Below, piece after piece: positions 1-64,000 of a DNA stretch of 64,000 bases; within the stretch, counting starts at the first letter, position 1, and each line of letters opens with the position of its first letter. The notes beneath the pieces are model-generated. The model was not told the DNA's origin. It did no database searches and saw only the letters and a list, made by a program, of their open reading frames with translations. The stretch comes from Myxococcales bacterium (GTDB lineage Bacteria > Myxococcota_A > Polyangia > Haliangiales > Haliangiaceae). Location of the stretch: the NCBI GenBank assembly GCA_016794525.1, contig JAEUJY010000034.1, forward strand, positions 1 to 64,000. The letters run 5' to 3'. The position numbers were made by a program, and so were the translations under genes.

Positions 1-72
1 CCGCTCCACGATCTCGGGATCCAGCATCGGAACGACCATCGTCCCGACCTCGTTTTCGTGCGTCTTTCTCAT
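1..72 (-). CDS. Start of IS-borne reading frame, probably transposase (partial)
   Basis: This is an ATG at 72-70 on the minus strand preceded by GGGGAGGG at a spacing of six bases, open to the window edge (24 codons, beginning MRKTHENEV). Its place about 70 bp inside the IS end fits the first transposase gene of an IS21-like element. The visible peptide is too short to assign to IstA or any other protein by itself. Confidence 0.35.
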   Translation of the reverse strand, partial: MRKTHENEVGTMVVPMLDPEIVER

Positions 73-141
73 CGCTTACCCTCCCCAGGGGAGGGGTCAG
101 TTTTAGTGGCGCGCGGGGGTCATTTTACGTGGCGCCTGACA
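1..141 (-). mobile_element. End of an IS21-like insertion sequence, rest outside window
   Basis: Read on the minus strand the element begins at 141 with TGTCAGGCGCC. Just inside the end are two 18-bp direct repeats (plus strand 93-110 and 116-133, 15 of 18 identical, starts 23 bp apart) of the form GGGGTCA-TTTT-GTGGC. A TG...CA end followed by multiple short subterminal repeats is the known architecture of IS21-family ends. A reading frame with a strong ribosome site starts at 72 and runs leftward out of the window. The element abuts rhs coding sequence at 142, so it appears inserted into that gene. The other end and any target duplication are not visible. The family call is from end structure only. 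Confidence 0.6.
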
Positions 142-1317
142 GAGGGCGTCGATGCCCCTGAGTGCTCCGGCACCGAGGTTGGCGACTGTGAAGGAATCAT
201 CAACTCCAAGCGCGTGTTCGGGAGCGATACTTGGACCGAGTGGGAGGTGGCTGACTACAACGAGGACGGCTACCCTGACCTGCTGAGTGAGAGTCTTCCA
301 GTCGCCGTCTGCGTGAGCGATGACGCTGATCCGCTGCTGCGCAATCCGTCCCCAGATCCACTCGACCCGAGTGGCTCTACCTCAACGTGGACGAGCAATT
401 GCCCGAGTGGGGCGACCTGCAGGGGCGTCATCACCGACGACCGTGCCGAGCGCCTCGCCTTCGAGCCCTGCGCTGACGAGGTCGGCCATCCGGTCGACGG
501 CTCGACTCCTGTCGTGTTCTTGAACCGGATGGGAGCATTCGACGACCTCCCCACCTTGGGCCGCTGGACGGCGCCGCTCGACGCCGATCTCGGCGCCCTC
601 AGCCGCTGGACCGAGGAGTATCCCAACGAGGAGCCGAGCGCGTCGCCCGGCGCGCGCCAGACTCACCGCCTCGCGGATGACGACGCTCTGGGTCGGCTCC
701 AGCTGTCGACCGAAGCGGGCGAGGTCTACTCCAACGACCGCGCGACGCAGTGCCGACCGGATGGCAGCCACGAGGTCTCTGACCGTCAGAGAGGCGGCGT
801 CATCGACGTCAACGGTGACGGCCTCCAGGACTTCGTCTCTCACGATGCGTTGCGCTGGAATACTGGCGCGGGCTCTACGTCTGGCACCGAAGCGCTGCGC
901 ATCTTCGCGCTGGACCTGTCCGTCGCGGTCGGCGGATGTGGTCACGATGACGTCAAGCGCAACGTCAGTTCGCTGACGGACCTGGACGCAGATGGCCTGC
1001 CCGACCGGATCTTCATCGATGGCGGCGTGCTCAAAATGTCATCGCCCGTCTCCGACGCTGGTGCACCCTTCACCGCCGGCCGCCTGGTGGCGATCGGCAA
1101 CGGCTTTGGTGCCGTCACGAGCATCCGCTATGCCAACGCCAAGATCGACAGCACCACGCGCCACGCCGTCCCGTTCCCCGAGATCGTCGTCGACCGGGTC
1201 AAGACCGAAGTCGTCGACGGCTCCGGGCCGAGCCTGGCTGCGACATACTATCGCTTCGGCGACGCGCGCTACGAGTATGACGGCGCATCGACGAGCTGGC
1301 GGTTCGCGGGCTACTGA
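142..1317 (+). pseudogene. 5'-truncated N-terminal part of an rhs/SpvB-TcdB-like gene
   Basis: The frame is open from the IS junction to a TGA at 1315-1317. It encodes FG-GAP/VCBS-type Asp-rich segments (DVNGDGLQD near 810, DLDADGLPD near 980). A stretch typical of the middle of SpvB/TcdB toxin shells follows (GNGFGAVTSIRYA, then PFPEIVVDRV), ending in YRFGDARYEYDG and RFAGY. In family members the RFxGF/Y segment runs straight on into the RHS repeats. Here it is cut by TGA, and the same frame resumes at once with RELTLSG. No native start is left because the IS element replaces it. I therefore read 142-5541 as one ancestral gene broken by an insertion and by a nonsense codon. Confidence 0.7.
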
Positions 1318-1323
1318 CGAGAG

Positions 1324-4300
1324 TTGACGCTCTCGGGCATCGAGAGCGTGAAGGATGGGCGGCCGAACGTCCGCGGCGTCCTGGTGGCGTCGGACTTCGA
1401 TCCGACGGCGCCCGCGGGAGCCGCGTTCGGCGAGCAGGCGCGCCGCGGCCACTTGCTGGCGACCTCGCAAGCTGCCGGTGACTTCGACCCGACCGCGCTC
1501 GATCCGTACCTGCTGCCCAACAGCACGTCGCCGTTCTCGGCAGCGTCGTTCACCTACGGCACGCTCGAGCGCCCCGTCGCGTCTGGCGCCAACGTCTGGA
1601 GCTTCTTCGATTGCCGGGACCAGGCCGACGGCGCCGCCGTGTGGACCACACCCGCTGACTGCCAGGCGAACGGCTTCTACTACCAGCAGACCGCGCGCGC
1701 GTGGGAAGGGGCGCCGCTGCCAGGGACGGACAACCTCTACGCCGGGTCGACGGTCACGGCGGTCGACGAGTGGGGGCGTGTCCTGTCCATGCGCGCCGAG
1801 GGTGACCTGCGCCGGACCGACGACGACACGTGCACGACAGTCACGTACGGCAGCGGCGCGCCGTTCCCGTCGGTGGTGACCTCATCCGTGACGACCGATT
1901 GCGGGACCCGGACGGGGACCGCGATCACGCTCGCTGCGAGCCGCTATCTGTACGATGGGCTCCCCTTCGGGCAGGTCTCGGTTGGCCGGCTCAGCTCACG
2001 CTGGGTCGACCGCTATGACGCTAACGGCGTCAACCTGGGCACGTACCAGGCGGGGGCGTACCTCTACGACGGGTACGGCGAGGTCAACGTGGTGATCGCG
2101 TCGCGCGCCCTTGGCGGTGCCGCCACCCGGACCACGACGATCACGCGCGACGCCTTCGGCAGCACGGTCACCAACATCAGCGAATCCGCGACCGGCGTGC
2201 CGACGGTGCTCGCGCAGAAGACCGCTGCCTCGACGTGGGCGTCGGTCGGGACCGCCACGACCGACCCGTCGGGAGTCACGACCAAGGTCGAACGCGACGG
2301 CTTCGGGCGCCCGACTCGGACGATCGTCGAGGCTAACGGCCAGCGCTGGACCCTCGAGCGACTGACCTACGACGACAGCACCGCGGGGCGGCGGCTCGTG
2401 CAGGAGTCGTTCCCCGGTTCGACGCCGGTCGGCGCCGAGGCGACCGCCAGTGACGTGCAGCGGACGACGATCGTCTTCGACGCGCTGGCCCGTGTCCGGT
2501 TCAGCGAGTCCGAACTCGGCGCAACCTACGGCGGTCGGCGCATCGTGAGCGACTTCGTGGAGCGCGACGCGCTCGATCGCGTCGTCTTCGCGGCGTCGCC
2601 GTTCGAGGTGGCCGGTCCGTTCGTGCCCGACACCGTCGCGCGCCACGGCGTGAGCTATGTCTTCGATGAGCGCGGCCGTCAGACCCACACGATCGAGGCG
2701 ATCGGCAAGAACCTCACCGCCACCGCCACCGACCTCGCCGCCAAGGTCTACGTCACGGCGCTGCAGTACACGTACGCTGGCGGCGAGTTGACCGTCCGGA
2801 GTCAGGGGCCGGATGACCTCGACCCGACGTCGACGCGCTACGGCTGGGCGGACGAGTCGACGATGACCGCGGCCGGCGCCGAGGTGCGTCGGGTGCGGCG
2901 GGACCACACGGGCGCGGTGAAGGACAAGGTCGAGCAGACCTGGGACCGCCTGGGGCGCGTCACCGAGACGCGGCGGTACCAGACGCCGACCAGCGCTGTC
3001 GCCAGCACCGTCTGGACCAACGCGTACGACTCGATCGGCAACCTGTTGCGCGCGACCGAACCTGGCACCGCACGCGACTCGACCTACGACGAGTTCGGCA
3101 ACCAGCTCGAGACGGCGTGGATGGACGGCACCACGCGCCGCGTCGCGCGCACCTCCTACGACGGATTCAGCCGCGTCGTCGCACACGAACTTGTGTCGAC
3201 CACGGCGGGCGGCGCCCCGGTGACCGAGTCGCGCGATCTCTTCCACTACGATCTGCCCTCGGGCGACACGGCCCAACCGGCGGTCGCGGCGACGCTGTTG
3301 CGCGGGCGGCTGTCCTGGGTCGAGCACCCCGACGTGGGGAACGTCTACTACGGCTACGACGGGTTCGGTCGCCCGAACGCCGAGGTCTACCAGTACCGCG
3401 ATCTGATGGGCGTGGTCACCCAGACATCGGAGTCGACGGTCGGTGGCCGCCTCGAGGCGCTCCGACTCACGACCGACGCCACTGACGACAACGTCACGTA
3501 CAGCTACGACTCGGCGGGCCGCACCCGGAGCATCACGACCGACGACGAGCGCCTGTTTTCGGCGACCGACGTCACCGCGCTCGGCCAGTACCAGCGCGTC
3601 GAGCTCGGCAACGGCGTCGTCGAGAACTTCGCCTTTGCTGCGACCGGACGCCGCGAGCTGCTGTCGTGGACGGCGGACACCCGCAGCGGTACCTACACCT
3701 ACGCCAACCAAACCCGTGACGCCGCCGGGCGCATCACCAGCGAGCTGCACACCACGCCGGGCGCCACGACGCAGTGGAGCGCGGGGTACGACGGCATGGG
3801 GCGGCTGCTCACGCGCGTCCAGTCGTCGAGCCTGGTGCCGCAGGTCGAGATGTTCACCTACGACGGCTTGGGGAACATGGCGTCGCGGACCAACGCGGTG
3901 GGGGCGACGTTCCAGTACACGCCGTCGACCGGGGACGGGGACCGGCTGTGCCGCTACGCGGCCCCCAACACCGGCACGGCCTGCCAGTTCACGTACGACG
4001 GCGCCGGCAACGTCATCGAGGATCGCGCGACCGGCGAGGTGCGCGCCTTCGTCTACGACGCCGGCCAGCGGATCACCCAGATCACGCGCGGTGCGACGAA
4101 GGTCGAGCTGACCTACGGGCCCGTCGGGCGCATGAAGACCGAGGTGATGGGACCGACGGCGCGTACGATCTGGACCTTCGGCGGTCTGATCGAGCGGCGG
4201 CTGCGCCGGGACGGCGTGACGCAGATCGAGCGCGCGATCCCGGGCCCGCTTGGCACCTTCGTCAGCCTGCGCAGCGAGCTCGACGACCGTGGCGCGGTCA

Positions 4301-5541
4301 CCGCGAAGGAGAGCGTCTACCGCCACGGCGACGGCCGCGCCAACCGCTTCTTCACCCGGTCCGACGGCAAGGTCGCGCAAGAGGCGACGTACGGCGTCTT
4401 CGGCCAGGTGACGGCCGGCGGCAGCGACGGCGGCTTCACGGGCTCCGACGACCTATGGAACGGCGGCGACGATCTGCCCGAGATCGGGGTGACGCTGCTC
4501 GGCCCGCGCGCCTACGACCCGCTGCTCGGCCGGTTCCTGCAGCGCGACCCGATCGCGATCCTCGCGCGGTCGACGACCGCGAACCCGTACTCCTTCGCGT
4601 TCAGCGACCCGGTCAACAACAGCGACCCGACGGGATTGTCGCCGCCAGGCGCGGGGACCGGCAGCAGCAACTGCGGCAGCGAGTGTCAGGGCATGGCTTG
4701 GGAGTACGGGATGTCGTTGATCGGCATCGAGACGCAGAAGTGGCGGCAGCACCACCGGAAGCCGCGCGGCGTCGGGCTTGGGACGGATCGGGTCAAGGTC
4801 GACCCGAAGGCAGTCATCGCGAATTGGCGTGTCTGCAACTGGGATTGTCAGCTCGTCGACGGCGTTGGCGCCGTCGCTGGCAAGGCCAAGGACCTCTACG
4901 TCGCCGGCTACCGCGGCCAGGCCGCCGGCACGAAGGAGTTCCTAGAGGGCACCGCCAGCGCGGTGACCTCGATTCCCGGCTGCATTGATCCTCGCGCCGG
5001 CTGCTCGATCAAGATGCTGACCGGCCAATGGGATACGGCGGGGCAGATCGTCCACGACCTGCGCACGTGCGACGGCGCCGAGGGCTGCGTCGAGACCGCC
5101 ATGCGGCACAGCACCCGCGAGGGCCTGAACTACGCCGCGGGCGAGGGGGTGACGCGAGGAGGGATGGCGGTCGCGGGGAAGATCAAGGGATGGGCTGCGG
5201 CGGCAGGGATCATCCGTCGATCGACGCCGATGAATCGCGTCGGGAAGCCGTATCCGCAAGTTCGCAACCCTGGAACCGGCGAGCTAGTCCCATATCCAGG
5301 CGACGGTTTCGCAGTGGTGCCGGAGGGGCAACGAACGGTGTGGACGAACATGGACCGGCACGCTTTCATCAAGGAGTGGCACGATAGGGGCTTCAAGGCT
5401 CCGCCGGGTGGCTGGGATGAGTACGACATACACCACATTCGACCTCTCAAGTTTGGTGGTACAAATGCGTTCGACAATCTCGTGCCTGTGCTAAGGACTG
5501 TGCATCAAACGGAGTTCAACGTATGGTGGACAAACTACTAG
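1324..5541 (+). CDS. RHS-repeat polymorphic toxin with C-terminal HNH nuclease tip
   Basis: About 1,405 residues from a TTG directly after the in-frame TGA; the true start is uncertain because this was probably the 3' portion of a longer gene. Residues roughly 150-1,060 are YD-type RHS repeats (many YDGFGR, YDGLGN and YDSAGR-like units). They close with the hallmark RHS-associated core around residue 1,064 (YDPLLGRFLQRDP, then NPYSFAFSDPVNNSDPTG). The shell normally encloses the toxin, and the variable tip follows the core. The tip ends in an HNH-type motif: IHHI with His1370/His1371, a GG-N-NLVP segment, and a downstream His before a WW-NY end. The predicted activity is DNA cleavage in a competitor cell. 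The last 300 bases are visibly less GC-rich than the shell, typical of exchangeable tips. The adjoining gene overlaps it and looks like its immunity gene. Confidence 0.85.
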   Translation: MTLSGIESVKDGRPNVRGVLVASDFDPTAPAGAAFGEQARRGHLLATSQAAGDFDPTALDPYLLPNSTSPFSAASFTYGTLERPVASGANVWSFFDCRDQADGAAVWTTPADCQANGFYYQQTARAWEGAPLPGTDNLYAGSTVTAVDEWGRVLSMRAEGDLRRTDDDTCTTVTYGSGAPFPSVVTSSVTTDCGTRTGTAITLAASRYLYDGLPFGQVSVGRLSSRWVDRYDANGVNLGTYQAGAYLYDGYGEVNVVIASRALGGAATRTTTITRDAFGSTVTNISESATGVPTVLAQKTAASTWASVGTATTDPSGVTTKVERDGFGRPTRTIVEANGQRWTLERLTYDDSTAGRRLVQESFPGSTPVGAEATASDVQRTTIVFDALARVRFSESELGATYGGRRIVSDFVERDALDRVVFAASPFEVAGPFVPDTVARHGVSYVFDERGRQTHTIEAIGKNLTATATDLAAKVYVTALQYTYAGGELTVRSQGPDDLDPTSTRYGWADESTMTAAGAEVRRVRRDHTGAVKDKVEQTWDRLGRVTETRRYQTPTSAVASTVWTNAYDSIGNLLRATEPGTARDSTYDEFGNQLETAWMDGTTRRVARTSYDGFSRVVAHELVSTTAGGAPVTESRDLFHYDLPSGDTAQPAVAATLLRGRLSWVEHPDVGNVYYGYDGFGRPNAEVYQYRDLMGVVTQTSESTVGGRLEALRLTTDATDDNVTYSYDSAGRTRSITTDDERLFSATDVTALGQYQRVELGNGVVENFAFAATGRRELLSWTADTRSGTYTYANQTRDAAGRITSELHTTPGATTQWSAGYDGMGRLLTRVQSSSLVPQVEMFTYDGLGNMASRTNAVGATFQYTPSTGDGDRLCRYAAPNTGTACQFTYDGAGNVIEDRATGEVRAFVYDAGQRITQITRGATKVELTYGPVGRMKTEVMGPTARTIWTFGGLIERRLRRDGVTQIERAIPGPLGTFVSLRSELDDRGAVTAKESVYRHGDGRANRFFTRSDGKVAQEATYGVFGQVTAGGSDGGFTGSDDLWNGGDDLPEIGVTLLGPRAYDPLLGRFLQRDPIAILARSTTANPYSFAFSDPVNNSDPTGLSPPGAGTGSSNCGSECQGMAWEYGMSLIGIETQKWRQHHRKPRGVGLGTDRVKVDPKAVIANWRVCNWDCQLVDGVGAVAGKAKDLYVAGYRGQAAGTKEFLEGTASAVTSIPGCIDPRAGCSIKMLTGQWDTAGQIVHDLRTCDGAEGCVETAMRHSTREGLNYAAGEGVTRGGMAVAGKIKGWAAAAGIIRRSTPMNRVGKPYPQVRNPGTGELVPYPGDGFAVVPEGQRTVWTNMDRHAFIKEWHDRGFKAPPGGWDEYDIHHIRPLKFGGTNAFDNLVPVLRTVHQTEFNVWWTNY

Positions 5542-6017
5542 TGCAGCGTATCCGCAATGTCCTAGAGCGCATCGAGGCGTATCGCTATGGACCGGACCTT
5601 CCTCGGCAAGGAGCGAAGATTCGCTGGCGTACTACTCCGAGTTTCCCATTGTCTGGGTATCCGCCGGAGGTCGCTGCGCTGTGGTCATGCTGCGAGAGCG
5701 CTAAGCTGTTCGCGGATCTCGAATACGGGCAATGGGGGCTCGAACTCCTGACTCAGGAGAAGAGCTCTCACTACACAAAGTACTTCATTGTGGAGCTCCC
5801 ATCGCATTATCGTCACGACGATGTTGTCGTTGGAGCGTTCATGGGTGAACAGGATCTTCTCGTCGTCGCACCGTCGGAATCGGGGGCGAGGCAATTGCTG
5901 GTTGCGCGTGCGATGGAAGACCGCTCGACTTGGTACGGCGTAGGCCCAGACTTGGCCTCGTTCCTGGAGAACTACTTGGACCATGCGGGCGCGAAGTACT
6001 GGGAGCTGACTCGGTAG
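5523..6017 (+). CDS. Probable SUKH/SMI1-KNR4-type immunity protein
   Basis: A 164-residue soluble protein starting inside the last codons of the toxin gene (19-base overlap, different frame), an arrangement that couples its translation to the toxin. The segments YPPEVAALW, FADLEYGQWGLEL, VVGAFMGEQDLLVV and a C-terminal FLENYLDHAG-YWE resemble the SUKH (SMI1/KNR4) fold, the commonest immunity superfamily next to RHS nucleases. The expected role is to bind and block the HNH tip in the producing cell. The gene is markedly AT-richer than its surroundings, consistent with acquisition together with the tip. The family assignment rests on pattern resemblance; the immunity role rests on position. Confidence 0.7.
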   Translation: MVDKLLVQRIRNVLERIEAYRYGPDLPRQGAKIRWRTTPSFPLSGYPPEVAALWSCCESAKLFADLEYGQWGLELLTQEKSSHYTKYFIVELPSHYRHDDVVVGAFMGEQDLLVVAPSESGARQLLVARAMEDRSTWYGVGPDLASFLENYLDHAGAKYWELTR

Positions 6018-6592
6018 CGGCACCACCGAAAGCGCTGTGAAGAACACCTGTCGTCTGTCGTCTGGGTGCAGATCTGATCCTGACGCGTGGTTCGCGGGAA
6101 GTTCGGACGGATCGGCCTGGTTGATGGCGGCATGACGACCATCTCGATCGCATCGGCCCGTTCGTTCCGTCCGGCGCGCCCGTCGCCCGAGCAGGTGGTA
6201 GGCGCAGGCGAGAGCCGCCGCACGTTCCATGACAAGGTGCTCGACGGGATCCGCAAGTTCCTGGAAGCTCATGCGATGCGAGCCAAGACGGGGCCGCGCG
6301 ACTTCTACCAGTTCGAGAAGGAGCTGACGGGAGCCCGGAACGGGGTTAATCTCGGGAGCGGTGCTTCGCAGGGGCGCCGGAGGTGGGCGGCGGCGCGGGT
6401 GGCGCCGCGGTGGGCCAGAGCCCGGAACGGGGTTAATCCCGGGAGCGGTGCTTCGCAGGGGCGCCGGAGGCGGGCGGCGGCGCGCGTGGCGCCGCGGTGG
6501 TGGCGGTCGGGCGGCGGCCCGATCCGGCGGATCGGCCACGCCGCGACGGCGCGGCCGGGCAGGTCGCGCTGGGGTGCGGAGCGTCAGGGGAA
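6018..6592. other. 575-bp region with no convincing gene; holds a tandem repeat and possible ORF remnant
   Basis: An open frame from an ATG at 6132 encodes MTTISIASARSFRP, then about 60 plausible residues ending near FYQFEKELTG, before it runs into the 87-bp repeat and becomes low-complexity. The first 65 residues could be a decayed gene fragment, but I recognise no family. The rest is the tandem repeat at 6331-6504 and the downstream flank of the transposase gene. Confidence 0.5.
6331..6504. repeat. Tandem repeat, two copies of an 87-bp unit
   Basis: Two head-to-tail copies (6331-6417 and 6418-6504), each beginning GAGCCCGGAACGGGGTTAAT and ending in GGCGCCGCGGTGG, with only a few differences. 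Each contains a short hairpin (CGGG-GTTAAT-CCCG in copy 2) and GGCGCC. The location just downstream of a REP-associated transposase suggests a REP/BIME-like element, but I cannot see whether other copies exist in the genome. Confidence 0.85.
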
Positions 6593-7510
6593 TCAGATGG
6601 CGAGGGTGGCGGGGCCGGCGGTGGCGGGCGGCGAGCCGGGAGGCTCGGCGACGGGGACGTTGGCGAAGCGGCGCAGCCAGTAGGTGCCGTAGGGGAAGGT
6701 GACGGCGCGGCCGGCGAGCCAGGCCTTGCGGGTCTCGCGGTAGTCGGCGATGAACTCGCGGTCGCGCTGCAGGGCCGCGATGCGCGCCCACTTGTTGCGG
6801 GCGGCGACACGCGGACGCAGGCCGCGCCGCGGCTCGTGCGAGCACGGGCGCGCGGTCCAGTCTTGCCGGAGGATCGCGCGGCGGCCGAGCACGCGGCGGC
6901 CGGTGCGGGCGCGGCGCTGGGCGTGCAGCGCCTCGACCTCGGCGACGCGGCGGCGCAGCTCGGCGCGGAACTCGGCGGGGTCGCCGAGCGCGTCGGGGAT
7001 GACGAAGCGCAGCGTGACGGTCTTGGGCATGTCGCCGTCGGGGTCGAAGAAGTGGCGCGGGCGCTTGATCGTCAGCGTGCGGTCGGCGAGCAGCGCGGCG
7101 AGGCCGTTGACGCCGGGCCAGTGACGGACCAGGTCGACGAGGCCGTCCTTGACCGCGTTGGTCGCGGCGTAGACGAGCTTGTCCATGACCGCGGCGCGGT
7201 CGGCGAGCTCGAGCACGCACGGCGGCTCGCTGGCCCAGAAGTTCTCCCAGCGGCCGCGCAGCGCGTTCATCGCGCGGGCGGTGAGCTTGTGGAAGTGCTC
7301 GGTGAACTCGGGGTGCCGCCCCTCGGGATCCCACATCGTCGTGTGGTGGTGGTTGCTGAGCAGCGACGGCAGGACGACGCCCATGTTCGCGCGCTCGGCG
7401 GCGAGCGCGAGGCAGTACAGCACCGTCTGGTTGGTGGCGTCGTCAGGCCGCAAGAAGAACTGCCGCAGCGCGCACCGCCGCGTCACGAACACGAACTTGC
7501 CTGGAGTCAC
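6593..7510 (-). CDS. REP-associated tyrosine transposase (Y1_Tnp, IS200-like fold)
   Basis: The GTG start at 7510 (VTPGKFVFVTRR) gives 305 residues. The frame is open further upstream, but that part is low-complexity. The HUH motif is visible as N53-H54-H55-H56 followed by a hydrophobic strand. The nucleophile region is LVYAATNAVKDGLV with Tyr114, matching the Y-x2-NPV-x-AGLV pattern of TnpA_REP proteins. A long Arg-rich C-terminal extension ends in KAWLAGRAVTFPYGTYW. These enzymes cut single-stranded palindromic REP DNA and are usually single-copy, domesticated genes. Palindromes with TGTCCGG/CCGGACA arms lie upstream (7588-7645) and an 87-bp duplicated unit downstream; either could be its substrate. 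Confidence 0.75.
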   Translation of the reverse strand: MTPGKFVFVTRRCALRQFFLRPDDATNQTVLYCLALAAERANMGVVLPSLLSNHHHTTMWDPEGRHPEFTEHFHKLTARAMNALRGRWENFWASEPPCVLELADRAAVMDKLVYAATNAVKDGLVDLVRHWPGVNGLAALLADRTLTIKRPRHFFDPDGDMPKTVTLRFVIPDALGDPAEFRAELRRRVAEVEALHAQRRARTGRRVLGRRAILRQDWTARPCSHEPRRGLRPRVAARNKWARIAALQRDREFIADYRETRKAWLAGRAVTFPYGTYWLRRFANVPVAEPPGSPPATAGPATLAI

Positions 7511-7857
7511 CCGCCGCGGCGCCGCCACGCGGTCACGCTCAGCAAGATCGCGGCCATCGCCAACCACGCGAGATCGCGATCGCCCACTGTCCGGGAATGT
7601 CCGAATCCCGGACGAATGGCCGGATTCCGGCCGGACACCGGACATGCGTGGCGCGGAGGGCACGGTGGCCGCAGCCGCGGCGACCGCGCTGGCAGCACCG
7701 GACGAGCGACTGCCTCGCGCGCGCCGGCCAGGCGCGCGCGCCACGAGCTGGTGGCGAGGAAGATCGACCCGCCGGCGGCCGCGTGCATCCCTGAGTGGCG
7801 CGGGCATGGTTTTCCATGGACAGCGCTGGTTTCACATGGTCAGCTTGGCTAACGACG
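7511..7857. other. 347-bp intergenic region rich in TCCGG palindromes
   Basis: No gene is supported here. Positions 7588-7645 hold nested inverted repeats: TGTCCGG at 7588, ATGTCCG at 7597, CCCGGAC at 7607, a perfect GGCCGGA-T-TCCGGCC at 7618-7632, then CCGGACA at 7631 and CCGGACAT at 7638. The same arm sequences recur as clean palindromes at 38986-39069. The remainder is GC-rich sequence without recognisable signals apart from the small inverted repeat at 7805. Confidence 0.75.
7805..7818. promoter_or_regulatory. Small inverted repeat upstream of the toxin-antitoxin pair
   Basis: CATGG-TTTT-CCATG (7805-7818) with a further CATGG at about 7835, some 40-50 bp before the antitoxin start. RHH antitoxins usually repress their own promoter through short palindromes, so this is a candidate operator. 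There is no other evidence. Confidence 0.3.
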
Positions 7858-8133
7858 ATGGGCGACGAATCCCAGATCTCCGCGACGGTCTCGGCCGCCA
7901 CGAAAGAGCGGCTCGATCGCTTCACGGAGAGCCACGGCCTCAAGAAGAACTACGTGGTCGAGCAGGCGCTGCTGTACTTCATGGAGGCGCGCCGCGAGCT
8001 CCCGGATGAGGCGCTCATCCCGACGCGCCTGGTGCTGGACGACAAGGCGTTCGACCGCGTCGTCGCGCAGCTCGAACGTCCGGCCGCGCCGACCGCGGCG
8101 CTGCGCGAGCTGATGCGTGGCCGGCGCCGCTGA
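7858..8133 (+). CDS. RHH-type antitoxin of a GNAT toxin pair (TacA-like)
   Basis: 91 residues from the ATG at 7858; an upstream in-frame ATG at 7795 would add unconvincing sequence. The N-terminal part (ISATVSAATKERLDRF, then NYVVEQALLYFMEA) is a ribbon-helix-helix DNA-binding domain. The C-terminal half (RLVLDDKAFDRVVAQLERP, ending ALRELMRG) matches the toxin-wrapping tail of TacA/DUF1778-type antitoxins, which ends in an FxxxLxxPxxPxxxLxxLL pattern. It overlaps the acetyltransferase gene by 17 bp. The role is to neutralise the toxin and repress the operon. Confidence 0.8.
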   Translation: MGDESQISATVSAATKERLDRFTESHGLKKNYVVEQALLYFMEARRELPDEALIPTRLVLDDKAFDRVVAQLERPAAPTAALRELMRGRRR

Positions 8134-8647
8134 GATCCGTCCGCTCGCGCGCGACGACGATCGTGGTGGGTTCTCGTGCGGCCACGCCGAGCTCGATCGC
8201 TTCTTCGAGCACTACGCCGGTCAGAACCAGTTCAAGCTCCACCTCGCCGTCACGTACGTCGCGGTGATCGAGGCACGCATCGTGGGCTTCGCCACCGTCA
8301 CCCCGGCGTCGATCGAGCGCGCCACGGTGCCGGGCGCGCGGCTGCGCAAGCGGCTGCCGAGCTACCCGCTGCCGGTCTTGCGGCTGGCGCGCCTCGGCGT
8401 CGACACCCGGGCGCAGGGCAGCGGCATCGGCAAGGCGCTCCTGCGTCACGTCCTCGGCCTCGCGCTCGAGCAACGCGATCGGCTGGGGTGCGTGGGTGTC
8501 GTGGTCGACGCCAAGCCCGAGGTCGCCGCGTTCTACGAGGCGCTCGGCTTCCAGGCGCTCGCCGGCGTCCGCGAGGGTGCGCTGGTCTCGGAGCCGCTGC
8601 CGATGTTCCTCGGCATCGAGACGATCGCCGCGGGCTTCGCGCCCTGA
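8117..8647 (+). CDS. GNAT-family toxin (TacT/AtaT-like tRNA acetyltransferase)
   Basis: 176 residues from a GTG inside the antitoxin gene. It carries the signature of toxin-type GNATs: FSCGHAELDRFF near the N terminus, then YPLPVLRLARLGVD, the acetyl-CoA loop RAQGSGIGKALL, and a C-terminal VAAFYEALGFQAL. Known members acetylate the amino group of charged tRNAs and stop translation; the amino-acid specificity cannot be read here. The overlap with the RHH gene supports a functional type II module. No key segment is missing. Confidence 0.8.
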   Translation: MAGAAEIRPLARDDDRGGFSCGHAELDRFFEHYAGQNQFKLHLAVTYVAVIEARIVGFATVTPASIERATVPGARLRKRLPSYPLPVLRLARLGVDTRAQGSGIGKALLRHVLGLALEQRDRLGCVGVVVDAKPEVAAFYEALGFQALAGVREGALVSEPLPMFLGIETIAAGFAP

Positions 8648-8672
8648 GCGCCGTCCCCCGACGCTCAGCGAT

Positions 8673-8874
8673 TCAGTCCGCGTCCGCCGGGAGGTCGAAG
8701 GCGCGGGCGTAGATCGCGTCGACGCTCAGCGTCGCGCCGTTGGTCGCCTACCATGGCGAACACATCGCCGTGATGGAACTCGTGGCGATCGTGCTGCCCC
8801 GCTTCCCACGCCAGGTACTCCGGCGCGGTCAACTGCGAGCGCAGCGCGACCGAGCCATCAAGGCAGCGTAGCAC
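8673..8874 (-). pseudogene. Remnant of a Uma2-family (DUF820) gene
   Basis: The minus strand encodes a typical Uma2 N terminus (LTAPEYLAWEAGQHDRHEF, then GDVFAMVG). About ten bases later, in another frame, it encodes a typical Uma2 C terminus (LSVDAIYARAFDLPADAD, stop at 8673). Uma2 proteins are normally about 190 residues. Here the catalytic PD-(D/E)XK core is absent, so roughly 130 codons were deleted and the frame was shifted. The fragment lies between two toxin-antitoxin loci. An intact relative is encoded at 39127-39756. Confidence 0.7.
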
Positions 8875-8890
8875 CGCTCGAGCGGGCTCT

Positions 8891-8961
8891 GCACAAAAGG
8901 GAACCCAGGGTTCCTGACTGTGGCAGTTGCATTATACGGAACCGTGGGTTACGTTTTGTGC
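8891..8961 (+). promoter_or_regulatory. AbiE operator: two inverted 24-bp repeats around the promoter
   Basis: The 24-mer at 8891-8914 (GCACAAAA then GGGAACCCAGGGTTCC) is repeated in inverted orientation at 8938-8961 with 21 of 24 matches and a 23-bp AT-richer spacer that contains a possible -10 (TTATAC, 8932-8937). The left copy is itself a perfect palindrome GGAACCC-A-GGGTTCC (8900-8914). AbiEi antitoxins are known to bind two inverted repeats of about 23 bp in their own promoter and repress it. The right repeat ends two bases before the GTG at 8963, which argues for that start. Confidence 0.8.
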
Positions 8962-8962
8962 G

Positions 8963-9547
8963 GTGACCCTGCCGGACGCAAAGAAGCCGAGCTGGGACCG
9001 GCTGTTCGAGACGGCCGCCGGTCAGTCTGGATACGTCACGACGCGACAGGCCGCCGATGCGGGCTACTCGACCCACCTGCTTCGGAAGCACATCCTCGCC
9101 GGCCGCGTGAGGCGGCTGCAGCGGGGGATCTACCGGCTCGTGCACTTCCCGGTCGGGGAGCACGAAGAGCTGGTCACCGCCTGGCTCTGGTCCGAGCAGG
9201 CTGGCGTGATGTCTCACCAGACCGCGCTGGCGCTCCACGGCCTCTCCGACGTGCTCCCTACGCAGGTGCATCTCACGCTCCCGGCGGCCTGGCGCCCGCG
9301 GCGGTTTCGCGTTCCAGCCGGTGTCGTGCTTCATCATTCCGACGTCGCACCCGAGGAGCGATCCTGGTTCGGCCCGGTGCCCGCGACGAGCGCGGGCCGC
9401 ACGCTCAGCGACTGCGCGAAGAGCGGCCTGTCCCCGGAACTGCTGCGCCAGGCCGCACAGCAAGCGCTCCGGCGCGGTCTGGTCACGCGCCGTGAACTGG
9501 ATGACGTCGAGACCGCCCTCGAGCCCTTCGGTGGCCTCGCCGCGTGA
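8963..9547 (+). CDS. abiEi: AbiEi-type antitoxin, type IV toxin-antitoxin system
   Basis: 194 residues from the GTG at 8963. The frame could open at 8927, but that would lie inside the operator. The N-terminal winged helix reads GYVTTRQAADAGYS, HLLRKHILAGRVRRL and RGIYRL, the standard AbiEi DNA-binding domain. The C-terminal antitoxin domain contains GVMSHQTALALHGLSD and a closing segment with ATSAGRTLSDCAKSGL and QALRRGLVTRRELDDVE. It represses its own operon through the upstream inverted repeats and counteracts AbiEii. The stop overlaps the toxin start (GTGA), so the two are translationally coupled. Confidence 0.85.
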   Translation: MTLPDAKKPSWDRLFETAAGQSGYVTTRQAADAGYSTHLLRKHILAGRVRRLQRGIYRLVHFPVGEHEELVTAWLWSEQAGVMSHQTALALHGLSDVLPTQVHLTLPAAWRPRRFRVPAGVVLHHSDVAPEERSWFGPVPATSAGRTLSDCAKSGLSPELLRQAAQQALRRGLVTRRELDDVETALEPFGGLAA

Positions 9548-10440
9548 CCCCACGCACCTACGCATCGCCCGAGGCGTTCAAGCAGGCGCTCGAGCAGCGC
9601 CTGCGCGCGTCCGTCAAGACGAGCGCCGCGGTCGCGCGCACGCGACAGCTCCTCGTCTTCGATCGCTTCCTCGCCCGCATCGCCATGGTCTTTGGAGATG
9701 CGGTGACGCTGAAGGGAGGGCTCGTCCTCGAGCTACGCCTCGAACGAGCGCGTACCACGAAGGACGTCGACCTCCGTATGGTGGGCTCGCCGGAGGGCGT
9801 GCTCGCCAAGCTGCAGGAGGCCGGTCGCGAGAACCTCGGCGACTTCATGGCCTTCGAACTCGGAGCAGACGACGACCACCCGCAGATCCAGAACGACGGG
9901 ATGCAGTACGACGGGCTGCGGTTCCGAGCGGAGTGCAAGCTCGCGGGCAAGCTGTACGGGCAGCGCTTCGGTGTCGACGTCGCCTTCGGCGACCCGATCC
10001 TGGGCGAGCCCGAGGTCGTGGTCGCCCAGGACGTGCTCGCGTTCGCCGGCATCGCCCCGCCGAGCGTGCGGCTCTACCCGATCGAGACGCACATCGCGGA
10101 GAAGCTGCACGCGTACACCATGCCGCGTGCGCGACCGAACTCGCGCGTGAAGGATCTGCCAGACCTGGCGCTCCTCGCGTCGGCGCAGGCGCTCGACGCG
10201 AAGCGCCTGCGCGCCGCCCTCGAACAGACCTTCGCCTTCCGCAAGACGCACGCGCTTCCCGGCGCTGTGCCCGCGCCCGCCGAAGCATGGCGCACGCCGT
10301 ACGAGGCGATGGCGCGCGAAGACGAGCTGCCGTGGACGACGCTCGACGAGGTCACGACGGCGGCGAGCGTGTTCCTCGATCCGGTGCTCGCTGGCGGTCT
10401 CGATGCCACGTGGCAGCCCACCGACTGGCGGTGGGGCTGA
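9544..10440 (+). CDS. abiEii: AbiEii-type nucleotidyltransferase toxin
   Basis: 298 residues starting with the GTG of a GTGA overlap. The nucleotidyltransferase core is visible as LKGGLVLELRLERAR-TKDVDL, corresponding to the G-G and R-T-D-x-D motifs. It is followed by ETHIAEKLHAYT (the EKLHA motif) and RVKDLPDLALLA, all conserved in AbiEii/MenT-like toxins. Characterised relatives transfer nucleotides, in some cases onto tRNA acceptor ends, and cause growth arrest or phage abortive infection. The length is normal and no motif is lost, so the pair looks functional. Confidence 0.85.
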   Translation: MTPRTYASPEAFKQALEQRLRASVKTSAAVARTRQLLVFDRFLARIAMVFGDAVTLKGGLVLELRLERARTTKDVDLRMVGSPEGVLAKLQEAGRENLGDFMAFELGADDDHPQIQNDGMQYDGLRFRAECKLAGKLYGQRFGVDVAFGDPILGEPEVVVAQDVLAFAGIAPPSVRLYPIETHIAEKLHAYTMPRARPNSRVKDLPDLALLASAQALDAKRLRAALEQTFAFRKTHALPGAVPAPAEAWRTPYEAMAREDELPWTTLDEVTTAASVFLDPVLAGGLDATWQPTDWRWG

Positions 10441-10484
10441 ACGTCACGGCGGCAGGTCGACGAACGCGCGCCGCCCGCCCGCCG

Positions 10485-11060
10485 TCAGTTGCGGACGACG
10501 AAGGCGACGCCGACGCTGGCGGCGGTGTCGAGGCGGTCGCCGGTGGCCCAGCGGGCGGGGTCGTCGGTGCGGACGGCGTAGCGGGCGGCGAGGCCGGCGG
10601 TGGCGGCGAGGAAGACCTTGCGGCGCGGGTCGATGGCGACGGCGGCGTGGAGCGTCGCGCCGAGGTCGAGGCCGTCGCGGGTGACGGTCGAGGTGGCGTC
10701 CATGGCGGCCCAGCGGGCGTGGCCCCAGCCGAGCTCGAGGCCGGCGCCCAGGCAGGTGGTGCCGTCCCAGCAGCGCTCGAGGCGCGGGCCGGTGCGCAGG
10801 CCGAACAGGTGGCCGTCGCCCTGGTGGTCGGCGAGGGTCGCGGAGCCGAAGCTGGCGGTGACGTGCCACCACAGCGGGGCGGCCAGCGCGGCGCCGGCGT
10901 CCAGGCTGATCGGCGTGGCGACCGCGCGCACGCCCAGCGGGGTGGACTCGACGCTGGCGCCGATGCCCATCGCGACCGTGGCCGGCCGGTCGGCGCGGGC
11001 CGCCGCCGGGGCGAGGAGCCCGCACAGCCCGAGGGCGATCAGGGACGCGAGCCGGCGCAC
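10485..11060 (-). CDS. Secreted hypothetical protein, possible outer-membrane beta-barrel
   Basis: 191 residues with a signal peptide (MRRLASLIALGLCGLLAP, then AAARA). The mature part is rich in alternating short hydrophobic strands with Gly and aromatic residues (WWHVTASFG, GLELGWGHARW, FLAATAGLAARYAV) and ends in VGVAFVVRN, as in small outer-membrane barrels. Two cysteines lie close together (CWDGTTC). I do not recognise a named family. It stands alone, convergent with the toxin gene to its left. Confidence 0.6.
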   Translation of the reverse strand: MRRLASLIALGLCGLLAPAAARADRPATVAMGIGASVESTPLGVRAVATPISLDAGAALAAPLWWHVTASFGSATLADHQGDGHLFGLRTGPRLERCWDGTTCLGAGLELGWGHARWAAMDATSTVTRDGLDLGATLHAAVAIDPRRKVFLAATAGLAARYAVRTDDPARWATGDRLDTAASVGVAFVVRN

Positions 11061-11169
11061 GGCATCGCTGGTTGCACGGTGCGTACCGGCGCTGACAATC
11101 GGCTAACTGTGCGGCGTCGCGTGGGGCCGCCGTCAGGCTTCCGGCGATCGCGACCGATCTTCCACAGCG

Positions 11170-12156
11170 TCAGGTGTCGGCGGCGACGACGCCGCCGGGG
11201 GTGACGATGGCGTCGGTGTGGGCGCCGGCCGCCGTCGCCCCGCTCCACACCACGGTGCGCACCAGGCGCGCGTCGGCAGCGACGGTCGCGCCGGCGCCGA
11301 CGACGGCGTGCGGACCGACCACCGCACCAGCGGCGACGCGGGCGCCGGCGGCGATGCGCACCGGCGCGCGGACCTCGGCGCCGGGCTCGACGATCGCGGC
11401 CGGGTCGACGCCGACCAGCGGGCCCGGCGGGTGGCGCAGCGGCGCGCCGTCGAGCAGCGCCCAGTTGCTCTCGAGGTAGCGGGCCGGCGTCGAGTGCTCG
11501 GCGAAGTAGCCGCGCTCGTGCTCGAACGCGGCGACCGGCGCGCCGGCCTTGAGCCACGGCAGGTAGCCCTGGCGGATCATGCAGGCCTCGCCGTCGGGCA
11601 GCCGCGCCACGACGCTGGGCCGCGTGACGTGGACGCCGCAGAACATGTGCTGGCCGTCGGCGAGCACGTCGCGCACGCGCAGGTGCGCGCCGTCGGGGCG
11701 GACGTCGACCGCGCCCCACGCCACCGCGTCGGGCACGCGGCGCACGACCATCATGCCGAGCGCGTCGCGATCGCGCGCGAACGCGGCGAGCAGCGCGCCG
11801 AGATCGACGTCGAAGATCAGCTTGCCGTTCATCGACACGAACGGCGCGTCGGTGCCGTCAGGATCGAGCAGGGGCAGGGCGTGCTTGAGGCCGCCGCCGG
11901 TGCCGAGGATGACGTCCTCGTAGCTGTAGCGGATGCGCGCGCCGAGCGCGGCGCCGTCGCCCAGCTCGCGCTCGATCACGTCGCCCCGGTGGTGGACGTT
12001 GATGACCAGGTCGCGGATGTCGTGGGCCACCAGCTGCGCGATGCCGAAGCGCAGGATCGGCAGGTCGCACACCGGCAGCATCGGCTTGGGCCGCTGATCC
12101 GACAGCGCGCCGAGGCGCGTGCCGTAGCCGGCGCACAGGAGCATCGCTCGCGTCAT
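11170..12156 (-). CDS. Sugar nucleotidyltransferase (mannose-1-phosphate guanylyltransferase-like)
   Basis: 328 residues from the ATG at 12156. The N-terminal pyrophosphorylase signature is LCAGYGTRLGALSDQRPKPMLPV, followed by RFGIAQLVAHDI and ILGTGGGLKHALPLL. FVSMNGKLIFDVDL takes the place of the usual nucleotide-binding NGD segment. The C-terminal 80 residues are a left-handed beta-helix with hexapeptide-like repeats (VEPGAEVRAPVRIAAGARVAAGAVVGPHA split over the turns). The likely reaction is sugar-1-phosphate plus NTP to NDP-sugar. The exact sugar and nucleotide cannot be fixed from sequence, and no polysaccharide genes adjoin it. Confidence 0.75.
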   Translation of the reverse strand: MTRAMLLCAGYGTRLGALSDQRPKPMLPVCDLPILRFGIAQLVAHDIRDLVINVHHRGDVIERELGDGAALGARIRYSYEDVILGTGGGLKHALPLLDPDGTDAPFVSMNGKLIFDVDLGALLAAFARDRDALGMMVVRRVPDAVAWGAVDVRPDGAHLRVRDVLADGQHMFCGVHVTRPSVVARLPDGEACMIRQGYLPWLKAGAPVAAFEHERGYFAEHSTPARYLESNWALLDGAPLRHPPGPLVGVDPAAIVEPGAEVRAPVRIAAGARVAAGAVVGPHAVVGAGATVAADARLVRTVVWSGATAAGAHTDAIVTPGGVVAADT

Positions 12157-12209
12157 GCGGCCACCGTGCACCGCGGCGCGCAGCGGGGCAAGTTGCCGAC
12201 GCGCCGGCG

Positions 12210-13136
12210 TCAGCGCATCGCCGGCGGCAGCGTCGCGCGTCGGTGCGGGGTCTCGCGGGTGAGCACCGCGAACTTGCGCGTGCCGAGCGGTCCGAGCGCG
12301 CGCGTGTAGAACTCGCGCGGGCCGATCCAGGCGATCTCCGAGCGGGCGTGGACCGCGGCGACGTCGACCAGGCACGCGATCAACAGCGCCTCGCCCAGGC
12401 CCTGGCCGCGGTGCTCGGGCCAGGTGCCGGCGGGGCCGAACCAGCCGAGCCCGCGGTTGTTGCCGTCGTGGGCCGCGAACGCGGCGACCCGGCCGTCGCG
12501 CTCGGCGACGAACAGCCCGCACGGCGTGCGGGTCGCGGCGCGCTCGATCTCGAACGGCCACGCGCCGCCGAAGCCGATCGACACGTGGGCCGAGATCGCG
12601 TCGAGCTCGTCGAGCTGGGCCCGGCGGATCGCGTAGCCGCGCGCGGCGCAGGCGTCGGCCAGCTCGGCGGCGCGGGCGGCGCTGACCCGCGGGTTGTCGC
12701 GCAGGTCGACGACCAGGTTCTCGTGCTCGTCGCGCCGCACGTAGCCGCGGCGCCCCAGCCACGCGATCGTGTCGACGTTGTCGACGTCGATGCCGGGCGC
12801 CAGGTAGTTGCCCGGCTCGTCGAGGACGCGGACCCGGCGGTGGGCGCCGGCCCAGACGTGCTGCTCGCACGCGGTCAAGAGCGCCGAGCCGACGCCGCGG
12901 CCGCGGGCGGCCGGCGCGACCGCCAGCACGCGGACCCGATCGCAGCTCGCGGCGGCGACCCCGACCAGCGCGCCGTCGACCCGCGCCGCCAGCGCCAGCG
13001 GCTGCCCGCGCGGCGAGGCGCCGAACAGCTTCTCCTCGGCGACGTCGGCGGCGCGATCGAAGCGACAGGCGTCGGCCAGCACCGCGCGCGCCGCCGGCAG
13101 GTCGTCGGCGGTCAGCGCGTCGATCGTCGCCCCCAT
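12210..13136 (-). CDS. Tandem-GNAT acetyltransferase
   Basis: 308 residues with two GNAT domains. The first has the acetyl-CoA loop [15 protein letters not shown] near residue 75. The second has [15 protein letters not shown] near residue 235, preceded by [19 protein letters not shown]. Paired GNAT domains occur in mycothiol synthase-like and sugar or antibiotic N-acetyltransferases; the substrate is unknown here. It lies 53 bp upstream of the nucleotidyltransferase in the same orientation and may be co-transcribed with it. Confidence 0.7.
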
Positions 13137-13207
13137 GTCCGAAAAACTACCACCGCGGCGCGGCCGGTCGGGAAGTTTCGACGGCGCGCACAGTACACTC
13201 GCGCCGG

Positions 13208-15811
13208 GTGCCGCTCAGCCAGCTCTCGCACTACCGCATCATCGCGCCGCTGGGGCGCGGCGCGATGGGCGAGGTCTACCGCGCGGTCGACCAGCGGCTG
13301 GGCCGCGAGGTCGCGCTGAAGATGTTGCCGCGGGAGGTCGAGGGCGACCCCGACTGGCAGACCCGGCTGTTGCGCGAGGCCCAGGCGGCGAGCGCGCTCA
13401 ACCACCCCGGCATCGTCACGCTGTACGACATCGCGTCCGACGAGGGGCGGGCGTTCCTGGTGATGGAGCTGGTGATCGGCGAGCCGTGCTCGGCGCTGGC
13501 GCGACGCGGCGTGCCGTGGCGGCGCGCGATCGAGCTGACCGCGGCGGTCGCCGACGCGCTGGCCGCCGCGCACCGGCTCGGCATCCTGCACCGCGACGTC
13601 AAGTCGGACAACCTGATGGTCACCGCCGAGGGGCAGGTGAAGGTGCTCGACTTCGGGCTGGCCAAGCTGCGGGCCGATCTCGGCGCCCCGCCTGCATCGG
13701 CGGCGCCCGTCGACGAGAGCCAGCTGGCCGCCGCCAGCCTCGCCGAGACGCTGCTGCCGGCGAGCTCGACGCCGACCGCCCGCGCGGCGCTGTCGAGCGA
13801 CCTGACCCAGGCCGGCCACATGGTCGGCACGCCGGCGTACATGGCGCCCGAGTGCTACGACGGCCAGGCCGATCCGCGCAGCGAGGTGTTCGCGCTCGCG
13901 GTCGTCGCCTACGAGCTGCTCGCCGGCCGCCGGCCGTTCGATCGCGACAGCGCGGTGGCGACGATGGCGGCGATCCGCATCGACGCGCCGGTGCCGCCGT
14001 CGAAGATCGTGCCGGCGCGGCGGATCCCGGCGCGGGTCGACAAGGTCATCCTGCGCGCGCTGGCCAAGGCGCCCGAGGAGCGCTACCCGGACATGGCGGC
14101 GTTCGCGGCGGCGCTGCGCTCGGCGGCCCGGCCGGTGCGGCGGCGCTACCTGATCGCGGCGGCGGCGGTGGCGCTGGTCGGCGGCGCGGGCGCGGCGTGG
14201 GCCATGACCCGCGGGCCGGCCGCCGCGCCGCCGATGGTCGTGACCGACAGCCGCCGGCTCACGCTCGACGACGGCTGCGAGGAGTACCCGCGGCTCACCC
14301 CCGACGGCCAGCGGGTGATCTTCGACGGCGTCGTCGACGGCGACTACGAGCTGTTCGCGATGGCGCTCGACGGCACCGGCCGCACCCGCCTGACGCACCA
14401 GCCGGGCTGGGACTACGCCGCGGCGCTGGCGCCCGACGGCCAGCGGGTCGCGTTCGTCCACGAGACGCCGTCGCGGCGCACGGTGATGGCGTTGACGCTG
14501 GGCAGCGACGCGCAGCCGGTGACGCTGGGCGCGATCAGCGGCTACCCGACGTGGAGCAAGGACGGCGCGCTGATCGTCGGCGATCCCGGCGGGCGGATCC
14601 TGCGCTGGGAGCTGGGCCCCGATCTGCGGGTCGCGCGCGAGGTCGAGCTGGGCCACCTGCCGGCCGGCGGTCGCGCGTACCACCTGGCCGCCGTCGACGG
14701 CGACGGCGTCGCGGTCTTGTGGTGGACCGCGTCGGACGTCGACGAGACCGCGCTCGGCGAGCTCGATCGCGACGGCCGGCTGCGGATCGTCGAGGAGGCG
14801 CGCACCGACTACGAGGGCGGGCTGGCCGCCGCCGCGACGCCGCACAGCTACTACGTCACGCGCAAGGGCGCCTCGACCGGCAACCAGCTCCTGTGGCGGC
14901 GGTTCGGCGGCGGCACCGTCGCGGTGGTGCCGGGCGGGCTGTCACCGCAGGCCGGCGTCGACGTCGCGCGCGACGGCACGCGGCTGGTGTTCTCGACGTG
15001 CATGGAGCGGCAGTACGTCGCCCGCATCCGGCCCGGCGCGCCGCCGACGGTGCTGTCGCGCGGCGAGTGGCAGGACGTCTACCCCGCGCCGATCGACGCG
15101 CGCACGATCATCGTCACCTCCAACCGGCTCGGCGACGATCAGGGCTGGGCCTTCGACACCGCCGGCGGCACGCCGCGCGCGGTCACGCCGACCGGCGCGG
15201 TCGCCGCGCGCGCCAGCCACGACGGCCGCACGCTGGTCTACGCCGCCGCCGGCGGTCGCGGCGGCCTCGCGCTGGTGCCGCTCGGCGGCGGCGCGCCCAC
15301 CCAGCTGACCCGCGAGCCCTCCGACGCCGCGCCCACCTTCTCGCACGACGATCGCACCGTCGTCTTCGGTCGCACCGTCGCCGGCCGCTCCGGCGTCTAC
15401 GCCATCCCCGCCAACGGCGGCGGCGTGCGCCACCTCGCCGACGGCGGCCAGCCCGCCACCTCGCCCGTCGACGATCGCGTCGCCTTCCTCGACGCGCCCG
15501 ACGCCGACGGCGCCCGCGCCATCCTCGTCACCACCCTCGCCGGCACGCCGCCCACGCCCATCCCAAACGTCGGCCGCGCCGCCTGGCTCGGCCCCCGCTT
15601 CTCGCCCGACGGCCGCCACCTCGTCGCCGTCCGCGGCTTCCAGGAGGTCGTCGAGCTCACCCTCGACGGCAGCGCGCCGCCGCGCATCCTCTGGACCGCC
15701 GCCACCAACTCCGTCCTCGCCATCGACTACATGCCCGACGGCGACGGCTACCTCGCCTCCCTCGCCGACTACGCCGGCGACGTCTGGCTCGCCGAGGGCA
15801 GATTCTGGTAG
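13208..15811 (+). CDS. Membrane Ser/Thr protein kinase with C-terminal TolB/WD40-like propeller
   Basis: 867 residues from a GTG at 13208. The cytoplasmic Hanks-type kinase domain (about 8-300) has the glycine loop [10 protein letters not shown], Lys38, catalytic HRDVKSDN with Asp130 and DFG Asp148; all essential residues are present. A single membrane helix lies at about 314-333 ([13 protein letters not shown]). The outer part (350-867) is a repeated beta-propeller with [18 protein letters not shown] and [10 protein letters not shown] units, as in TolB/PD40 repeats. It probably senses an extracellular or cell-wall ligand and phosphorylates cytosolic targets. The gene diverges from the tandem-GNAT gene. 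Confidence 0.9.
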
Positions 15812-16054
15812 GGGACAGGATCCTACCCTCCAACCAGTCGGATCTATTGCCGTATTTTGCCATGCTGTGTCTCGAAAAGGGACACTTTCCGGGGGCGTAA
15901 CCAGTTGTGGCGACTGGGCTTTCTGCCTTGAGTCGCCCTCGTCATCGACCGATGACAAGATCGCATCGATTGACGACAACCATCACGGCTTCAAGACTAT
16001 GAAATTACAAGATATTGTTGGCGCCCCGGGACGGACGTCCGTAGTGTTGCGCGC

Positions 16055-16570
16055 ATGAAGAAGCTCATGACCGTTGGTACCGCTCTCGCCCTCGCCCTCA
16101 CCCTCTCGGCCACTGGCTGCAAGAAGAAGGACGAGAACAAGGCCGCTCCGACCACCGAGACCGCGAAGCCCGCCGCTGGCACCGCCGCCGCTCCGGCCGC
16201 TGGCACCGCCGCTCCGGCCGCTGGCACCGCCGCTCCGGCCGCTGCTGACCCGGCCGCGGCGCCCGCCGCTGGCACCGCCGCCCCGGCCGCTGCTGACCCG
16301 GCTGCCGCCCCGGCCGCCGCTGGCTCGTCGGGCGTCCCCGAGTGCGACGAGTACGTCGCGACCTTCGAGAAGCTCTCGAAGTGCGACAAGCTCGGCCCGG
16401 CGCTCGACGGCATGAAGACCGCGGCCGACGCGCAGAAGGCGCAGTTCGCGTCGTGGGCGTCGATGGACGAGGCCACCCGCAAGGCCGCCCAGGCCGCGGC
16501 CGGCCCCGGCTGCAAGACCGCGACCGAGGGTCTCAAGACCACCGCGACCAGCCTCGGCTGCACGCTCTGA
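16055..16570 (+). CDS. Lipoprotein with Ala/Pro-repeat linker
   Basis: 171 residues. The lipobox is LSATGC, followed by KKKDENK. Residues 35-92 are an Ala/Pro/Thr linker of near-identical GTAAPAA and ADPAAAPAA units, and the C-terminal 75 residues form a small four-cysteine domain (ECDEYVATFEKLSKC, GPGCKTATEGL, LGCTL). The linker should hold the small domain away from the outer membrane. The function is unknown. The 240-bp region before it is relatively AT-rich, with TTGACG at 15970 as a possible -35. Confidence 0.75.
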   Translation: MKKLMTVGTALALALTLSATGCKKKDENKAAPTTETAKPAAGTAAAPAAGTAAPAAGTAAPAAADPAAAPAAGTAAPAAADPAAAPAAAGSSGVPECDEYVATFEKLSKCDKLGPALDGMKTAADAQKAQFASWASMDEATRKAAQAAAGPGCKTATEGLKTTATSLGCTL

Positions 16571-16685
16571 TCTGATCCACCGCGGATCGGTACGCTTCGA
16601 CGGCTCGCCGGCTCTGCCGCGCGGGCCGTCGGTCGTTTCGGACAACCCGCTGGCAACCCGCGCGCTCCCGCTGTGTCTCGCCGCC

Positions 16686-17474
16686 ATGGGGCTCGGCCAT
16701 CGGCTCGTCGCGACGCTCGGCTTCGTCGTCCCTGCCGCGCTGGCAGTGTGGATCACGCTCGGCGTCGACGCCCACGCCGCGCCGCCCGACATCCGCCCGC
16801 TGCGGTTCCAGCAGTACGGCGCGTACCCGGTCCATGCCGGGGCGCTGTATCGGCACTGCGAGCCGCAGTCACGCTACGACATCATCTGCGACTGCCCCGT
16901 GAAGCTCGAGGTTGAGGTCGCGACCGATCGCGTTGGTGGCGCGATCTTCGGCGGCGTTGATGAGCCGCGGTTCGTCGTGCCCCGCACCAGCGACGCGTGG
17001 AACGCGCTCCGCCATTGGTTCGCGCTGCAGCGTGCGCATCCGCTCTACGACAACCGCGTCGACTTCAACCTGGTCGCTCGACCGGGCGTGCCGTACCGCG
17101 ACATCATCCGCGTGCTCGAGCTCGCCGACCAGGCCGGCCTCACCGCGCCGCGGCTGGTCTCGTCGCGCGCCGCCGAGGTCGATCGCCCCGGCCCGCTGCG
17201 TGTCACCGTCACGCCGGCCGGCGTCGGCGCCGACTTCTTCGCCCCGCACCCCGCGCACCTGCCGCCGGTCCGCGGTGAGCGCGCCTGGCACGTGCTCGCG
17301 ACCTGGCTCGCCGATCGCCGCGCCGACCCGCGGCTCGATGGTCTCGACCTCCGCGTCGAGCTCGACGTCGCGTTCGGCACGTCGCCCCGCGACGTCGCCC
17401 GCGTCAAGCGCACGCTCGAACGCGCAGGCTACGACCGTTGGCTGGACGAACGCTGGGGCGGCGTCGCGATGTAG
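16686..17474 (+). CDS. Exported protein with two ExbD-like domains (paralogue A)
   Basis: 262 residues. The N-terminal hydrophobic segment (LVATLGFVVPAALAVWITLG, then VDAHA) could be a signal peptide or an anchor. The rest falls into two halves of about 105 residues. Each has a strand, a helix with a Trp (WNALRHWFALQRAHP and WHVLATWLADRRADP), a strand (VDFNLVARPGVPYRDI and LRVELDVAFGTSPRDV) and a final helix ending in AG (VLELADQAGL and VKRTLERAGY). This is the pattern of ExbD/TolR periplasmic domains, so I infer an internal duplication. No ExbB or TolQ partner is adjacent. A paralogue is encoded at 18117. Confidence 0.6.
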   Translation: MGLGHRLVATLGFVVPAALAVWITLGVDAHAAPPDIRPLRFQQYGAYPVHAGALYRHCEPQSRYDIICDCPVKLEVEVATDRVGGAIFGGVDEPRFVVPRTSDAWNALRHWFALQRAHPLYDNRVDFNLVARPGVPYRDIIRVLELADQAGLTAPRLVSSRAAEVDRPGPLRVTVTPAGVGADFFAPHPAHLPPVRGERAWHVLATWLADRRADPRLDGLDLRVELDVAFGTSPRDVARVKRTLERAGYDRWLDERWGGVAM

Positions 17475-17481
17475 CGACGCC

Positions 17482-18048
17482 TTACTGCATCACCGCGCAG
17501 CCGGCGCCGACCTCGATGATCGCCGCGCCCGCGCTGGCCTGGAACGTCCAGCCCGTGCGCCCCTGCTCGCTCCAGTAGCCGTAGGTGATCAGCGGCTGCG
17601 TCGCGGTCAGCCCGGCGCGGCGCGCCGCGGCCAGCGCGTCGACGAACCCGCACGGGAACGGCGGCGCGACCGGACGGCGGATCGTCCCCGGCGGCACGAC
17701 GGTGCACCGCGGGTTGCAGTCGATCGACCCGGCCGGCGCGGCGTCAGGCGTCGCCGCCTCGAACGACACGCGCGCCGTGTACACGTTGCGCCGCAGGCCC
17801 GGGCTGATGCCCGCGCGCCGCGGCACCGCCGGCCCCACGCGCACGCCGCCGACCTGCGCGCCCGGCCACGTCGTCGCGCCGAGCGCGCGCGCCTCGTCGA
17901 TCGCGCGCGCGACGTCGTCGACCGAGCCCAGGCCCGCCGCGGCCGCCGCGCTCCCCGCCGCCGCCGGCCGCTCGTCGGGTTTGCCGCACGCGCTCCCGAC
18001 GACGCTCGCCACCACGATCGCCGCTGCCACACGCACGCTCGCTTGCAT
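17482..18048 (-). CDS. Hypothetical lipoprotein
   Basis: 188 residues from the ATG at 18048. The lipobox is VVGSAC, followed by GKPDERP and an Ala-rich linker. The mature domain has DDVARAIDEARALGATTW, a Cys pair (DCNPRC) and a C-terminal segment with DALAAARRAGL and ITYGYWSEQGRTGWTF. The family is not recognised. The gene lies in opposite orientation between the two ExbD-like paralogues and ends 7 bp from the end of the first. Confidence 0.65.
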   Translation of the reverse strand: MQASVRVAAAIVVASVVGSACGKPDERPAAAGSAAAAAGLGSVDDVARAIDEARALGATTWPGAQVGGVRVGPAVPRRAGISPGLRRNVYTARVSFEAATPDAAPAGSIDCNPRCTVVPPGTIRRPVAPPFPCGFVDALAAARRAGLTATQPLITYGYWSEQGRTGWTFQASAGAAIIEVGAGCAVMQ

Positions 18049-18116
18049 GCCATCGGCTTCGCGCACTTCGGCGCGCGGGTCAAGCAACCGCGCCCGGGCG
18101 CGCGTGTCGATCGGCC

Positions 18117-18950
18117 ATGGGCATCGGCCATCGGCTCGTCGCGACGCTCGGCTTCGTCGTCCCCGCGGCGCTCGCCGCGTGGATCACGCTCGGCGTCGAC
18201 GCCCACGCGGCGCCGCCCGACATCCGGTCGTTCCGGTTCCAGCAGCACGGCGCGTTCGCGGTGCGCGGGTGGCTGTTCCGGCCGTGCGAGCCGGCGGTTC
18301 GCGGGCAGATGATCTGCGAGTGCGACCGCCGGATCGAGATCGTGATCGCGCCGACGAGCGTGCGCGCGGCGGTCTACGAGTACGAGTGGGGGCGGCAGCG
18401 CCTCGCGCCGCTCACGGTCGCGCGCGACGACCGCGGCTGGGACGAGCTGCAGCGTTGGTTCGCCGCGCGGCGGGCCGAGCCGATCTTCGAGGGCCGCCGT
18501 GACTACCGCGTGGTCGCGCGCGACGGCGTCGCGTACCGCGACATCGTCCGCGCGCTCGAGATCGCCGACGGTGCCGGCTTCACGTGGCCGACCCTGGTCG
18601 CGTCGCGCGCCGCCGAGATCGATCGCCCCGGCCCGCTGCGGGTCACGGTCACCGCGGCCGGCGTCGGCGCCGACTTCGACGGCGCGTTCCCCGCGCACCT
18701 CCCGCTCGTCGAGGGCGACCGCGCCTGGCGCGGGTTGGCGACCTGGCTCGCCGAGCGCCACGCCGACCCGCGGCTCGACGCCAACGACCTCGACATCGTG
18801 ATCGACGCGACGCTGGGCGCGCGCCCCCGCGACGTCGCCCTCGCGCGGCGCGCGCTCGCGCAGGCCGGCTACGACGACTGGCGAACCGCGACGCGGGTGG
18901 ACGCAGCGCCCGCGGCCATCCCGCCGCCGCCGACCGCGCTCACCCGCTGA
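18117..18950 (+). CDS. Exported protein with two ExbD-like domains (paralogue B)
   Basis: 277 residues. The first 37 residues are almost identical to the protein at 16686, including a shared run of about 35 bp of DNA, after which identity falls to roughly half. The same two-half layout is visible: VVARDGVAYRDIVRALEIADGAG in the first half, and AWRGLATWLAERHADP with DIVIDATLGARPRDVALARRAL in the second. A short Pro-rich tail follows. The CEP/CDR cysteines near residue 60 are shared with paralogue A. The strong local identity at the 5' end suggests recent partial gene conversion or strong constraint on the export signal. The function is not known. The end overlaps the AraC gene tail-to-tail by 11 bp. 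Confidence 0.6.
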   Translation: MGIGHRLVATLGFVVPAALAAWITLGVDAHAAPPDIRSFRFQQHGAFAVRGWLFRPCEPAVRGQMICECDRRIEIVIAPTSVRAAVYEYEWGRQRLAPLTVARDDRGWDELQRWFAARRAEPIFEGRRDYRVVARDGVAYRDIVRALEIADGAGFTWPTLVASRAAEIDRPGPLRVTVTAAGVGADFDGAFPAHLPLVEGDRAWRGLATWLAERHADPRLDANDLDIVIDATLGARPRDVALARRALAQAGYDDWRTATRVDAAPAAIPPPPTALTR

Positions 18951-19713
18951 TCGCCCGCCGCCGCTGGCTCGGCGGGACGCCGAACTGCCGCGCGTAGGCG
19001 TGCGAGAACGCGCTGGTCGTGGCGTAGCCGACCTCGAGCGCGACCGCGGTCACCGGCTGGCCTGCCTGCAGCAGGCGGTGCGCGTGGAACAGCCGCACGC
19101 GCCGGCGCCACTCGCCGACCGCCACGCCGGTGTCGGCCAGGAAGCTCCGCTCGAGCGTGCGTAGGCTGGCGCCGGCGGCCCGCGCGAGCGCCGCGATCGA
19201 TCGGCGATCGTCGGGCCGGCCGGTCACCAGCTCCGCGAACCGTCGGGCCCGCGGGTCGCGCGGCGTCGGCAGCGCGAGCGGCACGTCGTCCGCGGCGTCC
19301 AGCAGATCGAGCAGCACGCCGGCCAGCCGCGCCTGCGTGGGCACGCGCCGATCGAGCGCGCCGAGCCGCGCGACGTGCACGATCAGCTCGCGCAAGAGCG
19401 GCGCCACGGCGAGCGTGCGGACGCGGTCCCCCGGCCGCCGCCACGCGCCCGCCGCGATGAACAGCGAGCGCATCGCCACCGGCGCGCGCATCACCGCGGT
19501 GTGGCGCGTGCCGGCCGGCAACCACACCGCGTGATCGACCGGCACCAGGCGCCGCGCGTCGTCGGTGATGACCTCGAGGTGGCCGCGGGTCGCGTAGGTC
19601 AGCGTGTGCCAGGCGCGGTCGCAGCGAGCCTGGGTGAAATCGTGCAGGAACGTCACCGGGAACGTCCGCACCACGACCGAGCCGTCGGGGAGGCGTTGGC
19701 GTGATTTCGACAA
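18940..19713 (-). CDS. AraC-family transcriptional regulator
   Basis: 257 residues if it starts at the TTG at 19713; a nearby GTG is possible, and the frame stays open upstream into the divergent gene. The N-terminal cupin-like sensor includes WHTLTYATRGHLEV and HAVWLPAGTRH. The C-terminal AraC domain has two helix-turn-helix units: SIAALARAAGASLRTLERSF and PVTAVALEVGYATTSAFSHA, then YARQFGVPPSQRRR. It diverges from a VOC-family gene 54 bp away and probably regulates it. Confidence 0.8.
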   Translation of the reverse strand: MSKSRQRLPDGSVVVRTFPVTFLHDFTQARCDRAWHTLTYATRGHLEVITDDARRLVPVDHAVWLPAGTRHTAVMRAPVAMRSLFIAAGAWRRPGDRVRTLAVAPLLRELIVHVARLGALDRRVPTQARLAGVLLDLLDAADDVPLALPTPRDPRARRFAELVTGRPDDRRSIAALARAAGASLRTLERSFLADTGVAVGEWRRRVRLFHAHRLLQAGQPVTAVALEVGYATTSAFSHAYARQFGVPPSQRRRAISG

Positions 19714-19767
19714 CGAACGGCAGGATAGCGCAAGCACGCCACGGGCGGTCGGCGCTACCGTCGACCC

Positions 19768-20136
19768 ATGCCCAACCCGCTCGCACACTTCGCGATCAAC
19801 AGCGACGACGTGGCCCGCTCCAAGACGTTCTACGAGCAGGTGTTCGGATGGACCGTCACCGCGTGGGGGCCGCCCGGCTTCTACCAGATCGAGGGCGCGG
19901 GCGTCCGCGGCGCGCTGCAAGGTCGGCGCGAGCTGATCGCCGGCGAGCGCACGCTGGGCTTCGAGTGCACGATCGCGGTCGCGTCGATCGACGCCACCGA
20001 GCGTGCGGTGCTCGCCAACGGCGGCAAGGTCGTCCTGCCGCGCTCGGTGATCGCGGGCGTCGGCACGCTGATGTTCTTCCAGGAGCCCGGCGGCAACGTC
20101 TTCGGCGCGATGCAGTACGACGCGCGCGCCGAGTAG
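19768..20136 (+). CDS. VOC-family (glyoxalase/bleomycin-resistance fold) protein
   Basis: 122 residues: FAINSDDVARSKTFYEQVFGW at the N terminus and FFQEPGGNVFGAMQYD at the C terminus, the two beta-alpha-beta-beta-beta modules of the vicinal-oxygen-chelate fold. The final E-P-GN segment keeps the conserved metal-ligand-type Glu. Such proteins serve as lyases, dioxygenases or binding proteins, and the substrate is unknown. The divergent AraC gene suggests inducible expression. Confidence 0.75.
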   Translation: MPNPLAHFAINSDDVARSKTFYEQVFGWTVTAWGPPGFYQIEGAGVRGALQGRRELIAGERTLGFECTIAVASIDATERAVLANGGKVVLPRSVIAGVGTLMFFQEPGGNVFGAMQYDARAE

Positions 20137-20139
20137 CGC

Positions 20140-21150
20140 CTACGCGGTCAGCTGCTGCCACAGCGCGTCGGCCGACAGCTTCGGCGAGCCGACGCCGGCG
20201 GCCTCGGCGGCGCGGATCAACTCGACCACCCGCGCGTTGAGCGGCGCCTTCACGCCGGCGCGCGCCGCGACCCGGACGATCTCGCCGTTCAGGTAGTCGA
20301 CCTCGGTCGGCCGCCGCGCGTCGAGGTCCTGCCACATCGACGATCGCGCCGCGGGGTCGACCTTGAGCTGGGCGCCGGTCACCAGCTTCACGATCGCCGT
20401 CGGCATGCGCAGGATCTTCGGCATCAGCCCGAGCGGCACGCCGTTCCACCGCGCCGGCCGCACGCCGCTCGCGCGCACCACCGCCAGCCCCTCCTCGACC
20501 AGCGCCGCGATCACCCGCCGGTAGCCGGGCGACAGGAGCAGCGTCGCGGTCGACACGTCGGACAGCGCGCTGACCGCGTTGTTGAGGTTGACCAGGAGCT
20601 TGGTCCACTGCTCGGGGCCGAGGTCGTCGCGCTGGACCACCTCGATGCCGCCGACCTCGAACGCCTCGACCAGCGCCGCCGGCGCGCGCTCGATGATCAG
20701 CGGCCCGCTGGTGGCGCGGCGGTAGACGCCGTCGACCGCGATCACGTTCCAGGTGACGATCGACGCCAGCACCTTGCGCTCGCCCAGGTGCGCCCGCAGC
20801 GTGTCCGGATTCCGGACGCCGTTCTGCAGGCTGACCACGACCGCGTCGGGCCGGAGCACGCCGGCCAGCTCGCGGGCCGCGTCCTCGGTGTGCTGGCTCT
20901 TCACGCACACCAGCACGACGTGGCACTCGGCCAGCGCGCCGCTGGCGGTCGCGACCTGGAGCCGCGCGGTCGGCACCTCGGCGCGCGGCCCGGTGAAGTC
21001 CTGGACCACGAGGCCGTGCTTGGCCAGCTGGTCGCGCAGCCGCGGCCGCCCCACCAGCACCACGTCGGCCGCGTCGGCGGCCAGGATGCGCCCGCCGACG
21101 TAACAGCCGATCGAGCCTGCGCCGAACACGCCGATGCGAAGTCGCGCCAC
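20140..21150 (-). CDS. 2-dehydropantoate 2-reductase family protein (PanE/ApbA-like)
   Basis: 336 residues from the GTG at 21150. The Rossmann motif GVFGAGSIGCYVGG opens the protein. The middle contains VCVKSQHTEDAAREL and VVSLQNGVRN. The catalytic-lysine helix is EQWTKLLVNLNNAVSAL, and the C-terminal ketopantoate-binding domain ends in a typical LNGEIVR-A-AGV-AP-N segment. The family reduces ketopantoate to pantoate with NADPH in coenzyme A synthesis, though many paralogues have other substrates. It has no pan gene neighbours. Confidence 0.8.
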   Translation of the reverse strand: MARLRIGVFGAGSIGCYVGGRILAADAADVVLVGRPRLRDQLAKHGLVVQDFTGPRAEVPTARLQVATASGALAECHVVLVCVKSQHTEDAARELAGVLRPDAVVVSLQNGVRNPDTLRAHLGERKVLASIVTWNVIAVDGVYRRATSGPLIIERAPAALVEAFEVGGIEVVQRDDLGPEQWTKLLVNLNNAVSALSDVSTATLLLSPGYRRVIAALVEEGLAVVRASGVRPARWNGVPLGLMPKILRMPTAIVKLVTGAQLKVDPAARSSMWQDLDARRPTEVDYLNGEIVRVAARAGVKAPLNARVVELIRAAEAAGVGSPKLSADALWQQLTA

Positions 21151-21203
21151 GCCGCGACTGTGCGCGACGCCGGCCACCGCGTCAAACGGCCCGGCGTGCG
21201 GCG

Positions 21204-22544
21204 CTACGGCGCGACCCGCGCCCGCAGCGTCGTCACGTCGCGGCGCAGCTTGGCCACCGCCGCCTGCCAGTCGGTCATCGACGGGCCGAAGCCGTCGGTC
21301 GCCACCTCGGGCGCCAGCTGCGCCGCCAGCGCGTCGATCTGCGCCTCGAGCACGCCGGGGCCGGCCGGCCCGGCCAAGAGCTCGGCGGTGCGCGCCTGGT
21401 AGTCGCTCCACAGCACCTGCGCCATCAACGCGGTCAGGTGGTCGCAGGCCGGCGGGCGCCCGTAGTAGCCGAGGAAGATCGACCGGCGCGTGCAGTCGGT
21501 GGGCGACGCGTTCCAGTCGGGCATGCCGTAGCTGGTGCGGATCGGGCTCGGCACCTGCATCGTGTTGTCGACGTCCCACGGCACCAGCCACAGCCGATCG
21601 CGGCCCGGCTCCTCGTACCAGTAGAAGTTGTGGTTGGCGCAGGTGCCGCCGGTCGCGCTCGCGCAGTACCAGCCGACGAAGCCGTCCCAGTTGTCGACCA
21701 GCCGATCGACCGCGAGGAAGCTCACCAGGTTCGGCAGGTCGAGCCAGGTCGTCGCCGTCGCGCGGAACGTCGCCGGCGTCGCCGCGGCCAGCGCCGCCGC
21801 GAACCGCACCATGCGATCGACGTTGGGGGCGGTGGCGTTGGTCTCGAGCGCGGCGACGTACGGCGCCGCCATCGCGTGCTCGGGCCACACCTCCTTGTAG
21901 AGGTTGCCGCCGCCGCTGCCGTCGATCGCGCGGAAGTGGTCCTGCACGAACTCGCGATCGATCGCCTCGACCAGCACGAACAGCCCGAGGTCGGCGCCGT
22001 TGACCCGCACCCGCGCGTGGGCCGCCCGCGGCGCGGCGACGCCGGCCGCGCGGTAGAGGCCGTAGACGATGCGCTCCTTCATCTCGGACGCGTCCCGCAT
22101 CATCGCGTGCAGGTTGAGGTGCTCGAGCCCGACGAACCGCTGGTCGGCGACGTACTCGTCGAAGTCGAGCTTCATCGACAGCTTGGGGCAGCGGCGGTTG
22201 CCCTGCGCGTCGAAGCACAGCCGCAGGCTGCCGACCGAGCCCTTGTAGCGCACGCCCAGCCGCGCGACGGTGACGCCGTTCCAGGTCAGGTCGGCCGGCA
22301 CGTACTGCTCGAGCAGCGGGTTGGCGTTGAGCCAGTCCCAGTCGGCGGCGGCGACGGTCAGGTCGAGCGTGCGGATCTGCGACTCGTCGAACAGGTCGGC
22401 CGCGGTCGGCCCCGGCGGCGCGTCGATCGGCGCGTCGACCGCGTCGACCGGCAGCGCGTCGACCCCGCCGTCCCCGCCGCCCCCGCCACAGCCCGCGGCC
22501 ACGGCCGCCGCCACCAGCATCGTCGCCACGCGCGCAGGTCGCAT
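21204..22544 (-). CDS. CotH-kinase-family lipoprotein
   Basis: 446 residues from the ATG at 22544. The lipobox is AVAAGC, followed by a Gly/Asp run and an Asp/Ala/Pro linker (DAVDAPIDAPPG). The CotH fold is recognisable by GVRYKGSVGS, KLSMKLDF, HAMMRDASEMKERIVYGLYR, LGLFVLVEAIDREFVQDHF, and NFYWYEEPGRDRLWLVPWDVDNTM, the last supplying the metal-binding D-x-D. CotH proteins are secreted protein kinases of the Fam20C/SelO-like superfamily. The lipobox places this one outside the cytoplasmic membrane, where the ATP source is unclear. It stands between PanE and a DUF3109 gene without obvious partners. Confidence 0.8.
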   Translation of the reverse strand: MRPARVATMLVAAAVAAGCGGGGGDGGVDALPVDAVDAPIDAPPGPTAADLFDESQIRTLDLTVAAADWDWLNANPLLEQYVPADLTWNGVTVARLGVRYKGSVGSLRLCFDAQGNRRCPKLSMKLDFDEYVADQRFVGLEHLNLHAMMRDASEMKERIVYGLYRAAGVAAPRAAHARVRVNGADLGLFVLVEAIDREFVQDHFRAIDGSGGGNLYKEVWPEHAMAAPYVAALETNATAPNVDRMVRFAAALAAATPATFRATATTWLDLPNLVSFLAVDRLVDNWDGFVGWYCASATGGTCANHNFYWYEEPGRDRLWLVPWDVDNTMQVPSPIRTSYGMPDWNASPTDCTRRSIFLGYYGRPPACDHLTALMAQVLWSDYQARTAELLAGPAGPGVLEAQIDALAAQLAPEVATDGFGPSMTDWQAAVAKLRRDVTTLRARVAP

Positions 22545-22576
22545 GGTTCGACGATACGCCCGGGGCCGGCCAGCGT

Positions 22577-23248
22577 CTACGACCGTCGACCCAGCGGCAC
22601 CAGCCCGGGCGGCGGCACCGTGGCCTCGACGCGATCGAGCGCGGCGACCAGCGGCTCGCCGAACACCGCGGCCAGCGTGTCGCGCGCCACGCGGTACAAG
22701 GTCGGCGCGCCCGCCGCGTCGGCGCAGTCGTAGTCCTCGTAGTCGTCCGAGATGACGATCGCGTCTTCCTCGTAGCTCATCGGGAACAGCCGGCAGATGT
22801 GCGGCTTGACCTGGTGGAAGTCCCAGCCACCCTCGAGCGCGGCGCGGTGGATCGCGCAGCCGCGGCGATCGTGGGCCAGGAACACGCAGCCGGTGACGCC
22901 GTCGGCGCGGGTGAAGGTCGCGGTGCGGACGTGGCGGCCCGACGGGTAGTCGGGGTCCTCCTGCACCTCGGTCGTGAACCACGGCGCGGCGGCCGCGGCG
23001 GGCGTCAGCAGGCCGCGCAGCTGCTCGGCGTGGCCGAGGATCGCGTCGCGCTCGGTGAGGTCGGTGTCGGCGCCGTACTGGCAGCACGCCTCGAGCAGCG
23101 GCCGCGGGTTTCGCAGGGGCGCGCCCTCGTCGGCGACCATCGTGCAGCCGTGGCTCATGCAGTCGGCCACCACGCGGCGGACGAAGATGTTGCGGTCCAC
23201 CTTGTGGAAGCGATCGTGATCGAGGTCGACGAAGTCCGGCGCGGGCAC
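22577..23248 (-). CDS. DUF3109/YkgJ-type cysteine-rich protein
   Basis: 223 residues, cytoplasmic. Cysteines are arranged as DCMSHGC, ACCQYG, GCVFL, RRGCAIH, HICRLFP, in the order expected of a DUF3109 or zinc/iron-chelating domain, with CRLFP as the usual closing motif. It probably binds a metal or Fe-S cluster, but the biochemical role of the family is not established. It ends 33 bp before the CotH start in the same orientation and may be co-transcribed with it. Confidence 0.7.
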   Translation of the reverse strand: MPAPDFVDLDHDRFHKVDRNIFVRRVVADCMSHGCTMVADEGAPLRNPRPLLEACCQYGADTDLTERDAILGHAEQLRGLLTPAAAAAPWFTTEVQEDPDYPSGRHVRTATFTRADGVTGCVFLAHDRRGCAIHRAALEGGWDFHQVKPHICRLFPMSYEEDAIVISDDYEDYDCADAAGAPTLYRVARDTLAAVFGEPLVAALDRVEATVPPPGLVPLGRRS

Positions 23249-23349
23249 GGGCGCACGCTAGCAGATTGCGCGCGCTCCGCGGCGCGCGCGGCGCGGCCGA
23301 GATCGCTCCGCCACGCGGTCGCCGCGGTCGCCGCGCGGTCGATGCGGGC

Positions 23350-24804
23350 TCAGCGCAGGCGGTGCAGGCGCTTGAACTCGAGCTCGTCCTGCTCGGCCGT
23401 GCGCTCGGTCGGATCGAGCGGCGCGAAGCGCTTGGCGCTGACGCCGGCCCAGCGCCGCACGGCGGCGACCGCGGCCGACTGGTCGTTGCCGTTGAGCGTG
23501 GCGATCGCCGAGCCGTGGTTGCCGCCCGGCGAGATGTACTTGAACGAGTCGGTGGCGTTGCCGAGGCTGACCGCGCCGGCCGACCACGGATCGTTCTGGC
23601 CGTAGATCAGCATCACCCGCTCGCCGCTGGCCGCCAGCCAGTCCTGGATGTCGTGCATCGCGACGCCGTCGTCGTAGGCCGGCACCGGGATCGACGCCGG
23701 GATGTACGCCCGCGCGGTGTCCTGGCCGGGGAACTGCAGGCCGATCAGGTAGCTCTCGTCGGAGATCGGGTAGCCGAGCTGGGTCGCCGACTGGTGGTAG
23801 TAGGGCAGGAAGTCGGTGAGGTCGGCGTCGCCGTACGACGCGACGCTGATCGTGTCGTCGAAGAACTGGAACACCAGCGCGTCCGACGCGGTGGCGTCGG
23901 GGATGTTGGCGCAGTTGCCCTGGTCGCCGTACTGCCAGAAGATGAACGGCAGCTCCTCGACGGCGAACTCGAGCGCGCGGTCCTCGCCGAGGATGTCGGT
24001 GAACGTCGCGACCGCCCGCATCCGCGCCTTCATCGCGTCGCGCCGCGCCAGCACGAGGTTCTGGAAGTCCTTCAGCTGCTGCCGGCAGCCGGGATCGGTG
24101 CCGACGTTGTCGAGGAACGTGATGTAGCGGTTGGTCGGCGACTGGACCGCGTCCTCGGGGTAGTCGATCGGCGCGACGTACGCGACGGTGGCGTCGACGT
24201 CGTCGGGGAAGAACCGGCGGTGGAACAGCGACGTCATGCCGCCCTTGCTGGCGCCGGTGGTGAGCCACTTGCCCTGGTACAGCCGGGCCTTCAGCGCCTG
24301 CGTGATGCGGTGCTGATCGCTGGCGGCCTGCTGGATGTCGAGCTTGGTCCAGTCGGCGGGCTCGGGCCGCGACGGCGAGAAGTAGCGGTACTCCATCGAC
24401 AGCTGGTTCGCGACGAGCAGCCGCGTGATCTCGCTGCGGCCGCCGCGCTGCGAGACGAAGTAGCCGCTGTTGTAGACCACCATCGGCGCCGCGTAGTCGT
24501 GGTGGAGCAGCGTCAGCCGCTGCTGGAACCGCTGGCCGCCGGGGTTGGCGTGGTCCACCGGCTGGTCGTAGGTCATCGTGAAGAAGCGGTAGCCGGCGAT
24601 CATCGTCGACTGCTCGGTGACCTGCAGGCCGGGGATCTGGCGCAGCTCGTCGAGGATGTCGCCCAGCGCGGCGGGGGCGTCGGGCGCGGCGTCGATGGTG
24701 ACGATCGGCGCGTCGACCGCGCCGTCGGGCGTCTGCGGGCTGTCGCCGCCGCCGCTGCAAGCCAGACATCCGAGGACCACGAGCGCCCAGCACGAGGATC
24801 GCAT
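23350..24804 (-). CDS. Secreted S37-type (PS-10) prolyl/tripeptidyl aminopeptidase
   Basis: 484 residues. The lipobox is LGCLAC, with an Asp/Ala/Pro linker. This is an alpha/beta-hydrolase peptidase: the nucleophile elbow GASKGGMTS (Ser186), Asp405 in NDPWS and His430 in GGNHGS form the triad. TYDQPVDHANPGGQRFQQR near residue 78 is the N-terminal signature shared with S28 and S37 peptidases, and RSEITRLLVANQLSMEYRYF follows. It should trim peptides at the cell surface for nutrition, fitting a predatory or proteolytic lifestyle. The gene appears complete. Confidence 0.85.
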   Translation of the reverse strand: MRSSCWALVVLGCLACSGGGDSPQTPDGAVDAPIVTIDAAPDAPAALGDILDELRQIPGLQVTEQSTMIAGYRFFTMTYDQPVDHANPGGQRFQQRLTLLHHDYAAPMVVYNSGYFVSQRGGRSEITRLLVANQLSMEYRYFSPSRPEPADWTKLDIQQAASDQHRITQALKARLYQGKWLTTGASKGGMTSLFHRRFFPDDVDATVAYVAPIDYPEDAVQSPTNRYITFLDNVGTDPGCRQQLKDFQNLVLARRDAMKARMRAVATFTDILGEDRALEFAVEELPFIFWQYGDQGNCANIPDATASDALVFQFFDDTISVASYGDADLTDFLPYYHQSATQLGYPISDESYLIGLQFPGQDTARAYIPASIPVPAYDDGVAMHDIQDWLAASGERVMLIYGQNDPWSAGAVSLGNATDSFKYISPGGNHGSAIATLNGNDQSAAVAAVRRWAGVSAKRFAPLDPTERTAEQDELEFKRLHRLR

Positions 24805-24898
24805 GGGCCTCGCTTAGCATCGGGCCACCGGCGCCGGGTCGAGGCCGACCTGAGAGCTGCTTACAGCGGCGCGTGCTCGAGTTCGCGGGCGCGCGGCG

Positions 24899-25429
24899 TC
24901 AGCCCGACCACGCGTAGACCAGCACGTCCTGGAGCTGCGCGCCCAGCTGCGGGAACACCGTGTCGGCGCGGCGGACGCCCTCGCGGACCAGGCCGGCCTT
25001 CTCGAGGACGCGCGCCGACGCGCGGTGGGCGGTGTGACAGGTCGCCTCGATCCGCGGGACGCCGAGGTCGCGGCCGAGCGCGAGCATCGCGCGGCAGGCC
25101 TCGGTGGCGTAGCCGTGGCCCCAGGCCGCCGGCGTCAAGATGTAGCCGGTCGCGGCGCCCACCGGCCCCAGCAGGTGCAAGCCGGTCGAGCCGATCAGCT
25201 GGCCGTCGCGCTCGATCAAGTAGGTGCCGCAGCCATGGGTGTCCCACTCGGCGAGCGCCAGCGCGACGTACGCGTGACTCGCGGTCACCGCCGCGTGACG
25301 CGGCCAGCCCATGTAGCGCGTCGCCTCCGGATCGCTGGCGTACGACGCGAAGATCGCGTCGGCGTCGCCCGGGCGCGGCGTGCGCAGCACCAGGCGCGCG
25401 GTCGCGAGCGTCCCCGGGGCGGCGCGCAT
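24899..25429 (-). CDS. GNAT acetyltransferase, RimJ/RimL type
   Basis: 176 residues from the ATG at 25429. TARLVLRTPRPGDADAIFA opens the protein, YMGWPRH and IGSTGLHLLGP follow, and the acetyl-CoA segment is AWGHGYATEACRAMLAL. The C-terminal part has HTAHRASARVLEKAGLVREG. This is the layout of ribosomal-protein-type N-acetyltransferases, a large group with diverse substrates. The target is unknown. Confidence 0.75.
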   Translation of the reverse strand: MRAAPGTLATARLVLRTPRPGDADAIFASYASDPEATRYMGWPRHAAVTASHAYVALALAEWDTHGCGTYLIERDGQLIGSTGLHLLGPVGAATGYILTPAAWGHGYATEACRAMLALGRDLGVPRIEATCHTAHRASARVLEKAGLVREGVRRADTVFPQLGAQLQDVLVYAWSG

Positions 25430-25471
25430 CGCGCGAGGATATCCGCCGCGCCGGCGTCTAACCATCGGCAT

Positions 25472-25495
25472 CGTCACGGGTCGTTGCCCGTGACG
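25472..25495. terminator. Strong hairpin between the GNAT gene and the YXWGXW gene
   Basis: CGTCACGGG and CCCGTGACG form a perfect 9-bp stem with a six-base loop. It lies upstream of both divergent genes, so despite its terminator-like shape it may instead be an operator. There is no T-run. Confidence 0.4.
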
Positions 25496-25568
25496 CGCGG
25501 ATGAATCTTCGCGCCAGCCCGGCCGTCCACGTCGAGGTCATGCCACCCTGGTGGCCCAAGGAGCACCC

Positions 25569-26264
25569 ATGCGAGCTCGTCTGCACCGCACCCTCTTCCT
25601 GTCCCTCGCGATGGTGATCGCCGCCACGTCGCTGGCCGCCGCCGATCGCGACCGCGATCGCGGTCGTGGCCGCGGCCACGGCAAGCGCCCGCCGGTGGTC
25701 GTCGTGCGGCCGCCGGTGGTCGTCGTGAAGCCCCCGGTCGTCGTGGTGCAACCGGCGCCGCCGCCGGTGGTCGTGCGCCCGCCGGTCGTCGTGCAGCCGC
25801 CGGCGCCGGTGGTGGTCGCGACCTATCCGACCTCCGCGCCGCCGCCGCTGCGCGTCGAGAACGCCGGCCGCCCGCGCCGCGGGCGGGTGTGGATCGAGGG
25901 CCACTGGGACTGGCGCGGCGGTCAGTGGACCTGGGTCCGCGGCCACTGGGACAAGCACCGCAACGGCAAGCGCTGGCGCCGCGGCGAGTGGCAGCAGCGC
26001 GGCGATCGCTGGGAGTGGCAGGCCGACGTGTGGATCGACGTGCCGGCGTTCCCGAGCGCGCCGCCGCCGCCGCCGGTGGTCGAGGCTGCGCAGCCGCCGC
26101 GCGCCGGCTACGTGTGGGTCGCCGGCCACCACGCGTGGCGCGACGGCGACTACGTGTGGACCGCCGGGCACTGGGAGCGGCAGAAGGCCGGCCTGACCTG
26201 GTACGGCGGCAGCTGGTCGCTGCAGGGCGACCACTACGTGTGGATCGAGGGCGGCTGGCGCTGA
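25569..26264 (+). CDS. Secreted YXWGXW-repeat protein
   Basis: 231 residues from the ATG at 25569, with AAGGAG at 25558-25563 as ribosome site. A signal peptide (LFLSLAMVIAATSLAAA) is followed by a basic DRDRGRGRGHG segment, then a run of PPVVVV repeats. The C-terminal half holds WIEGHWDWRGGQWTWVRGHW, WRRGEWQQRGDRWEW, YVWVAGHHAWRDGDYVWTAG and WYGGSWSLQGDHYVWIEG, the Trp/Gly-rich repeats of the YXWGXW/BcpO-like family. This is probably a periplasmic or surface structural protein; its function is unknown. Confidence 0.8.
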   Translation: MRARLHRTLFLSLAMVIAATSLAAADRDRDRGRGRGHGKRPPVVVVRPPVVVVKPPVVVVQPAPPPVVVRPPVVVQPPAPVVVATYPTSAPPPLRVENAGRPRRGRVWIEGHWDWRGGQWTWVRGHWDKHRNGKRWRRGEWQQRGDRWEWQADVWIDVPAFPSAPPPPPVVEAAQPPRAGYVWVAGHHAWRDGDYVWTAGHWERQKAGLTWYGGSWSLQGDHYVWIEGGWR

Positions 26265-26308
26265 GGGGCGGGCGCCGCCGACGGCGGTCGCGCTAGACTC
26301 CCGGCGCG

Positions 26309-29300
26309 ATGGCGGACGAGGCTGAGCGGTCGACCGGACCGCACGACGTGTCGACCGGGCCGTCGCCGCGCGTCGACCCGCAGGCGGTGACGGTCGAGGC
26401 GACGACGATCGACTCGTTCGTGCGCGAGGTGGCGCGGGCGCCGGCGCCGGCCAGCGTCGAGGGCGAGCCGCTGGCGGTGGTCGAGGCGGAGCGCTACCTC
26501 GAGCGCCGCGAGATCGCGCGCGGCGGGATGGGGCGGATCAGCGCCGCCCGCGACGCGCGGCTCGATCGCGCCGTGGCGCTCAAGGAGCTGCGCGCCGACC
26601 TGCCGCACCTGCGCCGGCGCTTCGCGCGCGAGGCGCGCCTGAGCGCGCGCCTGCAGCACCCGTCGATCGTCAGCGTGCTCGAGGCCGGGCGCTGGCCGAC
26701 CGGCGAGCCGTTCTACGCGATGCCGCTGATCGCGGGGCGCCCGCTGGATCAGGCGATCGCCGAGGCCGGCACGCTCGACGCGCGGCTGGGGTTGTTGCCG
26801 CACGTGGTGGCCGCCGCCGAGGCGCTGGCGTTCGCGCACGAGCAGCGGGTGATCCACCGTGACCTCAAGCCGCACAACGTGATGGTGGGGCGGTTCGGCG
26901 AGACCGTCGTGATCGACTGGGGCGTCGCCAAGCAGCTCGACGCCCCCGACGGCGACGGCGACGGCCCGGTCGACGGCGACGGCGCGCTCACCACCGTCGG
27001 CGCGGTGATCGGCACGCCGGCGTTCATGCCCCCCGAGCAGGCGCGCGGTGAGCCGGTCGACGAGCGCGCCGACGTGTACGCGCTGGGCGCGATCCTCTAC
27101 CACCTGCTGGCCGGGCACGCGCCGTACCAGGGCGATCGGGACGCGGTGCTGCGCGCGGTCGCGGCCGGCCCGCCGCCGCCCCTGGCCTCGATCACGCCGG
27201 GCGTGCCGCGCGACCTCGCCGCGGTGGTCGCGCGCGCGATGGCGCCGGCGCCGCGCGATCGCTACCGCACGGCGCACGAGCTCACCGCCGATCTGCGCGC
27301 GTTCCTGACCGGCCAGCTGGTCAGCGCGCATCACTACAGCACCCGCGAGACGGTGCGCCGCTGGCTGGCGCGGCACCGCCACGCGGTCGCGGTGGCGGTC
27401 GTGCTCACGGCGGCGCTGATCGTGACCGCGGCGATCAGCATCGGCGGCATCACCCACGAGCGCGACCGCGCCACCAGCGCGCTGACCGCGCTGCGGGCGC
27501 GCGACGCCGAGCTCGCGCTGCGCCAGGCCGAGAGCGCGCTCGCGCGCGATCCGACCGAGGCGCTGGCCTGGCTCAAGCAAGCGGTGCAAGCCGCGCGCGG
27601 CGGCGATCCGGGCTGGCGCGCGCGGGCGCTGGCCGAGGACGCGATCCGCCGCGGCGTCGCGCGGCGCATCGTCCACCTCGACGGCGCGGCGACGATGCTG
27701 GCCGGCGACGGCGCGCGCGCGGTGCTGCTCGACAGCGGCGGTGGCGCGTGGGCGTGGCGCGACGGCACGCTGGTCCGCGTCGCCCGCGGGCCGGCGGGCG
27801 AGGCGGCGGTCGCGCTGGCCGGCGCGCGCGCGGTGATCGGCGATCGCGCCGGCGAGCTGCGGCAGGTCGACCTGGGCCGCGACGTGGTGACGGTGCTCGC
27901 CCGCGGCGCGGCGATGCGCAAGGTCGCGATCGACGCCGGTGGCGCGGTGTGGAGCGCCGACGCCGACGGCGTGGTCCGCGGCGGGCCCGGCGGTGCGGCC
28001 GCGGAGGTCGCGCGGGTCGACGGGGCGGCGTCGGCGATCGCCGTCGGGCCCGACGGCGCGTGGGCGGTCGGCCTCGAGGCGGGCGGCATCGTGCTCGGCG
28101 GTGGCGCGGCGCCGCGGCGACTGGCGGGCCACGCCCGCGAGGTCGGGTGGCTGGTGTTCGTCGACGCCGCCACGCTGATCTCGGCCGGCGAGGACGGCCG
28201 GGTGGTGGCGTGGGACGTCGCCACCGGCGTGGGCCGCGAGCTCGGGCGGCACGACGAGTGGGTGTCGGCGATGGCGCTGGCGCCGGATCGCCGTCGGGTC
28301 GCGACCGGCAGCGCCGACGGCACCGTGCGGATCTGGTCGCTCGATGGCGGGCCGCCCCAGGTGCGGCGCGCCCACGCGGGCACGGTGTGGAGCGTGGCGT
28401 GGTCGCGCGACGGCCGGCTGGCCAGCGGCGGCAGCGACGGGCAGGTGCGGGTGTGGGCCGCCGCGGGCCTGGCGTCGACGGCGCTGGCGTTCGGGCACGC
28501 GGTCCGGCAGGTGGCGTGGGTCGACGGCGCGCTGATCGCCGCCGGCGGCACCACCGCGCGGGTCTTCGTCGACGTGCCGGCGCCCGCGACGCGGGTCGAC
28601 GACCCGATCGAGGGTGCGGTCTCGCTGGCCGCGACGCCCGATGGGCGCCGGCTCGCCGCGGGTGGGCGCGGCGGCGTCGCGGTGGCGTGGGATCTCGCGG
28701 CGCCGCGGCGGCTGGCCACGGCGACGCTCGACGGCTGGATCACCGAGCTGGCGTTCGCCGGCGACGACCGGCTGATCGTCGCGAGCGAGCGCGGCTTCGT
28801 CGCGGTCGACCTCGGCGACCCGGCGGCGCGCGGCCTGCCGGTGACGCTCGCCCCTGGCACCGCGATGCCGCGGGTGTTCACCGACGGCACCCGCGCCGTG
28901 TGGATCGACGGCCACGCCGGCGGGGCGCGGCTGGTCGACCTCGCCACCGGCGCCGCCACCGCCGTCGGCCACGGCACCCTGACCGCGATCGCGATCGCCG
29001 CCGGCGGCGACGCGCTGATCACCGCGGCGCGCGACGGCGCGGTCGCCGCGTGGCCGCTCGCGGGCGGCGCCGCGCGGGAGCTCGGCCGCGCCCCGACGTT
29101 CCTCAACGTGCTGGTCGCCGGTCCCGGTGGGCGGTGGATCGCCGGCATCCCGACCAGCGGGCCGGCGTGGGTCGCTCCGACGACCGGCGGCGGGCGCGGG
29201 CTGGCCGGCACCGACGACGCGCGCTCGCTGATCTTCATCGACGCCGCGCGCCTCGCGCTGGCGGTGGGCCGCGACGTCGACGTCGTCGACCTGGCGACCG

Positions 29301-29635
29301 ACGCGCGGCGCACGCTGCGCGGGCACCGCGACGACGTCCGCGCCTTCGCGCTCAGCCCCGACGGCGCCGCGCTGTTCAGCGTCGACGCGCGCGGCGAGGT
29401 GCGCGAGTGGCGAGTCGCCGACGGCGCCGGCGCGGTGGTGCGCCCCGGCGGCGCGACGCAGGGGCTGATCGCCGCCGCCGGCGCCGACCGCGTCGCGGTC
29501 AGCTCGAGCGCGGGCGTCGAGCTGTGGCCGCGCCCGGCCGACGTCGCGTCGCACGACGACGATCTCGCCCGCTGGCTCGACGCGACGACCGCCGCGGTGA
29601 TCGGCCCCGATCTGGGCGTGCGCGGCGCGCCGTGA
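26309..29635 (+). CDS. Membrane Ser/Thr protein kinase with WD40 repeats
   Basis: 1,108 residues. The kinase domain (about 65-335) has REIARGGMGRI, Lys92, HRDLKPHN with Asp185, and DWG (Asp203) in place of DFG, a variant common in this bacterial clade. A membrane helix lies at about 360-382 (VAVVLTAALIVTAAISIGG), followed by a short helical stretch with LRQAESALARDPTEALAWL, like a TPR. From about 450 to the end is a long WD40 propeller (ATGSADGTVRIWSLDGG, LASGGSDGQVRVW, TLISAGEDGRVVAWD). It is likely a sensor or scaffold kinase. It ends 15 bp before the convergent lipoprotein gene. Confidence 0.9.
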   Translation: MADEAERSTGPHDVSTGPSPRVDPQAVTVEATTIDSFVREVARAPAPASVEGEPLAVVEAERYLERREIARGGMGRISAARDARLDRAVALKELRADLPHLRRRFAREARLSARLQHPSIVSVLEAGRWPTGEPFYAMPLIAGRPLDQAIAEAGTLDARLGLLPHVVAAAEALAFAHEQRVIHRDLKPHNVMVGRFGETVVIDWGVAKQLDAPDGDGDGPVDGDGALTTVGAVIGTPAFMPPEQARGEPVDERADVYALGAILYHLLAGHAPYQGDRDAVLRAVAAGPPPPLASITPGVPRDLAAVVARAMAPAPRDRYRTAHELTADLRAFLTGQLVSAHHYSTRETVRRWLARHRHAVAVAVVLTAALIVTAAISIGGITHERDRATSALTALRARDAELALRQAESALARDPTEALAWLKQAVQAARGGDPGWRARALAEDAIRRGVARRIVHLDGAATMLAGDGARAVLLDSGGGAWAWRDGTLVRVARGPAGEAAVALAGARAVIGDRAGELRQVDLGRDVVTVLARGAAMRKVAIDAGGAVWSADADGVVRGGPGGAAAEVARVDGAASAIAVGPDGAWAVGLEAGGIVLGGGAAPRRLAGHAREVGWLVFVDAATLISAGEDGRVVAWDVATGVGRELGRHDEWVSAMALAPDRRRVATGSADGTVRIWSLDGGPPQVRRAHAGTVWSVAWSRDGRLASGGSDGQVRVWAAAGLASTALAFGHAVRQVAWVDGALIAAGGTTARVFVDVPAPATRVDDPIEGAVSLAATPDGRRLAAGGRGGVAVAWDLAAPRRLATATLDGWITELAFAGDDRLIVASERGFVAVDLGDPAARGLPVTLAPGTAMPRVFTDGTRAVWIDGHAGGARLVDLATGAATAVGHGTLTAIAIAAGGDALITAARDGAVAAWPLAGGAARELGRAPTFLNVLVAGPGGRWIAGIPTSGPAWVAPTTGGGRGLAGTDDARSLIFIDAARLALAVGRDVDVVDLATDARRTLRGHRDDVRAFALSPDGAALFSVDARGEVREWRVADGAGAVVRPGGATQGLIAAAGADRVAVSSSAGVELWPRPADVASHDDDLARWLDATTAAVIGPDLGVRGAP

Positions 29636-29650
29636 TCGCTCGATGCGGCG

Positions 29651-30193
29651 CTACTTCGCCAGCGTCGCGGTGGTGGCACCCGCGGCCTTCAGCGCGTCGG
29701 TCAGGTCGATCGTCACCTTCTCGGCGACGATCATCATCTCGCAGGTGTCGGCGCTCGGATCGTCGCACACCAGCACCGGCATCGGCTCGCCCTTGGCGTA
29801 GAAGGCCGTGTAGACCGGCTTCTGCGGGCAACCGCCGCCGCGATCACGCTCGAACGACAGCGTCGCACCGTCGATCTTGATCGGCACGTCGGTGACCTTG
29901 TGCATGCCCGCGGGGCATGCCGCGCCCTCGACCACCGCCGTCTTCGCCTGTGCCGGATGCGTCGCCCCCGATCCGGTGCCCGTGCCCGTGCCCGTGCCCG
30001 TGCCCGTGCCCGTGCCCGTGCCCGTGCCCGTGCCCGTGCCCGTACCCGTGCCCGTGCCCGTCCCCGCATCCACGGCGATCGCCGAACCCGTCCCGCTCCC
30101 CGCCTTCCCGCCGTCAACTTGCTTCTTGCTCTTGCATCCGGCGACGGCGACCAGGACCGAGAGACTCATCATCACGCACAGCGTTCGCTTCAT
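29651..30193 (-). CDS. Lipoprotein with Gly-Thr dipeptide repeat (copy A of a duplication)
   Basis: 180 residues from the ATG at 30193. The lipobox is VAVAGC, followed by KSKKQ. Residues about 40-72 are a (GT)n tract encoded by the hexamer array. The C-terminal domain has VVEGAACPAGMHKVTDV, an [15 protein letters not shown] segment, VLVCDDPSADTCEMMI and ends [16 protein letters not shown]. It is a close paralogue of the gene at 31698; the first 20 residues and the tail are nearly the same. The function is unknown; four to five Cys suggest a disulfide-stabilised domain. Confidence 0.8.
   Translation of the reverse strand: MKRTLCVMMSLSVLVAVAGCKSKKQVDGGKAGSGTGSAIAVDAGTGTGTGTGTGTGTGTGTGTGTGTGTGTGTGSGATHPAQAKTAVVEGAACPAGMHKVTDVPIKIDGATLSFERDRGGGCPQKPVYTAFYAKGEPMPVLVCDDPSADTCEMMIVAEKVTIDLTDALKAAGATTATLAK
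29976..30061. repeat. GTGCCC hexanucleotide array, about 14 copies
   Basis: Uninterrupted head-to-tail GTGCCC units except for one GTACCC variant at about 30043. The array lies inside the lipoprotein gene and encodes Gly-Thr dipeptides. Because the unit is six bases, gains or losses of copies keep the reading frame. Confidence 0.95.
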
Positions 30194-30273
30194 GATGCTG
30201 AGACGAACGCACGACCCGCGGCCTTGGGTCCATCGTCGAGGCGGAAGAATCGTCCGCCGTCCCGCGTTGTCAC

Positions 30274-30299
30274 CGATCGTCGACAACCGTCGACGATCG
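30274..30299. promoter_or_regulatory. Perfect 11-bp inverted repeat upstream of lipoprotein copy A
   Basis: CGATCGTCGAC-AACC-GTCGACGATCG, with a counterpart at 32336-32361 that differs in one loop base. It lies about 80 bp upstream of the copy A start, inside the duplicated segment. It could be an operator or a transcript hairpin. Confidence 0.55.
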
Positions 30300-30302
30300 T
30301 CG

Positions 30303-30347
30303 CGCCGCCGCGACCAGGACCTCGCGCTTGTTGGTGTGATCCGGCGG
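30303..30347 (-). pseudogene. Duplicated 3' end of ftsK (last 15-16 codons)
   Basis: 45 bp identical to the 3' end of ftsK (32365-32409), which encode the end of [12 protein letters not shown], followed on the minus strand by the same hairpin and lipoprotein promoter. Identity stops abruptly at 30348. This fragment shows that a segment reaching into ftsK was copied. Confidence 0.8.
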
Positions 30348-30354
30348 TGACCGC

Positions 30355-31656
30355 TCAGATCTGATCGAGGACGGCGCGGGCGCGCGGTGCCCACAGGCCG
30401 CCGCGCGCCTCGTAGCGCTGGGCCAGCGGCTCCATCCACGCGGCGTCGCGCGCGCCCAGCCGCAGCAGCGCCTCGACCACCGCGAGGCCAGCCCAGCCGT
30501 CGGCGCTCACGCCGCGCGCGCGCTCGAGCAGCCGCGGCACCAGCGGCGCGGCGGCCGGGCCGACGTCGTCGAGCTCCCCCAGCAGCTCGGCCAGCGCGTC
30601 GTCGCCGTCGAGGTCGTCGAGCGCCGCCGCGACCCGCGCGATGAAGTCGGGCGCGCCGAGGTGGCCCAGCACGCCGAGGGCCTGGTAGCGCCGCTCGGCC
30701 TCGGCGTGGTCGCTGGCGACCGCGGCCACCGCGTCGGTCAGCGCCGTCGCCTCGGCGTGGGTCGCGATCGCGCGGACCGCGTCGAGCGCGTGCTCGACCA
30801 CGTCGTCGTCGTCGTCGGCCAGGCCGGCTCGGTACGCCGCGATCGCGCGCGGCTCGGCGGCGCCGACCTTCCCCAGCAGCTCGAGCACGTACGCGCGGTC
30901 GTCGCCGTCGACGAGCGCGTAGATCACGTCGGCCACCGCGGCCAGCCCGGCGGGCCCCGCCGCCGCGATCACGTCGAGCGCGCCCATCACGTGGGTCGTG
31001 CCCGTGAGCGCCGGGATCAGCGCCGGCGCGGCGGCCACGAGCTCGTCGGCCGGTCGCGCGACCAGCGCGTCGAGCACCCGGCTCGCGGCGGGGCCGGTCC
31101 ACCCGGCCGCGGCGCCGTGGGCGACGAGATCGGCGGTCGCGCGCGACGGCAGCCGCAGCGTCGCGACGCCGTCGGCCAGCCGGCGCAGCTCGTCGAGGAC
31201 GATCGCGATCGGCTCGTCGGTCCACGGCTCGCGCGCGCCGTCGCGCTCGACCACCGCGCTGCCGGTCGGCGTCAGCACGATCGTCAGGCCGCTGGTGCGG
31301 CGCAGCCACGGCAGCTCGCCGCGCGCGACCATCTCGTCGGTGCGCGCCGCGGCGATCGTCAGGGCCGGCGGCAGGTTGGCGCCCGGCCCGAGCACCACGA
31401 CGCCCGGATCGAATCGCCACGCTGGCAGCACGTCGAGCTCGCGCGGCCGCGGCCACACGTCCTCCGCGACGTCGACGATCAACGCGCCCCACCCGAGGTA
31501 CAGCGCGCGCAGCTCGGGCGGCAGCGACCACCCGAGCGTCGCCTCGAGCGCCGCCACCTCGGCCTCGGTCGCCGGCCGTTGCCGCGACATGCCCACGCGG
31601 TAGCTGTCGTCGGGGAGGGCGGTGAGCGCGCGCTCGAGGTCGGCCAGGGTCGCCAC
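30355..31656 (-). CDS. SMI1/KNR4 (SUKH) domain protein with HEAT-like repeats
   Basis: 433 residues from the GTG at 31656. The N-terminal 150 residues look like a SUKH domain (RPATEAEVAALEATLGWSLP, ELRALYLGWGAL, TGSAVVERDG). The remaining part is a helical solenoid with HEAT/PBS-lyase-like units (VLELLGKVGAAEPRAIAAYR, VVEHALDAVRAIATHA, ALGVLGHLGAPDF, LAELLGELDDVGPAAAPLVP). There is no signal peptide. SUKH proteins are often immunity factors, but there is no toxin neighbour here. It sits between the two copies of the duplicated lipoprotein locus. Confidence 0.7.
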   Translation of the reverse strand: MATLADLERALTALPDDSYRVGMSRQRPATEAEVAALEATLGWSLPPELRALYLGWGALIVDVAEDVWPRPRELDVLPAWRFDPGVVVLGPGANLPPALTIAAARTDEMVARGELPWLRRTSGLTIVLTPTGSAVVERDGAREPWTDEPIAIVLDELRRLADGVATLRLPSRATADLVAHGAAAGWTGPAASRVLDALVARPADELVAAAPALIPALTGTTHVMGALDVIAAAGPAGLAAVADVIYALVDGDDRAYVLELLGKVGAAEPRAIAAYRAGLADDDDDVVEHALDAVRAIATHAEATALTDAVAAVASDHAEAERRYQALGVLGHLGAPDFIARVAAALDDLDGDDALAELLGELDDVGPAAAPLVPRLLERARGVSADGWAGLAVVEALLRLGARDAAWMEPLAQRYEARGGLWAPRARAVLDQI

Positions 31657-31697
31657 GCCGCGATCATCGCACGACCACCCTCGCGGCGGACGAGGCG

Positions 31698-35100
<3,403 letters not shown>

Positions 35101-35119
35101 GGTACCTCGGGAGGACTTT

Positions 35120-35147
35120 ATCCTACATGTAAGAACGGGTAGGGCAA
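35120..35147 (-). promoter_or_regulatory. Probable sigma70-type promoter of ftsK
   Basis: On the minus strand, TTGCCC (35147-35142), a 16-bp spacer and TAGGAT (35125-35120), placed so that the start site falls about 10-15 bases before the ribosome site. This is an unusually AT-rich stretch for the window. Confidence 0.5.
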
Positions 35148-35260
35148 GTTTCTGGCGAGGGCCGATGCCCCTGAGTTCACGAGCCTTTTTTTTGCGCTTT
35201 GCCGCCCTCACAGGCGCCCGCGGTTCGATCCGCCGCAAGCCTGGTGTTATGGTTGCGGCC

Positions 35261-36193
35261 ATGCGACGCGCGGCAATGTTGGTCGCCATGGCCTGGGCGC
35301 TGGGGGGCGTCGGCTGTGGCGGGAAGCAGGTTCCTCAGCACAGCGGCTACAAGGGAAAGAAGCCGACCCCCTGGACCAAGGCCAAGGCCATCGAGCTCGA
35401 TGAGGAGCTGAAGGCCAAGGTGTCGGGCGAGCTCGACTACGGCACGTACAAGCGCGCCAAGTGGTTCAGTTTGACCCCGCCCGGGCCGGGCTCGGTCGCG
35501 CTCGACTTCGAGTTCGTCCCCGGCGGCGACGCCGAGATCGACGTCGCGTTCGAGGTGCTCGATCCCAACAACAAGGTGATCGTCCGCGCCGACGCCGAGG
35601 CCGAGGACACCACCGAGCAGAAGAAGCAGCGCAGCTTCGAGGTCGAGGACGGGACCTACCTGATCCACGTCTACCTCGAGGGCCGGATGGACGCGGCCGA
35701 CTTCGACCTCAAGCTCGCGTACACGCGCGGCGAGCGGAAGTGGAAGTCGGACTTCCCGAACCAGGTGCCGTACCCGGACGAGCTGCCCGCCGTGCCGCCG
35801 TTCGACGACACCCCGGCGTCGGCGCCGACGCCCAAGTGCGGCGTGCCGGGCAAGCCCAAGTGCCCCAAGCGCTGCGGGACGCCCGGCGCCCCGCCGTGCA
35901 AGCCGCCGCCGCCGCCCGAGGACAAGTGCGGCGTCCCGGGCAAGCCGCCGTGCGCGATGCCGCCGCTGGCCGCGGCGATCACCAACGTCGATCCCGACCC
36001 GGCCGGCGCGCGCATCACGATCGCCGCGGGCACCGCCGACGGCGTCGACAACGGCATGAGCGGCAAGGTCACCGGCGTGAAGAACTCCAGCTTCCGCACC
36101 TCGGGCTGCACCGCGCAGCGCTGCAACGCCGTGGTCAAGGCCGCCGTCGACGACGTCCGCTCGAGCGGCGAAGTCGTCATCCAGCGCAAGTGA
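35261..36193 (+). CDS. Lipoprotein with pre-peptidase-like domain and Cys/Pro repeats
   Basis: 310 residues from the ATG at 35261 (an ATG at 35249 is also possible). The lipobox is GGVGC, followed by GGKQ. Residues about 45-160 (SGELDYGTYKRAKWFSLTPP, GDAEIDVAFEVLDPNN, EVEDGTYLIHVYLEG) resemble a beta-sandwich of the bacterial pre-peptidase C-terminal type. A Pro/Cys section then repeats CGVPGKPKCPKRCGTPGAPPC and CGVPGKPPCAMP. A C-terminal beta domain contains TNVDPDPAGARITIAAGTADG. The function is unknown. It diverges from ftsK. Confidence 0.7.
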   Translation: MRRAAMLVAMAWALGGVGCGGKQVPQHSGYKGKKPTPWTKAKAIELDEELKAKVSGELDYGTYKRAKWFSLTPPGPGSVALDFEFVPGGDAEIDVAFEVLDPNNKVIVRADAEAEDTTEQKKQRSFEVEDGTYLIHVYLEGRMDAADFDLKLAYTRGERKWKSDFPNQVPYPDELPAVPPFDDTPASAPTPKCGVPGKPKCPKRCGTPGAPPCKPPPPPEDKCGVPGKPPCAMPPLAAAITNVDPDPAGARITIAAGTADGVDNGMSGKVTGVKNSSFRTSGCTAQRCNAVVKAAVDDVRSSGEVVIQRK

Positions 36194-36200
36194 CGGTGGC

Positions 36201-36230
36201 CGATCAGCGCTGATCAGCGTTGATCAGCAT
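36201..36230. repeat. Three 10-bp direct repeats of GATCAGCG
   Basis: CGATCAGCGC, TGATCAGCGT and TGATCAGCAT follow each other with no gap (period 10 bp). The first two also form the perfect palindrome GATCAGCGCTGATC (36202-36215). The array lies between the stop of the lipoprotein gene and the protease gene, about 125 bp before the latter's start. A helically phased operator is possible. Confidence 0.7.
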
Positions 36231-36354
36231 GTCTCCGAGGGTGGCGGCGCCAGGTGGTCGCGGGTACGGGTCGAGGTGGGCGGATCGCACGCGTGCCAAG
36301 GGTCGTTAGCCCTCGGCGCATGCGATCGCGCGCGCAGGCGCAGAAGGTACGGCC

Positions 36355-37545
36355 ATGCGAATCCGCGGTCTGGTCGTCGCTAGCGCCCTGTTCGCCGCCC
36401 CCGCCGCCGCCGGCCCTGCCGCGGCGCCGATCGTCGGCGGCACCACCACCACCGTCGGGCAGTTCCCGACCACCGTCGGCATCGAGCTCGGCGGCGGCCT
36501 GTGCACCGGCACGTTGCTCACCCCGGACTGGGTGCTGACCGCCGCGCACTGCGTCGATCCGGCCGTGCTCGGGCAGAGCCAGTCGCAGATCACGGCGAGC
36601 GTCCGCGTCCACTTCGACACCGTCAACCTGTTCAGCAGCCCGGGCATGGTGGTCCGGGCCACCGAGACCATCAAGCACCCGAGCTTCAACGTCAACGCGC
36701 TCGGCACCCACGACATCGGCCTCATCCACCTCGCGACCCCGGTCACCGATCGCGCGCCGGTGCCGATCAACCTGGTGCCGGGCAAGGCGCCGGTCGGGAT
36801 CCCGGTGACGATGGTCGGCTTCGGCGTCACCAGCCGCAGCGCGCCCAACAGCGCCGGCGTCGAGCGCGTCGTCGATCAGATGTCCGTCTCGTGCGGGTCG
36901 GTCGGGATGTCGGACACCAACCTGCTGTGCTTCTCGCAGGTGAGCGGTCGCGGCAAGTGCGAGGGCGACTCGGGCGGCCCGTCGTTCGCGATGATCGACG
37001 GCAAGCAGTTCCAGATCGGCGTGACGTCGTTCGGCGATCAGAACTGCGCGCAGTTCGGCGCCGACACGCGCACCGACGCCGAGACGGCGTTCCTGTTCGA
37101 GCACGTGCCCGAGCTGGCGTGCGGCGCCGACGCCACCTGCAACGCCGCCTGCGGCCAGGGCGCGCTGCCGGCCGATCCCGACTGCGGCTGCGACGCCGAC
37201 CACCCGTGCCCCGACGGCAACACCTGCTTCCACGAGCAGTGCATCGTCGATCCGTTCGCGCCGTCGGGCGTCGGCAGCGAGTGCGTCGACGGCAACAGCT
37301 GCCAGTCGGGCAACTGCGCGTCGGTGGGTGGCGAGCAGCTGTGCGTGATCGACTGCACGCCGGGCGCCGAGGGCGCGTGCCCCGACGGCTTCACCTGCCG
37401 CGACACCAGCGGCGGCGGCGGCGCGTGCTGGCCGGCCGACGACGGCGGCTGCTGCTCGACGGGCCAAGGTGGTGCGACCACGTCGTTCCTGGGGATCGCG
37501 GCGGTCGCGCTCGGACTGCGCCGCCGGCGTCGCGCAACTCGTTGA
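36355..37545 (+). CDS. Secreted trypsin-like serine protease (S1) with MYXO-CTERM-like tail
   Basis: 396 residues. A signal peptide ends near AAAGPAA, and the mature protease starts at IVGGT. The triad is complete: TAAHC (His65), HDIGLIHL (Asp120) and CEGDSGGPS (Ser206). After the protease there is a Cys-rich stalk (CGCDADHPCPDGNTCFHEQC, CQSGNCAS). The C terminus has GGCCSTGQGG, a hydrophobic helix (FLGIAAVALGL) and RRRRRATR, the GC/helix/Arg-cluster pattern of MYXO-CTERM surface-sorting signals known in Myxococcota. It is probably sorted to the cell surface. Confidence 0.9.
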   Translation: MRIRGLVVASALFAAPAAAGPAAAPIVGGTTTTVGQFPTTVGIELGGGLCTGTLLTPDWVLTAAHCVDPAVLGQSQSQITASVRVHFDTVNLFSSPGMVVRATETIKHPSFNVNALGTHDIGLIHLATPVTDRAPVPINLVPGKAPVGIPVTMVGFGVTSRSAPNSAGVERVVDQMSVSCGSVGMSDTNLLCFSQVSGRGKCEGDSGGPSFAMIDGKQFQIGVTSFGDQNCAQFGADTRTDAETAFLFEHVPELACGADATCNAACGQGALPADPDCGCDADHPCPDGNTCFHEQCIVDPFAPSGVGSECVDGNSCQSGNCASVGGEQLCVIDCTPGAEGACPDGFTCRDTSGGGGACWPADDGGCCSTGQGGATTSFLGIAAVALGLRRRRRATR

Positions 37546-37618
37546 TCGATCGCGGTGATCGGCGCTGGATGGCGCGAGGGGCTTGCCGACGCGCGCCGCA
37601 TGAGGCAGGGTGCGCCCC

Positions 37619-37849
37619 ATGGAAGCTACCGACGAAACCGCGACCGCAGCCCCCCAGACGCCCGGCACGGCCCGCTACGGCGAGCTCAAGGCCCTCGTCG
37701 CCGCCATGGAGGCGGACTTCACCAAGTTCTTCAACGACGGCAACAAGGCCGCCGGCACCCGCGTCCGCGCCGCGATGCAGGAGCTGAAGAACTTCGCCCA
37801 GACGGTCCGCACCGAGGTGCAGTCCATCAAGAACGAAGGCAAGGCCTGA
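37619..37849 (+). CDS. Small histone H1-like Hc1-type protein
   Basis: 76 residues from the ATG at 37619. The core GELKALVAAMEADFTKFFNDGNKAAGTRVRAAMQELKNFAQ (split here only by memory of its two helices) corresponds to the N-terminal helical domain of Hc1-like bacterial histones, ending with VRTEVQSIKNEGKA. It lacks the long Lys/Ala tail of chlamydial Hc1, so it may be a helical adaptor rather than a DNA compactor. The gene is monocistronic, tail-to-tail with the repeat protein gene. Confidence 0.7.
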   Translation: MEATDETATAAPQTPGTARYGELKALVAAMEADFTKFFNDGNKAAGTRVRAAMQELKNFAQTVRTEVQSIKNEGKA

Positions 37850-37855
37850 GCAGCG

Positions 37856-38650
37856 TCACCGTCCCGCGAACTCACGCACGCACGCGATTGCGTCGCTGTC
37901 GTAGTAGCGGGACTGATCGCAGTAGGTGATCGTGCGGTCGGCGGCGCGCCCCAGCGGGGCCGCCGCGGCCAGGCACGCGCGGGCGTCGCTGTCGTAGTAC
38001 ATGGCGGCGTCGCACGCGGCGACGGCGCTGGCCTCGAGTCGGCCGTCGATCGCCGTGGCGATGCACGCCTGCGCGTCGCTGTCGTAGTACATCGCGGCGT
38101 CGCAGGCGGTGACGACCGCCGCTGCGCGCCAGCCGTCCCGCGCGCCGCGGGCGGCGGTGGCCACGCAGGTGCGTACGTCGCTGTCGTAGTACATGGCGGC
38201 GTCGCAGGCCGCGATCACCGGCGCCGGATCGGCCGGCGCGACCAGCGCCTGCTGCATGCAGGCCAGCGCGTCGCTGTCGTAATACATGGCGGCGTCGCAG
38301 GCCGCGATCGTCGCGATCGGATCGAACGCGGCCTGGGCGGCCACGCCGACGCACGCCGCGGCCGTCGCGCCGTCGTAGATCGCGCGCCGGCAGGCGGCGT
38401 CGATGGCCATCAGGTCGCGGGCCGGACCGTCGTCGTGCCAGCCGCCGGGTCGGTCGTCGTGCCAGCCACCCGGGCGGTGGGGGGCGCCGGGGTTGCTCGG
38501 CCGGTCCGGGCGGCGGTCGTCGCGCCAGCCGCGGTCGTCGCGCCAGCCGCGATCGCGGCGACCGTGACCGCGCCCGCGATCGGCCGCCGCGGGGATCGTG
38601 AGCGCGGCGAGCGCGGCCAGGGCGAGGAGCGTGCGCGTGGAGGTCCGCAT
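37856..38650 (-). CDS. Secreted protein with six CDAAMYYDSD repeats
   Basis: 264 residues from the ATG at 38650. A signal peptide (LLALAALAALTIPAAA) is followed by a basic/aromatic region rich in RGWRDDRGW and GGWHDDRP. Then come six repeats of about 30-35 residues built around (A/T)CDAAMYYDSDAxAC: one degenerate (ACRRAIYDGATAAAC), four near-perfect, and a last TYCDQSRYYDSDAIAC. Each has two Cys ten residues apart, likely a disulfide or a metal-bound loop, with spacers that vary. I recognise no family. It diverges across the palindrome-rich region from the Uma2-like gene. Confidence 0.75.
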   Translation of the reverse strand: MRTSTRTLLALAALAALTIPAAADRGRGHGRRDRGWRDDRGWRDDRRPDRPSNPGAPHRPGGWHDDRPGGWHDDGPARDLMAIDAACRRAIYDGATAAACVGVAAQAAFDPIATIAACDAAMYYDSDALACMQQALVAPADPAPVIAACDAAMYYDSDVRTCVATAARGARDGWRAAAVVTACDAAMYYDSDAQACIATAIDGRLEASAVAACDAAMYYDSDARACLAAAAPLGRAADRTITYCDQSRYYDSDAIACVREFAGR

Positions 38651-38733
38651 GAGCCAACGACGGCGCCAGCGTGCCGGGTATTCACCGGGTAGCGACATGC
38701 GCCTGCGGTGCCACGCGGGATTCGACCACGACG

Positions 38734-38950
38734 TCCACGTGGGACGCCCCGGTCGCTGTCCCACGTGGGACGGCCACGGCAGGAATCAATCGGCTGGTCC
38801 CACGTGGGAGATGAGCTCGACCGGTCGATCCCACGTGGGAGATCGGCTGGTCCCACGTGGGAGATGAGCTCGACCGGGCAGTCCCATGTGGGAGCCCGCG
38901 CGGCGGGTCCCACGTGGGAGATGCGCTCGACCGGGCAGTCCCACGTGGGA
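38734..38950. repeat. Array 1 of the palindrome TCCCACGTGGGA
   Basis: Six exact copies start at 38759, 38798, 38829, 38851, 38908 and 38939. One has CATGTG instead of CACGTG (38882), one lacks a C (38734), and a decayed one lies at 38711. Copies are spaced 22-39 bp, and the linker GATGAGCTCGACCGGGCAG or a close variant recurs three times, so the array grew by duplication of larger units. It differs in linkers from array 2 at 43465, so only the palindrome is conserved. Confidence 0.95.
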
Positions 38951-38985
38951 GACCGCGCGGCTGGGGAGAGGTCAATCGGCGCGCG

Positions 38986-39069
38986 CTGTCCGGGCCCGGA
39001 CAGCGTCGCGTGTCCGGCCCGTGGCCGGAACTGTCCGGGTCACCGGACAGATGTCCGGGATCCGGACAT
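38986..39069. repeat. Four palindromes with TGTCCGG/CCGGACA arms
   Basis: CTGTCCGGG-CCCGGACAG (38986-39003, perfect), TGTCCGG-N7-CCGGA (39011-39029, partial), CTGTCCGG-GTCA-CCGGACAG (39031-39050, perfect arms) and ATGTCCGG-GAT-CCGGACAT (39051-39069, perfect arms). The same arms occur at 7588-7645 near the REP-associated transposase, suggesting one dispersed family of extragenic palindromes. Confidence 0.9.
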
Positions 39070-39126
39070 CGCGCCTCGGGATGTCGCGGGGTTGTGGCAG
39101 GCACGGGACGTGCTGTGGGAAGGGCC

Positions 39127-39756
39127 ATGTTGCAGGTCATCGATGAGCGGAGCCCGGCGGGCGAGATCCGGCTGCGGCCGTTGCGGCGCGTGGTGTTCGA
39201 GCGCCTGTGTCAGTGCGGCGGCAGCGACGCCACCGCGCTCGAGCTCGTGTGCGGCGCCGTCGTCGATCGCCGCGACGACGATCCCGAGCGTGCGGGGGTG
39301 GTCGCGCACGTCGCCGCGCGGCTGCGCGCGCAGGCCGGACCGGCGGGCCGGATCGCGGTCCGCGCCGCCTGGCCGCTCGACGACTACTCGATGCCGCGGC
39401 CGGACGTGCGCGTGGCAGCGCTCGGCGATCACTGCGAGCTTGGCCTGGGCACGACGCCGCTGGTGATCGAGGTCGCGCGCCGGCACGGCGGCGATACCGC
39501 TCGCCATGAGCTGTTCGCGCGGGCGCCGCTGGCCGAGTACTGGCAAGTCGATCTGGCGGCCGGGGTGATCGACGCGTGGCGCGGGCGCGACGCGAGGTTC
39601 GGCGGCTGGGCGACGGTCACGCGCTATCGCCGGGGCGACATCGCGATCCACGCCACGCGGCCGGCGCTGGCGTTGACGGTCGACGAGGTCGTGTCGCGTG
39701 TGCAGGGGCCTCGGCGCTTGCGGTCGGGGCCCGGCTCTGCGACACCCTCCCCATGA
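39127..39756 (+). CDS. Uma2-family (DUF820) PD-(D/E)XK-like protein
   Basis: 209 residues. The Uma2 layout is visible: DDYSMPRPDVRVA (the PD), then TPLVIEVARRHGG (the E-V strand), then HELFARAPLAEYWQVDLAAG, corresponding to the K-x3-YA-x2-GV-EYWIVD segment. The position usually holding Lys before the YA appears to be His/Arg here, so catalytic activity is uncertain. The N-terminal 60 residues are atypical. Uma2 proteins are restriction-endonuclease-like and their biological role is not settled. Its stop overlaps the aldolase start (ATGA). Confidence 0.65.
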   Translation: MLQVIDERSPAGEIRLRPLRRVVFERLCQCGGSDATALELVCGAVVDRRDDDPERAGVVAHVAARLRAQAGPAGRIAVRAAWPLDDYSMPRPDVRVAALGDHCELGLGTTPLVIEVARRHGGDTARHELFARAPLAEYWQVDLAAGVIDAWRGRDARFGGWATVTRYRRGDIAIHATRPALALTVDEVVSRVQGPRRLRSGPGSATPSP

Positions 39757-40514
39757 CCCCGACCCCGTCCGTCCGCGATCAGGTCAGCGCCGAGGAGTGG
39801 CAGACCCGCGTCGATCTGGCAGCGTGCTACCGCCTGGTGGCGCGCTTCGGTTGGGACGACCTGGTCTTCACGCACATCTCGGCCCGCGTGCCGGCGTCCG
39901 ACCATCACTTCCTCATCAACCCGTACGGCATGTTGTTCGAGGAGATCACGGCGTCGAGCCTGGTCAAGATCGACCTCACCGGCGCCAAGGTGATGCCGAG
40001 CCCGTACGACGTCAACCCGGCGGGCTTCACGATCCACAGCGCGATCCACGCCGCGCGCGAAGACGCGCAGTGCGTGCTGCACACCCACAGCCTGAACGGC
40101 GTCGCGGTGTCGGCGCAGCGCGGCGGCGTGCTGCCGCTGTCGCAGCAGTCGATCTTCGTGCTGGCGTCGCTGGGCTACCACGACTACGAGGGCGTCGCGC
40201 TGCGCGACGACGAGAAGTCGCGCCTGGTCCGCGACCTCGGCGACCGCGGCTTCCTGATGCTGCGCAACCACGGCCTGCTCACGGTGGGTGAGTCGATCGC
40301 CGATGCGTTCCTGCGCATGTACGTGTTCGAGGCCACCTGCGCGATCCAGCTGCGCGCGCAGGCCGGTGGCGGCGAGCTGATCTCGGTCGACCCGCGGATC
40401 ATCGCCGGCGCGGCTCAGCAGCAGGCGGCGGTCACCCGCGGCCTCGGCGCGGGGCTGGCGTGGCCGGGGCTCCTGCGCAAGCTCGACCGCGACAACCCGG
40501 GCTATCGCCTGTAG
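39753..40514 (+). CDS. Class II aldolase/adducin family protein
   Basis: 253 residues from the ATG of a 4-bp overlap. FGWDDLVFTHISARVP, FLINPYGMLFEEI, HTHSLNG and LRNHGLLTVG supply the zinc-binding histidines and the phosphate-loop region of the class II aldolase fold. DLTGAKVMPSPYDVNPAGFTIHSAIHAAR split around the centre is typical of the adducin-like subgroup. It probably acts on a sugar phosphate or a similar hydroxy-acid; the substrate is unknown. It ends adjacent to the convergent gene. Confidence 0.8.
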   Translation: MTPTPSVRDQVSAEEWQTRVDLAACYRLVARFGWDDLVFTHISARVPASDHHFLINPYGMLFEEITASSLVKIDLTGAKVMPSPYDVNPAGFTIHSAIHAAREDAQCVLHTHSLNGVAVSAQRGGVLPLSQQSIFVLASLGYHDYEGVALRDDEKSRLVRDLGDRGFLMLRNHGLLTVGESIADAFLRMYVFEATCAIQLRAQAGGGELISVDPRIIAGAAQQQAAVTRGLGAGLAWPGLLRKLDRDNPGYRL

Positions 40515-41243
40515 TCAGCGTGGTGGCAGCGTCACGCGCGCGGGGACGCCGTCGACGGTCACCGTCTTGCCGCTGGCCAGCGTCGCCTTGACCGTGATGT
40601 CGACGCCGCCCTCCAGCAGCGCGACCGGGAAGCTGGCGCGGCAGCCCAGCTCGCCGATCAACGCCATCGGGATCCGCGCGCGGCCCTCGGCCGCGACCGG
40701 CGTGAGGAGCGTCGTCCACGGCCCGCCGTCGTCGCGGCGGAGCTTCACCGTCAGGTAGGCGACCGGCGCCGTCGACGCGAACTGCAGCGCGAGGGCGTCG
40801 ACCTGCTCGGGGCCGCTGCTGTGCATGCCGCGCGACGCGACGTAACGGTGGATGACGGCGGTGACGCGGCGCACGCGCGGCCTGCGTTCGATCGTGTACG
40901 TCCCAAGCACGACCCGGGTCCCGGCGTCAGCGCCCGGTGGCGTCGCGGTGACCTCGAGGCGGCCCGTCCGTGCGCTGTCGATCCGCAGCTCCACCAGGTG
41001 CGGGTATCCGTTCGACAGCGGCTTCACGTCCACCGTCACGGGCTCGCCGTCGATCGAAGCCGCGAACGCGGGGGTGCCGGGGCGCTCCGCGAAGTACACG
41101 AGCCGCGGCCGCGGCGGCAGCACGGCCGTGGACGCTGGCGCGAGCCCGACCATGCCCGCGCACGGCGCGAACGCGTGCGCGCGTGGCGGGTGCGCCATCA
41201 TCACGAACAGGCCCACGAGTGTCGTCACGACGATCCGCGCCAT
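40515..41243 (-). CDS. Secreted hypothetical protein, beta-sandwich type
   Basis: 242 residues with a signal peptide (VVTTLVGLFVMMAHPP, then AHAFAPCAG). The mature part is all-beta in appearance (VYFAERPGTPAFAASIDGEP, GRLEVTATPPGADAGTRVVLG, YLTVKLRRDDGGPWTTLL), consistent with two Ig-like modules. I recognise no family. It follows the DUF2279 gene on the same strand by 40 bp and may form an operon with it. Confidence 0.6.
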   Translation of the reverse strand: MARIVVTTLVGLFVMMAHPPRAHAFAPCAGMVGLAPASTAVLPPRPRLVYFAERPGTPAFAASIDGEPVTVDVKPLSNGYPHLVELRIDSARTGRLEVTATPPGADAGTRVVLGTYTIERRPRVRRVTAVIHRYVASRGMHSSGPEQVDALALQFASTAPVAYLTVKLRRDDGGPWTTLLTPVAAEGRARIPMALIGELGCRASFPVALLEGGVDITVKATLASGKTVTVDGVPARVTLPPR

Positions 41244-41282
41244 GCGGACACTGTTCCACGCTCCCCACCGAGGCGCACGCCG

Positions 41283-42317
41283 TCACTGCTCGGGCGCGGG
41301 GCCCGACGCGGCCCGCGTCGAGCCGACGACCGGCAGGATCGAGAACGACGGGGCCATGACCTCGAACAGGTTGGCGCCGATCGACCGCGTCGTCCGCGCC
41401 AACCGGCCGGAACGCGCGCCGAGCGTGCGGGCGAGGACGTGCTGGAGATCGACGGTCACTCCGAGGAAGAGCCGCTGCGTCGGCACAGCCTCGGGTGGGG
41501 CGTCGGGCTTGTACTTGCGGGTCTCGAAGCCGACGCCGACGTCGACGTAGGCGAGCCCATCGGCCAGCCACGCGGGCGTGGCGCGCGGCAGCGGCACGGC
41601 GCCGAGGTGCAGCCCCAGGAAGTAGGTCTCGCCCGAGTAGTCCTCGGCGATGTTCAGGCTGTTGCCCTTCTTCGGGCCGTTGTACTCGCCACGCCACAGC
41701 CCCAGGTACTCCTCGCTGGGCCAGTACGCGACGCGGAAGTCGAGCCAGCGGTCGACGGCCGGCACCGTCGTGGCCAGCAGCGCGAACACGGCGCCCGCGG
41801 TGTTCATCGTCAGGTCGCCCGGCGAGAAGCGGTAGTAGAAGCCGTCCTTGACCTCGACCGCGAGGAACAGCCCCCACGACAGCGCGGTGCCGGCGATGGC
41901 CGCAGGGACGCGGGTGTAGCCGCCGGCGCGCAGCACGCCGGTCGTCGCGCGCGCCAGCACCATCGTCGCCCAGGCGTGGCCGAGCTTGTCGGCGCCGCCG
42001 GCATACGTGTTGCGCCCGAACCAGCCGTCGCCGCCCCAGCCGAACTCGTCGAGCGACTCGACGTCGCGGTACCACGCGAGGTAGGCCCACGTGCTGAAGC
42101 CGGCGTACAGCGCGCCCACGCCGAGCGCCGCGCCCAGCCGGTGGTCCGGCGGCGGCGGCGGCTCGGTGAACGGGACCGCGGCGCCGCGATCGAGCCACGG
42201 CTCGAGGCACGGCTCGTCGCGGCGGGTCAGCCCGCAGTCGGCGGCCGCGGGGTGGACGCCGACGGTCGTTGCCAGGGCCATGGCGATCAGCGCGGCGACG
42301 GCGAGGCGCACGCGCAC
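41283..42317 (-). CDS. DUF2279-like exported protein
   Basis: 344 residues with a signal peptide ending in HPAAA. The diagnostic segment is NTYAGGADKLGHAWATMVLAR, the DKxGH motif of DUF2279/YfiM-like periplasmic proteins. Further small hydrophobic helices follow (GTALSWGLFLAVEVKDGFYY, FSPGDLTMNTAGAVFALL). The C-terminal part contains beta-rich AYVDVGVGFETRKYKP and LFLGVTVDLQHVLA, which could be outer-membrane strands. Known members lack a biochemical function. Confidence 0.65.
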   Translation of the reverse strand: MRVRLAVAALIAMALATTVGVHPAAADCGLTRRDEPCLEPWLDRGAAVPFTEPPPPPDHRLGAALGVGALYAGFSTWAYLAWYRDVESLDEFGWGGDGWFGRNTYAGGADKLGHAWATMVLARATTGVLRAGGYTRVPAAIAGTALSWGLFLAVEVKDGFYYRFSPGDLTMNTAGAVFALLATTVPAVDRWLDFRVAYWPSEEYLGLWRGEYNGPKKGNSLNIAEDYSGETYFLGLHLGAVPLPRATPAWLADGLAYVDVGVGFETRKYKPDAPPEAVPTQRLFLGVTVDLQHVLARTLGARSGRLARTTRSIGANLFEVMAPSFSILPVVGSTRAASGPAPEQ

Positions 42318-42390
42318 ACGCTACACGAGAATCGTCGCGACGCCCGTCACGCGGCGCGTGATCGCGGCCACGGCGCCGCTGACACGGCCG

Positions 42391-43449
42391 ATGGCTCGCG
42401 CGAGACTCATCGGCAGGATGGACGAGCCCGTCACCGAGCGCCTGGTCGATGTCGACGGGGTGCCGGTGCGCGTGCGCACCGAACGGCAGCGCGTCGCGGT
42501 CACGGAAGGCGAACAGTGGAACGATGGGGTCAACGTCGTGGCCTCGAGCCCGGGCTGCGGCGAGCTGACGATCGACGTCGTCGCCGGAGCGCGCTGGATG
42601 GGCTTCGGCAAGAACCGCGTCGTCACCGGGGTGGCGGCGTTCGACGATCAGTACGTCGTCACCACCAGCGACGAGCGCATCGCGCCGTGGTGGTTCGGGC
42701 CCGCCGAGGCCAAGGCGATGGCCGCGACCTACGACCCGACGGCGCTGATGCCGTTCGCGCTGCGCCTGGCGCCGGGGCTGATCCAGCTGGTCGCGGGCGG
42801 CGTCACCGAGCTCGCGCTGCCGATCTCCTGGCAAGACCGCGACTCGCCGCGCTACCAGCACTACATCGCGCATGGCGCGCCGCCGATGGCGGTGACCCAC
42901 ATCGACGAAGCGATCCGGGCCGCCGGGTTCATCGCCGGGCGCAACCTGCGGCTCGCCGCGCGCTGGCGCGACCTGCTCGCGCCCCACGGGCTGGTTGCGG
43001 CGGGCCCGGCGTGGCGCACGGACGATCAATACGCGCTGGTGGTCGAGCGGGGGCGAGCGAAGATCATCGTCGACTTCCCGTGGCGGGTCGCGGCGCTGTC
43101 GACCACCGGCCTGCGGACGCGGCTCGCGGTGCGATGGCCGGTAGACGGCGCGGCGGGCATCTGGCCGCGCGCCTGGTCACGCCGCCAGCGGCCGCGCATC
43201 GACGGCAACCGATCGCTCGACCTGGCCGCCCCGTGGCACGGCGTGGCGCGCGGCGCCGTCCTCGACGGGCTGCAGGACATCGGGGGCGCGCTGGCTGCGG
43301 TGGGGGTCGACTGGCTCCTGGTCGGCGACGGGCTGCTCGCGATCGGCTGGGAACGCATCGAGGAAGATGCCGCCAAGCTGGCGGGCGCGCTCGGCTTGCT
43401 GGCGCGATGGGCGGAGCAAGCGGCCGCTACCAGCGGTCCGTATCGGTAG
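42391..43449 (+). CDS. Hypothetical protein
   Basis: 352 residues from the ATG at 42391; ATG 42418 is also possible, and the frame continues upstream over the divergent gene. There is no signal peptide or membrane helix. The sequence has many Trp-containing strands (RWMGFGKNRVVTGVAAFDDQYVVTTSDER split by turns, WWFGPAEAKAMAATYDP, RAKIIVDFPWRVAALS). The family is not recognised. It is followed by palindrome array 2. Confidence 0.55.
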   Translation: MARARLIGRMDEPVTERLVDVDGVPVRVRTERQRVAVTEGEQWNDGVNVVASSPGCGELTIDVVAGARWMGFGKNRVVTGVAAFDDQYVVTTSDERIAPWWFGPAEAKAMAATYDPTALMPFALRLAPGLIQLVAGGVTELALPISWQDRDSPRYQHYIAHGAPPMAVTHIDEAIRAAGFIAGRNLRLAARWRDLLAPHGLVAAGPAWRTDDQYALVVERGRAKIIVDFPWRVAALSTTGLRTRLAVRWPVDGAAGIWPRAWSRRQRPRIDGNRSLDLAAPWHGVARGAVLDGLQDIGGALAAVGVDWLLVGDGLLAIGWERIEEDAAKLAGALGLLARWAEQAAATSGPYR

Positions 43450-43464
43450 GCGTTCAAGCGCGCC

Positions 43465-43673
43465 TCCCACGTGGGACATCCGGAGCGCCTCCCACGTGGG
43501 ACATCCCGCTGCCTCCCACGTGGGACATTCGGAGTGCCTCCCACGTGGGACATCCCGCTGCCTCCCACGTGGGACATCCGGAGTGCCTCCCACGTGGGAC
43601 ATCCGGCGCGCCTCCCACGTGGGACATCCCGCTGCCTCCCACGTGGGACATCCGGAGTGCCTCCCACGTGGGA
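43465..43673. repeat. Array 2: nine exact copies of TCCCACGTGGGA at 24-25 bp spacing
   Basis: Starts are at 43465, 43490, 43514, 43539, 43563, 43588, 43613, 43637 and 43662. Linkers are of two kinds: CATCCGGAGTGCC-like (13 bp) and CATCCCGCTGCC (12 bp, three identical copies), largely alternating. The 12-bp palindrome shows no mismatch in nine copies while linkers vary. The array occupies the 259 bp between a hypothetical gene and the aldo/keto reductase gene. Confidence 0.97.
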
Positions 43674-43708
43674 CATCCGGCGGCGGCTGGTTGGGGTAGC
43701 GTCCGGCC

Positions 43709-44533
43709 ATGGCCCCGCCCGTCCCCGTCGACATGCCGCCCATCCTCTACGGCACGGCGTGGAAGGAAGAGCGCACGCAGGCGCTGACGCTCCAGGCGCT
43801 GGCGGCGGGGTACCGCGGCATCGACACCGCCAACCAGCGCAAGCACTACGTCGAGGCGGCGGTCGGCGAGGCGATCGCCGCCAGCGGCGTGCCCCGCGGC
43901 GAGCTGTTCCTGCAGACCAAGTTCACGTACCAGCGCGGCCAGGACGATCGGCTGCCGTACGATCCCGCGGCGCCGCTCCCCGATCAGGTCGCGCAGTCGT
44001 TCGCCAGCTCGTGCAGCCACCTCGGGACCGACGTGATCGACAGCTACGTCCTCCACGGCCCGTGGGGCGCGGTGGGCTGGAGCGTCGAGGATCGCGCGGT
44101 CTGGGCCGCGATGGAGGCGCTGCACGCCGCGGGGCGCATCCGTTACCTCGGTGTGTCCAACGTCGCGGCGGCACAGCTCGAGGAGCTGCTCGCCGTGGCG
44201 CGCGTGCCGCCGACGTTCGTCCAGAACCGCTGCTACGCGCGCACCGGCTGGGATCGCGACGTGCGCGCGGCGTGCGCGCGCGCCGGCGTGGTCTACCAGG
44301 GCTTCTCGCTGCTGACCGCCAACCAGCGCGAGGTGCGCCACCCGATGCTCGCGGCGATCGGCCGCCGCCACGGGCTGGAGCCGGGGCCGACGGTGTTCGC
44401 GTTCGCGCGGACGGTCGGCATGCTGCCGCTCACCGGCTCGAGCACGCGCGCGCACCTCGACGCGGACCTGGCGGCGGTCGCCGTCACGCTGACCTCGTCC
44501 GAGGTCGACACGGTCGTGCGCATCGGCGGCTGA
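43709..44533 (+). CDS. Aldo/keto reductase
   Basis: 274 residues: AAGYRGIDTANQRKHYVEAAVGEAI split at the loop carries Asp and Tyr, QTKF the Lys and VLHGPWG the His of the catalytic tetrad. ALHAAGRIRYLGVSN is the conserved family segment, FVQNRCYAR and LTGSSTRAHLDADL the later ones. It is an NADPH-dependent carbonyl reductase of unknown substrate. Only 36 bp separate its start from palindrome array 2, so that array is likely within or next to its promoter. Confidence 0.8.
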   Translation: MAPPVPVDMPPILYGTAWKEERTQALTLQALAAGYRGIDTANQRKHYVEAAVGEAIAASGVPRGELFLQTKFTYQRGQDDRLPYDPAAPLPDQVAQSFASSCSHLGTDVIDSYVLHGPWGAVGWSVEDRAVWAAMEALHAAGRIRYLGVSNVAAAQLEELLAVARVPPTFVQNRCYARTGWDRDVRAACARAGVVYQGFSLLTANQREVRHPMLAAIGRRHGLEPGPTVFAFARTVGMLPLTGSSTRAHLDADLAAVAVTLTSSEVDTVVRIGG

Positions 44534-44543
44534 GCCGCGCGGC

Positions 44544-45119
44544 TCACTTGATCGCGGCGCTACGCGCGACGTGATCGATCACGCCGGCCAGGCCGCTCGC
44601 ACCGGCCTCGGGCACCCGCGCCGACAGCAGCACGACCTTGCCCTTGGCGAAGATCAGGTAGTCGCGGGTCACGAACCGCGTGCCGTTGTCGAACGTGCCC
44701 TCGACCCGCGCCGCCGGCGCGCCGCCGACCGCGCCCTTGGTCGCGGGCTTGCCGACGTACTTCGGCGCGTCGCGCCGCTGCACCTCGTCGTACGACGCGA
44801 GGTAGTCGTCCATCTGGTCCGGCGTGATGCCGTCCTGGGCCTGCAGCATCACGACGGTGCCGTCCTTGCCCTCGAGCTGCCCCTCGACCATCTCCCAGCC
44901 GTCGCCGGTGGGGAGCTCGACCGAGCCGAACGGCTGCTCGACCGCCTTCCACGTGATGCCGGCCGGCTCGGCGGCGGTGGCGAGCTCGGCGGCGGCGGCC
45001 TTGGCGGGCGGGGCCGCGGCGGGCTTGCCGGACGCCGGCGGATCGCTGGCCGGGTCCTTCTTGCCGCCGCACCCGACGGCGGCGATCCCCACGATGAGCG
45101 CGAGCGCGACGTGCTTCAT
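44544..45119 (-). CDS. Hypothetical lipoprotein
   Basis: 191 residues with lipobox AAVGC and a Lys/Pro/Ala linker. The mature domain reads FGSVELPTGDGWEMVEGQLEG, DGTVVMLQAQDGITPDQMDDYLASYD and FVTRDYLIFAKGKVVLLSARVP, an alpha/beta fold like small envelope proteins of the PsbP/DUF1795-like kind. That similarity is only impressionistic. The gene stands alone between the reductase and the FHA gene. Confidence 0.65.
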   Translation of the reverse strand: MKHVALALIVGIAAVGCGGKKDPASDPPASGKPAAAPPAKAAAAELATAAEPAGITWKAVEQPFGSVELPTGDGWEMVEGQLEGKDGTVVMLQAQDGITPDQMDDYLASYDEVQRRDAPKYVGKPATKGAVGGAPAARVEGTFDNGTRFVTRDYLIFAKGKVVLLSARVPEAGASGLAGVIDHVARSAAIK

Positions 45120-45145
45120 CCGCGCAGTCTACGCTGGCGCCCGCG

Positions 45146-46126
45146 TCATTCGAACTGCACGAGCGCGCCCGGTGCGAGCGTGAACCGGGTCGCGCCGCCG
45201 CCCGGCGCCCGCGCCAGCAGCTCGCCGGGATCGATCCCCAGCGGCGCGAGGTCCTGCCGGGTGCGGTGGACGAGCGTGTTCAGATCGACCCGCGTCATCG
45301 TCCGCCCCGGCCACAGCCGCGGGAGCAGGACCTCGTCGGGGATGAACTCCCCGGCTACCAGCGGCATCGGCGGGCGCAGCAGCGCGGCGATCAGGTCGCA
45401 GCGCTTCTCGGACAGGTACACCGTCACCAGGTGGCCGCCGATCGTCGCGTGCAGCCGTCCGCCCCGCGGCAAGAACTCGATCGCCGCCACCGTCGGCAGC
45501 GACGGGACCTGCAGCTCGGCGGCGGTGGCGGCGTCGCGGTCGGTGGCGGACGGGCCGACCAGGAACCCATCGTCGCCGATCTCGATCCACACCGCCGCGA
45601 CGATCGCGCGCCGCTCGCCCGGTGGCACGGCGACGCCGTCGACGACGATCGGCACCTGCGCGATCACGGTCAGCCCGGTCGCGACCTCCAGCCGCACCGC
45701 CTCGAGCGGCAGGTGGCCGATGCGCAGATCGGCGCTCGCGCTGCTGCCGATGACGAACGTCGGTCGGGTCAGGCCGAACCGCGCGCCGCCGCGCGTGCGC
45801 AGCGTCCAGCCGTGGCGCGCGTGGATGCCCGACGCGCTGATCATGATCCGCGCGGTCAGCCCGGGCACGTCGAGCCGATCGCCGTCGGCCAGCGCCCGCT
45901 CGTGCTCGATCGCGGCGCCGTTGACCTCGACCCGCCCGCGCCCCAGCGCCATCACCCGCAGCCCCTCGTCGTGATCGACGACGATCGCGTGCTGGCGGCT
46001 GGCCCCGGGGTGATCGATCACGACGTCGCACCTCGACGAGCGCCCGATCACGACGCCGCCGGCGGTGATCGCGAAGCGCGCCGCCCCCGGCAAGACCAGC
46101 CAGTGACGGAGCGGCAACGCGGACAT
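45146..46126 (-). CDS. FHA-domain protein with winged-helix C terminus
   Basis: 326 residues from the ATG at 46126. The FHA domain at about 20-90 keeps VVIGRSSRCDVVIDHPGASRQHAIV, with the G-R-S and S-x-x-H contacts for phosphothreonine. A second, weaker forkhead-like module follows (RFGLTRPTFVIGSSASADLRI). Residues about 230-325 look like an OmpR-type winged helix (SEKRCDLIAALLRP, DEVLLPRLWPG, LNTLVHRTRQDLAPLGID). It could couple Ser/Thr-kinase signalling to transcription. There is no kinase neighbour. Confidence 0.7.
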   Translation of the reverse strand: MSALPLRHWLVLPGAARFAITAGGVVIGRSSRCDVVIDHPGASRQHAIVVDHDEGLRVMALGRGRVEVNGAAIEHERALADGDRLDVPGLTARIMISASGIHARHGWTLRTRGGARFGLTRPTFVIGSSASADLRIGHLPLEAVRLEVATGLTVIAQVPIVVDGVAVPPGERRAIVAAVWIEIGDDGFLVGPSATDRDAATAAELQVPSLPTVAAIEFLPRGGRLHATIGGHLVTVYLSEKRCDLIAALLRPPMPLVAGEFIPDEVLLPRLWPGRTMTRVDLNTLVHRTRQDLAPLGIDPGELLARAPGGGATRFTLAPGALVQFE

Positions 46127-46251
46127 CGGCGGCAGTATCGCGCACCGCACCCCGACCGCGCGATCACCCGAGAAGGGTGGATCGCGCGCCGATCTGGTCG
46201 GGCCGCTGGCGCGTCGCGAGGCGATCGGGTCGCGCCGCGACCGTCGGCGCG

Positions 46252-47169
46252 CTAGGTCCGCTCGGGCGATCGCGGCTGGGCCTCGGCCTGCGCCAGCGTC
46301 TTGCTCCACGGCCGCAGCCGCTCGGCGACGACGCTGCCGATCAGCGCGATCAGCACCGCCGACAGCAGCGCGCCGAGCAAGCGCAGGTACATCGGCACCG
46401 CCCACTCGAAGGCGACCCGCGCGCGCTGCCACAGCGGGATCGTCGGCCCGGTGGCGACGCGCGTCGTCGTCTCCTCGGCCAGGGTCAGCTTGACGGTGCA
46501 CAGCTCGTTGACCTGATCGAAGTCGCCGAGCGACACGCCCAGGGTCTGCAGCTGCTCGTGGATCTCGAGGATGCGGTCCTCGAGCGCGGTGCGCTCCTGG
46601 ATCGAGCCGCTCTGCTGCTTCAGCGCCACCAGCGCCGCGCGGGTGGCCTCGAGGGTCGCCCGCTTGGCCTCGAGCTCGCGCCAGGCGTTGGTGCGATCCT
46701 GCTTGTCGATCGTCAGGTAGGTCTCGACGCCGATCGTCCGCGCGGCGGCGACGAACCCGTCGAAGCGATCGGGCGGCACGCCGACCGCGAGGTGCAGGAC
46801 GCGCGCGCCGCGCAGCCCCTGCTTGTGCTCGAGCTGCACGACGCCGCCGTGCTCGACGGCGGCGGCTCGCAGCGCCGCCTCGTCGTCGTCGAACGCCCGC
46901 GCCCGGGCCCGCACGTCGGCGACCCGCTCGTACTTCTGGTCCATCGCCGCGACCACGGCGTTGCCGGCCTGATCGCTGGTGTTGCGCATGACCTTGCTCG
47001 AGGCGTAGTTGCGCTTCTCGAGCTCGAAGCCGTCACCCGACGCGCCTTGCCGGACAGTGGCGGTGCCGCCGTTGGGGCGCTCGAGGTAGCCGGCGCCGAT
47101 CCGCAGCCCCCACAAGACGACGAAGCCCAGCGCGGCCCAGCTGAGGCCGCGGACGATGTACCTGCGCAT
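46252..47169 (-). CDS. DUF4349 membrane protein
   Basis: 305 residues from the ATG at 47169 with GGGAGGAA as ribosome site. There is an N-terminal membrane helix (GLSWAALGFVVLWGLRIGAG) and a C-terminal one (YLRLLGALLSAVLIALIGSVV). Between them lies the DUF4349 domain, including VLHLAVGVPPDRFDGFVAAAR and a coiled coil (RELEAKRATLEATRAALVAL, then RTALEDRILEIHEQLQTLG). The topology suggests a periplasmic hairpin tethered at both ends. The function of the family is unknown. Confidence 0.75.
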   Translation of the reverse strand: MRRYIVRGLSWAALGFVVLWGLRIGAGYLERPNGGTATVRQGASGDGFELEKRNYASSKVMRNTSDQAGNAVVAAMDQKYERVADVRARARAFDDDEAALRAAAVEHGGVVQLEHKQGLRGARVLHLAVGVPPDRFDGFVAAARTIGVETYLTIDKQDRTNAWRELEAKRATLEATRAALVALKQQSGSIQERTALEDRILEIHEQLQTLGVSLGDFDQVNELCTVKLTLAEETTTRVATGPTIPLWQRARVAFEWAVPMYLRLLGALLSAVLIALIGSVVAERLRPWSKTLAQAEAQPRSPERT

Positions 47170-47251
47170 GAGTTCCTCCCGGTGGACCCATGCCAACGCG
47201 CCGCGCCCCGCGATGATTTCGTGACGCGGTCAGGTCGGTGTCAGGCCCGCG

Positions 47252-48088
47252 CTACTCGCAGGGGTTGGGGAACACCGCGGCCCGGATCGCGGCGGCCACG
47301 TCGTCGATCGCCTTGACCCGCGTACACCCGACGGTGCGGGTGGTGCCCCGGACCGAGACGCTGGCGTAGACGTCGTCGGAGCAATCCAACAGCCGGACCA
47401 TCTCCTCCTTCGGCGACTCGGCGAGCGTCGCGAAGCCGCTCTGGTCCACGGTGGCCATGAGCGCCGCCATCGCCGGCGCGGTGAGCTGGCCCCGCCGCCC
47501 GCGCCAGCGCGCGCACGCCGGCCCGAAGTACTGGACGGTCCCGTCGGCGTAGATGACGACGCCGCCCTGGTCGAAGCCGGCGAAGCCGCCGGCGGTGGCC
47601 AGCTCGAGGGTCGGCGCCTCCGTCGGGTACGGCTCGAGCGCGCTGCCGCCGGGCACCGGGCGCAGGGTCGCGCACAGCGCCGCGAGGCACGCCTGATCTT
47701 TCGGGTCGCCGCCGCAGCGCAGCCGCAGCGTCCCGACGGTGACCTCGACCTTCCACTGCTCCGCCAGCATCGCCGCGTAGAGCCCTTCGTAGGCGCGCAG
47801 CACCGTGACCATCGGCTTGCACGCGCCTTCCTGGATGTCGACGTCGTACGCCGCGATCCGCGCGAACCCGGGCGCCGGCGCAGGCAGCGCGTACGTCCGC
47901 GCCGGTTCGACGGTGAGCGCGGCCGTCGGCGCCGATGCGTCGAGCGGCGCCGCGGCGGCGTCGCGCGGTGCCGATGCCACCATCGCCGCGTCCGCGCGTG
48001 CGGCGCTGGCCGTCGCGCCATCGCGCGCCTTGCCCTTGCACGCGCCCAGCAGCGCCAGCGCGACCAGCGTCGCCACACGTGGACCCAT
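47252..48088 (-). CDS. Hypothetical lipoprotein with DUF6438-like domain
   Basis: 278 residues, lipobox LLGAC, then KGKARDG and an Ala/Asp linker. The first half has YDVDIQEGACKPMVTVLRAYE and Cys pairs. The second half contains VVIYADGTVQYFGPACARW, RGQLTAPAMAALMATVDQSGFATL and DDVYASVSVRGTTRTVGC, the pattern of a DUF6438-type domain (a dG-x-V-x-Y-x-G strand, then a helix ending in F-x-x-L). The function is unknown. Confidence 0.6.
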   Translation of the reverse strand: MGPRVATLVALALLGACKGKARDGATASAARADAAMVASAPRDAAAAPLDASAPTAALTVEPARTYALPAPAPGFARIAAYDVDIQEGACKPMVTVLRAYEGLYAAMLAEQWKVEVTVGTLRLRCGGDPKDQACLAALCATLRPVPGGSALEPYPTEAPTLELATAGGFAGFDQGGVVIYADGTVQYFGPACARWRGRRGQLTAPAMAALMATVDQSGFATLAESPKEEMVRLLDCSDDVYASVSVRGTTRTVGCTRVKAIDDVAAAIRAAVFPNPCE

Positions 48089-48106
48089 GCCGCGAGCGTA
48101 TCGCGA

Positions 48107-48589
48107 TCAGCTCACGACCGGCGCGGCCGCCACGGTCGCGGCGGGCCCCGCGGCGGCGAACAGCGTCGTCGGCTGCGGCTCCTTGCGCGGCCGGCCGCGC
48201 TTGCGGGGGGCCGCGGGCTCGGCGGTCGCGGCCGTCGTCGCCACCGCCGGCGCCGGGCGCTGGCTGCGGGTGCGCGGCAGCACCACCGCGTCGAGCTGCG
48301 CGGCGAGCTCGGGCGGGCCTTCGCCGTCGGCGTAGACCCGGGCGTAGGCCAGCGCGCGCTGGGCCCGCTGCAGCAGATCGTCGCGGGCGTCGCTGAGCCG
48401 CTGCCGCAGGGCCGCGGCCGCGGCGTCGAGCCGCGCCAGCTCGGCGGTGTCGGCCTCGACCTGGGCGGCCAGGGTCCCGAGCCGGCGGCCGTCGACGCCC
48501 GGGAACGACACGGTGGCCAGGGGGCCGGCGAACAGCTCGACCAGCTCGCGCAGCGACGGGTCGAGCGCGTCGGAAGGTGTAGACATCAT
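48107..48589 (-). CDS. Coiled-coil protein with AT-hook motif
   Basis: 160 residues from the first of two adjacent ATGs, with GAGGAG as ribosome site. Residues about 35-90 form a helical coiled-coil-like segment (LAAQVEADTAELARLDAAAA, LRQRLSDARDDLLQRAQ). The C-terminal third is Ala/Pro-rich and contains RKRGRPRKEP, an AT-hook with the GRP core that binds the minor groove. The layout suggests a small nucleoid or regulatory DNA-binding protein. No membrane or export signal is seen. Confidence 0.65.
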   Translation of the reverse strand: MMSTPSDALDPSLRELVELFAGPLATVSFPGVDGRRLGTLAAQVEADTAELARLDAAAAALRQRLSDARDDLLQRAQRALAYARVYADGEGPPELAAQLDAVVLPRTRSQRPAPAVATTAATAEPAAPRKRGRPRKEPQPTTLFAAAGPAATVAAAPVVS

Positions 48590-48742
48590 GGAGCTCCTCG
48601 TCATGGTTGCTGAACGTTTGATCAGTAACGCAGATCGATGCGCGAGGGCAAGTTTCGGCGCCGCACCATCGTCACCGTCGCCTACCCCGGAAAGCGCGCG
48701 CGCCCCCGCGACGCCGCCGCGGCGCGTGCGCAGGATGCGGGC

Positions 48743-48994
48743 ATGTCGAAGCGAACCCTCCCCGTGCTCGCGCTCGCCGCGGTCCTCTCCACCACCGCCG
48801 CCGGCTGCTACGGCAGCTACGGCGCGTTCCACAAGGTCCACGCGTGGAACGGCACCGTCGCCAGCGACAAGTGGGCGCGCTCGGCGGTGCACCTCGGCCT
48901 GTGGATCCTCCCGGTCTACGAGCTGGCGATCGTCGGCGACTTCCTGATCTTCAACACCGTCGAGCACCTGACCGGCGACAAGGTGTTCAAGTGA
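48743..48994 (+). CDS. DUF3332-type small lipoprotein
   Basis: 83 residues. Lipobox TAAGC, then YGSYGAFHKVHAWNGTVASD, LWILPVYELAIVGDFLIFN and VEHLTGDK. The CYGS, WNG and IPVY patterns are those of DUF3332 proteins, which are small membrane-attached proteins of unknown role. No partner is obvious. Confidence 0.75.
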   Translation: MSKRTLPVLALAAVLSTTAAGCYGSYGAFHKVHAWNGTVASDKWARSAVHLGLWILPVYELAIVGDFLIFNTVEHLTGDKVFK

Positions 48995-49042
48995 CCGGCA
49001 AATGACGTGGACGGGCTGCGGGCGGAGTCGCATGCTCGGCGC

Positions 49043-51235
49043 ATGATCTCTCGTCAGCGCTCACCGCTCATCGCCACGCTCCTCGCCGCCGCCGCGCTCG
49101 CCGGCTGCGGCGGGGCCAAGCGCTTCCGTTACCCGACCGCCGACTCGCCGCTCAAGCTCGACCGCGTCGTGCTGTACCGCAACGGCGTCGGCTACTTCGA
49201 GCGCACCGGCAAGATCGACGGCGACCTGCTCACGCTCAAGGTCCGCAAGGACCAGGTCAACGACCTGCTCAAGAGCCTGACCGTCGTCGAGCGCAAGAGC
49301 GGCAAGGCGGTGTCGGTGTCGATGCCGCTCGACCCGCAGACCTGGGCCAACGCCGCGCTCGCGACGTTGCGGCCAGGGCAGGGCAGCCTGGCGCAGGTGC
49401 TCGACTCGCTGCGCGGCTCGACGGTGACGCTGGCCACCGACGACGGCCGCGTCCACGGCCGGATCGCGATGGTCGAGCAGCTGACCGAGCCGGCCGGCGA
49501 CGACGACGGCGCGCCGCGCAACGACCACCGGGTCACGCTGCTCGACGGCGATCACCTGCGCGTCGTCAAGCTGTCGACGGTCCGCGGCATGACGCTCGAG
49601 GACGGCGACCTGGCGATGCAGTTCAACCGCACGCTCGACGCGTCGGCCGGCGAGGGCATGTTCCAGCAGGTCGAGGTGTCGATCCGGCTGGTCGGCGCGT
49701 CGACGCACGACCTGCTGGTCAGCTACGTGGTCGCGGCGCCGATGTGGAAGCCGACCTACCGCGTCGTCGTGCCCAAGGAGGCCAAGGGCAAGGCGCTGCT
49801 GCAGGCCTGGGCGGTCGTCGACAACACCAGCGGCGAGGAGTGGGACGACGTCCGGCTCGCGCTGACGTCGGGCGCGCCGATCGCGTTCCGCTACGATCTG
49901 CACACGCCGCGCGAGGTCGAGCGCCCCGACATGACCGCGGTCGGCGATCAGCGCCAGGCGGTGGCCGCGGTCGGCGAGACCACCTACACGCCGATGCCGG
50001 CGCCGCCGCCGGCGGTGGCGAGCGCGCCGCGGCGGCCGATGCCGTCGCCCAAGGCGGGTGGCGGTGCGGGCTACGGCCGCGCCGCCGCCGAGCCGTCGGC
50101 CGCGTACGACGAGGACGGCGAGTACGCGCGCACCGAGGACTACTACGGCGGCGAGGAGGTCAACGAGCCCGAGCCCGGCATCGACTACGACACGCTGCGC
50201 CGCTCGACGATGGCCCAGGCCAAGGCCGAGACCACCGCCGGCCAGACCCGCTTCGAGCTCGGCGAGCGGGTGACGGTGCCCGAGGGCACGTCGACGATGG
50301 TGGCGATCGTCAACGCCGACGTCGACGGCGAGCAGGCGTTCCTGTACCGCCCGGGCGGCGCCGGCCCCGGCTACCCGTACAACCCGTACCGCGTCGTGCG
50401 CTTCAAGAACTCGACGCCGTTCGTGCTCGAGCCGGGCCCGATCGGCATCTACGCCGGCGGCAGCTTCGTCGGCGAGGGCCTGTCGGAGACCGTCGGCGCC
50501 GACACCAGCGCGACGATCCCGTTCGCGGTCGAGACCGGCGTGCTGGTCTCGACCGACAGCGCCAGCGACTCCGACGAGATGCGGCTGGTCAAGATGTCGC
50601 GCGGCGTGCTCGAGGTCGAGCAGTTCTCGCGCCGCACGACGACCTACACGGTCAAGGCGATCACCGACGACGACGGCTTCACGCTGCTGATCCGCCACAA
50701 CAAGGCCGGCGGCAGCTACGTGCTGGCGGCCCGCCCCGACGGCACCGAGGACCTGCCCGACGGCTACCTGCTGCGCCTCGTCGTGCCGGCCGGCCAGCGC
50801 GAGGGCAAGCTGACGATCGTCGAGCAGACCCCGAGCCGCTCGACGATCAGCATCTGGAACGCGCCGGCGATCGACCTGCTCGATCGGCTGCTGGTCGACG
50901 CGTCGATCGGCGCCGACGCGAAGAAGAAGCTGCGGCCGATCATCGACCGCCGCCGCGAGGTGGCCAAGCTCGAGGAGCAGCTCCGCGGCCTGACCCAGAA
51001 GCGCGACCAGCTCGATCAGCGCGCCAACGAGCTGCGCCAGAACCTGCAGGCGATCGCCAAGAACCCGGCGGCCGGCGAGCAGCGCGCCAAGTGGACCAAG
51101 CAGCTCGACGAGTTCACCAGCGAGGGCAACAAGCTCGGCGCGCAGCTGGCCGACCTCGAGGCCAAGCGGCTCGACGGCCGGGTCGAGCTCGAGAACGCGC
51201 TCGAGAACTTCGAGCTGACGATGCCGACCAAGTAG
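49043..51235 (+). CDS. DUF4139-domain lipoprotein
   Basis: 730 residues from the ATG at 49043. Lipobox ALAGC, then GGAKRF. The N-terminal part (VVLYRNGVGYFERTG, KVRKDQVNDLLKSLTVVE) is typical of DUF4139 proteins. YVVAAPMWKPTYRVVVPKE and WAVVDNTSGEEWDDVRLALTSG form the DUF4139 core near 240. A disordered Pro/Glu/Tyr-rich segment spans 300-390, and the C-terminal 90 residues are a coiled coil (EEQLRGLTQKRDQLDQ and further). The family is related to mucoidy-inhibitor-A-like proteins. The function is unknown; a structural envelope role is likely. Confidence 0.8.
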   Translation: MISRQRSPLIATLLAAAALAGCGGAKRFRYPTADSPLKLDRVVLYRNGVGYFERTGKIDGDLLTLKVRKDQVNDLLKSLTVVERKSGKAVSVSMPLDPQTWANAALATLRPGQGSLAQVLDSLRGSTVTLATDDGRVHGRIAMVEQLTEPAGDDDGAPRNDHRVTLLDGDHLRVVKLSTVRGMTLEDGDLAMQFNRTLDASAGEGMFQQVEVSIRLVGASTHDLLVSYVVAAPMWKPTYRVVVPKEAKGKALLQAWAVVDNTSGEEWDDVRLALTSGAPIAFRYDLHTPREVERPDMTAVGDQRQAVAAVGETTYTPMPAPPPAVASAPRRPMPSPKAGGGAGYGRAAAEPSAAYDEDGEYARTEDYYGGEEVNEPEPGIDYDTLRRSTMAQAKAETTAGQTRFELGERVTVPEGTSTMVAIVNADVDGEQAFLYRPGGAGPGYPYNPYRVVRFKNSTPFVLEPGPIGIYAGGSFVGEGLSETVGADTSATIPFAVETGVLVSTDSASDSDEMRLVKMSRGVLEVEQFSRRTTTYTVKAITDDDGFTLLIRHNKAGGSYVLAARPDGTEDLPDGYLLRLVVPAGQREGKLTIVEQTPSRSTISIWNAPAIDLLDRLLVDASIGADAKKKLRPIIDRRREVAKLEEQLRGLTQKRDQLDQRANELRQNLQAIAKNPAAGEQRAKWTKQLDEFTSEGNKLGAQLADLEAKRLDGRVELENALENFELTMPTK

Positions 51236-51270
51236 CCCGACGGTGCGGGCGGCGCGGCGCGGTGGCGCGC

Positions 51271-51861
51271 CTACGGCGTGCAGCTCAGGCGGTGGAAGGT
51301 GGCGGTCAGCTCGACCCAGGCGCCGTCGGCGTCCTGGTAGCGGTTGCGCGCGCCCCAGGTGTTGCCGGTCAGCGGGCCGCGGAACCAGTCGTGGATGTAG
51401 CCGCCGGTGGGGCCGTCGCAGGTGTGGCGATCGGACAGGATCGTGACGGTGCGGACCTCGAGCCCGTCGGCGGTCGCCCGCGCCTCGCAGCGCAGCTGGG
51501 TGATGCCCCAGGCCGGCCCGCCGCGCGGGCACGCCGGCGGCCGCAGCGCGTCCTCGGGGCCGTCCCACCAGCGGGTCTCCTCGAAGCACGTCAGCGCGCC
51601 CGCGACCTGGCGCAGCTCGATGCGGAACTCGTTCCAGTGGCCGTCTTCGAACGAGCGGCCGACCCACAGCCCGACGTGCGGATCCGGGCAGCCGGTGCTC
51701 GCGACGTCGGTGGGGGCGGTGGCCTCGACGGGGCCGGCGTCGATGGGCGCGGCGCGCGGGCTCGCCGGCGCGGGCGGAGGCGGCGGCGCGGGGGGCGGCC
51801 GATCGCGGTCGCTGCCGCACGCCGTCGCCAGCATCAGCGCCAGCGCGATCCACGCCCTCAC
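51271..51861 (-). CDS. Small lipoprotein, tandem paralogue 2
   Basis: 196 residues from a GTG overlapping the upstream stop (GTGA). Lipobox LATAC, then a Pro-rich linker. The mature part has GCPDPHVGLWVGRSFEDGHW, LTCFEETRWWDG, DRHTCDG and ends HRLSCTP. It shares with the upstream gene the order GCPDP, GLW, CPxGG, HTCD, GNTW and the ending (H)R(L/V)SCTP, so the two arose by tandem duplication. The function is unknown; the Cys pattern suggests disulfides. Confidence 0.7.
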   Translation of the reverse strand: MRAWIALALMLATACGSDRDRPPPAPPPPPAPASPRAAPIDAGPVEATAPTDVASTGCPDPHVGLWVGRSFEDGHWNEFRIELRQVAGALTCFEETRWWDGPEDALRPPACPRGGPAWGITQLRCEARATADGLEVRTVTILSDRHTCDGPTGGYIHDWFRGPLTGNTWGARNRYQDADGAWVELTATFHRLSCTP

Positions 51862-52445
51862 GGCGTGCAGCTCACGCGGTGGAACCGGTACGGCTTGTCG
51901 ACGTCGTCGCCGCCGTCGTTGTTGACCGTGTCCCAGGTGTTGCCGCGCAGCGCGCCGGTGAAGTGGTCGAGGTTGTAGCCGGGGATCTCGTAGTCGCAGG
52001 TGTGGCGCTCGACGTCCATCGTCACGCTGCGCAGCTCGAGGATCGGCGGCCGCTCGATCACCTCGCAGGTGAGCAGCACGTCGTGGTACGCGAACCCGCC
52101 CGACGGGCAGCGCGGTGGGTTGACGTCGGCGGCCTCGCCCGGCCAGGACCGCGACTCCTGGTGGCAGTACAGCGTCCCGCCGCGGCGGTCGAGGCTGACC
52201 CGGTGCTCGTACCACTTCACGCCGTCGTACCGGCGCGCCAGCCACAGGCCCGCCACCGGGTCGGGGCACCCGCCGGTCGGCGCCTCGGCCGCCACGGCCG
52301 CGGTCGGCGCGGAGGCCGGGCGGGGGCGGGGGCGCGGCCAGTCGTTCGGCTCGTCGCAGCCCGCGGCGCCCAGCCCGACCGCGCCCAGGGCCACCGCGCC
52401 GACGGTGAGCCAGCGTCGAGCCGCGCGCGCGTGCATCGCGGTCAT
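51858..52445 (-). CDS. Small lipoprotein, tandem paralogue 1
   Basis: 195 residues from the ATG at 52445 (ATG 52436 is possible). Lipobox GAAGC, then DEPNDWPRP and a Pro/Ala linker. The mature domain has GCPDPVAGLWLARRYDGVKW, GTLYCHQESRSWPG, VERHTCDYEIPGYNLDHFTG and ends HRVSCTP. It is the first gene of a two-gene operon with a 4-bp overlap. The family is not recognised. Confidence 0.7.
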   Translation of the reverse strand: MTAMHARAARRWLTVGAVALGAVGLGAAGCDEPNDWPRPRPRPASAPTAAVAAEAPTGGCPDPVAGLWLARRYDGVKWYEHRVSLDRRGGTLYCHQESRSWPGEAADVNPPRCPSGGFAYHDVLLTCEVIERPPILELRSVTMDVERHTCDYEIPGYNLDHFTGALRGNTWDTVNNDGGDDVDKPYRFHRVSCTP

Positions 52446-52597
52446 CGTACCACCGCAAAGCTTAAGCGGCCTTCAGGAGTCGCCGCCGCCGGCTCGCAGC
52501 CAGCGTCAGTGCGTGCCAGCACAACCCCCACGCGGTTTGGGTCGACGGCTGAACGCCGGGGATGCGAACATCATCGACCACCGAGAACGTCACCGAG

Positions 52598-52617
52598 CCG
52601 TGACCGGGTCGTCACGG
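52598..52617 (+). promoter_or_regulatory. Hairpin abutting the ribosome site of the lipoprotein operon
   Basis: CCGTGAC-CGGGTC-GTCACGG, a perfect 7-bp stem whose last bases are the first bases of the GGAGGAG ribosome site of the gene at 52626. It could modulate translation initiation or be an operator for the operon. Confidence 0.4.
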
Positions 52618-52625
52618 AGGAGCCC

Positions 52626-53597
52626 ATGCGCGCACGCACCCTCGCCTCAGCATCCAGCCTCGTTCTCGCGCTCGCCGCGTGTGGCGGCGATGACGGTGGC
52701 TCCACGGCCGACGCCGGCGTCGACGCGCCGCTGGGCGATCCGACGATCCTCACCGGCTCGGTCGACGTCGTCCTGGTCGACGCCGATCCCAAGTACACCA
52801 CGATCAACGCCGTCGTGAGCGACGGCGCCAAGCCGGTGCTCCCGATCCTCGACACGATGACCACCGACGGCGACTGTCGGCTGCTCATCCCGGCGTACCC
52901 GTTCTGCACCACGTCGTGCGGCACCGGCGTGTGTGTCGCCGACGAGACCTGCATGCCGTACCCGACCTCGCAAGACGTCGGCACGATCCACGTCACCGGT
53001 GTGCACACCGCCGCGGGCGCGAGCGAGCTCGATCTCACCCACATCGTCGGCAGCAACGGCGCCCACTCGTACCAGCAGGGCGCGACCACGCTGGCCTACC
53101 CCGGGTTCGCCGAGGGCGATCCGATCACCGCCGCGATCAGCGGCGGCACGTTCACCCCGCCGTTCACGATGTCGAGCACCGGCATCGCGCCGCTCGTCGT
53201 CACCAGCGCCCCGCCGACGATCGACCGCAACACGCCGGTCACGGTCACGTGGACCCCGCCCGCGAGCGGCGCGACCTCGCGCATCCTGGTCAAGGTCGAG
53301 ATCAGCCACCACGGCGGCTTCCGGGGGCAGGTCGAGTGCGACACCGCCGACGACGGCAGCCTGACCCTCGGCGGCCCGCTCCTGACCCAGCTGCTCGACC
53401 TCGGCGTCGCCGGCTTCCCGACGATCGAGACCGAGCGCAAGGTCGTCAGCTCCGGCCTCACCACCGCCGGCAGGGTCGAGCTGACCGTCAGCTCGGCGAT
53501 CGCGCAGGCGGTCACCATCCCCGGCGTGATCTCGTGCACCGACGACACCGAGTGCACGCCGCCCGCGACCTGCCAGGACGACCTCACCTGCCGCTGA
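52626..53597 (+). CDS. Lipoprotein with Asp-rich linker, first gene of operon
   Basis: 323 residues, ribosome site GGAGGAG. Lipobox ALAAC, then GGDDGGS and an Asp/Ala linker. The mature protein is beta-rich, with Cys clusters (PFCTTSCGTGVCVADETC) near 100 and a C-terminal SCTDDTECTPPATCQDDLTC of the disulfide-stalk kind common in myxobacterial surface proteins. The middle (LVVTSAPPTIDRNTPVTVTW) reads like an Ig-type domain. The next four genes follow at 11, 39, 90 and -1 bp on the same strand. The function is unknown. Confidence 0.7.
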   Translation: MRARTLASASSLVLALAACGGDDGGSTADAGVDAPLGDPTILTGSVDVVLVDADPKYTTINAVVSDGAKPVLPILDTMTTDGDCRLLIPAYPFCTTSCGTGVCVADETCMPYPTSQDVGTIHVTGVHTAAGASELDLTHIVGSNGAHSYQQGATTLAYPGFAEGDPITAAISGGTFTPPFTMSSTGIAPLVVTSAPPTIDRNTPVTVTWTPPASGATSRILVKVEISHHGGFRGQVECDTADDGSLTLGGPLLTQLLDLGVAGFPTIETERKVVSSGLTTAGRVELTVSSAIAQAVTIPGVISCTDDTECTPPATCQDDLTCR

Positions 53598-53608
53598 CCA
53601 GGAGCCCC

Positions 53609-54424
53609 ATGCGCACTCTCCCCGCCATCCTGAGCCTCTCGCTCGTCGCCGCGGCCTGCGGCGGCGACGACGCCGCCGGCCCCGACGCCGCGATCGACGC
53701 CGATCCGCACTCGCTGCCGCACTTCTCGTTCTTCGTGACCAGCCTGAAGGCGCTGCAGGAGCTGTCGGGCAACCCGATGGGCTTCGGCGGCGATCTGCGG
53801 TTCGGCGAGACCGGCCCCGGCGCGGGCCTGCGCGGCGCCGACAAGCTGTGCGCGACGATCGCCGAGCGCAGCATGCCGGGCGCGGGCGCCAAGGACTGGC
53901 ACGCGTTCCTGTCGGCCGCCGACGGCGGCACCGGCCAGCCGGTCCACGCGATCGAGCGCATCGGCCCTGGCCCCTGGTACGACCGGCTGGGCCGGATGCT
54001 GGCGCCCGACGTCGCGTCGCTCATGAGCATCCGTCCCCAGGGCGGCGACCCGACGATCAAGAACGACTTCCCCAACGAGGATGGCGTCCTCAACCACAAC
54101 CCCGACGGCACGGGCGAGGTCGACAACCACGACATGCTGACCGGCTCCAACGCCCAGGGCCGCCTCGAGGCCGCCGATCGGACCTGCCTCGACTGGACCG
54201 CGAACGCCGGCAACGAGGCGGTCGAGGGCGAGCCCCGGGTCGGCCACTCGTGGCCGCGCGACGGCTCGCCGATCCAGATCAACGGCTGGATGTCGTCGCT
54301 GATCGAGTCGGGCTGCGCGCCGGGCGTGGCGCTGATCGAGATGGGGCCGCCGGACCCGAACTCCAACACCGTCGGCTCGGGCGGCGGCTACGGCGGCTTC
54401 TACTGTTTCGCGCTGATCCCGTGA
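53609..54424 (+). CDS. Lipoprotein with lectin/endostatin-like domain, paralogue 1 of 3
   Basis: 271 residues. Lipobox VAAAC, then GGDDAAGPDAAIDADP. The domain begins PHFSFFVTSLKALQELSG and contains GADKLCATIAERSMPGAGAKDWHAFLSA, split between a Cys helix and a WxAFLS strand, then GPWYDRLGRMLAPD, and ends CLDWTA, SGCAPGV and YCFALIP. This D-x-L-C-x3-A...W-x-AFLS...PWYDR order resembles the collagenase NC10/endostatin-like branch of C-type-lectin folds. Four conserved Cys probably make two disulfides. The ligand is unknown. Confidence 0.75.
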   Translation: MRTLPAILSLSLVAAACGGDDAAGPDAAIDADPHSLPHFSFFVTSLKALQELSGNPMGFGGDLRFGETGPGAGLRGADKLCATIAERSMPGAGAKDWHAFLSAADGGTGQPVHAIERIGPGPWYDRLGRMLAPDVASLMSIRPQGGDPTIKNDFPNEDGVLNHNPDGTGEVDNHDMLTGSNAQGRLEAADRTCLDWTANAGNEAVEGEPRVGHSWPRDGSPIQINGWMSSLIESGCAPGVALIEMGPPDPNSNTVGSGGGYGGFYCFALIP

Positions 54425-54463
54425 GCGGGCCGCGCTGATCACTCACTCACTCGCGAGGTCTGG

Positions 54464-55303
54464 ATGCGCAAGTTCTGGGGACGCAGCTCGGTGTTCGTGT
54501 TCGTGCTGGCCGCGGCCTGCGGCGGCGACGATGGTGGCGGCGCGGTCGACGCGCCCGAGGCGATCGACGCGGCGATCGACGCCGATCCGACGACGCTGCC
54601 GCACTTCTCGTTCTTCGTGACGAGCCTGAAGGCGCTGCAGGAGCTGTCGGGCAACCCGATGGGCTTCGGCGGCGACCTGCGGTTCGGCGAGACCGGTCCG
54701 GGCGCGGGCCTGCGCGGCGCCGACAAGCTGTGCGCGACGATCGCCGAGCGCAGCATGCCGGGCGCGGGCGCCAAGCAGTGGCGCGCGTTCCTGTCGGCGA
54801 GCAACGACGGCAACGGCAACGTCGTCCACGCGATCCAGCGCATCGGCAACGGCCCCTGGTACGACCGGCTGGGTCGCCTGCTGGCCCCCGACCTCGCGTC
54901 GATGATGGGCACCCGCCCGGCCGGCGGCGACGCGACGATCAAGAACGACTTCCCCAACGAGGACGGCGTCCTCAACCACAACCCCGACGGCACCGGCCAG
55001 GTCGACAACCACGACATGCTGACCGGCACCAACTCGCAGGGCATGTTCGAGGGGCCGACCCGGACCTGCCTCGACTGGACCGCCAACGCCGGCAACGAGG
55101 CGCTCGAGGGCGAGCCCCGGGTCGGCCACTCGTGGCCGCGCGGCACCACCGGCCCGAGCGCCGCGTGGATGTCGTCGCTGATCGAGTCGGGCTGCGCGCC
55201 CGGCGTGTCGCTGATCGAGATGGGCCCGCCCGACCCGACCTCCAACACCGTCGGCTCGGGCGGCGGCTACGGCGGCTTCTACTGCTTCGCGCTCATCCCG
55301 TGA
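54464..55303 (+). CDS. Lipoprotein with lectin/endostatin-like domain, paralogue 2 of 3
   Basis: 279 residues. Lipobox AAAC, then GGDDGGGAVDAPEAIDAAID. The mature domain is nearly the same as its neighbours: LRFGETGPGAGLRGADKLC, KQWRAFLSASNDGNGNVVH, GNGPWYDRLGRLLAPDLAS, HNPDGTGQVDNHDMLTG, and the same four Cys. The differences gather in the linker, in the loop after WRAFLSA and before the C-terminal SSLIESGC. The near-identity points to recent tandem duplication or ongoing gene conversion. Confidence 0.75.
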   Translation: MRKFWGRSSVFVFVLAAACGGDDGGGAVDAPEAIDAAIDADPTTLPHFSFFVTSLKALQELSGNPMGFGGDLRFGETGPGAGLRGADKLCATIAERSMPGAGAKQWRAFLSASNDGNGNVVHAIQRIGNGPWYDRLGRLLAPDLASMMGTRPAGGDATIKNDFPNEDGVLNHNPDGTGQVDNHDMLTGTNSQGMFEGPTRTCLDWTANAGNEALEGEPRVGHSWPRGTTGPSAAWMSSLIESGCAPGVSLIEMGPPDPTSNTVGSGGGYGGFYCFALIP

Positions 55304-55320
55304 GGCGACGCGGGCGTCGC

Positions 55321-55373
55321 GCGGTGACGTCCTGGTTACGACTTTCTTACGACGGCGGTGCGAACGTCACCGC
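55321..55373. promoter_or_regulatory. Inverted repeat around a direct repeat, upstream of the third paralogue
   Basis: GCGGTGACGT (55321-55330) and ACGTCACCGC (55364-55373) are perfect 10-bp inverted arms. Between them TTACGAC occurs twice with an 11-bp period (55336 and 55347). The arrangement looks like an internal promoter with an operator, placed about 20 bp before the start of the third paralogue. Confidence 0.5.
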
Positions 55374-55393
55374 CTACTCATAGCGAGGCCTCG

Positions 55394-56284
55394 ATGCGCA
55401 AGCTCTCTGTGTTCGCGATCCTGACGATGGCCGCCTGCGGTGGCGGCGGCGGCGACACCCCGGCGATCGACGCGCCGGACGTGACCGACGACGGCGGCCT
55501 GATCGACGCGCCGCCCGGCGCGATCGACGCGCGGGTCATCGACGCGCCGACCGGCCCCGACGCCGACCCGTCGACGCTGCCGCACTTCAGCTTCTTCGTG
55601 ACCAGCCTGCGCGCGCTGCAGGACCTGTCGGGCAACCCGATGGGCTTCGGCGGCGACCTGCGGTTCGGCGAGACCGGCCCGGGCGCGGGCCTGCGCGGCG
55701 CCGACAAGCTGTGCGCGACGATCGCCGAGCGCAGCATGCCGGGCGCCAGCGCCAAGCAGTGGCGCGCGTTCCTGTCGGCGTCCAACGACGGCAACGGCAA
55801 CGTCGTCAACGCGATCCAGCGCATCGGCACCGGCCCCTGGTACGACCGGCTGGGCCGGATGCTGGCCCCCGACGTCGCGTCGCTGATGGGCATCCGCCCG
55901 GCCGGCGGAGATGCGACCATCAAGAACGACTTCCCCAACGAGGACGGCGTGACCAACCACAACCCCGACGGCACCGGCAACGTCGACAACCACGACATGC
56001 TGACCGGCACCAACCTGCAGGGCATGTTCGAGGGACCGACCCGGACCTGCCTGGACTGGACCGCGAACGCCGGCAACGAGGCGCTCGAGGGCGAGCCCCG
56101 GGTCGGCCACTCGTGGCCGCGCGGCAACACCGGCATGATCAACTCGTGGATGTCGTCGCTGATCGAGTCGGGCTGCGCGCCGGGCGTGTCGCTGATCGAG
56201 ATGGGCCCGCCCGACCCGAACTCCAACACCGTCGGTTCGGGCGGCGGCTACGGCGGGTTCTACTGCTTCGCGCTGGTGCCGTGA
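55394..56284 (+). CDS. Lipoprotein with lectin/endostatin-like domain, paralogue 3 of 3
   Basis: 296 residues, with a longer linker than its sisters. Lipobox TMAAC, then Gly run and AIDAPDVTDDGGLIDAPPG. The domain is as in the other two (SLRALQDLSGNPMGFGGDL, SAKQWRAFLSASNDGNGN, GTGPWYDRLGRMLAPDVAS, YCFALVP). Its stop overlaps the start of the ATP-grasp lipoprotein (TGATG), suggesting coupled translation. It has its own upstream operator-like repeat. Confidence 0.75.
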   Translation: MRKLSVFAILTMAACGGGGGDTPAIDAPDVTDDGGLIDAPPGAIDARVIDAPTGPDADPSTLPHFSFFVTSLRALQDLSGNPMGFGGDLRFGETGPGAGLRGADKLCATIAERSMPGASAKQWRAFLSASNDGNGNVVNAIQRIGTGPWYDRLGRMLAPDVASLMGIRPAGGDATIKNDFPNEDGVTNHNPDGTGNVDNHDMLTGTNLQGMFEGPTRTCLDWTANAGNEALEGEPRVGHSWPRGNTGMINSWMSSLIESGCAPGVSLIEMGPPDPNSNTVGSGGGYGGFYCFALVP

Positions 56285-58350
56285 TGGGGCGCTCGATCGT
56301 CCGCGCGCTCGCGGTGGTGGTGCTGGCCGCGCTGGCCGCGTGCGGCGACGACGTCGCGGTCGCCGTCGACGCCGGCCCCGACGCGTTCCAGGTGACCGAG
56401 GGCGCCTGCCAGATCACCGACACCGCCAACCCGCCCGACTCGCTGAGCACGGTGACGTGCGGCGCCGACTTCACGACGCTGGCGTCGCAGCCGCTCGACG
56501 CGACCCTGCCGGGCTCGCAGTCGGTGAAGGTCGTCATCGATCAGGCCGGCGGCGACGCGCTGTACTTCATGAACACGGTCGCGTTCGAGATCCACTACGA
56601 GTTCGTCTCGACGCACCTGTCGGGCGGCAGCCTGCCGGTCGTCGGCACGCTGGCCGACTTCAACTCGACGCAGTACTTCGCGCCCGATCGCCGGTTCCTG
56701 CTCGGCGCGGTGACCTACTACGAGCAGCCGCAGAAGTGGGTGCTCGAGCTGGCGCCGTACGACACCGCGTCGGTCGAGATGATCACCAAGCTGTTCCTGC
56801 AGGTGAAGCACGCCGCGTTCTTCGGGCCGGAGCTGGCGTTCCACCCGACGTCGTCGGCGCTCGAGACCGTGGCCGCGACGCTGCCCGAGGCAGTGCCGGT
56901 GGTGACCACCGACGACCTGTACGCCGGCACCGACTACCAGCCGCTGTCCCTGGCGACCGCCTACGGCTACCTGCACTTCACGACCGCCGCCAACCTCGCC
57001 ACCGAGTTCCTGCCGCCGCGCACGATCGTCGTCCTCGACGAGGCGCCCAACGACATCTCGGTGGTGCAGGGCCTGATCACCGAGACGTTCCAGACCCCGC
57101 TGTCCCACGTCAACGTGCTGTCGCGCAACCGCCACACGCCCAACATGGGCCTGCGCGGCGCGCAGACCAACACCATCCTGCGCGGCTTCGACGGGCAGCT
57201 GGTCAAGCTGGTGGTCAACGCCGACGCGTGGTCGATGACCGCGGCGACGCTGACCGAGGCCCAGGCGTGGTGGGACGCCCACGCGCCGGCGCCCGTGACC
57301 CTGCCGACCGCCGATCAGATGACCACCGCGTTCACCGACATCGAGAACGTGACGCCGGATCCGACCGGCCCGCAGACGCTGCGCGACGCGATCAAGGAGG
57401 CGGTCAAGACCTTCGGCGGCAAGGCCGCGCACTACTCGCTGCTCCGGCGCACGGCGAACGTGCCGATCAAGAAGGCGTTCGGCATCCCGATGGCCTGGTA
57501 CTTCCAGTTCATGACGGCGAACGGGTTCTTCGCCCGGATCGACGCGCTGCTCGCCGATCCGCAGTTCGTCGGCGACGCCGCGACCCGCGACGCGGCGCTG
57601 GCGCAGCTGCGCGCCGACATCCTGGTGGCGCCGTTCGACCCGGCGTTCGACGCGGCGCTGACCGCCAAGGCCGCCGAGTACCCGACGGCGGCCAAGCTGC
57701 GCTTCCGCACCAGCAGCAACAGCGAGGACCTCGACGGGTTCCCCTGCGCCGGTTGCTACAACTCGTACACCGGGCTGCGCAGCGACGTCGAGGCGATGAA
57801 GACGGCGATCCGCAAGGTCTACGCCGACGTCTGGACGTTCCGCACCTTCGAGGAGCGCACCTACTACCGCGTCGATCACAAGAGCGTCGGCATGGCGCTC
57901 CTGGTCCACGAGAACTTCGAGGCCGAGGAGGCCAACGGCGTGGCGGTGACCGCCAACCCGTTCGACGCCAGCGGCCTGGACCCGGCCTTCTACATCAACG
58001 TGCAGTACGGCGGCGACGTCGAGGTGGTGGCGCCGCCGCCCGGCACCACCAGCGATCAGATCCTCTACTACTTCAACCAGCCCAACCAGCCGATCAGCTA
58101 CCTGACCCACTCGAACATCATCACCGCCGGCACCACGGTGCTGACGCCGGCGCAGCTGTACGCGCTCGGCCGGGCGATGGACGCGATCCACACGCGCTTC
58201 TCGGCCGCCTACGGACCGGCGTCCGGCAACAACGGCTGGTACGCGATGGACATCGAGTTCAAGTTCGACGACCAGGCCACGCCGGGCTCGCCGACCTTGT
58301 ACGTGAAGCAGGCGCGGCCGTACCCCGATCCGTTCGGCGGCGTCGAGTAG
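56284..58350 (+). CDS. Lipoprotein with PEP-synthase-type (PPDK_N) ATP-grasp domain
   Basis: 688 residues; lipobox ALAAC, then GDDVAVAVDAGPDA. About residues 40-230 are an unrecognised beta-rich domain (YFMNTVAFEIHYEFVSTHLS). Around 245-310 lies a swivelling phosphohistidine-like segment with TPLSHVNVLSRNRHTPNMG (His275). From 377 on is the pyruvate,phosphate dikinase-type ATP-grasp: FGGKAAHYSLLRR, VPIKKAFGIPM, LRFRTSSNSEDLDGF (Arg475, Glu481), VGMALLVHENFEAEEANGVAVT, ending YVKQARPYPDP. The PEP-binding TIM barrel is absent, and the swivel precedes the ATP-grasp, opposite to PEP synthase. Export of an ATP-using fold is unusual. Confidence 0.8.
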   Translation: MGRSIVRALAVVVLAALAACGDDVAVAVDAGPDAFQVTEGACQITDTANPPDSLSTVTCGADFTTLASQPLDATLPGSQSVKVVIDQAGGDALYFMNTVAFEIHYEFVSTHLSGGSLPVVGTLADFNSTQYFAPDRRFLLGAVTYYEQPQKWVLELAPYDTASVEMITKLFLQVKHAAFFGPELAFHPTSSALETVAATLPEAVPVVTTDDLYAGTDYQPLSLATAYGYLHFTTAANLATEFLPPRTIVVLDEAPNDISVVQGLITETFQTPLSHVNVLSRNRHTPNMGLRGAQTNTILRGFDGQLVKLVVNADAWSMTAATLTEAQAWWDAHAPAPVTLPTADQMTTAFTDIENVTPDPTGPQTLRDAIKEAVKTFGGKAAHYSLLRRTANVPIKKAFGIPMAWYFQFMTANGFFARIDALLADPQFVGDAATRDAALAQLRADILVAPFDPAFDAALTAKAAEYPTAAKLRFRTSSNSEDLDGFPCAGCYNSYTGLRSDVEAMKTAIRKVYADVWTFRTFEERTYYRVDHKSVGMALLVHENFEAEEANGVAVTANPFDASGLDPAFYINVQYGGDVEVVAPPPGTTSDQILYYFNQPNQPISYLTHSNIITAGTTVLTPAQLYALGRAMDAIHTRFSAAYGPASGNNGWYAMDIEFKFDDQATPGSPTLYVKQARPYPDPFGGVE

Positions 58351-58353
58351 CGA

Positions 58354-60180
58354 TCACTTGCCCAGCGGGAACGGCACGCTGACCAGCTCGGTCTTCTTGC
58401 TGACCTCGCCGTCGCCGTAGCCGCCCGGCAGGTCCACTTCGAGGCCGCGGCTCAGCGCGAAGCGGAGCGTGCCCTGCTTCGCGCCGAGGTCGAGCTCGAC
58501 CTCACCCTCGAGGCCGATCGAGCCCTCGACGCCGGCCAGGCCCTCGTCGGCGAGCGCCTGCGCGACCAGCTCGCCGGCGCCGTTGATCACGCTCGGCAGC
58601 GCCTGGGCCGCGGCGGCCAGCGTGCCGTCAGCGGCGCGGGCCTTGGCGGTGCCCTCGGGCGACGTCGGCGCGGCGGCGGTGAGCGCGGCGCGGACCTGCG
58701 CGATCGCCTGGCTGGCGAACGCCGCGTACTTGCCCAGCCCGCCGGCCAGCTTGGCGTCGACGTCGCCGCCCGCGGTGAACGTGAGCGTGCCGGCGCCCTG
58801 CTCGGTCAGCGGCACCTCGAGCTCGAAGCCGCCGGAGATGTCCTTGACCTCGACCTCGCCCTCGACCGACAGCACCAGCGCGTCCTTGGTGCTGACCTGG
58901 CCGTCCTCCTTGGTGATCGTCCGCTCGCCAGCCAGCGCCGCGGAGCCCTCGACGCCCTCCTCGCCCTCGTCGACCGCGCCCGCGAACTTGCCGCCGGCGG
59001 TGAAGCCGGCCTCCTCGCCGTCCTGCATCGCCGCCATCGCCTCGGCGGCGTGGCCCTTGCCCCAGATCGCGTCGGCGATCAGATCGGACGGGCGGTGGCC
59101 GTGGGCGGCGGCGAACGCGACCAGCATCGCGAGCGGGATGCTGCGGCTGGCCGCGGCGATGAAGACGCCGTCGGGGATCGCCCGCACGTAGCTCTCCATC
59201 GCCAGCACCAGCATCTCGACGGCGCGGGTCGCGTCGGCGCCCTTGCCGCTGAACGACGAGGTCGCCATCAGATCGCAGAACGCGCCGGTCTCGCCGATCG
59301 ACAGCCCGAGGCCGCCGCTGGCCTCGACCGAGACGCCCTGATCGTCGTGTTCGACCTCGATCGCCAGCTCGCCGCTCAGGTTGAGCGGCGGGTACACTGG
59401 GACGCGCGCCATCGCCTCGATCTCGAGCGACGTGCCCGGCTGCGGCGCGGCGCTGGCGATCATGCCGGCGAGGATCTGCTTGCCCATGGCCTGCAAGTCG
59501 CGCAGCGTCACCGCGGCGGGGTCGCCGGCGGCCGCCGTCGTCGCCGGCGCAGGGGCGGCGGTCGGCGTGGCGGTGGCCTCGGCGCGCTGCACGCCGGCGG
59601 TGGCACCGCCGCCCGTGTGCTCGTCGAGGATCGCCTCGGCCGAGGCGCCGGCCACGACCGCGGCGGCGACGCGATCGGCGTGCTGTTCGTAGGGATCGCC
59701 AGCCGCGCCAACGCCGCCGGCCAGCTGCACGCCGGCGCGCTGCTGCACGACGTGGGCGGCCTCGTGAGCCGCGGTGAACAGGTCAGGGCCGTCGGCGAAC
59801 GCCACCGCGCCGTTGGCCGCGTAGGCGCGGGCGCCCAGCGCGGCGCTGGCCTCGGCGGCAGCACCGCCGACGTGGGCCGGCGTCTGGCTGACGTCGTGAC
59901 GGCCGAACGCGCGCTGGATCGTCGCGCCGTGGGGCAACGCCGTCGCTGCGCCGGTCATGCCGCGCGCGGCGATCACGTCGGGCGCGTCGCCGAGGTGCAG
60001 GCTCCACGCGGCGTCGAGGTCGCCCTTGCGCTGCACCGGCGCGGCGCTCGGTGGGGGCGCGCTGCCGCGCGCGATCCGCGCCGGGAGGCTCTGGGTCAGG
60101 CTGCGCTTGCCGACCTGCGGCGAGGCGCGGGTGGCGGTGGCGGGCGCGTCCTCGAGATCGCGGAGAGCGTGATCGAACAT
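58354..60180 (-). CDS. DUF4157 (eCIS-associated) protein
   Basis: 608 residues from the ATG at 60180. About residues 70-175 are a DUF4157 domain: [42 protein letters not shown] with the HExxH (His139, Glu140, His143), QQRAGVQ and [16 protein letters not shown]. The rest is an Ala-rich linker and a long beta-rich region with repeated [25 protein letters not shown]4157 proteins are often cargo or toxins of extracellular contractile injection systems. No eCIS structural gene is visible in this window. It is tail-to-tail with the ATP-grasp lipoprotein. Confidence 0.75.
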
Positions 60181-60405
60181 GGCGAGGGAGACAGCAACCG
60201 GCGCGCCAGGTCGGTTCACGATGGAGCTCACATACTTGGCCGGGGCGGTGGGCGCTGGAGGGCCCGTCTGAGCGCCATCGATGGGCAGTGGGCGTCCCGG
60301 TTGGTCGGGGCCCCGCTCACGGGCGGCCTGGCCCCGGGTGCGGGGCCCCCAATGTCGCAATGCGGGACGACGCAGGCTCGCAAGTATGCGTGTTTATGCA
60401 ATATG

Positions 60406-60439
60406 GTGCGTCGCAATGCAGATTCCTGTTGCAACGCAC
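60406..60439. promoter_or_regulatory. Operator-like inverted repeat upstream of the MFS gene
   Basis: GTGCGTCGCAA (60406-60416) and TTGCAACGCAC (60429-60439) match as inverted arms at 10 of 11 positions with a 12-bp spacer, 27 bp before the start codon, in an AT-rich stretch (TATGCAATATGG just upstream). It is a probable repressor site. Confidence 0.55.
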
Positions 60440-60465
60440 AATCATCGGCGCTACAGGTCTTGGCC

Positions 60466-61824
60466 ATGACGACCCAGGTTCAGAACGTTCCATGGTGGAA
60501 GGAGCCGACCCGCTCCCAGTGGGCCGGCTTTGCGGCGGCGTGGGTGGGCTGGGTGCTCGATGCCTTCGACTTCACCATCTACATCCTGGTGATGAGCCAC
60601 ATCGCCAAGGAGTTCGGCGTGGGCATCGCCGCGGTGGCCGGCTCGCTCACGCTGACCCTGCTGGTGCGGCTGGCCGGCGGCGCGGTGTCGGGATGGATGG
60701 CCGATCGCTGGGGCCGGCGGCTGCCGCTGTTGCTGTCGCTGGTCTGGTTCGCGGTGTTCGACGCGGCGATCTACTTCGCGCCGAGCTTCACCTGGGTGCT
60801 GGTGTTCCGCACGCTGTTCGGGTTCGGCATGGGCGCCGAATGGACCGCCGGGACCGCCCTGGCCATGGAGTGCTTCCCGGCGCGCAGCCGCAAGATCGCC
60901 TCGGGGCTCTTGCAGGCCGGCTGGCCGATTGGCTTCTTCCTCGCCGCGGCGACCGCCTACTACGTGGTGCCGGCGTGGGGCTGGCGCGCGATGTTCCTGA
61001 TCGCGATCGCGCCGGCGCTGCTGGTGCTGCCGATCCGCTTCCTGGTGCCCGACGAGCACAGCAAGGCCAAGCCGGCCGCGGCCGCCAGCAAGGGCGCGCT
61101 CGCCGACCTGTGGGTGCCCGCGGTGCGCGTGCGCATCGTGCTCGGCTCGCTGCTGATGGCGCTGGGCTTCATCGTCTACTACGGCCTCACCACGACCCAC
61201 TCGCTGATCCAGATCCAGGAGCTGGGCCTGTCGCCGCAGACCGCGTTCGCGAACGTGTGCTGGTTCCAGGTCGGCATGCTGGTCGGCGTGATCGTCGCCG
61301 GCATGGTGGCCAACCGCTTCGGCGTGGTGACCGCGCTGGTCGCGCCGGCGCTCTTGATGGTGCCGGCGCTGCCGCTGTTCGTCGGCGCCTCGCCGGGGCT
61401 GATCACGCTGGGCGCGGTGCTGGGCGGTGCGCTCGGCGCCGGCTACTCGGGCGTCACGCCGGTGCTGGTGACCAGCCTGTTCCCCGAGCACGTGCGGGCC
61501 CGCGCGATCGGCCTCGTCTACCACCTCGGCGCGTTGCTCGCGGCGTTCGTGCCGTGGGGCATCCCGGAGCTGTCGGCGCGCACCGGCTGGAAGCTGTCGA
61601 CGACGGTCGAGCTGGTGGTCGGCGTCGGCCTGATCGCGATGGCCGGCGCGGTGTTCGGGCTGCGGCGGATGCTGGCGCCGGTCGCGCCTGCGCCGGCGGC
61701 GATCGAGGTGATCGACGCGACCGCGCCGGCGGCGCGCGGCGAGGCGGCGGCGGTGCAGGCGGCCGGGTTCGTGCCGCCGGTCGACGCACGCCCGGCGCTG
61801 GCTGCGTCGGCCGCTGAGTCGTGA
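60466..61824 (+). CDS. MFS transporter, AAHS/sialate-like
   Basis: 452 residues, about 12 membrane helices. FAAAWVGWVLDAFDFTIYI in helix 1 with its DxFD motif, GWMADRWGRRLPLLLSL in the helix 2-3 loop, RTLFGFGMGAEWTAGTALA in helix 4 and the repeated GMVANRFG in the second half are features of the aromatic-acid/H+ symporter and sialate transporter groups. Residues after 420 form a disordered Ala-rich tail. The substrate is unknown, probably an organic acid. The inverted repeat upstream suggests substrate-induced regulation. Confidence 0.8.
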   Translation: MTTQVQNVPWWKEPTRSQWAGFAAAWVGWVLDAFDFTIYILVMSHIAKEFGVGIAAVAGSLTLTLLVRLAGGAVSGWMADRWGRRLPLLLSLVWFAVFDAAIYFAPSFTWVLVFRTLFGFGMGAEWTAGTALAMECFPARSRKIASGLLQAGWPIGFFLAAATAYYVVPAWGWRAMFLIAIAPALLVLPIRFLVPDEHSKAKPAAAASKGALADLWVPAVRVRIVLGSLLMALGFIVYYGLTTTHSLIQIQELGLSPQTAFANVCWFQVGMLVGVIVAGMVANRFGVVTALVAPALLMVPALPLFVGASPGLITLGAVLGGALGAGYSGVTPVLVTSLFPEHVRARAIGLVYHLGALLAAFVPWGIPELSARTGWKLSTTVELVVGVGLIAMAGAVFGLRRMLAPVAPAPAAIEVIDATAPAARGEAAAVQAAGFVPPVDARPALAASAAES

Positions 61825-61838
61825 TCGGGCGGCGCGCG

Positions 61839-61863
61839 GCGTAACCATCTGCGCGCGTAACCA
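61839..61863. repeat. GCGTAACCA direct repeat upstream of the fasciclin gene
   Basis: GCGTAACCA at 61839-61847 and again at 61855-61863 (16-bp period), 31 bp before the ATG at 61894. It could be an activator or sigma-factor site; nothing else supports it. Confidence 0.45.
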
Positions 61864-61893
61864 AAGGGGCGGTGCGAGCCTCTCAGCTGCACC

Positions 61894-62400
61894 ATGAAGA
61901 AGCTCACGTTCGCGCTCCTCCTCGCCGTCGCCGCGTGCGGCGGTTCGTCCAAGTCCTCCACCACGCCCCCGCCGGCGAGCGACCCCGCCCCCGCCACGGC
62001 CGACATCGTCGACACCGCGGTCGGCGCTGGCTCGTTCACGACGCTCGTCGCGGCGGTGCAGGCGGCCGGCCTGGTCGACACGCTCAAGGGCGACGGCCCG
62101 TTCACCGTGTTCGCGCCCACCGACGAGGCGTTCGCCAAGCTGCCGCCCGGCACGGTCGAGGCCTTGCTCAAGGACAAGGCGAAGCTCACGGCGATCCTCA
62201 CGTACCACGTCGTGCCGGGCCGGGTGACCGCGGCCGACGTCGCCGGGCTGACCACCGCGACCACCGTGCAGGGCGGCGCGCTGGCCATCGACACCAGCGC
62301 GGGCGTGAAGATCAACGACGCGACCGTCGTGAAGGCCGACGTGATGGCCTCGAACGGCGTCATCCACGTCATCGACACGGTGCTGCTGCCGCCGATGTAG
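61894..62400 (+). CDS. Fasciclin (FAS1) domain lipoprotein
   Basis: 168 residues. Lipobox AVAAC, a Ser/Thr/Pro linker, then one complete FAS1 domain: [21 protein letters not shown], the H1 box [28 protein letters not shown]-like YH motif, and the H2 box [17 protein letters not shown]1 domains mediate adhesion. The protein is likely outer-membrane anchored and surface-exposed. It is complete and monocistronic. Confidence 0.88.
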
Positions 62401-62439
62401 CGCGGCGCGCGGACGCCGGCGCGGTCGTTGGCTGCGCCG

Positions 62440-63471
62440 TCAGCCCCAGCGCAGGGCGTAGGCGCCCCAGGCGTAGCTGACGCCGGCCGACGCCATCACC
62501 ACCAGGTCGCCGGCGCGGACCCGACCCGCGGCCAGGCCCAGCTCGAGCGACAGGATCGGATCGAACTGGCCGAGGTGGCCGTAGTCGGCGAGGTAGGTCG
62601 AGCGCTCGAGCGGCAGGCCGAGCTCGGCCAGCACGGCCTGGTGCGCCGACGGCTTCATGTGCAGGATCGCCAGGTAGCCGAGGTCGCGCGGCGTCGCGCC
62701 GGCGGCGCGGGCCGCCTCGGCGATGACCTGCATGAAGTTGCGGTGGCTGCGCTCGCCCAGGCGCGCCTTCATGCCCTCGACGTCGTGGACGTCGAGCATC
62801 GTCGCGGCGGTGCCGGCCAGCGCCGGGGTCACCGGCTGCATCGTGCCGCCCGCGGCGCAGCTGACGTCGTCGGCGAAGTCGCCGTCGGAGATGTGGGCGC
62901 CGCCCAGCAGCAGGTTGCGCTCGGCGTCGCGGCGCAAGACCAGCGCGCCGCCGCCCGCCGCCAGCGCGTACATGAACGACACCCGGGGGTTGCGGTAGTC
63001 GATCAGGTCGCCGTTGCGGTAGCCGCCGGCGAGCAGCACCGTCTTGACCCGGGGATCGGTCTGCAAGAGCGCGCGCGCCAGCGTCAGGCCGGCGATCGTC
63101 GTGCAGCACCGCTGCGCGATGTCGATCGCCCACGCGTTACGCGCCCCGATCAGCTGCTGGATCTTGATCCCCGAGACCATCAGCGGGCGCTCCTTGTGCT
63201 CCTCGCTGATCGAGATGATCACGTCGACCTCGAGCGGGTCGACGCCGGCCCGGGCCAGCGCGGTCTGCGCCGCCTTGGCGCCCATCGCGCACGGGTGGTC
63301 GTCGGGGCCCGGCATCGGCTTCTGGCGGATGCCGAACTTGTGGACGATGACGTCCTCGGCGATGCCGGTGGCGGCGGCCAGCTCGGCGCTGGACATCCGC
63401 GGCGTGGGCACGTAGGTGGCGAGGCCGATCACTCCGACCCGGGGCAGCGCTGGCTGGCTGGCGGCAAACAT
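62440..63471 (-). CDS. Beta-ketoacyl-ACP synthase III-like enzyme
   Basis: 343 residues from the ATG at 63471 (ATG 63486 is also in frame but lies within the operator). VGVIGLATYVPTPRMSSAEL, FGIRQK and MGAKAAQTALARAG are N-terminal thiolase-fold landmarks. The nucleophile is the Cys of AQRCCTTIAGL, and the His is in LAILHMKPSAH. Where FabH has the GN of the third catalytic residue, this protein has DYGHLGQFDP, so the triad is Cys-His-His. It may condense or transfer acyl groups in lipid or secondary metabolism. It diverges from an SDR gene. Confidence 0.8.
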   Translation of the reverse strand: MFAASQPALPRVGVIGLATYVPTPRMSSAELAAATGIAEDVIVHKFGIRQKPMPGPDDHPCAMGAKAAQTALARAGVDPLEVDVIISISEEHKERPLMVSGIKIQQLIGARNAWAIDIAQRCCTTIAGLTLARALLQTDPRVKTVLLAGGYRNGDLIDYRNPRVSFMYALAAGGGALVLRRDAERNLLLGGAHISDGDFADDVSCAAGGTMQPVTPALAGTAATMLDVHDVEGMKARLGERSHRNFMQVIAEAARAAGATPRDLGYLAILHMKPSAHQAVLAELGLPLERSTYLADYGHLGQFDPILSLELGLAAGRVRAGDLVVMASAGVSYAWGAYALRWG

Positions 63472-63509
63472 GTTGCGATGCAACATACTCGAACCGGGGA
63501 ACGATTCAA
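63470..63509 (-). promoter_or_regulatory. Promoter and palindromic operator of the KAS III-like gene
   Basis: On the minus strand TTGAAT (63509-63504), a 16-bp spacer and TATGTT (63487-63482) make a plausible sigma70 promoter. The palindrome ATGTTGC-GAT-GCAACAT (63470-63486) covers the -10 and start site, a typical position for repressor binding. The ATG at 63471 would then be preceded by only a few transcribed bases. Confidence 0.55.
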
Positions 63510-63626
63510 TAGATTTTGTGCGGCGCGGCAGGGTGGTTGGCCAGGCGCGGTCGGGCTCGGCCGCGGCGTGGAGGTTCCCGGGCGCGGCGCGGCGCGGCCT
63601 GCGGGCGGGCGTGGCACCCTCGCGGC

Positions 63627-64000
63627 ATGACCGACTTCCCTTCGACCGCGATCATCACCGGGGCGTCGCGCGGCATGGGCGCGCTCATCGCCGAGGCGCT
63701 CGCCAAGCGCGGGGTCGGGCTGGTGCTCGCCGCGCGCGACGCCGCCGGGCTCGAGGCCACGCGCGACCGGTGCGCGCGGCACGGCCACGCGGTGCACGTC
63801 GTGCCGACCGACGTCGCCGACCCGCGCCAGCTCGCGGCGCTGGTCGCGACCGCCACCGCGCGGCTCGGCGCGCTCGACCTGCTGGTCAACAACGCCGGCA
63901 TCGAAGAGGTGGGCTTCTTCGAGGACATGACGCCCGAGGAGATCGAGCTGCACGCGCGGGTCAACCTGATCGCGCCGATGCAGCTCGCGCGCGCGGTGTT
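63627..64000 (+). CDS. Short-chain dehydrogenase/reductase (partial, runs off window)
   Basis: The frame from the ATG at 63627 is open to the window edge (124 codons). The N-terminal NAD(P)-binding motif is ITGASRGMGALIAEALAKRG, with VLAARD after it, VPTDVAD (the D-V contact) and LLVNNAGIEEVG (the NNAG motif). The catalytic Ser-Tyr-Lys lie beyond the window. It diverges from the KAS III-like gene; a joint role in acyl or polyketide-type chemistry is possible. Confidence 0.9.
   Translation, partial: MTDFPSTAIITGASRGMGALIAEALAKRGVGLVLAARDAAGLEATRDRCARHGHAVHVVPTDVADPRQLAALVATATARLGALDLLVNNAGIEEVGFFEDMTPEEIELHARVNLIAPMQLARAV

Follow-up and report, generated by a model that had tools for sequence, protein, structure and literature searches.

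The window considered here, the whole 64,000-nucleotide stretch that was analysed, belongs to the 9.8 Mb draft genome of a Myxococcales bacterium (177 contigs, here G000) and contains two arrays of the 12-letter palindrome TCCCACGTGGGA, hereafter PAL. Array 1 (38709..38950, no strand assigned) was reported in a preliminary description of this DNA as six exact and three decayed copies, and each of these can be located: the exact copies start at 38759, 38798, 38829, 38851, 38908 and 38939, and the decayed ones at 38882 (one mismatch), 38733 and 38709 (two mismatches each), although the last lies just left of where that description had the array begin. The main linker between copies is GATGAGCTCGACCGGGCAG. 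Array 2 (43465..43673, likewise without strand) is of the same family, with nine exact copies at 24–25 bp spacing and the linkers CATCCGGAGTGCC / CATCCCGCTGCC. The two arrays do have unrelated linkers, as first noted, and the palindrome is the element in common. Counting sites with up to two mismatches, the window has 19 against 3.9 ± 2.1 expected, a number reached by no shuffle.

Array 1 does stand between divergent genes. On its left, the minus-strand gene at 37856..38650 encodes a predicted secreted, internally repetitive protein with weak CBM_14 and Galaxin_repeat matches, and its start points toward the array from 58 bp away. On its right, the plus-strand gene at 39127..39756, with its start 176 bp from the array, encodes a protein that is only weakly Uma2-like (PF05685, E = 0.004, under the curated cut-off). 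Array 2 takes up most of the gap between two co-directional plus-strand genes, beginning 15 bp past the stop of 42418..43449 and ending 35 bp ahead of the start of 43709..44533, an aldo/keto reductase (PF00248, E = 7.5e-29).

A second set of palindromes, TGTCCGG-N-CCGGACA (38987-39002, 39032-39049 and 39052-39068, no strand), stands between array 1 and the Uma2-like gene and is outside the PAL family. The pattern TGTCCGG-N(0-4)-CCGGACA has 26 exact sites in the genome and 1–19 in congeners, and precedes the Uma2-like gene as well as several genes for HNH nucleases (L069, L071, L026). It is followed by a sigma-54-like GG-N10-GC element, here GGCACGGGACGTGC at 39100 (39100-39113), and these palindromes have the look of enhancers for a sigma-54 activator common to two nuclease-like gene families. 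The window also carries two 6-bp (GTGCCC) tandem tracts, at 29976-30066 and 32008-32122, about 2 kb apart.

Extent, anatomy and placement of the palindrome family

Across the whole genome there are 348 exact PAL copies, spread over more than 30 contigs, and none of the reversed-pattern control. Nearly all of them belong to intergenic tandem arrays, of which there are more than 35. The contexts read cover 309 of the 348 copies, made up of 35 arrays of at least three copies, the copies within HNH genes and a single orphan; about 39 lie outside these contexts. The preliminary description had offered two readings of its neighbouring arrays, a locally acting system or a mobile palindrome family; the genome-wide count contradicts the former, and PAL behaves as a dispersed family in keeping with the latter.

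Every array is a tandem repeat with a linker of its own, most commonly spaced at 24–26 bp, which is not a whole number of helical turns. A weaker asymmetric flank, CG[TCCCACGTGGGA]GAT, is common to 27 arrays (6.1 bits, against at most 2.4 in 30 shuffles). Within arrays, palindromes diverge at 4.8% of sites and linkers at 15.5%, a difference that perhaps over-estimates the conservation of the palindrome because copies were located by the palindrome itself; in a recount anchored on the linkers, which takes away this search bias only in part, 194 of 273 slots held an exact PAL and 239 had no more than two mismatches.

Exact PAL occurs 0–1 times in each of six genomes of the same genus, while some genomes of another genus of the family have up to 15 copies, again in small arrays; assembly breaks may have lowered the counts in relatives a little, as several G000 arrays sit at contig ends. 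The nearest relative, G006, which has the ParB most similar to that of G000 within the family (83%), had no PAL array in a 359-kb sample. For one syntenic gene pair the stops abut in G006 and a 563-bp gap with an array is present in G000; for another, the gap is about 115 bp without an array in G006 and about 660 bp in G000. Because congeners have 0–1 copies and these two orthologous gaps are array-free in G006, the sequence comparison indicates that the arrays are a recent, lineage-specific burst. The preliminary description would have seen a chance local expansion if arrays were missing from close relatives and, in addition, the motif were in no excess elsewhere; absence holds within the genus, but the second part, which was equally required, is strongly false.

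The arrays are intergenic and biased towards the 3' ends of genes. With genes called by a simple dicodon model trained on G000, 26 arrays have both neighbours called, and their gaps are convergent in 10 cases, tandem in 14 and divergent in two. A doubtful small ORF underlies one divergent call (L151), which leaves array 1 as the one clear case. Array starts are typically 10–50 bp past a stop, and 12 of the 14 tandem-gap arrays are closer to the upstream stop. Compared with ordinary gaps of at least 100 bp, which are 40% divergent and 8% convergent, arrays fall too rarely in divergent gaps (p = 0.0003) and too often in convergent ones (p = 2e-5), although the divergent deficit is weaker against all gene pairs of any gap length (p = 0.08). 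The divergent setting of array 1, initially taken as a hint of two-promoter regulation, is thus atypical. An operator array serving the divergent promoters at 38.65–39.13 kb is extremely unlikely: divergent starts do flank array 1, but at least 35 arrays of the same palindrome occur genome-wide, nearly all at 3' ends, and a local regulator of these genes can be rejected on that spread.

Likeness to parS and occurrences in other organisms

A single symmetric change separates PAL from the core of parS in G000, TTCCACGTGGAA; the half-sites are TCCCAC and TTCCAC respectively, and both palindromes are centred on CACGTG. Canonical parS, GTTCCACGTGGAAC, forms one cluster in G000, near rpmH-rnpA-yidC at the origin, and GTTYCACGTGRAAC has only six exact sites, all within one cluster. 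The G000 parS cluster also contains an exact PAL, the parS/PAL hybrid TTCCACGTGGGA and ACCCACGTGGGA, and this PAL is the sole copy, among the contexts read, outside arrays, array edges and HNH genes. In 14 relatives, parS clusters consist of parS alone, with no PAL or hybrid sites. Within arrays, C-to-T changes favour the position that converts PAL towards parS (10 of 18 array-level events, p = 0.005 in a test that leaves aside possible context effects on mutation rate). PAL is nevertheless not canonical parS, which exists separately and differs in sequence.

In Myxococcus xanthus, the parS consensus is TGTTCCACGTGGAACG and 22 copies lie in tandem within 3 kb (PMC3899335); PAL is likewise tandem and multi-copy, but unlike chromosomal parS it has hundreds of copies dispersed genome-wide. 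The origin-proximal clustering that is a trait of parS is not seen for PAL, with arrays on more than 30 of the unordered G000 contigs and one copy in the parS cluster. Only one ParB_N protein was detected in G000. Its recognition helix is identical in relatives without PAL arrays, which rules out an altered ParB specificity. The Caulobacter ParB residue R173 contacts parS guanine 1 (PMC7383237), and most PAL copies do not have this guanine on one side.

A scan of the whole sequence collection for two nearby PAL copies returned eight loci. In Marinobacterium weihaiense (L017:1427-1474), two copies of TGTCCCACGTGGGACA lie between a ParA-like gene and a ParB-like gene that matches ParB-like PHROGs (E = 2.4e-10), and this pair is a candidate non-canonical centromere. 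Six of the eight loci are contigs of gut Bacteroidales MAGs (L016, L019-L023), mostly with arrays of 21-bp period, and in the Tannerella array (L022) TCCCACGTGGGA alternates with the parS-like core TTTCACGTGAAA. These arrays resemble those of G000 in that they repeat the same 12-mer, along with near variants, in tandem, but belong to another phylum of other base composition and have a 9-bp A+T-rich linker; no published name for gut Bacteroidales arrays of CACGTG palindromes was found. The viral contig collection gave no PAL pair, and a phage origin was rejected on that ground. In the literature, the literal PAL motif was found only for a primate herpesvirus, which is unrelated, and nothing was found on extragenic palindromic tandem repeats in myxobacteria. 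Algal and sponge mitochondrial palindromic repeats are also short, intergenic and lineage-specific in the portions of those reports consulted (PMC4524435; PMC2800124), but they are organellar, and the likeness is one of description.

Competing explanations for the arrays

We tentatively favour, at a probability of roughly 0.4, the reading that PAL is a parS-related binding palindrome that was seeded, then tandemly expanded, and is kept by a ParB-type or other dimeric protein. PAL is here the repeating unit of a family of short extragenic palindromes that extends over the whole genome and is particular to this lineage, and its copies were presumably seeded into many intergenic places, mostly just 3' of genes. 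Each seed was then duplicated locally in tandem along with adjoining DNA, a step that follows from the anatomy of the arrays and explains why each has its own linker. The palindrome would most likely be kept intact by a dimeric DNA-binding protein that recognises it, in keeping with its lower divergence than that of the linkers and with the full codon identity of PAL in HNH genes described below. As the motif is related to parS, the leading candidate is a ParB-type protein, perhaps the cell's own ParB binding weakly, perhaps another partition-type protein. A ParB-type site is favoured because of the PAL and hybrids in the parS cluster, the C-to-T bias, the Marinobacterium locus and the alternating Bacteroidales array, and the connection to ParB, drawn from sequence, is best treated as a lead and not a demonstration. 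The single ParB_N protein with its unchanged helix, the guanine missing on one side of most copies and the spread of arrays beyond the origin count against it. On the favoured reading the arrays would act as binding clusters, present in high copy and widely dispersed, and would not switch neighbouring genes, and any benefit to the cell is presumptive.

The main rival is a satellite-like selfish or neutral repeat, spread by recombination or a mobilising activity and used by no host protein, which is a serious possibility even if the odds are against it. The palindrome would survive since the arrays are young and homogenised, and gene 3' ends, where the arrays are placed, are where they would do least harm. 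A recent burst (348 copies against 0–1 in six congeners), the orthologous gaps empty in G006, the abundance of unrelated intergenic minisatellites in both G000 and G006, and the common CG..GAT flank, which suggests shared seeds, all fit such a repeat. However, the palindrome is better conserved within arrays than its linker, the linkers are unrelated between arrays, so that only about 12–17 bp would be mobile, and no exact or one-mismatch PAL lies in any of ten Y1 transposase loci examined. G000 has 17 Y1-type transposase genes; the ten read (L092-L101) encode very similar proteins, and REPIN/RAYT mobility was rejected because none of these ten loci holds PAL within one mismatch. No RAYT was found adjacent to PAL. 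PAL resembles REP, BIME and REPIN elements as a short, high-copy, lineage-specific extragenic palindrome mostly 3' of genes, but it is an untagged perfect palindrome in arrays with array-specific linkers. Where REP/REPIN are defined, in the part of the source consulted, as 20–40 bp hairpins with a GTAG or CGTC tag (PMC3733652), PAL has 12 bp with CG/GAT flanks. Nor do the arrays have the longer repeats and unique spacers of CRISPR, given a repeat of 12 bp and linkers that return within one array. As to a possible DNA uptake sequence, a dispersed single or inverted-pair motif tied to competence, PAL copies are clustered in arrays and do not occur as scattered single sites.

An RNA-level 3'-end element that protects or terminates the upstream mRNA, as REP/BIME do, is an improbable explanation. 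Once transcribed, arrays would fold into stable hairpins, since each copy can pair with any other along its 12 bp and leave the linker as the loop, and the 24–26 bp period gives a loop of 12–14 nt; the closeness to upstream stops and the excess of convergent gaps also suit this idea. Arrays 1 and 2 fold strongly as RNA (z-scores −7.7 and −7.65), as any tandem palindrome array would. A terminator scan of 38600-44000, however, gave a single hit at 41490 and none at either array, where there is no T-tract, and an Rfam scan of the arrays had no match. Pairing alone would permit many stems, yet all arrays keep one sequence; of 45 copies with two mismatches, only 2 have stayed palindromic, and selection for pairing only, through symmetric compensatory change, was rejected accordingly. 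Array 1, moreover, is 5' of both its neighbours, and the majority of genes have no array.

It is very unlikely that PAL is a recognition or homing-related site of an expanded HNH family, with cutting and repair spreading the palindrome, although several features of that family bear on PAL. There are 30 family matches in G000, many of them fragments at contig ends, against 0–7 in congeners (G000 loci L166, L171, L176, L181, L184, L187 and L192-L194, plus the contig-end fragments). In the G000 paralogs, in-frame PAL copies that encode Ser-His-Val-Gly occur both in the linker preceding the HNH domain and in the tail, thus flanking the HNH-coding segment, and one tail (L025) holds an in-frame 36-bp PAL array; the congener copies read have no exact PAL. 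Over 11–13 paralogs the PAL codons are 100% identical, against 80% codon identity for other invariant residues. These inserts could be merely tolerated there, or the nuclease could be involved. Against such a role, no arrays were seen beside HNH genes except those tails, the DNA examined from more distant members of the family that have PAL arrays (L033-L037) contains no HNH gene, and the congener G002 has seven HNH matches yet no PAL.

What the family may mean

Under the favoured ParB-type reading, a bolder version, and a long shot, is a distributed centromere-like system in which a ParB-class clamp would load at 35–45 PAL arrays alongside the canonical origin parS. If true, it would give one lineage dozens of additional sites at which chromosome folding or segregation could nucleate. 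PAL is best regarded as a novel form of extragenic palindromic repeat, perhaps derived from parS or of ParB type, with any function putative. The family shows how a sequence may be seeded and amplified in one lineage as a perfect 12-bp palindrome whose linkers differ from array to array. Should a ParB-type protein bind PAL, nature would have tested here the distance from the origin over which centromere sites can spread; should no protein do so, the family would be a clean bacterial case of satellite-like DNA growth at gene ends.

Follow-up and report, generated by a model that had tools for sequence, protein, structure and literature searches.

The target of ParB is parS, a palindrome centred on CACGTG. 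In M. xanthus this site reads TGTTCCACGTGGAACG (PMC3899335), and a ParB-CTPase fold fused to an HNH nuclease has been described (PMC12704722). The repeats of REP/RAYT systems are imperfect stem-loops of 20–40 bp with a GTAG or CGTC tag at one end (PMC2817692, PMC3733652). REP13E12 of Mycobacterium is a member of the DUF222-HNH (13E12) family (PMC10589994); the genes of this family are repetitive, and in the literature searched we found no known target or role for them, nor any paper linking them to CACGTG palindromes or to a ParB-like domain. Finally, the phage homing endonuclease SegB, which is proposed to drive tandem amplification, provides a precedent for nuclease-driven arrays (PMC13096335).

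The repeat described here fits best among REP-like palindromic repeat families, but its partner gene is of a new kind. Like REP and BIME elements, it consists of hundreds of short extragenic palindromes in one genome that are clustered, species-specific and mostly 3’ of genes, and, as in REP/BIME-RAYT systems, a multicopy enzyme gene carries related palindromes. However, the partner is a predicted ParB-DBD-HNH protein and not an HUH/Y1 transposase, the palindrome is a perfect one of 12 bp whose linkers are copied from the locus and whose units run head-to-tail, and the sites lie inside the enzyme gene, whereas RAYT repeats flank theirs. The repeat most likely originates from, and spreads through, multiplying HNH nuclease-like genes (ParB-like/DUF222, HNH and often RuvA_C).

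The window, which is the whole 64,000 nucleotide stretch of Myxococcales DNA that was analysed, contains two tandem arrays of the palindrome TCCCACGTGGGA (Table 1). An earlier note had reported the nine perfect copies of array B, and all nine starts are exact (43465, 43490, 43514, 43539, 43563, 43588, 43613, 43637 and 43662), with linkers of 13, 12, 13, 12, 13, 13, 12 and 13 bp in order; read on the minus strand, the unit is ggATG-TCCCACGTGGGA-ggc. The array is real, but it does not stand alone. Array A, which the note missed, lies in the same window, with the 12-mer variants TGCCACGCGGGA, GTCCACGTGGGA and TCCCATGTGGGA and with linkers (gatgagctcgaccgg...) unrelated to those of array B. The window holds 19 matches to the 12-mer at two or fewer mismatches versus 3.9 expected, and none of 100 shuffles reaches 19; an Rfam search of the window gave no match. 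The stop codon of the gene upstream of array B is 15 bp before the array, and the ATG of the downstream gene follows the last copy after 35 bases. Tandem tracts of the hexamer GTGCCC are also present in the window, at 29976–30066 and 32008–32166.

Table 1. Palindrome arrays of the window and their neighbouring genes.
Feature	Coordinates	Strand	Description
Array B	43465..43673	.	Nine exact TCCCACGTGGGA, pitch 24–25 bp
Array A	38709..38950	.	Six exact TCCCACGTGGGA and three variants
Upstream neighbour of array B	42418..43449	+	343-aa protein, no Pfam match
Downstream neighbour of array B	43709..44533	+	Aldo/keto reductase, Pfam PF00248, E 7.5e-29
Neighbour of array A	37856..38650	-	Secreted-type protein, divergent
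Other-side neighbour of array A	39127..39756	+	Predicted gene, divergent

A scan of the genome and its relatives for clusters of the 12-mer, as the earlier note had proposed, reveals strong clustering. The whole genome (G000; 9.8 Mb, 177 contigs) contains 348 exact copies of TCCCACGTGGGA and none of the reversed control; by chance a 12-mer would be expected about 0.04 times per 0.6 Mb. Six other genomes of its genus contain 0–1 copies each, and therefore the increase is specific to the Myxococcales species studied; other genomes of the family have 0–15. Of the 348 copies, 333 were located by means of pattern subsets and fetched stretches, and 304 of the fetched copies form 39 clusters of 2–17 copies spread over about 30 contigs. 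Gene prediction from codon usage, with a simple finder, puts 37 of the 39 clusters outside genes in a sequence that is 89 % coding. Two clusters (L096 and L109) include the tails of HNH genes, leaving about 37 arrays outside, and 35 of the 39 are intergenic once these two tails are counted. This genome thus shows the high-copy extragenic palindrome that characterizes REP/BIME elements. A literature search for the 12-mer returned only an unrelated herpesvirus paper. Beside the arrays at L106, L113, L131, L141 and L142, near contig ends, a common sequence, CAACTACC(C/T)TG..., is possibly another repeat.

Array B should be read as one member of this dispersed family, not as one gene’s local protein-binding site. 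The proposal that it is a protein-binding array holds in that a DNA-binding partner is plausible, given the ParB-like fold predicted in the associated HNH proteins (below), but not in its local form. Operator arrays of a local regulator acting on neighbouring genes, such as the aldo/keto reductase, would fit the better conservation of palindromes than linkers and the position of array B just before a start codon, yet the genomic distribution makes this explanation very improbable. Arrays favour convergent gaps (12/28 versus 91/465, P 0.007), copies are mostly on the 3’ sides of genes, and few arrays are in divergent gaps (2/28, a trend that is not significant, P 0.14). The neighbours of arrays are mutually unrelated. 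Furthermore, the three closest homologues found for the reductase (57–60 % identity; in G031, G002 and G003) have no upstream CACGTG array and a different upstream gene. They lend no support to a tie with this gene, and as upstream synteny has disappeared in them, they provide no clean empty site.

Comparison of the arrays with each other reveals how they grow. Linkers are near-copies of each other inside one array and unrelated between arrays; common to the arrays are 17 bp only, ATC-TCCCACGTGGGA-CG (ATC in 27 and CG in 32 of the 39). Clearly, the arrays grow by local tandem duplication. The unique spacers of a CRISPR array, which was considered and rejected, are not seen, as the linkers within an array are near-copies. 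The earlier claim that the palindrome is kept better than the linker is borne out across 33 arrays: anchored on linkers, palindromes carry 0.045 mismatches per base and linkers 0.097, a ratio that is approximate because the arrays were found through exact palindromes, and 156 of 215 palindromes are exact versus 63 of 215 linkers. By contrast, the pitch of about 24.6 bp, from which the note expected bound proteins to spiral around the DNA, is not a fixed architecture; the modal pitch is 24–26 bp in 17 of the 33 arrays and 28–52 bp in the others, and in these 33 arrays no array-wide helical phase was found beyond the 24–26 cluster.

Local growth of this kind is also what neutral minisatellites would produce, if the palindrome promoted slippage or template switching and the arrays lengthened by tandem duplication with no dedicated spreading enzyme. 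The likeness of linkers inside an array and their unlikeness between arrays, the other tandem tracts that adjoin several arrays, and the mostly intergenic sites all fit such an origin. Nevertheless, it is unlikely. The 12-mer and the 17 bp unit are identical at about 37 separate places, far above the chance expectation given above (about 0.04 copies per 0.6 Mb); slippage seeds no new places, and relatives remain at 0–1 copies; and although their linkers are unrelated, 17 of 33 arrays have a modal pitch of 24–26 bp. Tracts of the hexamers GGAGTC/GGAGCC adjoin several palindrome arrays (L101, L111, L118 and L123), and the array at L125:6418-6814 interleaves TCCCACGTGGGA with another motif, ACCCACGTGGGC, at a double pitch of 52 bp.

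A second kind of TCCCACGTGGGA place is found inside multicopy HNH genes, where pairs of copies are 459–495 bp apart, in frame, flanking the HNH domain on both sides and coding SHVG. The family architecture is DUF222, then HNH, then often RuvA_C, the same DUF222-then-HNH order in repetitive, multicopy genes as in the REP13E12 family. An N-terminal profile identifies about 24 loci in G000, and recent copies are 79–86 % identical to the query. The HNH domain is present in eight of nine members and RuvA_C in five of nine; Pfam DUF222 matches 17 members out of 33 when E up to 1 is allowed, the best at 7.6e-8, with the G000 member below the curated cut-off. The HNH His and Cys columns are invariant. 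In the G000 copies read, K, T or Q stands in place of the motif Asn (SNL in relatives; alignment A1 columns 340–352), and this change may mean weak or nicking activity, or binding without cutting. In most G000 copies the C-terminal linker site reads CCG-TCCCACGTGGGA-GAT, and the array 17-mer is the reverse complement of this in-gene C-terminal site, CCGTCCCACGTGGGAGAT. The positions listed for the 12-mer (333 of 348 placed) include neither C113:62 kb nor C78:171 kb, where older paralogues lie, and viral contigs have no paired 12-mer. In the full-length protein model, both SHVG stretches sit in low-confidence linkers.

The association between HNH genes and CACGTG palindromes extends to other genera. 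Samples of 326–366 kb each were taken from G002, G009 and G031, which have many HNH copies, and from G006, which has none. Each of the first three genomes, where sampling favoured HNH loci, has an enriched CACGTG-centred palindrome; no such enrichment was found in 364 kb of G006. The density of CCACGTGG per kb of HNH genes is 2.15 in G000, 0.98 in G002, 1.36 in G009 and 0.67 in G031, compared with 0.026–0.035 in the other predicted genes of the same genomes, a 22–73 fold difference across four genomes and three genera. In each of the four genomes the count in HNH genes exceeds all 1000 protein-keeping codon shuffles, although the HNH paralogues are related, so that their counts are not independent and the independent events are far fewer than the genes. 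Independently of these counts, six of 33 exact 12-mer loci in other genomes of the family are within 1.5 kb of an HNH-family gene where 0.11 are expected (P 2e-9).

The in-gene sites, mostly palindromes of 8–20 bp, keep to three recurrent positions: N-terminal, mid-linker and C-terminal. Most are read in frame 0 (HVG), those of the G002 mid linker and the G031 C-terminus in frame 1 (PRG), and those of one G005 gene and one G009 gene in frame 2. Since sites in this wider set are read in all three frames, DNA rather than peptide is kept, at least in those genes; in G009, the protein could be what maintains the in-frame HVG sites. Despite their many HNH copies, G002, G009 and G031 have no such arrays in the sampled 326–366 kb. 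The direction from gene to array would be the simpler one, because in-gene palindromes are shared across genera and arrays are not. Two further arrangements are observed in other genomes. In G015, GGGCCACGTGGGCC-type repeats, another species-specific CACGTG palindrome, flank an HNH-family gene (L162:673-766 and 2687-2965), and in G024 each tandem unit, about 148 bp long, joins TCCCACGTGGGA to another palindrome, ATTCCGCGGAAT (L146:6083-6570, and L147).

Structure prediction suggests how an HNH protein might read such a site. The N-terminal domain was folded alone, as the full-length AlphaFold model is poor beyond residue 210, and a 33-sequence alignment gave a model with pLDDT 93.4. Its best Foldseek matches are the DNA-binding domains of ParB, Spo0J and Noc (probability 0.93–1.00, with modest E-values of 0.02–0.5), and the full-protein model returns the same list of structural matches. 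Helical folds can reach middling Z scores by chance. In VIA-align, twelve ParB/Noc/Spo0J entries score Z 8.4–10.6 with rmsd 1.9–2.8 over 95–103 residues, KorB and one more ParB score 6.1–7.1, and unrelated chains score 5.8 and below; the best 15 structure rows are all ParB, Noc, Spo0J or KorB (Z 6.1–10.6, rmsd 1.9–3.1). Sequence comparison points the same way: hhalign aligns the domain to ParB in register but more weakly than structure does (E 1.4e-4, probability 53 %), and with E up to 1 allowed, eight of the 33 members have Pfam HTH_ParB among their matches. We therefore predict a ParB/Noc DNA-binding fold for the N-terminal domain of the family. The ParB CTPase domain was not recognised in the HNH protein, and the HNH domain comes after the DNA-binding part instead. 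Like the ParB-CTPase-HNH fusion, the protein would join a ParB-related domain to an HNH nuclease, but unlike that fusion its ParB part would be the DNA-binding domain (PMC12704722).

The predicted fold and the CACGTG-centred palindrome resemble ParB-parS and Noc-NBS, and the host’s own ParB could in principle be the reader, with the arrays serving as accessory parS-like sites that organise the chromosome. G000 has five canonical parS sites, TGTTCCACGTGGAACA, in one cluster, from which TCCCACGTGGGA differs by one symmetric change per half. A single TCCCACGTGGGA lies inside this cluster (C79:125.9–126.9 kb); no other intergenic copy was found standing alone, away from arrays. On C63, parB has an array about 7 kb away. 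However, TCCCACGTGGGA is not the parS consensus TGTTNCACGTGNAACA (T to C and A to G), and the symmetric change falls at an outer position, in the conserved part of parS. Instead of clustering near parAB or oriC, the dozens of arrays are scattered across many contigs, and they are not conserved. The single ParB of G000 has a recognition helix like that of relatives without arrays, and the five canonical parS are kept. We consider a role as accessory sites for ParB quite improbable. A ParB paralogue was rejected as the reader, as each genome searched has at most one HTH_ParB protein.

The best reading of the arrays, whose chances we judge to be about even, treats them as parS-like sites targeted by a ParB-DBD-HNH nuclease that is selfish or homing-like; the sites would have been copied out of the nuclease genes into intergenic DNA and then amplified in tandem. 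The strongest parts of the case are the family-wide association of gene and palindrome, which is shown by computation, and the ParB-like identity of the domain, which is predicted from its modelled fold. We hypothesize that the nuclease acts on the palindromes as follows. The HNH protein would bind the palindrome and would cleave or nick both it and CACGTG-like sites in other places; with an intact site as template, repair would copy about 17 bp into new places; and repeated cutting with misaligned repair could turn each new site and the DNA flanking it into a tandem array. Such arrays would survive mostly between genes, on the genes’ 3’ sides. A homing gene normally splits its own target. The HNH gene does not; it contains intact sites, and this counts against the homing reading. 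The older paralogues outside the listed 12-mer positions, and the lack of arrays in the samples of G002, G009 and G031, also weigh against it. As with SegB, a sequence-specific nuclease is proposed to drive tandem duplication near its sites; unlike SegB, the sites are intact inside the gene, the amplified units are 24–50 bp, and the nuclease action is only proposed (PMC13096335).

This nuclease-linked reading would offer DUF222-HNH genes a concrete target sequence and a domain identity. It may even define a new class of selfish element, in which a ParB-like domain fused to an HNH nuclease recognises a parS-like palindrome inside its own gene and seeds and tandemly amplifies a 17 bp site genome-wide, the first target for DUF222/13E12 proteins; we put this forward tentatively, with the balance leaning somewhat against it. 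If true, short palindromes would have a nuclease-linked route, besides RAYT transposases, for colonising bacterial genomes, and a ParB-type reading head would have been re-used on a nuclease.

Mobilisation of REP/BIME-type elements by the Y1 (RAYT or TIRYT) transposases of G000 is the remaining alternative to such a nuclease. More than 100 extragenic, species-specific palindromes mostly 3’ of genes are typical of REPs (PMC2817692, PMC3733652), G000 has 17 Y1_Tnp matches, and the array unit has CG before TC on one side only, a CGTC-like tag. Moreover, a Y1_Tnp match lies 183 bp away from the sole TCCCACGTGGGA of G003 (L024:1501 / C547:14728), and GGCCCACGTGGGCGG is found close to the start of the gene. 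Nevertheless, none of the 17 G000 matches is within 10 kb of any listed 12-mer, so no rayt gene flanked by cognate repeats is seen among them. The three Y1 loci read (L300:2314-2893, L308:651-1186 and L314:2159-2653) contain no CACGTG at all and adjoin their own stretch of roughly 500 bp with long inverted repeats. The palindrome arms of the arrays are 6 bp only, and the units run head-to-tail. Transposase mobilisation is thus a doubtful explanation, with a small chance of being correct.

Arrays or groups of TCCCACGTGGGA are also seen in metagenome-assembled genomes (MAGs). Bacteroidales MAGs contain arrays with units of about 21 bp that carry TCCCACGTGGGA or variants such as TCTCACGTGAGA (L035:2905-3183, and L036-L039), and no HNH relative was found in these stretches. 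A Sedimentisphaerales MAG has four copies of TCCCACGTGGGA in 260 bp, mostly as the parS-like TGTCCCACGTGGGACA (L034:6351-6606).

Follow-up and report, generated by a model that had tools for sequence, protein, structure and literature searches.

An exported and apparently catalytically intact dikinase raises the question of which phosphoryl source it could use beyond the inner membrane and which target it would phosphorylate. This question is posed by five lipoprotein genes, A–E, which form an operon-like run on the plus strand at 52626-58350 (Table 1) of the window, the whole 64,000-nucleotide stretch of DNA analysed here. The first-pass annotation had read the locus as a surface system that could modify or bind a polymer. 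Our computational analysis bears out a conserved surface-lipoprotein system, and the modification of a polymer is carried below as a conditional reading.

Results

The intergenic gaps are 11 bp (A-B), 39 bp (B-C) and 90 bp (C-D), and the stop codon of D overlaps the start codon of E by 1 bp in an ATGA-type arrangement, in agreement with the small gaps or overlaps described earlier. We infer that A–E are co-transcribed. A sigma-70 scan of the cluster returned no promoter, and the single terminator-like match on the plus strand is a weak 5-pair stem, both scans being uninformative at 70-73% G+C.

Table 1 Coordinates of the five genes and of the domains of gene E in the window.
Feature	Description	Position	Strand	Remarks
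Gene A	Lipoprotein, 323 aa; all-beta, tentatively Ig/FNIII-like sandwiches	52626..53597	+	No Pfam family
Gene B	DUF1554/endostatin-like lipoprotein, 271 aa	53609..54424	+	
Gene C	DUF1554/endostatin-like lipoprotein, 279 aa	54464..55303	+	
Gene D	DUF1554/endostatin-like lipoprotein, 296 aa	55394..56284	+	
Gene E	Surface dikinase-like lipoprotein, 688 aa	56284..58350	+	
E, N-terminal domain	Residues about 40-213	56401..56922	+	D86, H104, Y131, D160 invariant (92 sequences)
E, swivelling phosphohistidine domain	Residues about 214-321	56923..57246	+	Fold match to RPH His domain 5fbu; H275 conservation
E, His275 codon		57106-57108	+	
E, ATP-grasp PPDK_N nucleotide-binding domain	Residues 346-688	57319..58347	+	K380, R475, E481/D482, D656/E658, Q676/R678

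A lipobox-like Cys ends all five N-terminal signals (LAAC in A and E, AAAC in B and C, MAAC in D), with an atypical residue at position -3 in B, C and D. The motif recurs in 88/107 homologues of the dikinase, 52/69 of the lectin-like proteins and 66/85 of gene A, and the earlier assignment of lipoboxes to all five products holds. In Myxococcus, Lys at position +2 has been linked to retention of lipoproteins in the inner membrane (PMC3222651). The +2 residue is Gly in all five products, and mostly Gly or Ser in the homologues. From their export signals A–E are predicted to be lipid-anchored and exported; Gly rather than Lys at this position makes the outer membrane the most likely site, and they may be located on its outer side.

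The PPDK_N domain of E is matched by Pfam with an E-value of 7.8e-23 over residues 376-679 of 688, and it was found in 27/27 homologues of E. Fold comparison of the ATP-grasp part gave Z scores of 29.6 for 5hv1 and 28.4 for 2ols (PEP synthase 28.4, PPDK 21.4), and the swivelling domain aligns with the His domain of 5fbu over 99 aa (Z 11.5, 2.4 A). A profile alignment places the conserved residues of E on the GGK, VRSS, DIE and QAR motifs of PEP synthase. Among 92 E-family sequences, the most divergent of them about 30% identical to E, H275, K380, R475, E481, D482 and R525 are conserved in 100% and D656/E658 in 96%. E is probably an active phosphotransferase, given that His275, Lys380, Arg475, Glu481 and Asp482 are invariant across all 92. 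The N-terminal domain, with its invariant D86, H104, Y131 and D160, is a candidate acceptor-binding domain. No carbohydrate-binding Pfam domain, including starch- or glucan-binding modules, was found in E or its homologues, which in the case of E counts against the surface phosphotransfer reading set out in the Discussion. A Pfam PEP-utilizers match in one homologue (L075) was disregarded, as it falls at residues 358-383 and thus not in the His domain.

Genes B, C and D are homologous, with 81-88% protein identity, 85-91% DNA identity and dS of 0.14-0.24, and in the tree D is the sister of C. The three had been called near-identical paralogues; the homology stands, and the adjective is slightly strong at this protein identity. 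Their endostatin-like family assignment is supported, with 29/29 family members matching DUF1554 at E-values up to 0.1 and 15 matching Endostatin, and four Cys residues are invariant in the family. B, C and D themselves differ from DUF1554 proper in scoring 16.7-23 bits, below the curated Pfam cut-off of 27.5. When the family profile was searched against the PDB, three endostatins were the sole matches (E about 0.01), and the same search with C as a single sequence returned no match. Because a close relative (G006) has a single lectin-like copy in the same setting, the triplication is local, that is, an ordinary local duplication.

The most constant neighbour of E is gene A. Its structure was predicted with a pLDDT of 90.9, and Foldseek matched it mostly to Ig/FNIII chains at low TM-scores only, which makes the Ig/FNIII-like fold class of the model tentative. 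Co-occurrence of the lectin-like and PPDK_N lipoproteins, for which the first-pass annotation had proposed a neighbourhood survey, was found in 16/16 genomes, all those with a strong lectin-like match; in each, no more than about 3 kb separates the lectin-like gene from E, although for one genome a contig break intervenes and the distance is inferred. In the E clade, gene A is present at 14/15 fully sampled named loci and a lectin-like gene likewise at 14/15, and all 49 of the 49 A and lectin-like neighbours are co-oriented with E. The cluster is conserved in Sorangium, Polyangium, Archangium, Nannocystis, Pyxidicoccus and Hyalangium, all Myxococcota. The core unit is A, a lectin-like gene and E.

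Nearby genes in the relatives often encode a VTC polyphosphate polymerase, DUF4956, HlyD, a TolC-type channel (OEP), lamin-tail (LTD) proteins and CotH kinases. Given this recurrence, other phosphotransfer and envelope genes cluster with E in relatives. None of these genes lies near the cluster in the window; this genome has one VTC match and one DUF4956 match, both on other contigs. The missing VTC and DUF4956 genes count against the surface phosphotransfer reading, as does the finding that only about half of the E-clade loci (13/29) have one or the other.

Discussion

We favour, while stopping just short of calling it probable, the reading that A–E form a module for phosphotransfer at the cell surface, whose target is an extracellular polymer and in which A–D serve as binding partners. 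All five products would be exported and lipid-anchored. With an ATP-type donor, the ATP-grasp domain of E would phosphorylate His275, the His domain would then swivel, and the phosphate would be passed to an acceptor held by the N-terminal domain, a scheme modelled on glucan, water dikinase (GWD) acting on starch. The Ig/FNIII-like A and the endostatin-like B–D would bind or present this acceptor, for which a glycan or a matrix protein outside the cell is the probable candidate, and the three endostatin-like copies may provide dosage or binding diversity. In favour of this model are the GWD-like domain order and invariant catalytic residues of E, the conserved lipoboxes, the conserved cluster of A, a lectin-like gene and E, the VTC, DUF4956, HlyD, OEP, CotH and LTD neighbours in relatives with intact VTC tunnel residues, and the published parallels in pel clusters and Len lipoproteins described below. 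A conserved locus that pairs an enzyme resembling the starch-phosphorylating one of plants with two kinds of binding protein suggests extracellular chemical modification of a polymer by myxobacteria. We know of no supply of ATP in the periplasm or the extracellular space, which counts against the model.

It is unlikely, if still worth weighing, that E instead works at the surface on small molecules, recovering phosphate or energy from a source such as polyphosphate, phosphorylated metabolites or nucleotides that have been released, which the other lipoproteins would capture. Such a role would suit the neighbourhoods, which hold phosphate-selective-porin-like and phytase-like proteins as well as VTC with intact tunnel residues, and in this genome VTC adjoins a protein that, judged from sequence, reads like a Na/Pi cotransporter. 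However, VTC is absent near the cluster in the window, Ig/FNIII-like and endostatin-like partners suit large ligands better, and to our knowledge no PPDK-type enzyme uses polyphosphate.

We give somewhat less credence to E being an atypical exported protein kinase that acts alongside CotH and phosphorylates its partners, whether the endostatin-like and gene A lipoproteins or matrix proteins. CotH kinases recur at 9/29 E-clade loci, an E paralogue encoded elsewhere in this genome adjoins a CotH/C-type lectin protein and two lipoproteins, one with Ser/Asp repeats and one of the lamin-tail type, and A and the lectin-like proteins accompany E almost without exception. Against this, we are aware of no characterised PPDK_N enzyme of the E type that phosphorylates such structural proteins. 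Similarly doubtful is a catalytically silent E that serves as a nucleotide- or polymer-binding scaffold in an adhesion or matrix complex; an exported compartment without known ATP and partners that all resemble binding proteins would fit, but invariance of H275, K380 and R475 in 92 divergent sequences is unusual for a pseudoenzyme family. That unrelated lipoprotein genes, one of them duplicated, are adjacent by chance is very improbable: myxobacterial genomes are rich in lipoprotein genes and additional lectin-like copies are also found alone, but adjacency in all 16 genomes and 14 of the 15 named loci, complete co-orientation and conservation across six genera of Myxococcota largely refute it.

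The preferred reading, phosphate transfer to an extracellular polymer, could be widened to the neighbourhoods of the relatives, although we regard this extension as rather improbable. VTC and DUF4956 would synthesise polyphosphate or a phosphorylated product, or transport it across the inner membrane, HlyD and the TolC-type channel would export it, and the surface dikinase lipoproteins with their Ig-like and endostatin-like partners would use the phosphate or attach it to an extracellular polymer. Because E is recurrently linked to VTC, DUF4956, CotH and export genes, this so far unexplained neighbourhood becomes open to experiment, with named carriers in Sorangium, Polyangium, Archangium, Nannocystis and Pyxidicoccus.

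Comparison with known systems

A literature search found no description of an exported PPDK/dikinase lipoprotein system, in line with the earlier remark that no described counterpart was known. For B–D, the closest parallel is LenA-LenF of Leptospira, which are likewise lipoproteins with an endostatin-like motif (DUF1554) and multiple paralogues; they bind laminin and fibronectin, and differ in having no described dikinase partner (PMC2063517). In Gram-positive pel clusters, CotH, a polyphosphate polymerase and DUF4956 stand next to the Pel polysaccharide genes, and the same families recur beside the dikinase cluster in relatives, although no PPDK_N lipoprotein, endostatin-like protein or gene A product is described for the pel clusters (PMC7112168). 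The cluster in the window differs from this accessory set in lacking VTC, DUF4956 and CotH nearby.

PEP synthase and rifampin phosphotransferase (RPH) share with E the ATP-grasp fold (Z 28-30), the catalytic motifs and the fold of the swivelling His domain. Both are cytoplasmic, with an N-terminal ATP-grasp domain and the His domain after it; in PEP synthase and pyruvate phosphate dikinase a C-terminal PEP-binding barrel follows, and in RPH a rifampin-binding domain lies between the two. E is unlike them in its inverse order, its export and the lack of a PEP-binding barrel or rifampin domain. No PEP-binding barrel family was among the Pfam matches of E and its homologues, and NCBIfam RIF_Ptrans_rph scored E at 44.5 bits against a cut-off of 999, again with the order inverse. 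We reject E as a PEP synthase, since its His domain precedes the ATP-grasp domain. The PEP-synthase-type ATP-grasp domain noted earlier is real, and E is more than a bare copy of it, with its own swivelling His domain.

The order of E is that of GWD and phosphoglucan, water dikinase of plants, in which the phosphohistidine domain comes first and PPDK_N lies at the C-terminus. E differs from GWD as an exported bacterial lipoprotein without a detected starch-binding module, and its N-terminal domain is, as far as Pfam shows, unrelated. The Pfam domain GWD1_pHisD (PF22973) has no match in E itself and sub-threshold matches in 6/27 homologues (best 20.9 bits, cut-off 27). The absence of GWD among the PDB fold matches of E says nothing, because high-resolution GWD structures are missing (PMC12892837). 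The His of this domain is conserved in E as in the plant enzymes, and in GWD it is essential (PMC12892837). If the widened reading of a surface phosphorylation system is true, it would make E the first GWD-type dikinase that is exported.

Results

The dikinase-like lipoprotein gene E, the lectin-like lipoprotein genes (B, C and D) and gene A form a cluster that is conserved well beyond the window. All five genes are co-directional, with spacings of 11, 39 and 90 bp and then a 1-bp overlap of D and E. Among 56 genomes, namely the window's own (177 contigs, 9.8 Mb; Kofleriaceae MAGs are among its close relatives) and those of relatives, 16 contain a strong lectin-like match (E-value below 1e-40). 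In 15 of these a strong match to E is found no more than about 3 kb away, and in the remaining genome both genes abut contig ends, which fits adjacency. The survey for co-occurrence of the lectin-like and PPDK_N lipoproteins, proposed as a check in the first-pass annotation, thus has a positive outcome. Most of the 80 named loci recovered from public genomes belong to Myxococcota, such as Sorangium cellulosum, Polyangium, Archangium, Hyalangium, Nannocystis and Pyxidicoccus. For the E clade (sequences grouping with E), 15 loci with 8 kb or more of sequence to either side were counted; gene A was found within 8 kb of E in 14 and a lectin-like gene also in 14, and all 49 such neighbours were co-oriented with E. 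Because lectin-like genes number at most a handful per genome, chance is excluded as the cause of this linkage.

Features of the window cluster, its surroundings and related loci
Feature	Location	Strand	Length	Domain or context
Gene A	window, in 52626-58350	+	323 aa	all-beta, tentatively Ig/FNIII-like
Gene B	window, in 52626-58350	+	271 aa	lectin-like
Gene C	window, in 52626-58350	+	279 aa	lectin-like
Gene D	window, in 52626-58350	+	296 aa	lectin-like
Gene E	window, in 52626-58350	+	688 aa	dikinase-like
CotH kinase family protein	window 21204-22520	-		PF08757, E-value 8e-41
DUF4139 lipoprotein	window 49043-51235	+	730 aa	
Small-lipoprotein pair	window 51271-52445	-		
eCIS_core domain protein	window 58354-60360	-		PF13699, E-value 3.5e-7
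E paralogue	L089 (own genome, C39) 7069-11881			flanked by lamin-tail lipoprotein and CotH kinase-C-type lectin fusion
Distant exported E paralogue	L090 (own genome, C1) 3505-5517			
Distant exported E paralogue	L091 (own genome, C24) 10092-12008			
VTC gene, then Na/Pi cotransporter-like protein (by reading)	L190 (own genome, C102) 9531-12375			genome's only VTC gene
Protein of dikinase-type neighbourhood	L126 5685-7361		about 560 aa	N-terminal thymidylate-kinase domain, PF02223
Protein of dikinase-type neighbourhood	L133 13356-15056		about 560 aa	N-terminal thymidylate-kinase domain, PF02223
Protein of dikinase-type neighbourhood	L134 4631-6325		about 560 aa	

E-type genes have gene A as their most constant neighbour, and this holds in paralogous clusters lacking a lectin-like gene too. 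Gene A matched no Pfam family; in a Foldseek search its confident, all-beta model (pLDDT 90.9) was matched weakly, for the most part by FNIII and Ig chains. B, C and D share 81–88% protein and 85–91% DNA identity (dS 0.14–0.24), with C and D as sisters in the tree. A close relative has a single lectin-like copy in an otherwise syntenic locus, and the tripling is therefore local. DUF1554 was matched by all 29 homologues of B–D and Endostatin, weakly, by 15; three endostatins were the sole PDB matches of the family profile (E-value about 0.01), and four cysteines are invariant. The DUF4139 lipoprotein and the small-lipoprotein pair are syntenic in the same relative, and the eCIS_core protein lies directly downstream of E on the opposite strand.

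Each product has an N-terminal signal peptide that closes with a lipobox-like cysteine, kept in 88 of 107 homologues of E, 52 of 69 of B–D and 66 of 85 of A, and glycine directly follows it in all five. In Myxococcus xanthus, lysine at this position characterizes inner-membrane lipoproteins, with outer-membrane ones lacking a noticeable signature (PMC3222651); since A–E have glycine, not lysine, outer-membrane placement is the likelier reading.

Pfam places PPDK_N at residues 376–679 of E (E-value 7.8e-23). In the confident AlphaFold2 model (pLDDT 88.8, alignment of 27 homologues), residues 346–688 match the ATP-grasp domains of rifampin phosphotransferase (Z 29.6, 295 residues, 2.5 Å) and PEP synthase (Z 28.4), preceded by a match of residues 214–321 to the swivelling phosphohistidine domain of the former (5fbu, Z 11.5, 99 residues, 2.4 Å). 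The aligned parts of 92 sequences show no variation at His275, Lys380, Arg475, Glu481, Asp482, Arg525, Gln676 or Arg678, and 96% conservation at Asp656/Glu658; in a profile alignment the conserved residues fall on the PEP synthase motifs GGK, VRSS...ED, DIE and QAR. The N-terminal domain (about 40–213), with invariant Asp86, His104, Tyr131 and Asp160, is a candidate acceptor site. The two distant paralogues (about 33% identity) score far higher for PPDK_N (E-value about 1e-51), and their neighbours include no lectin-like gene, gene A, VTC or CotH.

The commonest Pfam families among 100 E-clade neighbours were DUF4956 (12), VTC (8) and lamin-tail domain (7), followed by CotH, outer-membrane efflux protein and HlyD (5 each). 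VTC or DUF4956 occurred within 8 kb in 13 of 29 E-clade loci and in none of nine loci having a lectin-like gene without the dikinase; the lectin-like gene is modestly associated with this wider module (Fisher p 0.016, uncorrected for relatedness). The VTC proteins keep their charged tunnel residues (86–100% per site, 22 sequences) and have zero predicted membrane spans; DUF4956 proteins have 3–4. In streptococci and clostridia, CotH, polyphosphate polymerase and DUF4956 adjoin Pel polysaccharide genes (PMC7112168). None of the wider-module genes adjoins the window cluster, and its link to the module is indirect because the genome's only VTC and DUF4956 matches are on other contigs. The window's CotH protein lies about 30 kb from the cluster, and a Ser/Asp-repeat lipoprotein is adjacent to the L089 paralogue.

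Discussion

We favour a surface phosphotransfer module. Computation shows that the proteins carry export signals, that E has the domain order described here with its catalytic residues intact, and that the genes' linkage is conserved. E would phosphorylate an acceptor beyond the inner membrane via His275, and A–D would bind or present that acceptor. Catalysis, donor, acceptor, outer-surface location and a single transcript are inferred. The phosphoryl donor is the main difficulty, since we know of no extracytoplasmic ATP supply; polyphosphate polymerase, a recurrent neighbour, bears on this question in a suggestive, unproven way.

In Leptospira, the Len lipoproteins resemble endostatin and bind laminin and fibronectin (PMC2063517), a likeness that offers a lead towards a possible binding role of B–D and nothing more. 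Rifampin phosphotransferase and PEP synthase have the ATP-grasp ahead of the His domain, the reverse of the order in E. In glucan, water dikinase (GWD), the plant enzyme phosphorylating starch, the phosphohistidine domain precedes the ATP-grasp, as in E. That domain of GWD has an essential His (PMC12892837); its Pfam family was matched below the 27-bit cut-off by 6 of 27 E homologues (best E-value 2.8e-4, 20.9 bits) and not by E itself. Identity of E with PEP synthase, rifampin phosphotransferase or GWD was rejected in each case on at least one tested feature. In its presumed working mode, E most resembles GWD.
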